DNA of 64,000 nucleotides from positions 14,739,402 through 14,803,401 of the forward strand of contig OY811973.1 of the NCBI GenBank assembly GCA_963681505.1. The letters run 5' to 3'. The notes under the pieces are model-generated. The model did no database searches, was not told the origin of the DNA, and was given only the letters and a program-made list of their open reading frames with translations. Source of the stretch: Eunapius fragilis (lineage: Eukaryota > Porifera > Demospongiae > Spongillida > Spongillidae). Positions 1 to 64,000 of the stretch are shown piece after piece. The position numbers and the translations under genes are program-made. How positions within the stretch are numbered: position 1 is the first letter of the stretch; each line of letters begins with the position of its first letter.

Positions 1-530
1 TTGCTGCACTTTCACGGGATCAATCTGTAACAATTCGGCGCAATTCGGCGCGCTGCGACGGATTGCTGCACTTTCACGGGATCAATCTGTAACAATTCGG
101 CGCAATTCGGCGCGCTGCGACGGATTGGTGCACTTTCGCGGGAGCAATATGCAACAATTCGGCACAATTCAGCGCGCTGCTACCGATTGCTGCACTTTCA
201 CGGGTTCTATCTGTAACAATTCGGCACAATTAGTCGCGCATGGACGGATTGGTGCGCTTCGGCTGGACCAATCTGTAACAATTCGGTGCAATTCGGCGTG
301 GAACGAACGATTGCTGCACATTCACGAGATCAATCTGTAACAACTCAGCGCAATTCGGCGCGATGCGACAAGTTGTTGCACTTTCACGGGATCAATCTGT
401 ATCAATTCGGCGCAATTCGGAGCGCTGCGACAGATTGCAGCATTATCGCGGGATCAATCTGCAACAATCTGCAACAATTCGGCGCGCTGCGACCAATTGC
501 TGCACTTTCACAGTTTCAATCTGTAATAAT
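1..530 (+). repeat. 62-bp satellite (S62), array 1
   Basis: Tandem monomers begin at positions 1, 63 and 125, giving a 62-bp period. Each monomer contains a TGCACTTTCACGGGATCAAT-like segment followed by the 10-mer CAATTCGGCG, usually twice, and then a CGCGCTGCGACGGA segment. Variants include a CGCATGGACGGATTGGTGCG type near 238. The array is CpG-rich, unlike the neighbouring 12-bp repeat. Short frames that cross it only restate the monomer. It passes into the 12-bp array at about 530 through CAATCTGTAATAATACC, a junction that recurs at about 7419 and, inverted, at about 46914. Confidence 0.92.
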
Positions 531-2708
531 ACCAATCCCACTACCAATCCCACTACCAATCCCGCTAGCAATCCCACTACCAATCCCACTACCAATCCCA
601 CTACCACTACCACTACCACTACCAATCCCACTACCAATCCCACTACCAATCCCACTACAAATCCCACTACAATCCCACTACCACTACCACTACCACTACC
701 AATCCCACTACCAATCCCACTACCAAACCCACTACCAATCCCACTACAATCCCACTACCACTACCACTACAACTACCAATCCCACTACCAATCCCACTAC
801 CAATCCCACTACCAATCCCACTACCAATCCCACTACCAATCCCACTACCAATCCCACTACCAATCCCACTACCAATCCCACTACCAATCACACTACCAAT
901 CCCACTACCAATCCCACTACCAATCCCACTACCAATCCCACTACCAATCCCACTACCAATCCCACTACCAATCCCACTACCAATCCCACTACCAATCCCA
1001 CTACCACTACCACTACCACTACCAAACCCACTACCAATCCCACTACCAATCCCACTACCAATCCCACTATCACTACTACTACCACTACCACTACCAATCC
1101 CACTACCACTACCACTACCAATCCCACTACTTATCCCACTACCAATCCCACTACCAATCCCACTACCAATCCCACTACCAATTCCCCTACCAATCCCACT
1201 AGCACTAGAATTTCCACTACAAATCCCACTACCAATCCCACTACCACTACCACTACTTCTACCAATGCCACTACCAATCCCACTACCAATCCCACTACCA
1301 ATCCCACTACCAATCCCACTACCACTACCACTACCAATCCCACTACCAATCCCACTACCAATCCCACTACCAATCCCACTACCAATCTCACTACCAATCC
1401 CACTACAATCCCACTACCACTACCACTACCAATCCCACTAACATTCCCACTACCACTACCACTACCAATCCCACTACCAATCCCACTACCAATCCCACTA
1501 CCATTACCACTACCAATCCCAATACCAATCCCACTAACAATCCCACTACCAATCCCACAACCAATCCCACTACCAATCCCACTACCAATCCCACTACCAA
1601 TCCCACTACCAATCCCACTACCAATCCCACTACCAATCCCACTACCAATCCCACTACCAATCCCATTACCAATCCCTCTACCAATCCCACTCCCAATCCC
1701 ACTACCAATCCCACTACCAATCCCACTACCAATCCCACTACCAATCCCACTACCAATCCCACTACCACTACCACTACCACTACCAATCCCACAACCAATC
1801 CCACTACCAATCAGACTACCAATCCCACTACCAATCCCACTACCAATCCCACTCCCAATCCCACTACCAATCCCACTACCAATCCCACTACCAATCCCAT
1901 TACCAATCCCACTACCAATCCCACTACCAATCCCACCACCAATCCCACAACCAATCCCACTACCAATCCCACTACCAATCACACTACCAATCCCACTACC
2001 AATCCCACTACCAATCCCACTACCACTACCACTACCATTTACAATCCCACTACCAATCCCACTACCTCTAACACTACCACTACCAATCCCACTACCAATC
2101 CCACTACTACCACTACCAATCCCACTACTTATCCCACTACCAATCCCACTACCAATCCCACTACCAATCCCACTACCAATTCCCCTACCAATCCCACTAC
2201 CACTAGAATTTCCACTACAAATCCCACTACCAATCCCACTACCACTACCACTACTTCTACCAATGCCACTACCAATCCCACTACCAATCCCACTACCAAT
2301 CCCACTACCAATCCCACTACCAATCCCACAACCACTACCACTACCAAACCCACTACCAATCCCACTACCAATCCCACTACCAATCCCACTACCAATCCCA
2401 CTACCAATCCCACTACAATCCCACTACCACTACCACTACCAATCCCACTAACATTCCCACTACCACTACCACTACCAATCCCATTACCAATCCCACTAAC
2501 AATCCCACTACCACTACCACTACCAATCCCACTACCAATCCCACTAACAATCCCACTACCAATCCCACTACCAATCCCACTACCACCACCACTACCAATC
2601 CCACTACCAATCCCACTACCAATCCTACTACCAATCCAACTTCCACTACCACTACCAATCCCACTACCAATCCCACTACCATTCACGCAACCACTACAAT
2701 TACCACTG
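531..2708 (+). repeat. 12-bp minisatellite (S12), C-rich strand
   Basis: The array is built from CCCACTACCAAT with interspersed 6-bp CACTAC steps. Array lengths stay in multiples of 6 or 12, so five of the six frames remain open and long spurious frames arise (PTTN, PLPI and HYQS repeats on plus; GSGI and VVGL on minus). Diverged marker blocks lie near 1175-1215 and 2178-2215 (AATTCCCCTACC ... AGAATTTCCACTAC). The last 30 bases or so (2680-2708) are non-repetitive and reappear at about 9803-9830. I see no gene here. Confidence 0.93.
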
Positions 2709-2712
2709 TTAA
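2709..2712. other. Target-site duplication TTAA (left)
   Basis: TTAA directly abuts the CCCTATAACGG terminus. An identical TTAA follows the other terminus at 5395-5398. The paralogous empty site at 9831-9834 carries a single TTAA in the same context, which supports the duplication call. Confidence 0.9.
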
Positions 2713-2723
2713 CCCTATAACGG
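2713..2723 (+). repeat. Left terminal inverted repeat, piggyBac-like element
   Basis: CCCTATAACGG is the exact reverse complement of 5384-5394. It lies immediately inside the TTAA duplication. Confidence 0.9.
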
Positions 2724-3412
2724 TCAAAGTAAAATCTACGTAATGTGACCTTCCGGCCTTTTTTTTTTTATTAGAGTTTTGAAAGTTATGACTTGCGCGG
2801 CAATCACTTAGGAACTCGCATATTCGTTAGTGTACTGCCTGAAATTCACCGTGGATGTCTTAAAGTATGTTTTAGCAATGTATTTCCATGAATTGATCGT
2901 TGTGACCCGTTTTTCTAAATTACTAATTTGTAGTACGAAATGTGTCTTTCACGCGCGCTCTAGTTCTGACTACCTAGTAGCTGTTGGACTACAAAAAAGT
3001 GCTTCGTAATGTTTTTCAACCTGTTACCTATCTTTCTTGTGTAGAATTACACCGTCTGTTGTGCGTTTTGGTTTGTTATGATATGGTTGTCGTAGTGTTC
3101 TAGCGATTCTAATAGTAGCGCATCCGATGAATGAATCATTACTTGGGTTTGCATAGGCTTTATTTGTCAGTGTGAGACTTTTTCACTATATTAGAGGTGC
3201 GTGTGTGGTCTAAGTTGATCGTAGATGCTGTTTTGTGACGTTTTGTTGTCTATAGCTTAGGTCATCGATGGGGTTTGCCTATATATTGGTGCTCAAACAC
3301 AGACTGTATGACCAGACTGTACAGGTATGTTTTGTATGCTTAGATCATAATTAGATCATGTCATGCACCGTTTGTATATGAATGTTCCGTACTATAAAAC
3401 AGATCTACATGC
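2724..3412. other. Left internal region of the piggyBac-like element, no gene seen
   Basis: This is unique AT-rich sequence with a T10 run near 2760. I find no open frame of useful length and no recognisable C-terminal part of a transposase on the minus strand, such as a cysteine-rich tail. It probably holds the left-end recognition sequence and the remains of the 3' untranslated part of the original element. Confidence 0.6.
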
Positions 3413-4868
3413 ATACTGCCACATCTCCTGGCCACTGCCCTGACTGTCTCCTCCCCAGGTCCCTGTGAGTACTGCCACATCTCCTGGCCAGTGCCCTGAC
3501 CGTCTCCTCCCCAGGTCCCTGTGAGTACTGCGACGTCTCCTGGCCAATGCCCTGACTGTCTCCTCCCCAGGTCCCTGTGAGTACTGCCACATCTCTGGCC
3601 AGTGCCCTGACTGTCTTTTCCCCAGGTCCCTGTGAGTACTGTGACGTCTCCTGGCCAATGCCCTGACTGTCTCCTCCCCAGGTCCCTGTGAGTACTGCCA
3701 CATCTCCTGGCCAGTGCCCTGACCATCTCCTCCCCAGGTCCCTGTGAGTACTGCCACATCTCCTGGCCGGTGCCCTGACTGTCTCCTCCCCAGGTCCCTG
3801 TGAGTACTGCCACATCTCCTGGCCAGTGCAAGAACTGTCTGCACCCCAGGTCCCTTTGAGTACTGCCACATCTCCTGGCCAATGCCCTGACTGTCTCCTC
3901 CCCAGGTCCCTGTGAGTACTGCCACATCCCCTGGCCAATGCCCTGACTGTCTCCTCCCAAGGTCCCTGCGCATACCACCACAACTCATGGCCAATGCCCT
4001 GACTGTCTCCTCCCCAGGTCCCTGTGAGTACTGTCACATCTCCTGGCCAGTGCCCTGACTGTCTCCTCCCCAGGTCCCTGTGAGTACTGCCACATCTCCT
4101 GGCCAATGCCCTGACTGTCTCCTCCCAAGGTCCCTGTGAGTACTGCCACATCTCCTGGCCAGTGCCCTGCCTGTCTCCTCCCCAGGTCCCTGTGAGTACT
4201 GCCACATCTCCTGGCCAATGCCCTCACTGTCTCCTCCCCAGGTCCCTGTGAGTACTGCCACATCTCCTGGCCAATGCCCTGACTGTCTCCTCCCAAGGTC
4301 CCTGCGCATACCACCACAACTCATGGCCAATGCCCTGACTGTCTCCTCCCCAGGTCCCTGTGAGTACTGTCACATCTCCTGGCCAGTGCCCTGACTGTCT
4401 CCTCCCAAGGTCCCTGGGAGTACGGCCACCTCCCCTGGCCAGTGCCCTGACTGTCTCCTCCCAAGGTCCCTGTGCATACCTCCACAACTCCTGGCCAGTG
4501 CCGTGACTGTTTCCACCCCAGGTCCCTGTGAGTACTGTCACATCTCCTGGCCAGTGCCCTGACTGTCTCCTCCCCAGGTCCCTGTGAGTACTGCCACATC
4601 TCCTGGCCAGTGCCCTCACTGTCTCCTCCCCAGGTCCCTGTGAGTAATGCCACATCTCCTGGCCAGTGCCGTAACTGTCTCCACCCCAGGTCCCTGTGAG
4701 TACTGCCACATCTCCTGGCCAATGCCCTGACTGTCTCCTCCCAAGGTCCCTGTGAGTACTGCCACATCTCCTGGCCAATGCCCTGACTGTCTCCTCCCAA
4801 GGTCCCTGTGAGTACTGCCACATCTCCTGGCCAGTGCCCTGCCTGTCTCCTCCCCAGGTCCCTGTGAG
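3413..4868. repeat. 56-bp tandem repeat inside the piggyBac-like element
   Basis: About 26 copies recur with a 56-bp step (for example ACATCTCC at 3421 and 3477, ACGTCTCC at 3533). One copy near 3592 lacks a base. A variant copy with GTCCCTGCGCATACCACCAC appears at about 3961 and 4297, 336 bp apart, which is six units and indicates a six-unit higher-order duplication. Because 56 is not divisible by three, each minus-strand frame cycles through all phases and reads a 56-residue repeat (GDVAVLTGTWGGDSQG-like). I do not regard these as proteins. On the plus strand each unit has GTGAGT, CTGAC and a pyrimidine tract ending in CAG (see findings). Confidence 0.92.
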
Positions 4869-4870
4869 TA

Positions 4871-4969
4871 CTCATCGTCACTACCTGGCATTGGCACGTC
4901 TTCGTCGCCATTGATGTCATCATTCTCAAGCATTGCCAACACTTGTGCAATGCTAAATCTCATAGCCAT
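4871..4969 (-). pseudogene. Truncated piggyBac-type transposase, N-terminal ~33 codons only
   Basis: A minus-strand ATG at 4969-4967 opens MAMRFSIAQVLAMLENDD, followed by an acidic stretch ending GSDDE at residue 33. A short helical segment (about residues 5-16) followed by an Asp/Glu-rich linker resembles the N-termini of animal piggyBac transposases, and the TTAA target and termini fit. After residue 33 the frame runs straight into the 56-bp repeat (YSQGPGEET and onward), so the catalytic DDD domain and the cysteine-rich C-terminus are absent. I infer internal deletion and replacement by the tandem repeat. The stretch is very short, so the family assignment rests mainly on context. Confidence 0.6.
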
Positions 4970-5383
4970 TCCTACAGAATTAGTGCGGTGTTTTTTTGTG
5001 TTGCATGAATATATTTATGGTGTTGCATGAATACATGTATATTACCTGCCTGCACTTGTAGGGGATGTAGATAAACAGATCCGAGATTACAGCCGACTGT
5101 CATCTCGCGTGTACAAACAAACCGCACTATGTAATACCTGCTACCTGTCCAACTTAGTGAATACTTTGGTAACCCCTAAGTCTATCGTTACGTACGTTTT
5201 TTTGACTAAAGTACCATTGGGAAAAAATACAAACCTCTGTACTACATGTTTGTATTGCAATAAGCACGATCAGAAACGCGTTGTCTAGGCCACGATTCAT
5301 ACAGTTCTTAATATTGACGCGCGTAAAAATACGCTTACGGCCGTACCGTTACCTAATGATTAAGCGTATAAATACGCTTATGG
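4970..5383. promoter_or_regulatory. Right internal region of the piggyBac-like element, probable former promoter
   Basis: This sequence lies upstream of the truncated transposase start on the minus strand. It contains a direct repeat GTGTTGCATGAATA at about 4998 and 5020, and near the terminus two related copies of AATACGCTTAYGGCCGT at about 5328 and 5371. Repeats just inside the ends are typical of transposase recognition regions. The 100-residue plus-strand frame that starts at 5281 runs into the 12-bp array and is not a gene. Confidence 0.4.
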
Positions 5384-5394
5384 CCGTTATAGGG
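5384..5394 (-). repeat. Right terminal inverted repeat, piggyBac-like element
   Basis: CCGTTATAGGG is the exact complement of 2713-2723 and is followed directly by the TTAA duplication. Confidence 0.9.
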
Positions 5395-5398
5395 TTAA
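5395..5398. other. Target-site duplication TTAA (right)
   Basis: TTAA directly follows the terminus. The sequence after it (TCCCACTACCAATCCCACTA) matches the sequence after the empty TTAA at 9831-9834. Confidence 0.9.
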
Positions 5399-5748
5399 TC
5401 CCACTACCAATCCCACTACCACTCCCTCTCCCAATCCCACTACCACTACCACTACTACTACCAATCCCACTACTACTACCACTACTAATCCCCCTTCCAA
5501 TCAGACTACCACTACAATTACCACTACCAATCCCACTACCAATCCACTACCAATCCCACTACCACTACCACTACCACTACTAATCCCACTACCTCTACCA
5601 CTACCCCTACCAATCCCACTACCAATCCCACTACCACTACCACTACCAATCCCACTTCCACTACCAATCCCACTTCCACTACTCTACCAATCCCACTACC
5701 AATCCCACTACCACTTCAATTACCACTACCAATCCCGCTACCAATCCC
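5399..5748 (+). repeat. 12-bp minisatellite, diverged tail segment
   Basis: This is C-rich S12 with more variants than the main array (CTCCCTCTCCC, TACTACTACC, CAATTACCACTACC). It continues the array interrupted by the piggyBac-like element and is paralogous to 9835-10185. It ends at CCGCTACCAATCCCTT, where it meets the 62-bp satellite. Confidence 0.88.
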
Positions 5749-7419
5749 TTATGGCGGGATCACTCCCCATCAATTCGGCGCATTTCGGCGCGCATGGACG
5801 GTTTGGTGCCCTTCGGCTGGATCAATCTGTAACAATTCGGCGCAGTTCGGCGTGGTACGACCGATTGCTGCACATTCACGGGATCAATCTGTAACAACTC
5901 AGCGCAATTCGGCGCAATGCGACAGATTGAGGCACTTTCACGGGATCAATCTGTATCAATTCGGCGCAATTCGGCGCGCTGCGACGGATTGCTGCATTAT
6001 CGCGGGATCAATCTGCAACAATTCGGCACAATTCGGCGCGCTGCGACCAATTGCTGCGCTTTCACGGGTTCAATCTGTAACAATTCAGAGCAATTCGGCG
6101 CGCTGCAACGGATTGGTGCACTTTTGCGGGATCAATCTGCAACAATTCGGCACAATTCGGCGCGCTGCGACAGATTGCACCACTTTCGCGGATCCAATCT
6201 GTAACAATTTGGCGAGCTGCGACGGATTGCTGCACTTTCACGGGATCAATCTGTAACAATTCAGTGCGCTGCGACGGATTGGTGCACTTTCGCGGGGGCA
6301 ATATGCAACAATTCGGCACAATTCAGCGCACTTGTACCGATTGCTGCACTTTCACGGGTTCTATCTGTAACAATTCGGCGCAATTCGGCGCGCATGGACA
6401 GATTGGTGCGCTTCGGCTGAACCAATCTGTAACAATTCGACGCAATTCGGCGTGGTACGACCGATTGCTGCACATTGACGGGATCAATCTGTAACAACTC
6501 AGCGCAATTCGGCGCGATGCGGCAGATTGTTGCACTTTCACGGGATCAATCTGCATCAATTCGGCGCGCTGCGTCGGATTGCTGCATTATCGCGGGATCA
6601 ATCTGCAACAATTCGGCACAATTCGGCGCGCTGCGACCAATTGCTGCACTTTCACGGGTTCAATCTGTAACAATTCAGCGCAATTCGGCGCGCTGCAATG
6701 GATTGGTGCACTTTTGCGGGATCAATCTGCAACAATTCGGCACAATTCGGCGCGCTGCGACAGATTCCACCACTTTCGCGGAACCAATCTGTAACAATTC
6801 GGCGCGCTGCAACGGATTGCTGCACTTTCACCGGGACAAATCTGTACCAATTCAGCGCAATTCGGCGCGCTGCGACGGAATCCTGCACTGTTGCAGGATC
6901 AATCTGTAACAATTCGGCGCAATTCGGCGTGGTGTGACCGATTGCTGCACATTCACGGGATCAATCTGAAACAACTCAGCGTAATTCGGCGCGCTGCGAC
7001 GGATTGCTGCACTTTCACGGGATCAATCTGTAACAATTCGGCGCAATTCGGCGCGCTGCGACGGATTGGTGCACTTTCGCGGGAGCAAAATGCAACAATT
7101 CGGCACAATTCAGCGCGCTGCTACCGATTGCTGCACTTTCACGGGTTCTATCTGTAACAATTCGGCACAATTAGTCGCGCATGGACGGATTGGTGCGCTT
7201 CGGCTGGACCAATCTGTAACAATTCGGTGCAATTCGGCGTGGAACGAACAATTGCTACACATTCACGGGATCAATCTGTAACAACTCAGCGCGATTCGGC
7301 GCGATGCGATAGATTGCTGCATTATCGCGGGATCAATCTGCAACAATCTGCAACAATTCGGCACAATTCGGCGCGCTGCGACCAATTGCTGCACTTTCAC
7401 GGGTTCAATCTGTAATAAT
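5749..7419 (+). repeat. 62-bp satellite (S62), array 2
   Basis: About 27 monomers of the 62-bp family. The distinctive CGCATGGAC monomer recurs at about 5791, 6391 and 7179, so variants are ordered in higher-order units of roughly 600 to 790 bp. The stretch from 5749 is repeated at 10186 with an offset of 4,435 bp. Frames of 70-144 codons on both strands (for example 5852-6256) read the same monomer in several phases and have no coding character. The array joins S12 through the CAATCTGTAATAATACC junction. Confidence 0.92.
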
Positions 7420-10400
7420 ACCAATCCCACTACCAATCCCACTACCAATCCCGCTAACAATCCCACTAACAATCCCACTACCAATCCCACTACCACTACC
7501 ACTACCACTACCAATCCCACTACCAATCCCTCTTCCATTCCCACTACCAATCCCACTACAATCCCACTACCACTACCACTACCACTACCAATCCCACTAC
7601 CAATCCCACTACCAATCCCACTACCAATCCCACTACCAATCCCACTACCAATCCCACTACCACTACCACTACCATTTACAATCCCACTACCCATCCCACT
7701 ACCTCTAACACTACCACTACCAATCCCACTACCAATCCCACTACCAATCCCACTACCAATCCCACTACCAATCAACTACCAATCCCACTACCAATCCCAC
7801 TACCAATCCCACTTCCAATCCCACTACCAATCCCACTACAATCCCACTACCACTACCACTACCACTACCAATCCCACTACCAATCCCACTACCAATCCCA
7901 CTACCAATCCCACTACCAATCCCACTACCAATCCCACTACCAATCCCACTACCAATCCCACTACCAATCCCACTACCAATCCCACTACCACTACCACTAC
8001 CATTTACAATCCCACTACCAATCCCACTACCTCTACCACTACCACTACCAATCCCACTACCAATCCCACTTCCAATCCCACTTCCAATCCCACTACCAAT
8101 CCCACTACAATCCCACTACCACTACTATTCCACTACCAATCCCACTACCAATCCCACTACCAATCCCACTACCAATCCCACTACCAATCCCACTACCAAT
8201 CCCACTACCAATCCCACTACCAATCCCACTACCGATCCCACTACCACTACCACTACCATTTACAATACCACTACCCATCCCACTAACTCTAACACTACCA
8301 CTACCAATCCCACTAACAATCCCACTACCAATCCCACTACCAATCCCACTACAAATCCCACTACCAATCCCACTACCAATCCCACTACCAATCCCACTTC
8401 CAATCCCACTACCAATCCCACTACAATCCCACTACCACTACCACTACCACTACCAATCCCACTACCAATCCCACTACCAATCCCACTACCAATCCCACTA
8501 CCAATCCCACTACCAATCACAGTACCAATCCCACTACCAATCCCACTACCAATCCCACTACCACTACCACTACCATTTACAATCCCACTACCAATCCCAC
8601 TACCTCTACCACTATCACTACCAATCCCACTACCAATCCCACTACCAATCCCACTACCAATCCCACTACAATCCCACTACCACTACCACTACCACTACCA
8701 ATCCCACTACCAATCCCACTACCAATCCCACTACCAATCCCACTACCAATCTCACTACCAATCACACTACCACTACCACTACCATTTACAATCCCACTAC
8801 CAATCCCGCTACCACTAACACTACCACTACCAATCCCACTACCAATCCCACCACCAATCCCACTACCAATCCCACTACCAATCCCACTACCAATCCCACT
8901 ACCAATCCCACTACCAATCCCACTACCAATCCCGCTGCCAATCCCACTACCAATCCCACTACCAATCCCACTACAAATCCCACTACCAATCCCACTACAA
9001 ATCCCACTACCAATCCCACTACCAATCCCACTACCAATCCCACTCCCAATCCCACTACCAGTACCACTACCACTACCAATCCCACTACCACTACCACAAC
9101 CAATCCCACTACCAATCCCACTACCAATCCCACTACCAATCCCACTACCAATCCCACTACCAATCCCACTACCAATACCACTACCAATCCCACTACCAAT
9201 CCCACTACCACTACCACCACCACTACCAATCCCACAACCAATCCCACTACCAATCCCACTACCAATCCCAATACCAATCCCACTACCAATTCCCCTACCA
9301 ATCCCACTACCACTAGAATTTCCACTACAAATCCCACTACCAATCCCACTACCACTACCACTACTTCTACCAATGCCACTACCAATCCCACTACCAATCC
9401 CACCTCCAATCCCACTACCAATCCCACTACCAATCCCACTACCAATCCCACAACCACTACCACTACCAAACCCACTACCAATCCCACTACCAATCCCACT
9501 ACCAATCCCATTACCAATCCCACTACCAATCCCACTACAATCCCACTACCACTACCACTACCAATCCCACTAACATTCCCACTACCACTACCACTACCAA
9601 TCCCACTACCAATCCCACTACCAATCCCAGTACCACTACCACTACCAATCCCACTACCAATCCCACTAACAATCCCACTACCAATCCCACTACCAATCCC
9701 ACTACCACCACCACTACCAATCCCACTACCAATCCCACTACCAATCCCACTACCAATCCCACTTCCACTACCACTACCAATCCCACTACCAATCCCACTA
9801 CCATTCACGCAACCACTACAATTACCGCTGTTAATCCCACTACCAATCCCACTACCACTCCACTACCAATCCCACTACCACTACCACTACTACTACCAAT
9901 CCCACTACCACTACCACTACTAATCCCCCTTCCAATCAGACTACCACTACAATTACCACTACCAATCCCACTACCAATCCACTACCAATCCCACTACCAC
10001 TACCACTACCACTACTAATCCCACTACCTCTACCACTACCCCTACCATTCCCACTACCAATCCCACTACCACTACCACTACCAATCCCACTACCACTACC
10101 AATCCCACTTCCACTACACTACCAATCCCACTACCAATCCCACTACCACTTCAATTACCACTACCAATCCCGCTACCAATCCCTTATGGCGGGATCACTC
10201 CCCATCAATTCGGCGCATTTCTGCGCGCATGGACGGTTTGGTGCCCTTCGGCTGGATCAATCTGTAACAATTCGGCGCAATTCGGCGTGGTACGACCGAT
10301 TGCTGCACATTCACGGGATCAATCTGTAACAACTCAGCGCAATTCGGCGCGATGCGACAGATTGTTGCACTTTCACGGGATCAATCTGTATCAATTCGGC

Positions 10401-11384
10401 GCAATTCGGCGCGCTGCGACGGATTGCTGCATTATCGCGGGATCAATCTGCAACAATTCGGCACAATTCGGCGCGCTGCGACCAATTGCTGCGCTTTCAC
10501 GGGTTCAATCTGTAACAATTCAGAGCAATTCGGCGCGCTGCAACGGATTGGTGCACTTTTGCGGGATCAATCTGCAACAATTCGGCACAATTCGGCGCGC
10601 TGCGACCGATTGCACCACTTTCGCGGAACCAATCTGTAACAATTCGGCGAGCTACGACGGATTGCTGCACTTTCACGGGATCAATCTGTAACAATTCAGA
10701 GCACTGCAACGGATTGGTGCACTTTCGCGGGGGCAATATGCAACAATTCGGCACAATTCAGAGCGCTTGTACCAATTGCTGCACTTTCACGGGTTCTATC
10801 TGTAACAGTTCGGCGCAATTCGGCGCGCATGGACTGATTGGTGCGCTTCGGCTGAACCAATCTGTAACAATTCGACGCAATTCGGCGTGGTACGACCGAT
10901 TGCTGCACATTGACGGGATCAATCTGTAACAACTCAGCGCAATTCGGCGCGATGCCGCAGATTGTTGCACTTTCACGGGATCAATCTGCATCAATTCGGC
11001 GCGCTGCGTCGGATTGCTGCATTATCGCGGGATCAATCTGCAACAATTCGGCACAATTCGGCGCGCTGCGACCAATTGCTGCACTTTCACGGGTTCAATC
11101 TGTAACAATTCAGCGCAATTCGGCGCGCTGCAATGGATTGGTGCACTTTTGTGGGATCAATCTGCAACAATTCGGCACAATTCGGCGCGCTGCGACAGAT
11201 TGCACCACTTTCGCGGAACCAATCTGTAACAATTCGGCGCGCTGCAACGGATTGCTGCACTTTCACCGGAACAAATCTGTAACAATTCAGCGCAATTCGG
11301 CGTGGTGTGACCGATTGCTGCACATTCACGGGATTAATCTGTAACAACTCAGCGTAATTCGGCGCGCTGCGACGGATTGCTGCA
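6942..11384 (+). repeat. Second copy of a 4.3-4.4-kb S62/S12 block
   Basis: Positions 125, 2709 and 5852 correspond to 7066, 9831 and 10287, so the whole 62-bp plus 12-bp block is present twice, once from about 1 to 6941 and once here. The first copy carries the 2,686-bp piggyBac-like insertion with its duplicated target and the second does not. A third copy starts at about 11385 but breaks off after some 70 bases at 11454. Confidence 0.8.
7420..10185 (+). repeat. 12-bp minisatellite (S12), C-rich strand, second array
   Basis: CCCACTACCAAT units with CACTAC steps, and the diverged marker block at about 9290-9325. The single TTAA at 9831-9834 is the empty counterpart of the piggyBac-like insertion. 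The frames on both strands (for example minus 8786-9808) are products of the repeat. Confidence 0.92.
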
Positions 11385-11454
11385 CTTTCACGGGATCAAT
11401 CTGTAACAATTCGGCGCAATTCGGCGCGCTGCGACGGATTGGTGCACTTTTGGA
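10186..11454 (+). repeat. 62-bp satellite (S62), array 3
   Basis: This copy of array 2 is offset by 4,435 bp. It begins with ATGGCGGGATCACTCCCCAT exactly as at 5751. The last monomer is cut inside TTGGTGCACTTTT, where the intact copies continue CGCGGGAGCAA (125-145 and 7066 onward). The next base begins the 12-bp repeat in the opposite orientation, marking a rearrangement breakpoint. Confidence 0.92.
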
Positions 11455-14274
11455 ATGGTAGTGGGATTGGTAGTGGGATTGGTAGTGGTAGTGGTAGTGG
11501 TAGTGGGATTGGTAGTGGGATTGGTAGTGGGATTGGTAGTGGGATTGGTAGTGGGATTGGTAGTGGGATTGGTAGTGGGATTGGCAGCGGGATTAGTTGT
11601 GGGATTGGTAGAGGGATTGGAAGTGGGATTGGTAGTGGGATTGGTAGTGGGATTGGTAGTGGGATTGGTAGTGGGATTGGTAGTGGGATTGGTAGTGGGA
11701 TTGGTAGTGGGATAGGTAGTGGGATTCGTAGTGGGATTGGTAGTGGGATTGGTAGTGGGATCGGTAGTGGGATTGGGAGTGGGATTGGTAGTGGGATTGG
11801 TAGTGGGATTGGTAGTGGGATTGGTAGTGGGATAGGTAGTGGGATTGGTAGTGGGATTGGTAGTGGGATTGGTAGTGGGATTGGTAGTGGGATTGGTAGT
11901 GGTAGTGGTAGTAGTAGTGGTAGTGGGATTGGTAGTGGGATTGGTAGTGGGATTGGTAGTGGGATTGGTAGTGGGATTGGTTGTGGGATTGGTAGTGGTA
12001 GTGGTAGTGGTAGTGGTAGTGGGATTGGTAGTGGGATTGGTAGTGGGATTGGTAGTGGGATTGGTAGTGGGATTGGTAGTGGGATTGGTAGTGGGATTGG
12101 TAGTGGGATTGGTAGTGGGATTGGTAGTGGCATTGGTAGTGGGATTGGTAGCGGGATTGGTAGTGGGATTGGTAGTGGGATTGGTAGTGGGATTGGTAGT
12201 GGGATTGGTAGCGGGATTGGTAGTGGGATTTGTAGTGGGATTGGTAGTGGGATTGGTAGTGGGATTGGTAGTGGGATTGGTAGTGGGATTAATAGTGGGA
12301 TTGGTAGTGGTAGTGGAAGAGGTAGTGGGATTGGTAGTGGGATTGGTAGTGGGATTGGTTGTGGGATTGGAAGTGGGATTGGTAGTTGGATTGGTAGTGG
12401 GATTGGTAGTGGGATTGGTAGTGGGATTGGTAGTGGGATTGGTAGTGGGATTTTTAGTGGGATTGGTAGTGGGATTGGTAGTGGGATTGGTAGTGGGATT
12501 GGTAGTGGGATTGGTAGTGGGATTGGTAGTGGGATTGGTAGTGGGATTGGTAGTGGGATTGGTAGTGGGATTGATAGTGGGATTGGTAGTGGGATTGGTA
12601 GTGGGATTGGTAGTGGGATTGGTAGTGGGATTGGTAGAAGGATTGGTTATGGGATTGGTAGTGGTATTGGTAGTGGTAGTGGTAGTGGGATTGGTAGTGG
12701 TAGTGGTAGTGGTAGTGGGATTGGTAGTGGGATTGGTAGTGGGATTGGTAGTGGGATTGGTAATGGGATTGTTAGTGGGATTGGTAGTGGGATTGGTAGT
12801 GGGATTGGTAGTGGGATTGGTAGTGGAATTGGTAGTGGGATTGGTAGTGGGATTGGTAGTGGGATTGGTAGTGGGATTGGTAGTGGGATTGGCAGTGAGA
12901 TTGGTAGTGGGATTGGTAGTGGGATTCGTAGTGGGATTGGTAGTGGTAGTGGTAGTGGGATTGGTAGTGGTAGGGGTAGTGGTAGTGGTAGTGGGATTGG
13001 TAGTGGGATTGGTAGTTGGATTGGTAGTGTGATTGGTAGTGGGATTGGTAGTGGGATTGGTAGTGGGATTGGTAGTGGGATTGGTAGTGGGATTGGTAGT
13101 GGGATTGGTAGTGGGATTGGAAGTGGGATTGGTAGTGGTAGTGGTAGTGGTAGTGGGATTGGTAGTGGGATTGGTAGTGGGATTGGTTGTGGGATTGGTA
13201 GTGGTAGTGGTAGTGGTAGTGGGATTGGTAGTGGGATTGGTAGTGGGATTGGTAGTGGGATTGGTAGTGGTAGTGGTAGTGGGATTGGTAGTGGGATTGG
13301 TAGTGGGATTGGTTGTGGGTTTGGTAGTGGTAGTGGTAGTGGGATTGGTAATGGGATTGGTAGTGGGATTGGTAGTGGGATTGGTAATGGGATTGGTAGT
13401 GGCATCGGTAGAAGTAGTGGTAGTGGTAGTGGGATTGGTAGTGGGATTTATAGTGGAAATTCTAGTGGTAGTGGGATTGGTAGGGGAATTGGTAGTGGGA
13501 TTGGTAGTGGGATTGGTAGTGGGATTGATAGTGGGATAAGTAGTGGGATTGGTAGTGGTAGTGGTAGTGGGATTGGTAGTGGGATTGGTAGTGGTAGCGG
13601 TAGTGGTAGTGGTAGTGGGATTGGTAGTGGGATTATTAGTGGGATTGGTAGTGGGATTGGTAGTAGGATTGGTGGTGGGATTGGTAGTGGGATTGGTAGT
13701 GGGATTAGTAGTGGGATTGGTAGTGGGATTGGTAGTGGGAATGGTAGTGGGATTGGTAGTGGTAGTGGTAGTGGGATTGGTAGTGGTAGAGGTTGTGGTA
13801 GTGGTAGTGGGATTGGTAGTGGGATTGGTAGTGGTGGAGGTGGTGGTAGTGGTAGTGGGATTGGTAGTGGGATTGGTAGTTGGATTGGTAGTGGGATTGG
13901 AAGTGGGATTGGTAGTGGGATTGGTAGTGGGATTGGTAGTGGGATTTGTAGTGGGATTAGCAGTGGCATTGGTAGTGGTAGTGGTAGTGGGATTGTTAGT
14001 GGGATTGGTTGTGGGATTGGTAGTGGGATTGGTAGTGGGATTGGTAGTGGGATTGGTAGTGGGATTGGTAGTGGGATTGGTAGTGGGATTGGTAGTGGGA
14101 TTGGTAGTGGGATTGGTAGTAGGATTGGTAGTGGGATTGGTAGTGGGATTGGTAGTGGGATTGGTAGTGGGATTGGTAGTTGGATTGGTAGTGGTAGTGG
14201 TAGTGGGATTGGTAGTGGGATTGGTAGTGGGATTGGTAGTGGGATTGGTAGTTGGATTGGTAGTGGGATTGGTA

Positions 14275-17200
14275 GTGGGATTGGTAGTGGGATTGGTAAT
14301 GGGATTGGTAGTGGTAGTGGTAGTGTGATTGGTAGTGGTAGTGGTAGTGGTAGTGGTAGTGGGATTGGAGGTGGGATTGGTAGTGGGATTGGTAGTGGGA
14401 TTGGTAGTGGGATTGGTAGTTGGATTGGTAGAGGGATAGGTAGTGGGATTGGTAGTGGGAATGGTAGTGGGATTGGTAGTGGGATTGGTAGTGGGATTGG
14501 TAGTGGGATTGGTAGTGGTAGTGGTAGTGGCAAGTGGGATTGGTAGTGGGATTGGTAGTGGGATTGGTAGTGGGATTGGTAGTGGTAGGGGTAGTGGTAG
14601 TGGTAGTGGGATTGGTAGTGGGTTTGGTAGTTGGATTGGTAGTGGGATTGGTAGTGGGATTGGTAGTGGGATTGGTAGTGGGATTGGTAGTGGGATTGGT
14701 AGTGGGATTGGTAGTGGGATTGGTAGTGGTAGTGGTAGTGGGATTGGTAGTTGTAGTGGTAGTGGTAGTGGGATTGGTAGTGGGATTGGTAGTGGGATTG
14801 GTAGAGGGATTGGTAGTGGGATTGTTAGTGGGATTGGTAGTGGGATTGGTAGTGGGATTGGTAGTGGGATTGGTAGTGGAATTGGTAGTGGGATTGGTAG
14901 TGGGATTGGTAGTGGGATTGGTTGTGGGATTGGTAGTGGTAGTGGTAGTGGTAGTGGTAGTGGGATTGGTAGTGGGATTCGTAGTGGGATTGGTAGTGGT
15001 AGTGGTAGTGGGATTGGTAGTGGTAGGGGTAGTGGTAGTGGTAGTGGGATTGGTAGTGGGATTGGTAGTTGGATTGGTAGTGGGATTGGTAGTGGGATTG
15101 GTAGTGGGATTGGTAGTGGGATTGGTAGTGGGATTGGTAGTGGGATTGGTAGTGGGATTGGTAGTGGGATTGGAAGTGGGATTGGTAGTGGTAGTGGTAG
15201 TGGTAGTGGGATTGGTAGTGGGATTGGTAGTGGGATTGGTAGTGGGATTGGTAGTGGGATTGGTAGTGGGATTGGTAGTGGGATTGGTAGTGGGATTGGT
15301 AGTGGGATTGGTAGTGGGATTGGTAGTGGTAGTGGTAGTGGGATTGGTAGTGGGATTGGTAGTGGGATTGGTTGTGGGTTTGGTAGTGGTAGTGGTAGTG
15401 GGATTGGTAGTGGGATTGGTAGTGGGATTGGTAGTGGGATTGGTAATGGGATTGGTAGTGGCATCGGTAGAAGTAGTGGTAGTGGTAGTGGGATTGGTAG
15501 TGGGATTTATAGTGGAAATTCTAGTGGTAGTGGGATTGGTAGGGGAATTGGTAGTGGGATTGGTAGTGGGATTGGTAGTGGGATTGGTAGTGGGATAAGT
15601 AGTGGGATTGGTAGTGGTAGTGGTAGTGGGATTGGTAGTGGGATTGGTAGTGGTAGCGGTAGTGGTAGTGGTAGTGGGATTGGTAGTGGGATTATTAGTG
15701 GGATTGGTAGTGGGATTGATAGTGGGATTGGTGGTGGGATTGGTAGTGGGATTGGAAGTGGGATTGGTAGTGGGATTGGTAGTGGGATTGGTAGTGGGAA
15801 TGGTAGTGGGATTGGTAGTGGTAGTGGTAGTGGGATTGGTAGTGGTAGTGGTAGTGGTAGTGGTAGTGGGATTGGTAGTGGGATTGGTAGTGGTGGAGGT
15901 GGTGGTAGTGGTAGTGGGATTGGTAGTGGGATTGGTAGTTGGATTGGTAGTGGGATTGGAAGTGGGATTGGTAGTGGGATTGGTAGTGGGATTGGTAGTG
16001 GGATTGGTAGTGGGATTGGTTGTGGGATTGGTAGTGGTAGTGGTAGTGGTAGTGGTAGTGGGATTGGTAGTGGGATTGGTAGTGGGATTGGTAGTGGGAT
16101 TGGTAGTGGGATTGGTAGTGGGATTGGTAGTGGGATTGGTAGTGGGATTGGTAGTGGGATTGGTAGTGGGATTGGTAGTGGGATTGGTAGCGGGATTGGT
16201 AGTGGGATTGGTAGTGGGATTGGTAGTGGGATTGGTAATGGGATTGGTAGCGGGATTGGTAGTGGGATTTGTAGTGGGATTGGTAGTGGGATTGGTAGTG
16301 GGATTGGTAGTGGGATTGGTAGTGGGATTAATAGTGGGATTGGTAGTGGTAGTGGTAGAGGTAGTGGGATTGGTAGTGGGATTGGTAGTGGGATTGGTTG
16401 TGGGATTGGAAGTGGGATTGGTAGTTGGATTGGTAGTGGGATTGGTAGTGGGATTGGTAGTGGGATTGGTAGTGGGATTGGTAGTGGGATTTTTAGTGGG
16501 ATTGGTAGTGGGATTGGTTATGGGATTGGTAGTGGGATTGGTAGTGGGATTGGTAGTGGGATTGGTAGTGGGATTGGTAGTGGGATTGGTAGTGGGATTG
16601 GTAGAGGGATTGGTAGTGGGATTGATAGTGGGATTGGTAGTGGGATTGGTAGTGGGATTGGTAGTGGGATTGGTAGTGGGATTGGTAGAAGGATTGGTTA
16701 TGGGATTGGTAGTGGTATTGGTAGTGGTAGTGGTAGTGGGATTGGTAGTGGTAGTGGTAGTGGTAGTGGGATTGGTAGTGGGATTGGTAGTGGGATTGGT
16801 AGTGGGATTGGTAATGGGATTGTTAGTGGGATTGGTAGTGGGATTGGTAGTGGGATTGGTAGTGGGATTGGTAGTGGAATTGGTAGTGGGATTGGTAGTG
16901 GGATTGGTAGTGGGATTGGTAGTGGGATTGGTAGTGGGATTGGCAGTGAGATTGGTAGTGGGATTGGTAGTGGGATTCGTAGTGGGATTGGTAGTGGGAT
17001 TGGTAGTGGGATTGGTATTGGGATTGGTAATGGGATTGTTAGTGGGATTGGTAGTGGTAGTGGTAGTGGGATTGGTAGTGATAGGGGTAGTGGTAGTGGT
17101 AGTGGGATTGGTAGTGGGATTGGTAGTTGGATTGGTAGTGTGATTGGTAGTGGGATTGGTAGTGGGATTGGTAGTGGGATTGGTAGTGGGATTGGTAGTG

Positions 17201-20200
17201 GGATTGGTAGTGGGATTGGTAGTGGGATTGGAAGTGGGATTGGTAGTGGTAGTGGTAGTGGTAGTGGGATTGGTAGTGGGATTGGTAGTGGGATTGGTAG
17301 TGGGATTGGTAGTGGGATTGGTAGTGGGATTGGTTGTGGGATTGGTAGTGGTAGTGGTAGTGGTAGTGGGATTGGTAGTGGGATTGGTAGTGGGATTCGT
17401 AGTGGGATTGGTAGTGGGATTGGTAGTGGGATTGGTAGTGGGATTGGTAGTGGGATTGGTAGTGGGATTGGTAGTGGGATTGGTAGTGGGATTGGTAGTG
17501 GGATTGGTAGTGGGATTGGTAGTGGGATTGGTAGTGGGATTGGTAGTGGGATTGGTAGTGGGATTGGTAGTGGGATTGGTAGTGGGATTGGTAGTGGGAT
17601 TGGTAGTGGGATTGGTAGTGGGATTGGTAGTGGGATTGGTAGTGGGATTGGTAGTGGGATTGGTAGTGTTGGTAGTTGGTAGTGGTAGTGGTAGTGGTAG
17701 TGGGATTGGTAGTGGGATTGGTAGTGGGATTGGTAGTGGGATTGGTAGTGGGATTGGTAGTGGGATTGGTTGTGGGATTGGTAGTGGTAGTGGTAGTGGT
17801 AGTGGGATTGGTAGTGGGATTGGTAGTGGGATTGGTAGTGGGATTGGTAGTGGGATTGGTAGTGGGATTGGTAGTGGGATTGGTAGTGGGATTGGTAGTG
17901 GGATTGGTAGTGGGATTGGTAGGGGGATTGGCAGTGGGATTGGTAGTGGGATTGGTAGTGGGATTGGTAGTGGGATTGGTAGCGCGATTGGTAGTGGGAT
18001 TTGTAGTGGGATTGGTAGTGGGATTGGTAGTGGGATTGGTAGTGGGATTGGTAGTGGGATTAATAGTGGGATTGGTAGTGGTAGTGGTAGAGGTAGTGGG
18101 ATTGGTAGTGGGATTGGTAGTGGGATTGGTTGTGGGATTGGAAGTGGGATTGGTAGTTGGATTGGTAGTGGGATTGGTAGTGGGATTGGTAGTGGGATTG
18201 GTAGTGGGATTTTTAGTGGGATTGGTAGTGGGATTGGTAGTGGGATTGGTAGTGGGATTGGCAGTGGGATTGGTAGTGGGATTGGTAGTGGGATTGGTAG
18301 TGGGATTGGTAGTGGGATTGGTAGTGGGATTGATAGTGGGATTGGTAGTGGGATTGGTAGTGGGATTGGTAGTGGGATTGGTAGTGGGATTGGTAGTGGG
18401 ATTGGTAGAAGGATTGGTTATGGGATTGGTAGTGGTATTGGTAGTGGTAGTGGTAGTGGGATTGGTAGTGGTAGTGGTAGTGGTAGTGGGATTGGTAGTA
18501 GGATTGGTAGTGGGATTGGTAGTGGGATTGGTAGTGGGATTGTTAGTGGGATTGGTAGTGGGATTGGTAGTGGGATTGGTAGTGGGATTGGTAGTGGAAT
18601 TGGTAGTGGGATAGGCAGTGGGATTGGTAGTGGGATTGGTAGTTGGATTGATAGTGGGATTGGCAGTGAGATTGGTAGTGGGATTGGTAGTGGGATTCGT
18701 AGTGGGATTGGTAGTGGTAGTGGTAGTGGGATTGGTAGTGGTAGGGGTAGTGGTAGTGGTAGTGGGATTGGTAGTGGGATTGGTAGTTGGATTGGTAGTG
18801 GGATTGGTAGTGGGATTGGTAGTGGGATTGGTAGTGGGATTGGTAGTGGGATTGGTAGTGGGATTGGTAGTGGGATTGGTAGTGGGATTGGAAGTGGGAT
18901 TGGTAGTGGTAGTGGTAGTGGGATTGGTAGTGGGATTGGTAGTGGGATTGGTTGTGGGTTTGGTAGTGGTAGTGGTAGTGGGATTGGTAGTGGGATTGGT
19001 AGTGGGATTGGTAGTGGGATTGGTAATGGGATTGGTAGTGGCATCGGTAGAAGTAGTGGTAGTGGTAGTGGGATTGGTAGTGGGATTTATAGTGGAAATT
19101 CTAGTGGTAGTGGGATTGGTAGGGGAATTGGTAGTGGGATTGGTAGTGGGATTGGTAGTGGGATTGGTAGTGGGATAAGTAGTGGGATTGGTAGTGGTAG
19201 TGGTAGTGGGATTGGTACTGGGATTGGTAGTGGTAGCGGTAGTGGTTATGGTATTGGGATTGGTAGTCGGATTATTAGTGGGATTGGTAGTGGGATTGGT
19301 AGTGGGATTGGTGGTGGGATTGGTAGTGGGATTGTTAGTGGGATTGGTTGTGGGATTGGTAGTGGGATTGGTAGTGGGAATGGTAGTGGGATTGGTAGTG
19401 GTAGTGGTAGTGGGATTGGTAGTGGAAGAGGTAGTGGTAGTGGTAGTGGGATTGGTAGTGGGATTGGTAGTGGTGGAGGTAGTGGTAGTGGTAGTGGGAT
19501 TGGTAGTGGGATTGGTAGTTGGATTGGTAGTGGGATTGGAAGTGGGATTGGTAGTGGGATTGGTAGTGGGATTGGTAGTGGGATTGGTAGTGGGATTGGT
19601 AGTGGGATTGGCAGTGGGATTGGTAGTGGGATTGGAAGTGGGATTGGTTGTGGTAGTGGTAGTGGTAGTGGGATTGGTAGTGGGATTGGTTGTGGGATTG
19701 GTTGTGGGATTGGTAGTGGTAGTGGTAGTGGTAGTGGGATTGGTAGTGGGATTGGTAGTGGGATTGGTAGTGGGATTGGTAGTGGTAGTGGTAGTGGGAT
19801 TGGTAGTGGGATTGGTAGTGGGATTGGTTGTGGGTTTGGTAGTGGTAGTGGTAGTGGGATTGGTAGTGGGATTGGTAGTGGGATTGGTAGTGGGATTGGT
19901 AATGGGATTGGTAGTGGCATCGGTAGAAGTAGTGGTAGTGGTAGTGGGATTTATAGTGGAAATTCTAGTGGTAGTGGGATTGGTAGGGGAATTGGTAGTG
20001 GGATTGGTAGTGGGATTGGTAGTGGGATTGGTAGTGGGATTGGTAGTGGTAGCGGTAGTGGTAGTGGTAGTGGGATTGGTAGTGGGATTATTAGTGGGAT
20101 TGGTAATGGGATTGGTAGTGGGATTGGTGGTGGGATTGGTAGTGGGATTGGTAGTGGGATTGGTAGTGGGATTGGTAGTGGGATTGGTAGTGGGAATGGT

Positions 20201-23200
20201 AGTAGGATTGGTAGTGGTAGTGGTAGTGGGATTGGTAGTGGAAGAGGTAGTGGTAGTGGTAGTGGGATTGGTAGTGGGATTGGTAGTGGTGGAGGTAGTG
20301 GTAGTGGTAGTGGGATTGGTAGTGGGATTGGTAGTTGGATTGGTAGTGGGATTGGAAGTGGGATTGGTAGTGGGATTGGTAGTGGCATCGGTAGAAGTAG
20401 TGGTAGTGGTAGTGGGATTTATAGTGGAAATTCTAGTGGTAGTGGGATTGGTAGGGGAATTGGGAGTGGGATTGGTAGTGGGATTGGTAGTGGGATTGGT
20501 GGTGGGATTGGTAGTGGGATTGGTAGTGGGATTGGTAGTGGGATTGGTAGTGGGATTGGTAGTGGGATTGGTAGTGGGATTGGTAGTGGGATTGGTGGTG
20601 GGATTGGTAGTGGGATTGGTTGTGGGATTGGTAGTGGTTGTGGTAGTGGTAGTGGGATTGGTAGTGGGATTGGTAGTGGGATTGGTAGTGGGATTGGTAG
20701 TGGGATTGGTAGTGGGATTGGTAGTGGGATTGGTAGTGGGATTGGTAGTGGGATTGGTAGTGGGATTGGTAGTGGGATTGGTAGTGGGATTGGTAGTGGG
20801 ATTGGTAGTGGGATTGGTAGTGGGATTGGTAGTGGGATTGGTAGTGGGATTGGGAGTGGGATTGGTAGTGGGATTTGTAGTGGGATTGGTAGTAGGATTG
20901 GATATGGGATTGGTAGTGGTATTGGTAGTGGTAGTGGTAGTGGGATTGGTTGTGGTAGTGGTAGTGGTAGTGGGATTGTTAGTAGGATTGGTAGTGGGAT
21001 TGGTAGTGGGATTGGTAGTGGGATTGTTAGTGGGATTGGTAGTGGGATTGGTAGTGGGATTGGTAGTGGGATTGGTAGTGGGATTGGTAATGGGATTGGT
21101 AGTGGCATCGGTAGAAGTAGTGGTAGTGGTAGTGGGATTTATAGTGGAAATTCTAGTGGTAGTGGGATTGGTAGGGGAATTGGTAGTGGGATTGGTAGTG
21201 GGATTGGTAGTGGGATTGGTAGTGGGATTGGTAGTGGTAGCGGTAGTGGTAGTGGTAGTGGGATTGGTAGTGGGATTATTAGTGGGATTGGTAATGGGAT
21301 TGGTAGTGGGATTGGTGGTGGGATTGGTAGTGGGATTGGTAGTGGGATTGGTAGTGGGATTGGTAGTGGGATTGGTAGTGGGAATGGTAGTAGGATTGGT
21401 AGTGGTAGTGGTAGTGGGATTGGTAGTGGAAGAGGTAGTGGTAGTGGTAGTGGGATTGGTAGTGGGATTGGTAGTGGTGGAGGTAGTGGTAGTGGTAGTG
21501 GGATTGGTAGTGGGATTGGTAGTTGGATTGGTAGTGGGATTGGAAGTGGGATTGGTAGTGGGATTGGTAGTGGCATCGGTAGAAGTAGTGGTAGTGGTAG
21601 TGGGATTTATAGTGGAAATTCTAGTGGTAGTGGGATTGGTAGGGGAATTGGTAGTGGGATTGGTAGTGGGATTGGTAGTGGGATTGGTGGTGGGATTGGT
21701 AGTGGGATTGGTAGTGGGATTGGTAGTGGGATTGGTAGTGGGATTGGTAGTGGGATTGGTAGTGGGATTGGTAGTGGGATTGGTGGTGGGATTGGTAGTG
21801 GGATTGGTTGTGGGATTGGTAGTGGTTGTGGTAGTGGTAGTGGGATTGGTAGTGGGATTGGTAGTGGGATTGGTAGTGGGATTGGTAGTGGGATTGGTAG
21901 TGGGATTGGTAGTGGGATTGGTAGTGGGATTGGTAGTGGGATTGGTAGTGGGATTGGTAGTGGGATTGGTAGTGGGATTGGTAGTGGGATTGGTAGTGGG
22001 ATTGGTAGTGGGATTGGTAGTGGGATTGGTAGTGGGATTGGGAGTGGGATTGGTAGTGGGATTTGTAGTGGGATTGGTAGTAGGATTGGATATGGGATTG
22101 GTAGTGGTATTGGTAGTGGTAGTGGTAGTGGGATTGGTTGTGGTAGTGGTAGTGGTAGTGGGATTGTTAGTAGGATTGGTAGTGGGATTGGTAGTGGGAT
22201 TGGTAGTGGGATTGTTAGTGGGATTGGTAGTGGGATTGGTAGTGGGATTGGTAGTGGGATTGGTTGTGGAATTGGTAGTGGGATTGGTAGTGGGATTGGT
22301 AGTGGGATTGGTAGTGGGATTGGTAGTGGGATTGGTAGTGGGATTGGTAGTGGGAATGGTAGTGGGATTGGTAGTGGTAGTGGTAGTGGGATTGGTAGTG
22401 GTAGAGGTAGTGGTAGTGGTAGTGGGATTGGTAGTGGGATTGGTAGTGGTGGAGGTAGTGGTAGTGGTAGTGGGATTGGTAGTGGGATTGGTAGTTGGAT
22501 TGGTAGTGGGATTGGAAGTGGGATTGGTAGTGGGATTGGTAGTGGGATTGGTAGTGGGATTTGTAGTGGGATTAGTAGTGGCATTGGTAGTGGTAGTGGT
22601 AGTGGGATTGTTAGTGGGATTGGTAGTGGGATTGGTAGTGGGATTGGTAGTGGGATTGGTAGTGGGATTGGTAGTGGGATTGGTAGTGGGATTGGTAGTG
22701 GGATTGGTTGTGGGATTGGTAGTGGTAGTGGTAGTGGTAGTGGGATTGGTAGTGGGATTGGTAGTGGGATTCGTAGTGGGATCGGTAGTGGGATTGGTAG
22801 TGGGATTGGTAGTGGGATTGGTAGTGGGATTGGTAGTGGGATTGGTAGTGGGATTGGTAGTGGGATTGGTAGTGGGATTGGTAGTGGGATTGGTAGTGGG
22901 ATTGGTAGTGGGATTGGTAGTGGGATTGGGAGTGGGATTGGTAGTGGGATTGGTAGTGGGATTGGTAGTAGGATTGGTTATGGGATTGGTAGTGGTATTG
23001 GTAGTGGTAGTGGTAGTGGGATTGGTAGTGGTAGTGGTAGTGGTAGTGGGATTGGTAGTAGGATTGGTAGTGGGATTGGTAGTGGGATTGGTAGTGGGAT
23101 TGTTAGTGGGATTGGTAGTGGGATTGGTAGTGGGATTGGTAGTGGGATTGGTTGTGGAATTGGTAGTGGGATTGGTAGTGGGATTGGTAGTGGGATTGGT

Positions 23201-25433
23201 AGTGGGATTGGTAGTGGGATTGGCAGTGAGATTGGTAGTGGGATTGGTAGTGGGATTCGTAGTAGGATTGGTAGTGGTAGTGGTAGTGGGATTGGTAGTG
23301 GTAGGGGTAGTGGTAGTGGTAGTGGGATTGGTAGTGGGATTGGTAGTTGGATTGGTAGTGGGATGGGTAGTGGGATTGGTAGTGGGATTGGTAGTGGGAT
23401 TGGTAGTGGGATTGGTAGTGGGATTGGTAGTGGGATTGGTAGTGGGATTGGAAGTGGGATTGGTAGTGGTAGTGGTAGTGGTAGTGGGATTGGTAGTGGG
23501 ATTGGTAGTGGGATTGGTAGTGGGATTGGTTGTGGGTTTGGTAGTGGTAGTGGTAGTGGGATTGGTAGTGGGATTGGTAGTGGGATTGGTAGTGGGATTG
23601 GTAGTGGCATCGGAAGAAGTAGTGGTAGTGGTAGTGGGATTGGTAGTGGGATTTATAGTGGAAATTCTAGTGGTAGTGGGATTGGTAGGGGAATTGGTAG
23701 TGGGATTGGTAGTGGGATTGGTAGTGGGATTGGTAGTGGGATAAGTAGTGGGATTGGTAGTGGTAGTGGTAGTGGGATTGGTAGTGGGATTGGTAGTGGT
23801 AGCGGTAGTGGTAGTGGTAGTGGGATTGGTAGTGGGATTATTAGTGGGATTGGTAGTGGGATTGGTAGTGGGATTGGTGGTGGGATTGGTAGTGGGATTG
23901 GTAGTGGGATTGGTAGTGGGATTGGTAGTGGGATTGGTAGTGGGAATGGTAGTGGGATTGGTAGTGGTAGTGGTAGTGGGATTGGTAGTGGTAGAGGTAG
24001 TGGTAGTGGTAGTGGGATTGGTAGTGGGATTGGTAGTGGTGGAGGTAGTGGTAGTGGTAGTGGGATTGGTAGTGGGATTGGTAGTTGGATTGCTAGTGGG
24101 ATTGGAAGTGGGATTGGTAGTGGGATTGGTAGTGGGATTGGTAGTGGGATTGGTAGTGGGATTGGTAGTGAGATTGGTAGTGGGATTGGTAGTGGGATTG
24201 GTAGTGGGATTGGTAGTGGGATTGGTAGAGGGATTGGTAGTGGGATTGATAGTGGGATTGGTAGTGGGATTGGTAGTGGGATTGGTAGTGGGATTGGTAG
24301 TGGGATTGGTAGAAGGATTGGTTATGGGATTGGTAGTGGTATTGGTAGTGGTAGTGGTAGTGGGATTGGTAGTGGTAGTGGTAGTGGTAGTGGGATTGGT
24401 AGTGGGATTGGTAGTGGGATTGGTAGTGGGATTGGTAATGGGATTGTTAGTGGGATTGGTAGTGGGATTGGTAGTGGGATTGGTAGTGGGATTGGTAGTG
24501 GAATTGGGAGTGGGATTGGTAGTGGGATTGGTAGTGGGATTGGTAGTGGGATTGGTAGTGGGATTGGCAGTGAGATTGGTAGTGGGATTGGTAGTGGGAT
24601 TCGTAGTGGGATTGGTAGTGGTAGTGGTAGTGGGATTGGTAGTGGTAGGGGTAGTGGTAGTGGTAGTGGGATTGGTAGTGGGATTGGTAGTGTGATTGGT
24701 AGTGGGATTGGTAGTGGGATTGGTAGTGGGATTGGTAGTGGGATTGGTAGTGGGATTGGTAGTGGGATTGGTAGTGGGATTGGTAGTGGGATTGGAAGTG
24801 GGATTGGTAGTGGTAGTGGTAGTGGTAGTGGGATTGGTAGTGGGATTGGTAGTGGGATTGGTTGTGGGATTGGTAGTGGTAGTGGTAGTGGTAGTGGGAT
24901 TGGTAGTGGGATTGGTAGTGGGATTGGTAGTGGGATTGGTAGTGGTAGTGGTAGTGGGATTGGTAGTGGGATTGGTAGTGGGATTGGTTGTGGGTTTGGT
25001 AGTGGTAGTGGTAGTGGGATTGGTAATGGGATTGGTAGTGGGATTGGTAGTGGGATTGGTAATGGGATTGGTAGTGGCATCGGTAGAAGTAGTGGTAGTG
25101 GTAGTGGGATTGGTAGTGGGATTTATAGTGGAAATTCTAGTGGTAGTGGGATTGGTAGGGGAATTGGTAGTGGGATTGGTAGTGGGATTGGTAGTGGGAT
25201 TGATAGTGGGATAAGTAGTGGGATTGGTAGTGGTAGTGGTAGTGGGATTGGTAGTGGGATTGGTAGTGGTAGCGGTAGTGGTAGTGGTAGTGGGATTGGT
25301 AGTGGGATTATTAGTGGGATTGGTAGTGGGATTGGTAGTGGGATTGGTGTTGGGATTGGTAGTGGGATTGGTAGTGGGATTGGTAGTGGGATTGGTAGTG
25401 GGATTGGTAGTGGGAATGGTAGTGGGATTGGTA
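14275..25433. repeat. 11.16-kb segmental duplication within S12, copy 1
   Basis: Landmarks here recur 11,159 bp later up to about 17668 and 11,155 bp later beyond it. For example, frames at 14534-15598 and 15602-17143 recur at 25693-26757 and 26761-28302. The 4-bp offset change is the difference between GTGTTGGTAGTTGG (17668) and GTGTGATTGG (28825). I saw only scattered substitutions between copies. The copy boundary at about 25433 joins a GGGAATGGTAGTGGG segment to sequence equivalent to about 14275. Confidence 0.8.
19885..22260. repeat. Tandem pair of 1,188-bp units nested in S12
   Basis: Marker blocks at about 19949 and 20416 recur at 21136 and 21603, a 1,188-bp step. The two units are nearly identical; one visible difference is GGGAGTGGG (about 20461) versus GGTAGTGGG (about 21649). 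The same pair is present in the second copy of the 11.16-kb duplication, where the Sola-like transposon interrupts its first unit. Confidence 0.75.
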
Positions 25434-28400
25434 GTGGGATTGGTAGTGGGATTGGTAATGGGATTGGTAGTGGTAGTGGTAGTGTGATTGGTAGTGGTAG
25501 TGGTAGTGGTAGTGGTAGTGGGATTGGAGGTGGGATTGGTAGTGGGATTGGTAGTGGGATTGGTAGTGGGATTGGTAGTTGGATTGGTAGAGGGATAGGT
25601 AGTGGGATTGGTAGTGGGAATGGTAGTGGGATTGGTAGTGGGATTGGTAGTGGGATTGGTAGTGGGATTGGTAGTGGTAGTGGTAGTGGCAAGTGGGATT
25701 GGTAGTGGGATTGGTAGTGGGATTGGTAGTGGGATTGGTAGTGGTAGGGGTAGTGGTAGTGGTAGTGGGATTGGTAGTGGGTTTGGTAGTTGGATTGGTA
25801 GTGGGATTGGTAGTGGGATTGGTAGTGGGATTGGTAGTGGGATTGGTAGTGGGATTGGTAGTGGGATTGGTAGTGGGATTGGTAGTGGTAGTGGTAGTGG
25901 GATTGGTAGTTGTAGTGGTAGTGGTAGTGGGATTGGTAGTGGGATTGGTAGTGGGATTGGTAGAGGGATTGGTAGTGGGATTGTTAGTGGGATTGGTAGT
26001 GGGATTGGTAGTGGGATTGGTAGTGGGATTGGTAGTGGAATTGGTAGTGGGATTGGTAGTGGGATTGGTAGTGGGATTGGTTGTGGGATTGGTAGTGGTA
26101 GTGGTAGTGGTAGTGGTAGTGGGATTGGTAGTGGGATTCGTAGTGGGATTGGTAGTGGTAGTGGTAGTGGGATTGGTAGTGGTAGGGGTAGTGGTAGTGG
26201 TAGTGGGATTGGTAGTGGGATTGGTAGTTGGATTGGTAGTGGGATTGGTAGTGGGATTGGTAGTGGGATTGGTAGTGGGATTGGTAGTGGGATTGGTAGT
26301 GGGATTGGTAGTGGGATTGGTAGTGGGATTGGAAGTGGGATTGGTAGTGGTAGTGGTAGTGGTAGTGGGATTGGTAGTGGGATTGGTAGTGGGATTGGTA
26401 GTGGGATTGGTAGTGGGATTGGTAGTGGGATTGGTAGTGGGATTGGTAGTGGGATTGGTAGTGGGATTGGTAGTGGGATTGGTAGTGGTAGTGGTAGTGG
26501 GATTGGTAGTGGGATTGGTAGTGGGATTGGTTGTGGGTTTGGTAGTGGTAGTGGTAGTGGGATTGGTAGTGGGATTGGTAGTGGGATTGGTAGTGGGATT
26601 GGTAATGGGATTGGTAGTGGCATCGGTAGAAGTAGTGGTAGTGGTAGTGGGATTGGTAGTGGGATTTATAGTGGAAATTCTAGTGGTAGTGGGATTGGTA
26701 GGGGAATTGGTAGTGGGATTGGTAGTGGGATTGGTAGTGGGATTGGTAGTGGGATAAGTAGTGGGATTGGTAGTGGTAGTGGTAGTGGGATTGGTAGTGG
26801 GATTGGTAGTGGTAGCGGTAGTGGTAGTGGTAGTGGGATTGGTAGTGGGATTATTAGTGGGATTGGTAGTGGGATTGATAGTGGGATTGGTGGTGGGATT
26901 GGTAGTGGGATTGGAAGTGGGATTGGTAGTGGGATTGGTAGTGGGATTGGTAGTGGGAATGGTAGTGGGATTGGTAGTGGTAGTGGTAGTGGGATTGGTA
27001 GTGGTAGTGGTAGTGGTAGTGGTAGTGGGATTGGTAGTGGGATTGGTAGTGGTGGAGGTGGTGGTAGTGGTAGTGGGATTGGTAGTGGGATTGGTAGTTG
27101 GATTGGTAGTGGGATTGGAAGTGGGATTGGTAGTGGGATTGGTAGTCGGATTGGTAGTGGGATTGGTAGTGGGATTGGTTGTGGGATTGGTAGTGGTAGT
27201 GGTAGTGGTAGTGGTAGTGGGATTGGTAGTGGGATTGGTAGTGGGATTGGTAGTGGGATTGGTAGTGGGATTGGTAGTGGGATTGGTAGTGGGATTGGTA
27301 GTGGGATTGGTAGTGGGATTGGTAGTGGGATTGGTAGTGGGATTGGTAGCGGGATTGGTAGTGGGATTGGTAGTGGGATTGGTAGTGGGATTGGTAATGG
27401 GATTGGTAGCGGGATTGGTAGTGGGATTTGTAGTGGGATTGGTAGTGGGATTGGTAGTGGGATTGGTAGTGGGATTGGTAGTGGGATTAATAGTGGGATT
27501 GGTAGTGGTAGTGGTAGAGGTAGTGGGATTGGTAGTGGGATTGGTAGTGGGATTGGTTGTGGGATTGGAAGTGGGATTGGTAGTTGGATTGGTAGTGGGA
27601 TTGGTAGTGGGATTGGTAGTGGGATTGGTAGTGGGATTGGTAGTGGGATTTTTAGTGGGATTGGTCGTGGGATTGGTTATGGGATTGGTAGTGGGATTGG
27701 TAGTGGGATTGGTAGTGGGATTGGTAGTGGGATTGGTAGTGGGATTGGTAGTGGGATTGGTAGAGGGATTGGTAGTGGGATTGATAGTGGGATTGGTAGT
27801 GGGATTGGTAGTGGGATTGGTAGTGGGATTGGTAGTGGGATTGGTAGAAGGATTGGTTATGGGATTGGTAGTGGTATTGGTAGTGGTAGTGGTAGTGGGA
27901 TTGGTAGTGGTAGTGGTAGTGGTAGTGGGATTGGTAGTGGGATTGGTAGTGGGATTGGTAGTGGGATTGGTAATGGGATTGTTAGTGGGATTGGTAGTGG
28001 GATTGGTAGTGGGATTGGTAGTGGGATTGGTAGTGGAATTGGTAGTGGGATTGGTAGTGGGATTGGTAGTGGGATTGGTAGTGGGATTGGTAGTGGGATT
28101 GGCAGTGAGATTGGTAGTGGGATTGGTAGTGGGATTCGTAGTGGGATTGGTAGTGGGATTGGTAGTGGGATTGGTATTGGGATTGGTAATGGGATTGTTA
28201 GTGGGATTGGTAGTGGTAGTGGTAGTGGGATTGGTAGTGATAGGGGTAGTGGTAGTGGTAGTGGGATTGGTAGTGGGATTGGTAGTTGGATTGGTAGTGT
28301 GATTGGTAGTGGGATTGGTAGTGGGATTGGTAGTGGGATTGGTAGTGGGATTGGTAGTGGGATTGGTAGTGGGATTGGTAGTGGGATTGGAAGTGGGATT

Positions 28401-31400
28401 GGTAGTGGTAGTGGTAGTGGTAGTGGGATTGGTAGTGGGATTGGTAGTGGGATTGGTAGTGGGATTGGTAGTGGGATTGGTAGTGGGATTGGTTGTGGGA
28501 TTGGTAGTGGTAGTGGTAGTGGTAGTGGGATTGGTAGTGGGATTGGTAGTGGGATTCGTAGTGGGATTGGTAGTGGGATTGGTAGTGGGATTGGTAGTGG
28601 GATTGGTAGTGGGATTGGTAGTGGGATTGGTAGTGGGATTGGTAGTGGGATTGGTAGTGGGATTGGTAGTGGGATTGGTAGTGGGATTGGTAGTGGGATT
28701 GGTAGTGGGATTGGTAGTGGGATTGGTAGTGGGATTGGTAGTGGGATTGGTAGTGGGATTGGTAGTGGGATTGGTAGTGGGATTGGTAGTGGGATTGGTA
28801 GTGGGATTGGTAGTGGGATTGGTAGTGTGATTGGTAGTGGTAGTGGTAGTGGTAGTGGGATTGGTAGTGGGATTGGTAGTGGGATTGGTAGTGGGATTGG
28901 TAGTGGGATTGGTAGTGGGATTGGTTGTGGGATTGGTAGTGGTAGTGGTAGTGGTAGTGGGATTGGTAGTGGGATTGGTAGTGGGATTGGTAGTGGGATT
29001 GGTAGTGGGATTGGTAGTGGGATTGGTAGTGGGATTGGTAGTGGGATTGGTAGTGGGATTGGTAGTGGGATTGGTAGGGGGATTGGCAGTGGGATTGGTA
29101 GTGGGATTGGTAGTGGGATTGGTAGTGGGATTGGTAGCGCGATTGGTAGTGGGATTTGTAGTGGGATTGGTAGTGGGATTGGTAGTGGGATTGGTAGTGG
29201 GATTGGTAGTGGGATTAATAGTGGGATTGGTAGTGGTAGTGGTAGAGGTAGTGGGATTGGTAGTGGGATTGGTAGTGGGATTGGTTGTGGGATTGGAAGT
29301 GGGATTGGTAGTTGGATTGGTAGTGGGATTGGTAGTGGGATTGGTAGTGGGATTGGTAGTGGGATTTTTAGTGGGATTGGTAGTGGGATTGGTAGTGGGA
29401 TTGGTAGTGGGATTGGCAGTGGGATTGGTAGTGGGATTGGTAGTGGGATTGGTAGTGGGATTGGTAGTGGGATTGGTAGTGGGATTGATAGTGGGATTGG
29501 TAGTGGGATTGGTAGTGGGATTGGTAGTGGGATTGGTAGTGGGATTGGTAGTGGGATTGGTAGAAGGATTGGTTATGGGATTGGTAGTGGTATTGGTAGT
29601 GGTAGTGGTAGTGGGATTGGTAGTGGTAGTGGTAGTGGTAGTGGGATTGGTAGTAGGATTGGTAGTGGGATTGGTAGTGGGATTGGTAGTGGGATTGTTA
29701 GTGGGATTGGTAGTGGGATTGGTAGTGGGATTGGTAGTGGGATTGGTAGTGGAATTGGTAGTGGGATAGGCAGTGGGATTGGTAGTGGGATTGGTAGTTG
29801 GATTGATAGTGGGATTGGCAGTGAGATTGGTAGTGGGATTGGTAGTGGGATTCGTAGTGGGATTGGTAGTGGTAGTGGTAGTGGGATTGGTAGTGGTAGG
29901 GGTAGTGGTAGTGGTAGTGGGATTGGTAGTGGGATTGGTAGTTGGATTGGTAGTGGGATTGGTAGTGGGATTGGTAGTGGGATTGGTAGTGGGATTGGTA
30001 GTGGGATTGGTAGTGGGATTGGTAGTGGGATTGGTAGTGGGATTGGAAGTGGGATTGGTAGTGGTAGTGGTAGTGGGATTGGTAGTGGGATTGGTAGTGG
30101 GATTGGTTGTGGGTTTGGTAGTGGTAGTGGTAGTGGGATTGGTAGTGGGATTGGTAGTGGGATTGGTAGTGGGATTGGTAATGGGATTGGTAGTGGCATC
30201 GGTAGAAGTAGTGGTAGTGGTAGTGGGATTGGTAGTGGGATTTATAGTGGAAATTCTAGTGGTAGTGGGATTGGTAGGGGAATTGGTAGTGGGATTGGTA
30301 GTGGGATTGGTAGTGGGATTGGTAGTGGGATAAGTAGTGGGATTGGTAGTGGTAGTGGTAGTGGGATTGGTACTGGGATTGGTAGTGGTAGCGGTAGTGG
30401 TTATGGTATTGGGATTGGTAGTCGGATTATTAGTGGGATTGGTAGTGGGATTGGTAGTGGGATTGGTGGTGGGATTGGTAGTGGGATTGTTAGTGGGATT
30501 GGTTGTGGGATTGGTAGTGGGATTGGTAGTGGGAATGGTAGTGGGATTGGTAGTGGTAGTGGTAGTGGGATTGGTAGTGGAAGAGGTAGTGGTAGTGGTA
30601 GTGGGATTGGTAGTGGGATTGGTAGTGGTGGAGGTAGTGGTAGTGGTAGTGGGATTGGTAGTGGGATTGGTAGTTGGATTGGTAGTGGGATTGGAAGTGG
30701 GATTGGTAGTGGGATTGGTAGTGGGATTGGTAGTGGGATTGGTAGTGGGATTGGTAGTGGGATTGGCAGTGGGATTGGTAGTGGGATTGGAAGTGGGATT
30801 GGTTGTGGTAGTGGTAGTGGTAGTGGGATTGGTAGTGGGATTGGTTGTGGGATTGGTTGTGGGATTGGTAGTGGTAGTGGTAGTGGTAGTGGGATTGGTA
30901 GTGGGATTGGTAGTGGGATTGGTAGTGGGATTGGTAGTGGTAGTGGTAGTGGGATTGGTAGTGGGATTGGTAGTGGGATTGGTTGTGGGTTTGGTAGTGG
31001 TAGTGGTAGTGGGATTGGTAGTGGGATTGGTAGTGGGATTGGTAGTGGGATTGGTAATGGGATTGGTAGTGGCATCGGTAGAAGTAGTGGTAGTGGTAGT
31101 GGGATTTATAGTGGAAATTCTAGTGGTAGTGGGATTGGTAGGGGAATTGGTAGTGGGATTGGTAGTGGGATTGGTAGTGGGATTGGTAGTGGGATTGGTA
31201 GTGGTAGCGGTAGTGGTAGTGGTAGTGGGATTGGTAGTGGGATTATTAGTGGGATTGGTAATGGGATTGGTAGTGGGATTGGTGGTGGGATTGGTAGTGG
31301 GATTGGTAGTGGGATTGGTAGTGGGATTGGTAGTGGGATTGGTAGTGGGAATGGTAGTAGGATTGGTAGTGGTAGTGGTAGTGGGATTGGTAGTGGAAGA

Positions 31401-32069
31401 GGTAGTGGTAGTGGTAGTGGGATTGGTAGTGGGATTGGTAGTGGTGGAGGTAGTGGTAGTGGTAGTGGGATTGGTAGTGGGATTGGTAGTTGGATTGGTA
31501 GTGGGATTGGAAGTGGGATTGGTAGTGGGATTGGTAGTGGCATCGGTAGAAGTAGTGGTAGTGGTAGTGGGATTTATAGTGGAAATTCTAGTGGTAGTGG
31601 GATTGGTAGGGGAATTGGGAGTGGGATTGGTAGTGGGATTGGTAGTGGGATTGGTGGTGGGATTGGTAGTGGGATTGGTAGTGGGATTGGTAGTGGGATT
31701 GGTAGTGGGATTGGTAGTGGGATTGGTAGTGGGATTGGTAGTGGGATTGGTGGTGGGATTGGTAGTGGGATTGGTTGTGGGATTGGTAGTGGTTGTGGTA
31801 GTGGTAGTGGGATTGGTAGTGGGATTGGTAGTGGGATTGGTAGTGGGATTGGTAGTGGGATTGGTAGTGGGATTGGTAGTGGGATTGGTAGTGGGATTGG
31901 TAGTGGGATTGGTAGTGGGATTGGTAGTGGGATTGGTAGTGGGATTGGTAGTGGGATTGGTAGTGGGATTGGTAGTGGGATTGGTAGTGGGATTGGTAGT
32001 GGGATTGGGAGTGGGATTGGTAGTGGGATTTGTAGTGGGATTGGTAGTAGGATTGGATATGGGATTGGT

Positions 32070-32073
32070 AGTG
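32070..32073. other. Target-site duplication AGTG (left)
   Basis: AGTG precedes the GGGTAATTC terminus and is repeated at 36260-36263. The uninterrupted paralogous site (20915-20918) has one AGTG between GGGATTGGT and GTATTGG. Confidence 0.9.
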
Positions 32074-32614
32074 GGGTAATTCTATACCCCTTCAACTCAT
32101 TTATTGACACATATGTTTCATAGTCCATAATATCCTATGGGACTTGTTTACTTCATTACTCTGTACACTTATATTAATAATTAGCCCTCAAGGTTAATTC
32201 CGTTTATTGGCTACAAGGTGTGAATAATTTAACCACAAATGTATACATTGCAATCCCTCTTTGTAGCCATTATAGCTGCACTGATGATTTTAAATACACA
32301 CACACAACCCTGTAAGGGCCATATTGCGATACCATGACCTTGACTAGTGCATGCTCAGTGATAAAAAAACACAAAAAAGTAGCATTATTATGCCGCTCCT
32401 ATAGAAATGACCACTTTTAAAGCTTTTATTCATTGAAAATAGGAAAGAGCAGGTTGTATTCTACTGTTATATGTAGCTTCTACAGCGGGACGAAACTGGG
32501 TTCCATTGAAATGCCATATAGAAAAGAGAGAGTCTTATAGGATGTTTGTCCTGTATGATTGAATTCACGAGCCATGAATGTGCTTATCAACACTTCGGTG
32601 AGCCTATCATAACT
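32074..32614 (+). repeat. Left terminal inverted repeat of the Sola-like element, 541 bp
   Basis: This pairs with 35718-36259. I see about three substitutions (for example ACTTCGGTG against ACTTTGGTG) and a 1-bp indel (CAACTCATTT against CAACTCGATTT), so the arms are roughly 99% identical. The outermost stretch GGGTAATTCTATACCCC matches exactly. It also contains TTTATT at 32425-32430, read as AATAAA on the transposase strand. Confidence 0.92.
32425..32430 (-). terminator. Candidate polyadenylation signal AATAAA for the transposase
   Basis: TTTATT on plus reads AATAAA on minus, about 460 bases beyond the transposase stop. It is the first such hexamer I find downstream. Because it lies inside the terminal inverted repeat, a copy also exists in the other arm (near 35901), so its use is uncertain. 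Confidence 0.3.
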
Positions 32615-32888
32615 GTTCTCCAAACTACCACGCTAATACATACAAATCATATCTTATATACTATTTTTGCTGGGAATGAGTCATAACATCAGCTTTTTTG
32701 CTGGGAATGTGTCATAACATCAGCTTACTGACCAATCCAACACCATCTTAGCACAGCCTAACAATACTAATCAAGTGTTCTATCTTTTTCTGCAGGGCAG
32801 CACCTAAATTATTCATCCCACTTGCACAATCATATCCTTTGCACTGATTTACATAAAGCAAGTTATTAGGTATAACATATCATTTTAA
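32615..32888. other. 3' untranslated region of the transposase gene
   Basis: This AT-rich unique sequence lies between the left inverted repeat and the stop codon. It holds a 31-bp tandem duplication (32664-32694 and 32695-32725) built on TTTTTGCTGGGAATG and TCATAACATCAGC, with one difference between copies. I see no frame of note. Confidence 0.6.
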
Positions 32889-35162
32889 TTAAGAGCGTTT
32901 GTTAACACGCTTTTTTGTTTCTTCACTGCTATTTGAGTATTCTTTAACTAAAACAAAACAGTTTGAAATGGGCTTGATACAATGCAATTTCTGCGTCCCA
33001 GGAATCCGTTTGGACAACAAAAGTCTTGCTTCCAATAGTTTTGCCTCCTCTTCGTGATCTTTATTAGTAACATATCCAAAAGACATGCCTTCGATTTCTT
33101 TTATTGCAAATTCGTACAGCTGCTTTGAATTCAATATTTGATTTTCCATGGCACGTTGTAAGCTGGCTTTAGTGGCAAGTCGTTTTAGTGTACCTGCACA
33201 TCCATCTGCTGCACTTTTGCCGTGTGAAGTTGCAAAAAAATGCCATTCTGCAGGTACACCAAAATCTTCCATGTGATGGCATAAGTTGATGAAGTTCTTC
33301 CTATTTTTATATTGGGCTGCACATCCATCTGACACATAAATTATTTTACTAGGTTTCTTTCCAAAGGTGTCAGTTAAGAACTGTATAAGGTTTTTCTGAA
33401 ACAAGTGCACAGCTATTGTATCGTGTTTTGTACACTCGGATATCATGATATAACACTTGTGTTGCAAATTTCCTTGTTCATCACGATAATAGGCAAGAAA
33501 AGGATGGATGGTTGCCTGCAGCTTATTCCAATGAAAGGATTGGGTAGCATCCTGACAAACACAACTGTAATTTTCAGAGAAGTCTGTTATGACTAAAAAT
33601 TCATTAGGCCCTAGTCTCTCCTTTGCATCAGTTACAAAGTTAGATTGTTGCTTGGCTATTAGATCGTGGCGTTTAAGTGTCTTAAGTGTTTTCATAAAGC
33701 ATGGCAGAAATTCATCCACTGGTTGTATGACAGTTTCCATTGTCGAACGATCAGTGGATGTCCATTGTTTGTATTCCACTGTATCAACCATATTGGAATC
33801 CATGATACCCTGTAGTTTAAGGTGTAATGGTTCTGTTCCTGGACACTGCTTGCATTTACCTAAATAGCACTGAATTCTTGGTGGGTTGCACATGATGGCA
33901 GCTAAACAATGTCGATAATGTGAGATGGCTCCTTCAGAGAGTGTAGCTATTTTGCTACCATAAAACATGAGCTTTGCGTTTTGGTGCAGTGAACAAACAC
34001 AAACTGAATGTGTGCCACTGGAACCTGCTAAGACACATTCTCTAGGCCTTAGCATGGCAAAGGTAGAAAAGCCAATTTTTATACCTGGGTTAAGTGTCTT
34101 AAATTGCTCATATAATTCCTTCAGATTGCAGAGTAGCAACCGTTTTTGGCAATGTTCTCGTTTACCCTCTGCAGTCATAACTGATACATAGTCCTTTCTT
34201 CCAGGCATAACTCGGCTTATGTTGTCACTATGATAAAAAGCTTTAACAAGGTTCTCAGTTGCTGCAGGAAGGCACCTGCCGTGTTTTAGATTGGGTGTAG
34301 AAAGTATACCCTTTTCTGCTACAAGCTTTTTTGCACACCTGGCCATGTAGTTAGATACTCCAAATTCTTGCATTATCTTACAAAGTGACCAACTGTTAGG
34401 CAAGACAGTCAGAATTTGTATTTTTTCACTCCTGTTAGTAGTAGTTTTGAATTTCTCCTTAAGTTGCGCTATGATCTCACTATCTGCATCACCATCAGGA
34501 TCATGGCTTACTCCTAGCTTTTCAGAGAGTACTTCTACAACTTTTCTGAGTTTCTTCTGACCATATGAACTTCCTTTCCTTTGCATCTGGCGCTTGGATA
34601 AAGGTGACACCCCAAACGAAGCAAGTCCTACATTCATTTGAATGAATTCATCTTCAACTTTACTACTGGCACTGCAATCAGTACTTTCATCCTCAGAGAT
34701 AGCATCAGTTACTTCATACAATGCAGCTTCATTTAGATCAGTTACACATGGACTGTTTTCACTTTGAGCCATCAGATCAACACTTTCTTCAGCTACTTCA
34801 GAGCCTATTCCATCTTCACCATGGCCTTCATCAGGCAGCTCAACGTCAGTTCTGTCTTCAGCTTTAGCTGTTAATTGATCTTGGTCCACGTGACTCACTC
34901 CACTTGTGTCTGCCAAATTTGAGTTTTCACTGCTACTCTGAGGTACCATGTCTGACAGATCCAAAACACTTGATGTCCTATTCTGCATGACATAAAGTTT
35001 TCTACGGCACATTGAACAAATCTTTTGTGATGGATTTAACATTAGCTCTGGAAAAGTTTCAACTAATTTATTTGATACTGGCCTCAAATCACTTCGAGCG
35101 TTGCGAGTTCTCTTCCTCGTGTGACACTTGAGTGGATCACAACAGCGTTGAAACGATGACAT
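32889..35162 (-). CDS. Sola-like transposase, 757 aa
   Basis: Predicted to bind the element's ends and carry out cut-and-paste transposition. The frame is open to 35189, but that codon is TTG; the first ATG is at 35162, giving MSSFQRCCDPLK. Residues 7-52 hold Cys7/Cys8, His14 and a CSMC pair (Cys49, Cys52), a probable zinc-binding segment. An acidic, low-complexity linker follows (about 60-175), then a helix-turn-helix-like stretch (about 259-285, SLCKIMQEFGVSNYMARCAKK). A second Cys/His group lies at about 388-440 (CVCSLH ... CYLGKCKQC). The probable RNase H-like catalytic core has DFSENY (Asp527), SDGCAAQYKN (Asp612) and HGKSAADG (Asp653 as candidate third acid). No stops or frameshifts are present. 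The third catalytic residue and the exact subgroup are inferred. Confidence 0.85.
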   Translation of the reverse strand: MSSFQRCCDPLKCHTRKRTRNARSDLRPVSNKLVETFPELMLNPSQKICSMCRRKLYVMQNRTSSVLDLSDMVPQSSSENSNLADTSGVSHVDQDQLTAKAEDRTDVELPDEGHGEDGIGSEVAEESVDLMAQSENSPCVTDLNEAALYEVTDAISEDESTDCSASSKVEDEFIQMNVGLASFGVSPLSKRQMQRKGSSYGQKKLRKVVEVLSEKLGVSHDPDGDADSEIIAQLKEKFKTTTNRSEKIQILTVLPNSWSLCKIMQEFGVSNYMARCAKKLVAEKGILSTPNLKHGRCLPAATENLVKAFYHSDNISRVMPGRKDYVSVMTAEGKREHCQKRLLLCNLKELYEQFKTLNPGIKIGFSTFAMLRPRECVLAGSSGTHSVCVCSLHQNAKLMFYGSKIATLSEGAISHYRHCLAAIMCNPPRIQCYLGKCKQCPGTEPLHLKLQGIMDSNMVDTVEYKQWTSTDRSTMETVIQPVDEFLPCFMKTLKTLKRHDLIAKQQSNFVTDAKERLGPNEFLVITDFSENYSCVCQDATQSFHWNKLQATIHPFLAYYRDEQGNLQHKCYIMISECTKHDTIAVHLFQKNLIQFLTDTFGKKPSKIIYVSDGCAAQYKNRKNFINLCHHMEDFGVPAEWHFFATSHGKSAADGCAGTLKRLATKASLQRAMENQILNSKQLYEFAIKEIEGMSFGYVTNKDHEEEAKLLEARLLLSKRIPGTQKLHCIKPISNCFVLVKEYSNSSEETKKRVNKRS

Positions 35163-35527
35163 TTGTATAACTAAAGCGATGACTGGCAAAAAAAAATCGA
35201 AGAAGCGCTAGCGTAACGAAACTTGCAAACATAGACAAAGTGTTGTGAATGGCAGGTGAACTTATAACTATATTTCGCGCGGGCATGCATCCGCGCGGTA
35301 CAATGGAGAGGGTCTTAATAACAAAGAGGTCTTTCGTAGCATAGACAAAGAGATTGCCGGTCTTTTTGTAGCGCAGAGCCTCTCTTTGTTAGAATGTTTC
35401 AAAATGGCCTAATCCCACGCAACCATTTGTAAGCCGCCGCTTACGATAGCTGAAATTAAGTATACGGTGGATATGTTATTAACATGTATGATACCACATT
35501 TTTACACACATTGCGCCCTACGGTACA
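35163..35527 (-). promoter_or_regulatory. 5' flank and probable promoter of the transposase
   Basis: This sequence lies upstream of the transposase ATG on the minus strand. It contains a TATA-like TATAGTTATAAG (about 35260-35272, minus strand) and a GC-rich hairpin CGCGCGG-N8-CCGCGCG (35276-35297). The direct repeats CATAGACAAAG (about 35230 and 35340) and GGTCTTT...GTAGC (about 35330 and 35359) are also present. Promoter function is inferred from position. Confidence 0.3.
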
Positions 35528-35691
35528 CTCCCGACTATCGTGTTCGGCAGAAGGTTAGGTATCAAGCCTATACCGGTATCGAGTGGCCTATACCTGGATT
35601 TGTACCATATGTGGGCTATTATCACATATAGCCTCACACAAGTTACAAATCCAGGAATAGGCGACCTTCCGCCAAACGCGAAGGTCGGGAG
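35528..35691. repeat. 164-bp imperfect foldback inside the Sola-like element
   Basis: The outer arms CTCCCGAC (35528) and GTCGGGAG (35684) pair. The middle arms CCTATACCTGGATTTGTA (about 35587) and TACAAATCCAGGAATAGG (about 35643) pair with one mismatch. The inner arms ATATGTG (35607) and CACATAT (35623) close the stem. The left arm has about 30 extra bases. It could be a nested miniature foldback element or a structural part of the recognition region. The 61-codon frame over it is not a gene. Confidence 0.65.
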
Positions 35692-35717
35692 ACGTTCAAC
35701 TGTACTTGTGATAGCAA

Positions 35718-36259
35718 AGTTATGATAGGCTCACCAAAGTGTTGATAAGCACATTCATGGCTCGTGAATTCAATCATACAGGACAAACATCCTATAAGAC
35801 TCTCTCTTTTCTATATGGCATTTCAATGGAACCCAGTTTCGTCCCGCTGTAGAAGCTACATATAACAGTAGAATACAACCTGCTCTTTCCTATTTTCAAT
35901 GAATAAAAGCTTTAAAAGTGGTCATTTCTATAGGAGCGGCATAATAATGCTACTTTTTTGTGTTTTTTTATCACTGAGCATGCACTAGTCAAGGTCATGG
36001 TATCGCAATATGGCCCTTACAGGGTTGTGTGTGTGTATTTAAAATCATCAGTGCAGCTATAATGGCTACAAAGAGGGATTGCAATGTATACATTTGTGGT
36101 TAAATTATTCACACCTTGTAGCCAATAAACGGAATTAACCTTGAGGGCTAATTATTAATATAAGTGTACAGAGTAATGAAGTAAACAAGTTCCATAGGAT
36201 ATTATGGACTATGAGACATATGTGTCAATAAATCGAGTTGAAGGGGTATAGAATTACCC
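35718..36259 (-). repeat. Right terminal inverted repeat of the Sola-like element, 542 bp
   Basis: Inverse of 32074-32614, ending GAATTACCC directly against AGTG. It lies on the promoter side of the transposase gene. Confidence 0.92.
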
Positions 36260-36263
36260 AGTG
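36260..36263. other. Target-site duplication AGTG (right)
   Basis: AGTG follows the terminus and continues GTATTGGTAGTGG, matching copy 1 from 20915 onward at an offset of 15,345 bp. Confidence 0.9.
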
Positions 36264-39200
36264 GTATTGGTAGTGGTAGTGGTAGTGGGATTGGTTGTGG
36301 TAGTGGTAGTGGTAGTGGGATTGTTAGTAGGATTGGTAGTGGGATTGGTAGTGGGATTGGTAGTGGGATTGTTAGTGGGATTGGTAGTGGGATTGGTAGT
36401 GGGATTGGTAGTGGGATTGGTAGTGGGATTGGTAATGGGATTGGTAGTGGCATCGGTAGAAGTAGTGGTAGTGGTAGTGGGATTTATAGTGGAAATTCTA
36501 GTGGTAGTGGGATTGGTAGGGGAATTGGTAGTGGGATTGGTAGTGGGATTGGTAGTGGGATTGGTAGTGGGATTGGTAGTGGTAGCGGTAGTGGTAGTGG
36601 TAGTGGGATTGGTAGTGGGATTATTAGTGGGATTGGTAATGGGATTGGTAGTGGGATTGGTGGTGGGATTGGTAGTGGGATTGGTAGTGGGATTGGTAGT
36701 GGGATTGGTAGTGGGATTGGTAGTGGGAATGGTAGTAGGATTGGTAGTGGTAGTGGTAGTGGGATTGGTAGTGGAAGAGGTAGTGGTAGTGGTAGTGGGA
36801 TTGGTAGTGGGATTGGTAGTGGTGGAGGTAGTGGTAGTGGTAGTGGGATTGGTAGTGGGATTGGTAGTTGGATTGGTAGTGGGATTGGAAGTGGGATTGG
36901 TAGTGGGATTGGTAGTGGCATCGGTAGAAGTAGTGGTAGTGGTAGTGGGATTTATAGTGGAAATTCTAGTGGTAGTGGGATTGGTAGGGGAATTGGTAGT
37001 GGGATTGGTAGTGGGATTGGTAGTGGGATTGGTGGTGGGATTGGTAGTGGGATTGGTAGTGGGATTGGTAGTGGGATTGGTAGTGGGATTGGTAGTGGGA
37101 TTGGTAGTGGGATTGGTAGTGGGATTGGTGGTGGGATTGGTAGTGGGATTGGTTGTGGGATTGGTAGTGGTTGTGGTAGTGGTAGTGGGATTGGTAGTGG
37201 GATTGGTAGTGGGATTGGTAGTGGGATTGGTAGTGGGATTGGTAGTGGGATTGGTAGTGGGATTGGTAGTGGGATTGGTAGTGGGATTGGTAGTGGGATT
37301 GGTAGTGGGATTGGTAGTGGGATTGGTAGTGGGATTGGTAGTGGGATTGGTAGTGGGATTGGTAGTGGGATTGGTAGTGGGATTGGGAGTGGGATTGGTA
37401 GTGGGATTTGTAGTGGGATTGGTAGTAGGATTGGATATGGGATTGGTAGTGGTATTGGTAGTGGTAGTGGTAGTGGGATTGGTTGTGGTAGTGGTAGTGG
37501 TAGTGGGATTGTTAGTAGGATTGGTAGTGGGATTGGTAGTGGGATTGGTAGTGGGATTGTTAGTGGGATTGGTAGTGGGATTGGTAGTGGGATTGGTAGT
37601 GGGATTGGTTGTGGAATTGGTAGTGGGATTGGTAGTGGGATTGGTAGTGGGATTGGTAGTGGGATTGGTAGTGGGATTGGTAGTGGGATTGGTAGTGGGA
37701 ATGGTAGTGGGATTGGTAGTGGTAGTGGTAGTGGGATTGGTAGTGGTAGAGGTAGTGGTAGTGGTAGTGGGATTGGTAGTGGGATTGGTAGTGGTGGAGG
37801 TAGTGGTAGTGGTAGTGGGATTGGTAGTGGGATTGGTAGTTGGATTGGTAGTGGGATTGGAAGTGGGATTGGTAGTGGGATTGGTAGTGGGATTGGTAGT
37901 GGGATTTGTAGTGGGATTAGTAGTGGCATTGGTAGTGGTAGTGGTAGTGGGATTGTTAGTGGGATTGGTAGTGGGATTGGTAGTGGGATTGGTAGTGGGA
38001 TTGGTAGTGGGATTGGTAGTGGGATTGGTAGTGGGATTGGTAGTGGGATTGGTTGTCGGATTGGTAGTGGTAGTGGTAGTGGTAGTGGGATTGGTAGTGG
38101 GATTGGTAGTGGGATCGGTAGTGGGATTGGTAGTGGGATTGGTAGTGGGATTGGTAGTGGGATTGGTAGTGGGATTGGTAGTGGGATTGGTAGTGGGATT
38201 GGTAGTGGGATTGGTAGTGGGATTGGTAGTGGGATTGGTAGTGGGATTGGTAGTGGGATTGGGAGTGGGATTGGTAGTGGGATTGGTAGTGGGATTGGTA
38301 GTAGGATTGGTTATGGGATTGGTAGTGGTATTGGTAGTGGTAGTGGTAGTGGGATTGGTAGTGGTAGTGGTAGTGGTAGTGGGATTGGTAGTAGGATTGG
38401 TAGTGGGATTGGTAGTGGGATTGGTAGTGGGATTGTTAGTGGGATTGGTAGTGGGATTGGTAGTGGGATTGGTAGTGGGATTGGTTGTGGAATTGGTAGT
38501 GGGATTGGTAGTGGGATTGGTAGTGGGATTGGTAGTGGGATTGGTAGTGGGATTGGCAGTGAGATTGGTAGTGGGATTGGTAGTGGGATTCGTAGTAGGA
38601 TTGGTAGTGGTAGTGGTAGTGGGATTGGTAGTGGTAGGGGTAGTGGTAGTGGTAGTGGGATTGGTAGTGGGATTGGTAGTTGGATTGGTAGTGGGATGGG
38701 TAGTGGGATTGGTAGTGGGATTGGTAGTGGGATTGGTAGTGGGATTGGTAGTGGGATTGGTAGTGGGATTGGTAGTGGGATTGGAAGTGGGATTGGTAGT
38801 GGTAGTGGTAGTGGTAGTGGGATTGGTAGTGGGATTGGTAGTGGGATTGGTAGTGGGATTGGTTGTGGGTTTGGTAGTGGTAGTGGTAGTGGGATTGGTA
38901 GTGGGATTGGTAGTGGGATTGGTAGTGGGATTGGTAGTGGCATCGGAAGAAGTAGTGGTAGTGGTAGTGGGATTGGTAGTGGGATTTATAGTGGAAATTC
39001 TAGTGGTAGTGGGATTGGTAGGGGAATTGGTAGTGGGATTGGTAGTGGGATTGGTAGTGGGATTGGTAGTGGGATAAGTAGTGGGATTGGTAGTGGTAGT
39101 GGTAGTGGGATTGGTAGTGGGATTGGTAGTGGTAGCGGTAGTGGTAGTGGTAGTGGGATTGGTAGTGGGATTATTAGTGGGATTGGTAGTGGGATTGGTA

Positions 39201-41890
39201 GTGGGATTGGTGGTGGGATTGGTAGTGGGATTGGTAGTGGGATTGGTAGTGGGATTGGTAGTGGGATTGGTAGTGGGAATGGTAGTGGGATTGGTAGTGG
39301 TAGTGGTAGTGGGATTGGTAGTGGTAGAGGTAGTGGTAGTGGTAGTGGGATTGGTAGTGGGATTGGTAGTGGTGGAGGTAGTGGTAGTGGTAGTGGGATT
39401 GGTAGTGGGATTGGTAGTTGGATTGCTAGTGGGATTGGAAGTGGGATTGGTAGTGGGATTGGTAGTGGGATTGGTAGTGGGATTGGTAGTGGGATTGGTA
39501 GTGAGATTGGTAGTGGGATTGGTAGTGGGATTGGTAGTGGGATTGGTAGTGGGATTGGTAGAGGGATTGGTAGTGGGATTGATAGTGGGATTGGTAGTGG
39601 GATTGGTAGTGGGATTGGTAGTGGGATTGGTAGTGGGATTGGTAGAAGGATTGGTTATGGGATTGGTAGTGGTATTGGTAGTGGTAGTGGTAGTGGGATT
39701 GGTAGTGGTAGTGGTAGTGGTAGTGGGATTGGTAGTGGGATTGGTAGTGGGATTGGTAGTGGGATTGGTAATGGGATTGTTAGTGGGATTGGTAGTGGGA
39801 TTGGTAGTGGGATTGGTAGTGGGATTGGTAGTGGAATTGGGAGTGGGATTGGTAGTGGGATTGGTAGTGGGATTGGTAGTGGGATTGGTAGTGGGATTGG
39901 CAGTGAGATTGGTAGTGGGATTGGTAGTGGGATTCGTAGTGGGATTGGTAGTGGTAGTGGTAGTGGGATTGGTAGTGGTAGGGGTAGTGGTAGTGGTAGT
40001 GGGATTGGTAGTGGGATTGGTAGTTGGATTGGTAGTGTGATTGGTAGTGGGATTGGTAGTGGGATTGGTAGTGGGATTGGTAGTGGGATTGGTAGTGGGA
40101 TTGGTAGTGGGATTGGTAGTGGGATTGGTAGTGGGATTGGAAGTGGGATTGGTAGTGGTAGAGGTAGTGGTAGTGGGATTGGTAGTGGGATTGGTAGTGG
40201 GATTGGTTGTGGGATTGGTAGTGGTAGTGGTAGTGGTAGTGGGATTGGTAGTGGGATTGGTAGTGGGATTGGTAGTGGGATTGGTAGTGGTAGTGGTAGT
40301 GGGATTGGTAGTGGGATTGGTAGTGGGATTGGTTGTGGGTTTGGTAGTGGTAGTGGTAGTGGGATTGGTAATGGGATTGGTAGTGGGATTGGTAGTGGGA
40401 TTGGTAATGGGATTGGTAGTGGCATCGGTAGAAGTAGTGGTAGTGGTAGTGGGATTGGTAGTGGGATTTATAGTGGAAATTCTAGTGGTAGTGGGATTGG
40501 TAGGGGAATTGGTAGTGGGATTGGTAGTGGGATTGGTAGTGGGATTGATAGTGGGATAAGTAGTGGGATTGGTAGTGGTAGTGGTAGTGGGATTGGTAGT
40601 GGGATTGGTAGTGGTAGCGGTAGTGGTAGTGGTAGTGGGATTGGTAGTGGGATTATTAGTGGGATTGGTAGTGGGATTGGTAGTGGGATTGGTGTTGGGA
40701 TTGGTAGTGGGATTGATAGTGGGATTGGTAGTGGGATTGGTAGTGGGATTGGTAGTGGGAATGGTAGTGGGATTGGTAGTGGTAGTGGTAGTGGGATTGG
40801 TAGTGGTAGAGGTAGTGGTAGTGGTAGTGGGATTGGTAGTGGGATTGGTAGTGGTGTAGGTGGTGGTAGTGGTAGTGGGATTGGTAGTGGGATTGGTAGT
40901 TGGATTGGTAGTGGGATTGGAAGTGGGATTGGTAGTGGGATTGGTAGTGGGATTGGTAGTGGGATTTGTAGTGGGATTAGCAGTGGCATTGGTAGTGGTA
41001 GTGGTAGTGGGATTGTTAGTGGGATTGGTTGTGGGATTGGTAGTGGGATTGGTAGTGGGATTGGTAGTGGGATTGGTAGTGGGATTGGTAATGGGATTGG
41101 TAGTGGGATTGGTAGTGGGATTGGTAGTGGGATTGGTAGTGGGATTGGTAGTAGGATTGGTAGTGGGATTGGTAGTGGGATTGATAGTGGGATTGGTAGT
41201 GGGATTGGTAGTTGGATTGGTAGTGGTAGTGGTAGTGGGATTGGTAGTGGGATTGGTAGTGGGATTGGTAGTGGGATTGGTAGTTGGATTGGTAGTGGGA
41301 TTGGTAGTGGGATTGGTAGTGGGATTGGTAATGGGATTGGTAGTGGTAGTGGTAGTGGGATTGGTAGTGGTAGTGGTAGTGGTAGTGGTAGTGGGGTTGG
41401 AGGTGGGATTGGTAGTGGGATTGGTAGTGGGATTGGTAGTGGGATTGGTAGTTGGATTGGTAGAGGGATAGGTAGTGGGATTGGTAGTGGGAATGGTAGT
41501 GGGATTGGTAGTGGGATTGGTAGTGGGATTGGTAGTGGGATTGGTAGTGGTAGTGGTAGTGGCAAGTGGGATTGGTAGTGGGATTGGTAGTGGGATTGGT
41601 AGTGGGATTGGTAGTGGTAGGGGTAGTGGTAGTGGTAGTGGGATTGGTAGTGGGATTGGTAGTTGGATTGGTAGTGGGATTGGTAGTGGGATTGGTAGTG
41701 GGATTGGTAGTGGGATTGGTAGTGGGATTGGTAGTGGGATTGGTAGTGGGATTGGTAGTGGTAGTGGTAGTGGGATTGGTAGTGGTAGTGGTAGTGGTAG
41801 TGGGATTGGTAGTGGGATTGGTAGTGGGATTGGTAGAGGGATTGGTAGTGGGATTGTTAGTGGGATTGGTAGTGGGATTGGTAGTGGGAT

Positions 41891-44805
41891 TCGTAATGGG
41901 ATGGTAGTGGGATTGGTAATGGGATTGGTAGTGGGATTGGTAGTGGGATTGGAAGTGGGATTGGTAGTGGGATTGGTAGTGGTACTAGTAGTGGGATTGG
42001 TAGTGGGATTGGTATTGGGATTGGTAGTGGGATTGGTAGTGCGATTGGTAGTGGGATTGGTAGTGGGATTGGTTGTGGGATTGGTAGTGCGATTAATAGA
42101 AGTAGTGGTAGTGGTAGTGGGATTGGTAGTGGGATTTATAGTGGAAATTCTAGTGGTAGTGGGATTGGTAGGGGAATAGGTAGTGGTAGTGGTAGTGGGA
42201 TTGGTAGTGGTAGTGGTAGTGGGATTGGTAGTGGGATTGGTAGTGTGATTGGTAGTGGTACTAGTAGTGGGATTGGTAGTGGGATTGGTATTGGGATTGG
42301 TAGTGGGATTGGTGGTGCGATTGGTAGTGGGATTGGTAGTGGGATTGGTTGTGGGATTGGTAGTGGGATTAATAGAAGTAGTGGTAGTGGTAGTGGGATT
42401 GGTAGTGGGATTTATAGTGGAAATTCTAGTGGTAGTGGGATTGGTAGGGGAATAGGTAGTGGTAGTGGTAGTGGGATTGGTAGTGGTAGTGGTAGTGGGA
42501 TTGGTAGTGGGATTGGTAGTGGTAGTGGTAGTGGGATTGGTAGTGGGATTGGTAGTGGGATTGTTAGTGGGATTGGTAGTGGGATTGGTAGAAGTAGTGG
42601 TTGTGGTAGTGGGATTGGTAGTGGGATTTATAGTGGAAATTCTAGTGGTAGTGGGATTGGTAGGGGAATTGGTAGTGGTAGTGGTAGTGGGATTGGTAGT
42701 GGTAGTGGTAGTGGGATTGGTAGTGGGATTGGTAGTGGTAGTGGTAGTGGGAATGATAGTGGGATTGGTAGTGGTAGTGGTAGTGGGATTGTTAGTGGGA
42801 TTGGTAGTGGGATTGGTAGTGGGATTGGTAGTGGGATTGGTAGTGGGATTGATAGTGGGATTGGTAGTGGGATTGGTAGTGGTAGTGGTAGTGGTAGTGG
42901 GATTGGTAGTGGGATTGGGATTGGTAGCACGATTGGTAGCGGGATTGGTAGTGGGATTGGTAGTGGGATTGGTAGTGGAATTGGTAGTGGGATTGGTAGT
43001 GGGATTGGTAGTGGTAGTGGTAGTGGGATTGGTAGTGGTAGTGGTAGTAGTAGTGGTAGTGGGATTGGTAGTGGGATTGGTAGTGGGATTGGTAGTGGGA
43101 TTGGTAGTGGGATTGGTAGTGGGATTGGTAGTGGGATTGGTAGTGGGATTGGTAGTGGGATTGGTAGTGGGATTTTTAGTGGGATTGGTAGTGGGATTGG
43201 TAGTGGGATTGGTAGTGGGATTGGTAATGGGATTGATAGTGGGATTTGTAGTGGTAGTGGTTGTGGTAGTTGGATTGGTAGTGGGATTGGGATTGGTAGT
43301 GGGATTGGTAGAGGGATTGGTAGTGGGATTGGTAGTGGGATTGGTAGTGGTAGTGGTAGTGGGATTGGTAGTGGTAGTGGTAGTGGTAGTGGGATTGGTA
43401 GTGGGATTGGTAGTCGGATTGGTAGTGTGATTGGTAGTGGGATTGGTAGTGGGATTGGTAGTGGGATTGGTAGTGGGATTGGTAGTGGGATTGGTAGTGG
43501 GATTGGTAGTGGGATTGGTAGTGGGATTGGTAGTGGTAGTGGTAGTGGGATTGGTAGTGGGATTGGTAGTGGGATTGGTAGTGGCATTGGTAGTGGGATT
43601 GGTAGTGGGATTGGTTGTAGGATTGGTAGTGGGATTGGTAGTGGGATTGGTAGTGGGATTGGTAGTGGGATTTGTAGTGGGAATGGTAGTGGGATTGGTA
43701 GTGGTAGTGGTTGTGGGATTGTTAGTGGAATTGGTAATGGGATTGCTAGTGGGATTGGTAGTTTGATTGGTAGTGGGAATAGTAGTGGGATTGGTAGTGG
43801 TAGTGGTAGTGGGATTGGTAGTGGGATTGGTAGTGGGATTGGTAGTGGGATTGGTAGTGGGATTGGTAGTGGGATTGGTAGTGGGATTGGTAGTGGGATT
43901 GGTAATGGGATTGATAGTGGGATCTGTAGTGGTAGTGGTAGTGGTAGTTGGATTGGTAGTGGGATTGGGATTGGTAGTGGGATTGGTAGAGGGATTGGTA
44001 GTGGGATTGGTAGAGGGATTGGTAGGGGGATTGGTAGTGGGATTGGTAGTGGGATTGGTAGTGGTAGTGGTAGTGGGATTGGTAGTGGTAGTGGTAGTGG
44101 TAGTGGGATTGGTAGTGGGATTGGTTGTGGGATTGGTAGTGTGATTGGTAGTGGGATTGGTAGTGGGATTGGTAGTGGGATTGGTAGTGGGATTGGTAGT
44201 GGGATTGGTAGTGGGATTGGTAGTGGGATTGGTAGTGGGAATGGTAGTGGTAGTGGTAGTGGGATTGGTAGTGGGATTGGTTGTGGGATTGGTAGTGGGA
44301 TTGGTAGTGGGATTGGTAGTGTGATTGGAAGTGGGATTGGTAGTGGGATTGGTAGTGGGATTGGTAGTGGGATTGGTAGTGGGATTGGTAGTGGGATTGG
44401 TAGTGGGATTGGTAGTGGGATTGGTAGTGGGATTGGTAGTGGGATTGGTAGTGGTAGTGGTAGAGGTAGTGGGATTGGTAGTGGGATTGTAAATGGTAGT
44501 GGTAGTGGTAGTGGGATTGGTAGTGGGATTGGTTGTGGGATTGGTAGTGGGATTGGTAGTGGGATTGGTAGTGTGATTGGAAGTGGGATTGGTAGTGGGA
44601 TTTGTAGTGGGATTGGTAGTGGGATTGGTAGTGGGATTTGTAGTGGGAATGGTAGTGGGATTGGTAGTGGTAGTGGTTGTGGGATTGTTAGTGGAATTGG
44701 TAATGGGATTGCTAGTGGGATTGGTAGTTTGATTGGTAGTGGGAATAGTAGTGGGATTGGTAGTGGTAGTGGTAGTGGGATTGGTAGTGGGATTGGTAGT
44801 GGGAT
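41891..44805. repeat. 2,915-bp segmental duplication within S12, copy 1
   Basis: The TTCGTAATGGGATGGTAG landmark at about 41890 recurs at about 44805, and the 323-codon repeat frame at 42459-43430 recurs at 45374-46345, both at an offset of 2,915 bp. The second copy runs to about 46.43 kb and then diverges. A further internal repeat at an offset of 966 bp links about 43671 and 44637. Confidence 0.75.
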
Positions 44806-46430
44806 TCGTAATGGGATGGTAGTGGGATTGGTAATGGGATTGGTAGTGGGATTGGTAGTGGGATTGGAAGTGGGATTGGTAGTGGGATTGGTAGTGGTAC
44901 TAGTAGTGGGATTGGTAGTGGGATTGGTATTGGGATTGGTAGTGGGATTGGTAGTGCGATTGGTAGTGGGATTGGTAGTGGGATTGGTTGTGGGATTGGT
45001 AGTGCGATTAATAGAAGTAGTGGTAGTGGTAGTGGGATTGGTAGTGGGATTTATAGTGGAAATTCTAGTGGTAGTGGGATTGGTAGGGGAATAGGTAGTG
45101 GTAGTGGTAGTGGGATTGGTAGTGGTAGTGGTAGTGGGATTGGTAGTGGGATTGGTAGTGGTATTGGTAGTGGTACTAGTAGTGGGATTGGTAGTGGGAT
45201 TGGTATTGGGATTGGTAGTGGGATTGGTAGTGCGATTGGTAGTGGGATTGGTAGTGGGATTGGTTGTGGGATTGGTAGTGGGATTAATAGAAGTAGTGGT
45301 AGTGGTAGTGGGATTGGTAGTGGGATTTATAGTGGAAATTCTAGTGGTAGTGGGATTGGTAGGGGAATAGGTAGTGGTAGTGGTAGTGGGATTAGTAGTG
45401 GTAGTGGTAGTGGGATTGGTAGTGGGATTGGTAGTGGTAGTGGTAGTGGGATTGGTAGTGGGATTGGTAGTGGGATTGTTAGTGGGATTGGTAGTGGGAT
45501 TGGTAGAAGTAGTGGTAGTGGTAGTGGGATTGGTAGTGGGATTTATAGTGGAAATTCTAGTGGTAGTGGGATTGGTAGGGGAATTTGTAGTGGTAGTGGT
45601 AGTGGGATTGGTAGTGGTAGTGGTAGTGGGATTGGTAGTGGGATTGGTAGTGGTAGTGGTAGTGGGAATGATAGTGGGATTGGTAGTGGTAGTGGTAGTG
45701 GGATTGTTAGTGGGATTGGTAGTGGGATTGGTAGTGGGATTGGTAGTGGGATTGGTAGTGGGATTGATAGTGGGATTGGTAGTGGGATTGGTAGTGGTAG
45801 TGGTAGTGGTAGTGGGATTGGTAGTGGGATTGGGATTGGTAGCACGATTGGTAGCGGGATTGGTAGTGGGATTGGTAGTGGGATTGGTAGTGGAATTGGT
45901 AGTGGGATTGGTAGTGGGATTGGTAGTGGTAGTGGTAGTGGGATTGGTAGTGGTAGTGGTAGTAGTAGTGGTAGTGGGATTGGTAGTGGGATTGGTAGTG
46001 GGATTGGTAGTGGGATTGGTAGTGGGATTGGTAGTGGGATTGGTAGTGGGATTGGTAGTGGGATTGGTAGTGGGATTGGTAGTGGGATTGGTAGTGGGAT
46101 TGGTAGTGGGATTGGTAGTGGGATTGGTAGTGGGATTGGTAATGGGATTGATAGTGGGATTTGTAGTGGTAGTGGTTGTGGTAGTTGGATTGGTAGTGGG
46201 ATTGGGATTGGTAGTGGGATTGGTAGAGGGATTGGTAGTGGGATTGGTAGTGGGATTGGTAGTGGTAGTGGTAGTGGGATTGGTAGTGGTAGTGGTAGTG
46301 GTAGTGGGATTGGTAGTGGGATTGGTAGTCGGATTGGTAGTGTGATTGGTAGTGGGATTGGTAGTGGGATTGGTAGTGGGATTGGTAGTGGGATTGGTAG
46401 TGGGATTGGTAGTGGGATTGGTAGTGGGAT
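44806..46430. repeat. 2,915-bp segmental duplication within S12, copy 2 (partial)
   Basis: It matches 41891 onward with few substitutions (for example GAATTTGTAG near 45590 against GAATTGGTAG near 42675). Similarity fades after about 46.43 kb, before the junction with the inverted S62 array. Confidence 0.7.
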
Positions 46431-46914
46431 TTGTAGTGGGATTGGTAGTGGTAGTGGTAGTGGGATTGGTAGTGGGATTGGTAGTGGGATTGGTAGTGGG
46501 ATTGGTAGTGGGATTGGTAGTGGGATTGGAAGTGGGATTGGTAGTGGGATTGGTAGTGGGATTGGTAGTGGGATTGGTAGTGGGATTGGTAGTGGGATTG
46601 GTAGTGGGATTGGTAGTGGGATTGGTAGTGGGATTGGTAGTGGGATTGGTAGTGGGATTGGTAGTGGGATTGGTAGTGGGATTGGTAGTGGGATTGGTAG
46701 TGGGATTGGTAGTGGGATTGGTAGTGGGATTGGTAGTGGTAGTGGTAGAGGTAGTGGGATTGGTAGTGGGATTGTAAATGGTAGTGGTAGTGGTTGTGGG
46801 ATTGGTAGTGGGATTGGTAGTGGAATTGGTAGTGGGATTGGTAGTGGGATTGGTAGTGGGATTGGTAGTGGGATTGCTAGCGGGATTGGTAGTGGGATTG
46901 GTAGTGGTATTGGT

Positions 46915-47878
46915 ATTATTACAGATTGAACCCGTGAAAGTGCAGCAATTGGTCGCAGCGCGCCGAATTGATACAGATTGATCCTGTGAAAGTGCAACAA
47001 TCTGCCGCATCGCGCCGAATTGCGCTGAGTTGTTACAGATTGATCCCGTGAATGTGCAGCAATCGTTCGTTCCACGCCGAATTGCACCGAATTGTTACAG
47101 ATTGGTCCAGCCGAAGCGCACCAATCCGTCCATGCGTGACTAATTGTGCCGAATTGTTACAGATAGAACCCGTGAAAGTGCAGCAATCGGTAGTAGCGCG
47201 CTGAATTGTGCCGATTTGTTGCATATTGCTCCCGCGAAAGTGCACCAATCCGTCGCAGCGCGCTGAATTGCGCCGAGTTGTTACAGATTGATCCCGTGAA
47301 TGTGCAGCAATCGGCAAACCACGCCGAATTGCGCCGAATTGGTACAGATTGATCCTGCGAAAGTGCAGGATTCCGTCGCAGCGCGCCGAATTGCGCTGAA
47401 TTGTTACAGATTTGTCTCAGTGAAAGTGCAGCAATCCGTTGCAGCGCGCCGAATTGATACAGATTGGTTCCGCGAAAGTGGTGCAATCTGTCGCAGCGCG
47501 CCGAATTGTGCCGAATTGTTGCAGATTGATCCCGCAAAAGTGCACCAATCCATTGCAGCGCGCCGAATTGCGCTGAATTGTTACAGATTGAACCCGTGAA
47601 AGTGCAGCAATTGGTCGCAGCGCGCCGAATTGTGCCGAATTGTTGCAGAATGATCCCGCGATAATGCAGCAATCCGACGCAGCGCGCCGAATTGATACAG
47701 ATTGATCCCGTGAAAGTGCAACAATCTGTCGCATCGCGTCGAATTGCGCTGAGTTGTTACAGATTGATCCCGTCAATGTGCAGCAATCGGTCGTACCACG
47801 CCGAATTGCGCCGAATTGTTACAGATTGGTTCAGCCGAATCGCACCAATCCGTCCATGCGCGCCGAATTGCGCCGAAT
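46915..47878 (-). repeat. 62-bp satellite (S62), inverted array
   Basis: About 15-16 monomers in the orientation opposite to the arrays at 1-11.45 kb. The S12/S62 junction TATTATTACAGATTGAACCC is the reverse complement of those at about 520-531 and 7409-7420. The CGTCCATGCG variant (about 47126 and 47850) corresponds to the CGCATGGACG monomer. The array is cut at about 47878 in CGCCGAATT and passes directly into the palindromic satellite. Confidence 0.92.
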
Positions 47879-49123
47879 TACCACTATACTTGACTCCTGC
47901 AGGAGTCTTACATGGAGATACTTGACTCCCGCAGGAGTCATTCATAATGACATACTTGACTCCTTCAGGAGTCATGCATTGAGATACTTGACTCCTGCAG
48001 GAGTCATACATACCAACATACTTGACTCCTGCAGGAGTCATACATAATGACATACTTGACTCCTGCAGGAGTCATACATAATGACATACTTGACTCCTGC
48101 AGGAGTCATGCATTGAGATACTTGACTCCTGCAGGAGTCATACATTCCAACATACTTGACTCCTGCAGGAGTCATACATGGATATACTTGACTCCTGCAG
48201 GAGTCATACATAATGACATGCTTGACTCCTGCAGGAGTCATGCATGGAGATACTTGACTCCTGCAGGAGTCATACATTATGACATACTTGACTCCTGCAG
48301 GAGTCATGCATTGACATAATTGACTCCTGCAGGAGTCATACATACCAACATACTTGACTCCTACAGGAGTCATACATTGAGATATATGACTACGGCAGGA
48401 GTCATACATACCACCATACTTGACTAGTGCAGGAGTCATACATGGAGATACTTGACTCCTGCAGGAGTCATTCATAATGACATACTTGACTCCTGCAGGA
48501 GACGTACATAATGACATACTTGACTCCTACAGGAGTCATGCATTGAGATACATGACTCCTGCAGGAGTCATACATACCACCATACTTGACTCCTGCAGGA
48601 GTCATGCATTGAGATACTTGACTCATGCAGGAGTCATACATACCAACATACTTGACTCCTACAGGAGTCATACATTGAGATACATGACTCCTGCAGGAGT
48701 CATACATACCACCATACTTGACTCCTGCAGGAGTCTTACATGGAGATACTTGACTCCTTCAGAAGTCATACATAATGACATACTTGACTCCTTCAGTAGT
48801 CATGCATTGAGATACTTGACTCCTGCAGGAGTCATATAAACCAACATACTTGACTCCTGCAGGAGTCATACATGGAGAAACTTGACTCCTGCAGGAGTCA
48901 TACATACCAACATACTTGACTCCTACAGGAGTCATACATTGAGATACATGACTCCTGCAGGAGTCATACATACCACCATACTTGACTCCTGCAGGAGTCA
49001 TACATGGAGATACTTGACTCCTGCAGGAGTCATACATAATGACATATTTGACTCCTTCAGGAGTCATGCATTGAGATACTTGACTACTGCAGGGGTCATA
49101 TATACCAACATACTTGACTCCTA

Positions 49124-50933
49124 CAGGAGTCATACATTGAGATACATGACTCCTGCAGGAGTCATACATACCAATATACTTGACTCCTACAGGAGTCATA
49201 CATTGGTATACTTGACTCCTGCAGGAGTCATACATAATGACATACTTGACTCCTGCTGGAGTCATGCATTGAGATACTTGACTCCTGCAGGAGTCATATA
49301 TACCAACATACTTGACTCCTACAGGAGTCATGCATTGAGATAATTGACTCCTGCAGGAGTCATACATTATGACATACTTGACTCCTGCAGGAGTCATGCA
49401 TTGAGATAATTGACTCCTGCAGGAGTCATACATACCAACATACTTGTCTAGTGCAGTAGTCATACATGGAGATACTTGACTCCTGCAGGAGTCATACATA
49501 ATGACAAACTTGACTCCTTCACGAGTCATGCAATGAGATACTTGACTCCTGCAGGAGTCATATATACCAACATACTTGACTCCTACAGGAGTCATACATA
49601 CCACCATACTTGAATCCTGCAGGAGTCTTACATGGTGATACTTGACTCCTGCAGAAGTCATACATAATGACATACTTGACTCCTTCAGGATTCATGCATT
49701 GAGATACTTGACTCCTGCAGGAGTCATATATACCAACATACTTGACTCCTACAGGAGTCATACATTGAGATACTTGACTCCTGCAGGAGTCATACATACC
49801 AACATACTTGACTCCTACAGGAGTCATACATTGAGATACATGACTCCTGCAGGAGTCATACATACCACCATACTTGACTCCTGCAGGAGTCATACATGGA
49901 GATACTTGACTCCTGCAGGAGTCATACATAATGACATACTTGACTCCTTCAGGAGTCATGCATTGAGATACTTGACTCCTGCAGGAGTCATATATACCAA
50001 CATACTTGACTCCTACAGGAGTCATACATTGAGATACTTGACTCCTGCAGGAGTCATGCATACTAGCATACTTGACTCCTGCAGAAGTCATACATAATGA
50101 CATACTTGACTACTGCAGGAGTCATACATAATGACATACTTGACTCCTGCAGGAGACGTACATAATGACATATTTGACTCCTGCAGGAGTCATGCATTGA
50201 GATACTTGACTCCTACAGGAGTCATACATACCACCATACTTGACTCCTGCAGGAGTCATGCATTGAGATACTTGACTCCTGCAGGAGTCATACATACGAA
50301 CATACTTGACTCCTACAGGAGTCATACATTGACATACATGACTCCTGCAGGAGTCATACATACCACCATACTAGACTCCTGCAGGAGTCTTACATGGAGA
50401 TACTTGACTCCTTCAGGAGTCATACATAATGACATACTTGACTCCTTCAGTAGTCATGCATTGAGATACTTGACTCCTGCAGGAGTCATACATACCAACA
50501 TAATTGACTACTGCAGGAGTCATACATTGAGATACTTGACTCCTGCAGGAGTCATATATACTTGACTCCTGCAGGACTCATACATGGAGATACTTGACTC
50601 CTGCAGGAGTCATACATACCAACATACTTGACTCCTACAGGAGTCATACATTGAGATACATGACTCCTGCAGGAGTCATACATACCACCATACTTGACTC
50701 CTGCAGGACTCATACATTGAGATACTTGACTCCTGCAGGAGTCATACATACCAACATACTTGACTCCTACAGGAGTCATACATTGAGATACATGACTCCT
50801 GCAGGAGTCATACATACCACCATACTTGACTCCTGCAGGAGTCATACATGGAGATACTTGACTCCTGCAGGAGTCATACATAATGACATATTTGACTCCT
50901 GCTGGAGTCATGCATGGAGATACTTGACTCCTG
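49124..50933. repeat. 1,810-bp tandem duplication in SPAL, copy 1
   Basis: Every landmark I compared recurs 1,810 bp later, including rare variants such as TACTTGTCTAGTGCAGTAG (about 49440 and 51250) and CATACTAGCATAC (about 50067 and 51877). Outside the pair the flanks diverge. Confidence 0.85.
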
Positions 50934-52763
50934 CAGGAGTCATACATTGAGATACATGACTCCTGCAGGAGTCATACATACCAATATACTTGACTCCTAC
51001 AGGAGTCATACATTGGTATACTTGACTCCTGCAGGAGTCATACATAATGACATACTTGACTCCTGCTGGAGTCATGCATTGAGATACTTGACTCCTGCAG
51101 GAGTCATATATACCAACATACTTGACTCCTACAGGAGTCATGCATTGAGATAATTGACTCCTGCAGGAGTCATACATTATGACATACTTGACTCCTGCAG
51201 GAGTCATGCATTGAGATAATTGACTCCTGCAGGAGTCATACATACCAACATACTTGTCTAGTGCAGTAGTCATACATGGAGATACTTGACTCCTGCAGGA
51301 GTCATACATAATGACAAACTTGACTCCTTCACGAGTCATGCAATGAGATACTTGACTCCTGCAGGAGTCATATATACCAACATACTTGACTCCTACAGGA
51401 GTCATACATACCACCATACTTGAATCCTGCAGGAGTCTTACATGGTGATACTTGACTCCTGCAGAAGTCATACATAATGACATACTTGACTCCTTCAGGA
51501 TTCATGCATTGAGATACTTGACTCCTGCAGGAGTCATATATACCAACATACTTGACTCCTACAGGAGTCATACATTGAGATACTTGACTCCTGCAGGAGT
51601 CATACATACCAACATACTTGACTCCTACAGGAGTCATACATTGAGATACATGACTCCTGCAGGAGTCATACATACCACCATACTTGACTCCTGCAGGAGT
51701 CATACATGGAGATACTTGACTCCTGCAGGAGTCATACATAATGACATACTTGACTCCTTCAGGAGTCATGCATTGAGATACTTGACTCCTGCAGGAGTCA
51801 TATATACCAACATACTTGACTCCTACAGGAGTCATACATTGAGATACTTGACTCCTGCAGGAGTCATGCATACTAGCATACTTGACTCCTGCAGAAGTCA
51901 TACATAATGACATACTTGACTACTGCAGGAGTCATACATAATGACATACTTGACTCCTGCAGGAGACGTACATAATGACATATTTGACTCCTGCAGGAGT
52001 CATGCATTGAGATACTTGACTCCTACAGGAGTCATACATACCACCATACTTGACTCCTGCAGGAGTCATGCATTGAGATACTTGACTCCTGCAGGAGTCA
52101 TACATACGAACATACTTGACTCCTACAGGAGTCATACATTGACATACATGACTCCTGCAGGAGTCATACATACCACCATACTAGACTCCTGCAGGAGTCT
52201 TACATGGAGATACTTGACTCCTTCAGGAGTCATACATAATGACATACTTGACTCCTTCAGTAGTCATGCATTGAGATACTTGACTCCTGCAGGAGTCATA
52301 CATACCAACATAATTGACTACTGCAGGAGTCATACATTGAGATACTTGACTCCTGCAGGAGTCATATATACTTGACTCCTGCAGGACTCATACATGGAGA
52401 TACTTGACTCCTGCAGGAGTCATACATACCAACATACTTGACTCCTACAGGAGTCATACATTGAGATACATGACTCCTGCAGGAGTCATACATACCACCA
52501 TACTTGACTCCTGCAGGACTCATACATTGAGATACTTGACTCCTGCAGGAGTCATACATACCAACATACTTGACTCCTACAGGAGTCATACATTGAGATA
52601 CATGACTCCTGCAGGAGTCATACATACCACCATACTTGACTCCTGCAGGAGTCATACATGGAGATACTTGACTCCTGCAGGAGTCATACATAATGACATA
52701 TTTGACTCCTGCTGGAGTCATGCATGGAGATACTTGACTCCTGCAGGAGTCATACATTGAGAT
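50934..52763. repeat. 1,810-bp tandem duplication in SPAL, copy 2
   Basis: I found no difference from copy 1 in the stretches compared. It ends where GATAATTGAC (52761) replaces GATACATGAC (50951), so about 20 bp at the boundary are shared and the exact breakpoint cannot be placed. Confidence 0.85.
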
Positions 52764-55700
52764 AATTGACTCCTGCAGGAGTCATACATACCAACATACT
52801 TGTCTAGTGCAGTAGTCATACATGGAGATACTTGACTCCTGCAGGAGTCATACGTAATGACATACTAGACTCCTGCAGGAGACGTACATAATGACATACT
52901 TGACTCCTGCAGGAGTCATGCATTGAGATAATTGACTCCTGCAGGAGTCATACATACCAACATACTTGTCTAGTGCAGTAGTCATACATGGAGATACTTG
53001 ACTCCTGCAGGAGTCATACATAATGACATACTTGACTCCTGCAGGAGACGTACATAATGACATACTTGACTCCTGCAGGAGTCATGTATTGAGATACTTG
53101 ACTCCTGCAGGAGTCATACATACCAACATACTTGACTCCTACAGGAGTCATACATTGAGATACATGACTCCTGCAGGAGTCATACATACCACCATACTTG
53201 ACTCCTGCAGGAGTCTTACATGGAGATACTTGACTCCTTCAGAAGGCATACATAATGACATACTTGACACCTTCAGTAGTCATGCATTGAGATACTTGAC
53301 TCCTGCAGGAGTCATACATACCAACATAATTGACTACTGCAGTAGTCATACATTGAGATACTTGACTCCTGCAGGAGTCATATATACCAACATACTTGAC
53401 TCCTGCAGGAGTCATACATGGAGAAACTTGACTCCTGCAGGAGTAATACATACCAACATACTTGACTCCTACAGGAGTCATACATTGAGATACATGACTC
53501 CTGCAGGAGTCATACATACCACCATACTTGACTCCTGCAGGAGTCATACATGGAGATACTTGACTCCTGCAGGAGTCATACATAATGACATATTTGACTC
53601 CTTCAGGAGTCATGCATTGAGATACTTGACTACTGCAGGGGTCATATATACCAACATACTTGACTCCTACAGGAGTCATACATTGAGATACATGACTCCT
53701 GCAGGAGTCATACATACCAATAAACTTGACTCCTACAGGAGTCATACATTGGTATACTTGACTCCTGCAGGAGTCATACATAATGACATACTTGACTCCT
53801 GCTGGAGTCATGCATTGAGATACTTGACTCCTGCAGGAGTCATATATACCAACATACTTGACTCCTACAGGAGTCATGCATTGAGATAATTGACTCCTGC
53901 AGGAGTCATACAATATGACATACTTGACTCCTGCAGGAGTCATGCATTGAGATAATTGACTCCTGCAGGAGTCATACATACCAACATACTTGTCAAGTGC
54001 AGTAGTCATACATGGAGATACTTGACTCATGCAGGAGTCATACATAATGACAAACTTGACTCCTTCACGAGTCATGCATTGAGATACTTGACTCCTGCAG
54101 GAGTCATATATACCAACATACTTGACTCCTACAGGAGTCATACATACCACTATACTTGAATCCTGCAGGTGTCTTACATGGTGATACTTGACTCCTGCAG
54201 AAGTCATACATAATGACATACTTGACTCCTTCAGGAGTCATGCATTGAGATACTTGACTCCTGCAGGAGTCATATATACCAACATACTTGACTCCTACAT
54301 GAGTCATACATTGAGATACTTGACTCCTGCAGGAGTCATACATACCAACATACTTGACTCCTACAGGAGTCATACATTGAGATACTTGACTCCTGCAGGA
54401 GTCATACATACCAACATACTTGACTCCTGCAGGAGTCATGCATTGAGATAATTGACTCCTGTAGGAGTCATACATACGAACATAATTGACTACTGCAGGA
54501 GTCATACATGGAGATACTTGACTCCTGCAGGAGTGATACATAATGACATACTTGACTCCTGCAGGAGTCATACATAATGACATACTTGACTCCTGCAGGA
54601 GTCATGCATTGAGATACTTGACTCCTGCAGGAGTCATACATTCCAAAATACTTGACTCCTGCAGGAGTCATACATGGAGATACTTGACTCCTGCAGGAGT
54701 CATACATAATGACATGCTTGACTCCTGCAGGAGTCATGCATGGAGATACTTGACTCCTGCAGGAGTCATACATAATGACATACTTGACTCCTTCAGGAGT
54801 CATGCATTGTGATACTTGACTCCTGCAGGAGTCATACATTGAGATACTTGACTTCTGCAGGAGTCATGCATTGAGATAATTGACTCCTGCAGGAGTCATA
54901 CATTCCAACATACTTGACTAGTGCAGGAGTCATACATGGAGATACTTGACTCCTGCAGGAGTCATACATAATGACATACTTGACTCCTGCAGGAGTCTTG
55001 CATTGAGATACTTGACTCCTGCAGGAGTCTTACATACAACCATACTTGACTCCTACAGGAGTCATACATTGAGATACATGACTCCTGCAGGAGTCTTACA
55101 TGGAGATACTTGACTCCTGCAGGAGTCCTACATAATGACATACTTGACTCCTGCAGGAGTCATGCATGGAGATACTTGACTCCTGCATGAGTCATACATT
55201 ATGACATACTTGACTCCTGCAGGAGTCATACATGGAGATACTTGACTCCTGCAGGAGTCATACATCATGACATACTTGACTCCTGCAGGAGTCATGCATT
55301 GAGATACTTGACTCCTGCAGGAGTCATACATACCAACATACTTGACTCCTGCAGGAGTCATACATAATGACATACTTGACTCCTGCAGGAGTCATGCATG
55401 GAGATACTTGACTCCTACATGAGTCATACATTATGACATACTTGACTCCTGCAGGAGTCATGCATGGAGATACTTGACTATTGCAGGAGTCATACATCAT
55501 GACATACTTGACTCCTGCAGGAGTCATGCATTGAGATACTTGACTCCTGCGGGAGTCATACATACCACCATACTTGACTCCTGCAGGAGTCATACATGGA
55601 GATACATGACTCCTGCAGGAGTCATACATAATGACATACTTGACTCCTGCAGGAGTCATACATAGAGATACTTGACTCCTGCAGGAGTCATACATACCAA

Positions 55701-58700
55701 CATACTTGACTCATACTGGAGTCATACATTGAGATACTTGACTCCTGCAGGAGTCATACTTGACTCCTGCAGGAGTCATGCATTGAGATACTTGACTCCT
55801 GCAGGAGTCATATATACCAACATACTTGACTCCGACAGGAGTCATACATTGAGATACTTGACTCCTGCAGGAGTCATACATACCAACATACTTGACTCCT
55901 GCAGGAGTCATATATGGAGATACTTGACTCCTGCAGGAGTCATACATAATGACATACTTGACTCCTGCATTAGTCATGCATTGAGATAATTGACTCCTGC
56001 AGATGTCATACATACCAACTTACTTGACTAGTGCAGGAGTCATACATGGAGACACTTGACTCCTGCAGGAGTCATACATAATGACATACTTGACTCCTGC
56101 AGGAGACGTACATAATGACATACTTGACTCCTTCAGGAGTCATGCATTGAGATACTTGACTCCTGCAGGAGTCATATATACCAACATACTTGACTCCTGC
56201 AGGAGTCTTACATGGAGATACTTGACTCCTGCAGGAATCATACATAATGACATACTTGACTCCTTCAGGAGTCATGCATTGAGATACTTGACTCCTGCAG
56301 GAGTCATACATACCAACATACTTGACTCCTGCAGGAGTCATACATGGAGATACTTGACTCCTGCAGGAGTAATACATACCAACATACTTGACTCCTAAAG
56401 GAGTCATACAATGAGATACATGAGTCCTGCAGGAGTCATATATACCAACATACTTGACTCCTACAGGAGTCATACATTGAGATACTTGACTCATGCAGGA
56501 GTCATACATACCAACATACTTGACTACTGCAGGAGTCATACATGGAGATACTTGACTCCTGCAGGAGTCATACATAATGACATACTTGACTCCTGCAGGA
56601 GTCATGCATGGAGATACTTGACTCCTGCATGAGTCATTCATTATGACATACTTGACTCCGGCAGGAGTCATGCTTTGAGATAATTGACTCCTGCAGGAGT
56701 AATACATGCCAACATACTTGACTATGGCAGGAGTCATACATGGAGATACTTGACTCCAGCAGGAGTCATACATAATGACATACTTGACTCCTGTTGGAGA
56801 CGTACATAATGACATACTTGACTCCTGCAGGAGTCATGCATTGAGATACTTGACTCCTGCAGGAGTCATACATACCAACATACTTGACTCCTACAGGAGT
56901 CATACATTGAGATGCATGACTCCTGCAGGAGTCATACATAATGACATACTTGACTCCTGCAGGAGTCATGCATGGAGATACTTGACTCCTGCAGGAGTCA
57001 TTCATAATGACATGCTTGACTTCTGCAGGAGTTATACATTGAGATAATTGACTCCTGCAGGAGTCATACATACTAACATACTTGACTACTGCAGGAGTCA
57101 TACATGGAGAAACTTGACTCCTGCAGGAGTCATACATAATGACATACTTGACTCCTGCACGAGACGTATATAATGACATACTTGACTCCTGCAGGAGTCA
57201 TGCATTGAGATACTTGACTCCTGCAGGAGTGATATATACCAACATACTTGACTCCGACAGGAGTCATACATTGAGATACTTGACTCCTGCAGGAGTCATA
57301 CATACCAACATTCTTGACTCCTGCAGGAGTCATACATGGAGATACTTGACTCCTGTGGGAGTCATACATACCAACATACTTGACTCCTAAAGGAGTCATA
57401 CATTGAGATACATGACTCCTGCAGGAGTCATACATACCACCATACTTGACTCCTGCAGGAGTCATACATGGAGATACTTGACTCCTGCAGGAGTCATACA
57501 TAATGACATACTTGACTCCTTCAGGAGTCATGCATTGAGATACTTGACTCCTGCAGGAGTCATATATACCAACATACTTGACTCCTACAGGAGTCATACA
57601 TTGAGATACTTGACTCATGCAGGAGTCATACATACCAACATACTTGACTCCTGCAGGAGTCATACATGGAGATACTTGACTCCTGCAGGAGTCATACATA
57701 ATGACATACTTGACTCCTGCAGGAGTCATGCATGGAGATACTTGACTCCTGCATGAGTCATACATTATGACATACTTGACTCCGGCAGGAGTTATGCTTT
57801 GAGATAATTGACTCCTGCAGGAGTAATACATGCCAACATACTTGACTATGGCAGGAGTCATACATGGAGATACTTGACTCCTGCAGGAGTCATACATAGT
57901 GACATACTTGACTCCTGCAGGAGTCATGCATTGAGATACTTGACTCCTGCAGGAGTCATACATTCCAACATACTTGACTCCTACAGGAGTCATACATTGA
58001 GATGCATGACTCCTGCAGGAGTCATACATAATGAGATACTTGACTCCTGCAGGAGTCATGCATGGAGATACTTGACTCCTGCAGGAGTCATTCATAATGA
58101 CATACTTGACTTCTGCAGGAGTCATACATTGAGATAATTGACTCCTGCAGGAGTCATACATACCAACATACTTGACTAGTGCAGGAGTCATACATGGAGA
58201 TACTTAACTCCTGCAGGAGTCATACATAATGACATACTTGACTCCTGCAGGAGACGTATATAATGACATACTTGACTCCTGCAGGAGTCATTCATTGAGA
58301 TACTTGACTCCTGCAGGAGTCATATATACCAACATACTTGACTCCGACAGGAGCCATACATTGAGATACTTGACTCCTGCAGGAGTCATACATACCAACA
58401 TACTTGACTCCTGCAGGAGTCATACATGGAGATACTTGACTCCAGCAGGAGTCATACATTATGACATACTTGACTCCTGCAGGAGTCATGCATGGAGATA
58501 CTTGACTCCTGCAGGAGTCATACATAATGACGTACTTGACTCCTGCAGGAGACATGCATTGAGATGATTGACTTCTGCAGGAGTCATACATACCAACATA
58601 CTTGACTAGTGCAGGAGTCATACATGGAGATACTTGACTCCTGCAGGAGTCATACATAATGACATACTTGACTCCTGCAGGAGACGTACATAATGACATA

Positions 58701-61700
58701 CTTGACTCCTTCAGGAGTCATGCATTGAGATACTTGACTCCTGCAGAAGTCATATATACCAACATACTAGACAATTGCAGGGTCTTACATGGAGATACTT
58801 GACTCCTGCAGGAATCATATATACCAACATACTTGACTCCTACAGGAGTCATACATTGATATACTTGACTCCTGCAGGAGTCATACATACCAACATAATT
58901 GACTACTGCAGGAGTCATACATGGAGATACTTGACTCCTGCAGGAGTCATACATAATGACATACTAGACTCCTGCAGGAGTCATACATAATGACGTACTT
59001 GACTCCTGCAGGAGTCATTCATTGAGATACTTGACTCCTGCAGGAGTCATATATACCAACATACTTGACTCCTACAGGAGTCATACATTGATATACTTGA
59101 CTCCTGCAGGAGTCATACATACCAACATACTTGACTCCTGAAGGAGTCATACATACCAACATACATGACTCCTACAGGAGTCATGCATTGGGATACTTGA
59201 CTCCTGCAGGTGTCATACATTCTGACATACTGGACTCCTGCAGGAGTCATACATTGAGATACTTGACTTCTGCAGGAGTCATACATTGAGATACTTGACT
59301 CCTGCAGGAGTCATACATACCAACATACTTGACTCCTGCAGGAGTCATGCATGGAGATACTTGACTCCTGCAGGAGTCATACATAATGACATACTTGACT
59401 CCTACAGGAGTCATTCATGGAGATACTTGACTCCTGCAGGAGTCATACATAATAACATACTTGACTCCTGCTGGAGTCATGCATTGAGATACTTGACTCC
59501 TGCGGGAGTCATACATACCACCATACTTGACTCCTGCAGGAGTCATACATGGAGATGCATGACTCCTGCAGGAGTCATACAGGGAGATACATGACTCCTG
59601 CAGGAGTCATACATAATGACATACTTGACTCCTGCAGGAGTCATTCATAGAGATACTTGACTCCTGCAGGAGTCATACATACCAACATACATGACTCATA
59701 CTGGAGTCATACATTGAGATGCTTGAGTCCTGCTGGAGTCATACTTGACTCCTGCAGGAGTCATACATGGAGATACTTGACTCCTGCAGGAGTCATACAT
59801 AATGACATACTTGACTCCTGCAGGAGTCATGCATGGAGATACTTGACTCCTGCAGGAGTCATACATACCAACATACTTGACTCCTACAGGAGTCATACAT
59901 TGAGATACTTGACTACTGCAGGAGTCATACATACCAACATACTTGACTCCTGCAGGAGTCATACATGGAGATACTTGATTCCTGCAGGAGTCATACATAA
60001 TGACATACTTGACTCCTTCAGGAGTCATGCATTGAGATACTTGACTCCTGCAGGAGTCATATATACCAACATACTTGACTCCTTCAGGAGTCATACATTG
60101 AGATACTTGACTACTGCAGGAGTCATACATACCAACATACTTTACTCCTGCAGGAGTCATACATGGAGATACTTGACTCCTGCAAGAGTCATACATAATG
60201 ACATACTTGACTCCTGCAGGACTCATGCATGGAGATACTTGACTCATGCAGGAGTCATTCATAATGACATACTTGACTCCTGCAGGAGACGTACATAATG
60301 ACATACTTGACTCCTGCTGGAGTCATGCATTGAGATACTTGACTCCTGCAGGAGTCATACATACCAACATACTTGACTCCTACAGGAGTCATACATTGAG
60401 ATACATGACTCCTGCAGGAGTCATACATACCACCATACTTGACTCTTATATGGAGATACTTGACTCCTGTAGGATTCATACATAATGACATACTTGACTT
60501 CTTCAGGAGTCATGCATTGAGAAACTTGACTCCTGCAGGAGTCATATATACCAACATACTTGACTCCTACAGGAGTCATACATTGAGACACTTGACTCCT
60601 GCAGGAGTCATACATACCAACATACTTGACTCCTGCAGGAGTCATACATGGAGATACATGACTCCTGCAGGAGTAATACATAATGACATATTTGACTCCT
60701 GCAGGAGACGTACATAATAACATACTTGACTCCTGCAGGAGTCATGCATTGAGAAACTTGACTCCTGCAGGAGTCATACATACCACCATACTTGACTCCT
60801 GCAGGAGTCTTACATGGTTATACTTGACTCCTGCAGGAGTCTTACATGGTGATACTTGACTCCTGAAGGAGTCATACATAATGACATACTTGACTCCTGC
60901 AGGAGTCATGAATTGAGATACTTGACTCCTGCAGGAGTCATATATACCAACATACTTGACTCCTACAGGAGTCATACATTGAGATACTTGACTCCTGCAG
61001 GAGTCATACATACCAACATACTTGACTCCTGCAGGAGTCATGCATGGCGATACTTGACTCCTGCAGGAGTCATACATAATGACCTACTTGACTCATGCAG
61101 GAGTCATGCATGGAGATACTTGACTCCTGCAGGAGTCATACATTATGACATACTTGACTCCTGCAGGAGTCATGCATTGACATAATTGACTTCTGCAGGA
61201 GTCATACATACCAACATACTTGACTCCTACAGGAGTCATACATTGTGATACTTGACTCCTGCAGGAGTCATACATACCAACATACTTGACTCCTGCATGA
61301 GTCATACATGGAGATACTTGACTCCTGCAGGAGTCATACATAATGACATACTTGACTCATGCAGGAGTCATGCATGGAGATACTTCACTCCTGCAGGAGT
61401 CATACATTATGACATTCTTGACTCCTGCAGGAGTCATGCATTGACATAATTGACTCCTGCAGGAGTCATACAAACCAACATACTTGACTAGTGCAGGAGT
61501 CATACATGGAGATACTTGACTCCTGCAGGAGTCATACATAATGACATACTTGACTCCTGCAGGAGACGTACATAATGACATACTTGACTCCTTCAGTAGT
61601 CATGCATTGAGATACTTGACTCCGGCAGGAGTCATACATCATGACATACTTGACTCCTGCAGGAGTCATGCATTGAGATACTTGACTCCTGCGGGAGTCA

Positions 61701-64000
61701 TACATACCAACATACTTGACTCCTGCAGGAGTCATACCTGGAGATACATGACTCCTGCAGGAGTCATACATGGAGATACATGACTCCTGCAGGAGTCATC
61801 CATATTGACATACTTGACTCCTGCAGGAGTAATACATAATGACATACTTGACTACTGCAGGAGTCATACATAATGACATACTTGACTCCTGCAGGAGACG
61901 TACATAATGACATACTTGACTCCTGCAGGAGTCATACATAATGACATACTTGACTTTTGCAGGAGTCATGCATTGAGATACTTGACTCCTGCAGGAGTCA
62001 TACATACCAACATAATTGACTACTGCAGGAGTCATACATTGAGATACTTGACTCATGCAGGAGACATATATACCAACATACTTGACTCCTGCAAGAGTCA
62101 TACATGGAGATACTTGACTCCTGCAGGAGTCATGCATACCAACATACTTGACTCCTACAGGAGTCATACATTGAGATACATGACTCCTGCAGGAGTCATA
62201 CATACTACCATACTTGACTCCTCCAGGAGTCATGCATGGAGATACTTGACATACATACCATTGAGATACCATTGAGATACTTGACTCCTGCAGGAGTCAT
62301 ATATACCAACATACTTGACTCAAACAGGAGTCATACATTGAGATACTTGACTCCTGCAGGAGTCATGCATACCAGCATACTTGACTCCTGCAGGAGTCAT
62401 ACATGGAGTTACTTGACTCCTGCAGGAGTCATACATAATGATATACTTGACTCCTGCAGGAGTCATGCATGGAGATACTTGACTCCTGCAGGAGTCATAC
62501 ATAATGACATACTTGACTCTTGCAGGAGTCATGCATTGAGATAATTGACTCCTGCAGGAGTCATACATACCAACATACTTGACTAGTGCAGGAGTCATAC
62601 ATGGAGATACTTGACTCCTGCATGAGTCATACATACCAACATACTTGACTCCTACAGGAGTCATACATTGTGATACTTGACTCCTGCAGGAGTCATACAT
62701 ACCAACATACTTGACTCCTGCATGAGTCATACATGGAGATACTTGACTCCTGCAGGAGTCATACATTATGACCTACTTGACTCATGCAGGAGTCATGCAT
62801 GGAGATACTTGACTCCTGCAGGAGTCATACATTATGACATACTTGACTCCTGCAGGAGTCATGCATTGACATAATTGACTCCTGCATGAGTCATACATAC
62901 CAACATACTTGACTCCTACAGGAGTCATACATTGTGATACTTGACTCCTGCAGGAGTCATACATACCAACATACTTGACTCCTGCAGGAGTCATACATGG
63001 AGATACTTGACTCCTGCAGGAGTCATACATACCAACATACTTGACCCCTACAGGTGTCATACATGGAGATACATGACTCCTGCAGGAGTCATACAAGGAG
63101 ATACATGACTCCTGCAGGAGTCATCAATATTGACATACTTCCCTCCTGTAGGAGTCATGCATACAGATACTTGACTCCTGCAGGAGTCATACATACTGTC
63201 ATACTGGACTCCTGCAGGTGTCATATAATGAGATACTTGACTCCTGCAGGAGTCATTTATACCAACATACTTGACTCCTACAGGAGTCATACATTGAGAT
63301 ACTTGACTCCTGCAGGAGTCATACATACCAACATACTTGACTCCTGCAGGAGTCATACATGGAGATACTTGACTCCTGCAGGAGTCATACATAATGACAT
63401 ACTTGACTCCTGCAGGAGTCATGCATTGAGATAATTGACTCCTGCAGGAGTCATACATACCAACATACTTGACTCCTGCAGGAGTCATGCATGGAGATAC
63501 TTGACTCCTGCAGGAGTCATGCATGGAGATACTTGACTCCTGCATGAGTCATACATAATGACATACTTGACTCCTGGAGGAGTCATACATTGAGATACTT
63601 GACACCTGCAGGAGTCATACATACCAACCTACTTGACTCCTGCAGGAGTCATACATGGAGATACTTGACTCCTGCAGGAGTCATACATAATGACATACTT
63701 GACTCCTTCAGGAGTCATGCATTGAGATACTTGACTCCTGCAGGAGTCATATATACCAACATACTTGACTCCTACAGCAGTCATACATTGAGATACATGA
63801 CTCCTGCAGGAGTCATACATACCAACATACTTGACTCCTGCAGGAGTCATACATGGAGATACTGGACTCATGTAGGAGTCATACATAATGACATACTTGA
63901 CTCCTGCAGGAGTCATGCATTGAGATAATTGACTTCTGCAGGCTTCATACATACCAACATAATTGACTACTGCAGGAGTCATACATGGAGATACTTGACT

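Follow-up and report, generated by a model that had tools for sequence, protein, structure and literature searches.

A complete, Sola-like DNA transposon of probably recent mobility in a minisatellite of the sponge Eunapius fragilis

The Sola superfamily of DNA transposons (Sola1, Sola2 and Sola3) reportedly goes back to Bao et al. in 2009. It is not known to have a Pfam model, and laboratory transposition is not known to have been demonstrated for any Sola element. Sola elements are characterized by 4-bp target-site duplications, DDD catalytic residues, arms of 11–1124 bp and lengths mostly of 2–9 kb (PMC10741241). In the amoeba Dictyostelium fasciculatum, Sola2-type elements carry 12–13-bp arms and AT-rich duplications (PMC3627910). 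Kolobok is given TTAA duplications and 5'-RR..YY-3' ends, and a C/DxxH motif between the second and third catalytic residues is ascribed to Kolobok, hAT, P, MuDR and Dada (PMC9587614); piggyBac is given TTAA duplications and CC..GG ends (PMC10045372), and Chapaev the ends 5'-CAC and GTG-3' (PMC4079192).

Here, we describe an element in a 64,000-nucleotide stretch of the 219-million-base Eunapius fragilis genome (the window; contig OY811973.1, positions 14,739,402–14,803,401). It looks like a further member of a known, little-studied kind of transposon, and is ordinary in kind, yet unusually young and intact.

Element architecture and the encoded protein

The 4186-bp DNA transposon spans window positions 32074–36259, exactly where an earlier note had placed it, and its ends are GGG..CCC. 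Its features, together with a paralogue of its insertion site, are as follows.

17676–22711, plus strand: paralogue of the insertion site within the minisatellite, uninterrupted and equal to flanks 28831–32073 and 36264–38056 with zero mismatches
32070–32073, plus strand: left target-site duplication, AGTG (a lone AGTG at the empty-site paralogue)
32074–32615, plus strand: left terminal inverted repeat, 542 bp, first letters GGGTAATTCTATACCCC
32664–32725, plus strand: 31-bp direct repeat in two copies, between left arm and gene
35162 to 32889, minus strand: putative transposase gene, a single uninterrupted frame of 757 codons plus stop that begins with ATG
33144–33602, minus strand: putative RNase H-like catalytic core, residues 521–673, with D527, D612 and D653 (from the Asp triad and a low-confidence model)
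33843–34001, minus strand: second Cys/His cluster, residues 388–440 (C388, C390, H393, C425, C432, C437, C440)
34311–34436, minus strand: helix-turn-helix-like segment, residues about 243–284 (HTH_23 in the equivalent stretch of member L038)
35007–35144, minus strand: N-terminal zinc-type motif, residues C7–C52 (CCDPLKCH ... CSMC), putatively zinc-binding
35583–35665, no strand: imperfect 31-bp inverted repeat (84%), adjoining the right arm on the upstream side of the gene
35719–36259, minus strand: right terminal inverted repeat, 541 bp
36260–36263, plus strand: right target-site duplication, AGTG

The two arms differ by three substitutions and one indel. The terminal repeats with few differences, the perfect AGTG duplication and the uninterrupted 757-codon gene reported by the earlier note are thus all present as described. 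Rfam gave zero matches across 31900–36500.

The enzyme encoded by the unbroken gene probably moves the element. Residue counts given here refer to an alignment of 11 member proteins. In the zinc-type motif, H14, C49 and C52 are invariant in all 11, while C7 and C8 are nearly invariant; the seven residues of the second Cys/His cluster are likewise invariant (11/11), as is the Asp triad, with the spacing D-(83–93)-D-40-D. An AlphaFold model, run without relatives, is poor (mean pLDDT 38, pTM 0.26), and its order of strands and helices fits an RNase H-like core at that low confidence. The Pfam family HTH_23 was detected in one of the 11 aligned members (L038; E 6e-4, 20 bits, below the cut-off of 24.6) and gave no match in the window protein itself. 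The zinc-type N-terminus, the Asp motifs and the helix-turn-helix-like segment proposed earlier are present, the last with a sub-threshold counterpart in L038 alone. A C-terminal domain carried by nine of the 11 proteins has left no convincing remnant in the window element (best E 0.13).

Proteins of this group are encoded at 25 or more loci in the genome by open frames at least 700 aa long. When the window protein is compared with ten relatives whose open frames are long, dN is 0.36–0.54 and dS is saturated, which indicates that selection has maintained the protein; against five degraded copies, dN/dS is 0.51–0.66, values that are uninformative about selection.

In our view, this is likely a cut-and-paste DNA transposon, complete and autonomous, that belongs to a Sola-like DDD-transposase group and moved very recently in this genome. 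The zinc-type and helix-turn-helix-like modules of the 757-residue protein would bind the long inverted arms, and D527, D612 and D653, within an RNase H-like fold, would effect excision. The ends would then be joined to the target with a 4-bp stagger, repair of which would yield the 4-bp duplication. Such a route would be cut-and-paste rather than copy-and-paste, and the element may still be active.

Target-site duplications and superfamily placement

Duplications were counted in copies with both ends seen, leaving out diverged copies with only one end. A perfect 4-bp duplication flanks five of the eight such copies in the window element's family (AGTG in the window, AGGT at L010, L011 and L022, and AGTA at L014), and all five start with AG. 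The remaining three have an imperfect duplication or none (ACGT/ACCT at L009, AGTA/AGTC at L013, none at L012). Two sister families, with arms of 487 and 568 bp and ends like those of the window element (GGGTMATTYYATA), have perfect duplications in all five copies (TAGC, GGAG and TGTT; TGTA and GGAG). A fourth family has no perfect 4-bp duplication in its two copies, one of which has a damaged arm. Together, the four families show 10 perfect duplications in 15 copies, none of them TTAA. The earlier note would have been refuted by a lack of other copies with matching termini in the genome; several such copies exist, with perfect 4-bp duplications at some of them.

The 4-bp duplication, the 542/541-bp arms and the length of 4186 bp lie within the ranges described for Sola, and the invariant DDD residues agree with its description (PMC10741241). 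The element differs from the Sola2-type elements of D. fasciculatum in its far longer arms and in its duplications beginning with AG rather than being AT-rich (PMC3627910). By layout and Asp residues, set beside the description of Sola, membership is consistent, and the earlier designation "Sola-like" is a placement by description; the element lacks defining features of Kolobok, piggyBac and Chapaev.

Database searches bear on the fairly improbable alternative that the mechanism is as proposed and the element belongs to a distinct DDD superfamily with 4-bp duplications, either undescribed or, for example, Academ. The window protein had nothing significant in Pfam (the lowest E, 0.063, belonged to a non-transposase family), in NCBIfam, PDB sequences, phages (tblastn) and prokaryote genomes, or in viral contigs (one 61-residue piece). 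The alignment matched no transposase family in Pfam and nothing in PDB, found no relatives in viral contigs and prokaryote genomes, and gave only weak matches in PHROGs (best E 0.0038). A literature text search with peptide and terminal sequences returned unrelated papers only. The missing Pfam and NCBIfam matches, the PDB result, the existence in the genome of a group of relatives with similar termini, and the fact that layout and Asp residues are the whole basis of the Sola placement would all suit a distinct superfamily. However, the duplication, arm length and size agree with Sola and the DDD residues are present, and the lack of a Pfam match is to be expected, as Sola is not known to have a Pfam model. 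Absence from these collections says little, since they contain few or no animal sequences. A bolder version, in which this element, along with the many intact relatives in the genome, constitutes a DDD superfamily of its own that is so far undescribed (4-bp duplications, long arms ending GGGTMATTYYATA, a transposase with two Cys/His clusters) that is mobile today, seems to us doubtful.

Assignment to Kolobok, piggyBac or Chapaev (CMC) is very improbable. All share 4-bp duplications with the element (3–4 bp in Chapaev, which also has inverted-repeat ends and an acidic catalytic triad), and GG..CC would suit the RR..YY ends of Kolobok (PMC9587614). However, TTAA is found at none of the 10 perfect duplications, which speaks against Kolobok and piggyBac; the C/DxxH motif between the second and third Asp is absent from all 11 proteins, against Kolobok; and the ends GGG..CCC are neither the CC..GG of piggyBac, which also differs in that the element has no Pfam transposase match (ends from PMC10045372), nor the CAC..GTG of Chapaev (PMC4079192).

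Insertion site, copies and age

A 12-bp minisatellite extends over 11452–46915 of the window and encloses the element, in agreement with the earlier note. Within this array AGTG has a frequency of 0.99 per 12 bases, so the AGTG duplication alone is weak evidence of insertion. The empty-site paralogue in the same minisatellite settles the matter directly: it is identical to the element's two flanks, over 3243 and 1793 bp respectively (5036 bp in total without a mismatch; 400/400 bp at the junction), with one AGTG. The window insertion postdates a duplication of the minisatellite whose copies have yet to acquire a difference in 5036 bp, which provides a neat internal clock.

Two copies on other contigs (L009 and L011) are 100% identical to the window element over 4186 bp, and L010, L012 and L013 are 99.88%, 99.55% and 99.43% identical over the full length. 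The frame is intact in five of the six near-identical copies. Similarity between copies stops exactly at the element ends on both sides, and the 1-kb flanks of the six share no mutual similarity (E 1e-3, simple repeats masked). An intact, young element, probably recently mobile, is strongly supported.

The earlier argument for youth from the similarity of the arms does not hold. All six near-identical copies share two left/right differences, and five of them share another two, so arm-to-arm identity is no clock for a DNA transposon. Some changes occur in both arms of a single copy, and others in one arm only (columns 3, 6, 312, 361, 469 and 508 of the arm alignment); element and arms are inherited together, with some homogenisation between the arms, which the single-arm changes show to be partial. 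The real evidence of age, namely full-length identity of copies at unrelated sites and the empty site, points to even greater youth, and the conclusion of a recent insertion stands on these grounds. Gene conversion or assembly could contribute to the identity of the copies or of the duplicated array. An origin of the copies from an old, dead element through segmental duplication or gene conversion, as the paired arm changes and the duplicated minisatellite might suggest, is extremely improbable given the dissimilar flanks and similarity running exactly from end to end, and for the window copy is contradicted by the empty paralogue.

Tandem arrays lie at or adjoin the junction in four of eight copies of the window element's family (the array at L009 being merely a two-copy 13-mer) and in none of six copies of the other three families, numbers too small to claim an insertion preference.

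With intact genes in three families, and copies 99.4–100% identical at different sites, these elements are well suited as natural starting points for a first biochemical characterization of the group and for a structure of its transposase.

The element and its empty site

The transposon at 32074–36259 is a real, intact and very young autonomous element. The earlier note had read its limits, its arms, the AGTG pair, an uninterrupted gene and the few differences between the arms from the sequence, and all are borne out by the following features (window coordinates).

32074–36259: transposon, 4186 bp
Terminal inverted arms of the element: 542 and 541 bp, with 3 substitutions and 1 indel between them
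AGTG target-site duplication: flanking the element on both sides
35162 to 32889, minus strand: transposase gene, 757 codons, zero internal stops
11452–46915: 12-bp minisatellite hosting the element

The genome comprises 219 Mb in 24 contigs; the window lies on contig C3 (14.86 Mb) at 14739402–14803401, with its right edge ∼57 kb from the contig end. AGTG occurs about once per 12 bases in the 12-bp array and, thus, the duplication by itself is weak evidence of insertion. Both element flanks were fused through one AGTG, and this empty-site query was sought elsewhere in the array. A 400-bp query centred on the junction matched 400/400 at 20719, while its inner 200 bp matched 200/200 at 20819 (the same array copy), 22007 and 37352. 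The copy at 20719 extends without mismatch for 3243 bp leftward and 1793 bp rightward, and this empty site (17676–22711) corresponds to 28831–32073 plus 36264–38056. A minisatellite block of at least 5036 bp is present twice, with zero mismatches and an offset of 11,155 bp. The mismatch-free empty paralogue indicates that the array block was duplicated first and that the transposon then entered one copy, where the insertion duplicated exactly 4 bp. Since there are zero differences over 5036 bp, the block duplication and the insertion are both very recent, unless conversion or assembly error wiped out the differences. A DDD transposase would recognise the long arms and insert the element with a 4-bp stagger. 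The interest of the element lies in its intactness, freshness and unusually clean empty site rather than in any novelty of mechanism.

Other copies and the age of the insertion

A DNA search of the genome with the left arm gave at least 47 matches. The earlier note had proposed looking for copies with AGTG-like duplications, and near-identical copies were indeed found, with AGTG, AGGT and AGTA duplications in the family. Two full-length copies, L009 (C12) and L011 (C6), are 100% identical to the window copy over 4186 bp, followed by L010 (C9; 99.88%), L012 (C14; 99.55%) and L013 (C3, 7.03 Mb; 99.43%); L014 (C5) is rearranged and ∼93% identical. With simple repeats masked, none of the 1-kb flanks of these six copies (window and L009–L013) resembles another at E 1e-3. 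Five of the six near-identical copies (window, L009, L010, L011 and L013) retain the complete 757-codon frame; L012 has a frameshift. Allowing any base at one position, the terminal 25-base pattern was counted 12 times in the genome, 6 on each strand, and 0 times in the reversed control.

Perfect 4-bp duplications flank 5/8 window-family copies with both ends seen (diverged copies with one end seen are excluded): AGTG at the window copy, AGGT at L010, L011 and L022 (2052 bp, without a match to the protein), and AGTA at L014. The flanking 4-mers of L009 (ACGT/ACCT) and L013 (AGTA/AGTC) agree at 3/4 bases each; L012, with both ends seen, has no target-site duplication.

Contrary to what the earlier note had supposed, the similarity of the arms does not measure age. 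All six near-identical copies share the left/right differences at alignment columns 26 and 45, and five of them share those at columns 69 and 525. Changes in both arms are found at columns 291 (L013), 390 (L012) and 465 (L012 and L013, and also one arm of L010), while columns 3, 6, 312, 361, 469 and 508 are changed in one arm only. The shared differences and the both-arm changes indicate that arm differences were inherited with the element and that the arms were partly homogenised, which rules out arm-to-arm similarity as a measure of age. What speaks for a young element is instead the identity between copies, together with the empty site.

The transposase and its superfamily

Searching the genome with the protein yielded at least 73 matches. 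Among the matches listed, at least 25 loci combine a stop-free match with an open frame of 700 aa or longer, and five of these belong to the window family. The window protein was aligned with ten fetched relatives (L029–L038), 43–57% identical. Residues H14, C49, C52, C388, C390, H393, C425, C432, C437 and C440 are invariant in the 11 proteins, as are D527, D612 and D653, while C7 and C8 are nearly so. The first two aspartates are separated by 83–93 residues, and the second and third by exactly 40, in 11/11 proteins. Comparison with the ten relatives gives dN of 0.36–0.54 with saturated synonymous sites; dN/dS is 0.51–0.66 against five degraded copies (L014, L015, L018, L020 and L023). We infer that this transposase binds both metal and DNA and is catalytic, and that it is active today.

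A single-sequence model (mean pLDDT 38, pTM 0.26) predicts strands 521–523, 551–560 and 566–576, helix 584–600, strand 606–610, a short helix (612–617), helix 621–633, strand 641–644 and helix 649–673. In this order, D527 would follow the first strand and D612 the fourth strand, and D653 would lie within the helix that comes next to the fifth strand on its C-terminal side. RNase H-like transposases carry their acidic residues in these same positions. The predicted core order matches this arrangement and, given the low model scores, is only a hint of it.

Pfam transposase models had zero matches in the 11 aligned members. Residues 243–284 align to an HTH_23 match confined to L038 (E 6e-4, 20 bits, below the cut-off of 24.6). 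An extra C-terminal stretch of ∼100 residues (GYV..W.G..FLHP) is present in 9/11 aligned transposases (L030–L038). L029 and the window family do not have this stretch, and a search of the window element gave no convincing remnant of it.

According to PMC10741241, Sola elements encode DDD transposases, make 4-bp duplications, carry arms of 11–1124 bp and are mostly 2–9 kb long. The size, arm length and duplication of the element fit this description, and the DDD core is present as conserved residues only. The Sola-like assignment of the earlier note is retained to that extent: by layout and conserved residues, the element is most likely Sola-like. Three other superfamilies were rejected, each on defining features. 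The element lacks the defining 4-bp TTAA duplication and CC..GG ends of piggyBac (PMC9587614, PMC10045372), the TTAA duplication and C/DxxH of Kolobok (PMC9587614), and the CAC..GTG ends of Chapaev (PMC4079192).

Sister families and satellite surroundings

Sister families of the window element
L039–L041: 3861 bp; 487-bp arms; copies 99.87–100% identical; TAGC, GGAG and TGTT duplications
L042–L043: 3923 bp; 568-bp arms; copies 100% identical; TGTA and GGAG duplications

Both sister families are as fresh as the window family. The ends of the window family and the two sister families are GGGTAATTCTATA, GGGTCATTCCATA and GGGTCATTTCATA. A fourth family (L044 and L045; 544-bp arms in L044) ends in GAGTAATTCCATA; a clean duplication is absent in both copies, one of which has a damaged arm. 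The second base of the duplication is G in 9/10 perfect cases, in the orientation as shown, which may be chance since orientation between families is arbitrary. Tandem arrays lie at or beside 4/8 window-family junctions (window, L009, L011 and L022; that of L009 is only a 2-copy 13-mer) and at 0/6 copies of the other three families; the window family perhaps prefers tandem-array targets.

The 12-bp arrays at 530–2681, 5397–5748 and 7419–10183 have the unit TACCAATCCCAC or a rotation, and the long array at 11452–46915 has its reverse complement. The orientation of the satellite field thus flips near 11450. A 62-bp satellite (CAATTCGGCGCAATTCGGCGCGC...) is interleaved with the 12-bp arrays at 1–530, 5771–7419, 10206–11450 and 46915–47879. 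A 66-bp satellite, whose unit carries the palindrome GACTCCTGCAGGAGTC, occupies 47886–64000 (>16 kb). Contig C3 terminates in a further satellite with a 706-bp period, and its final 1000 bases show no telomeric repeat.
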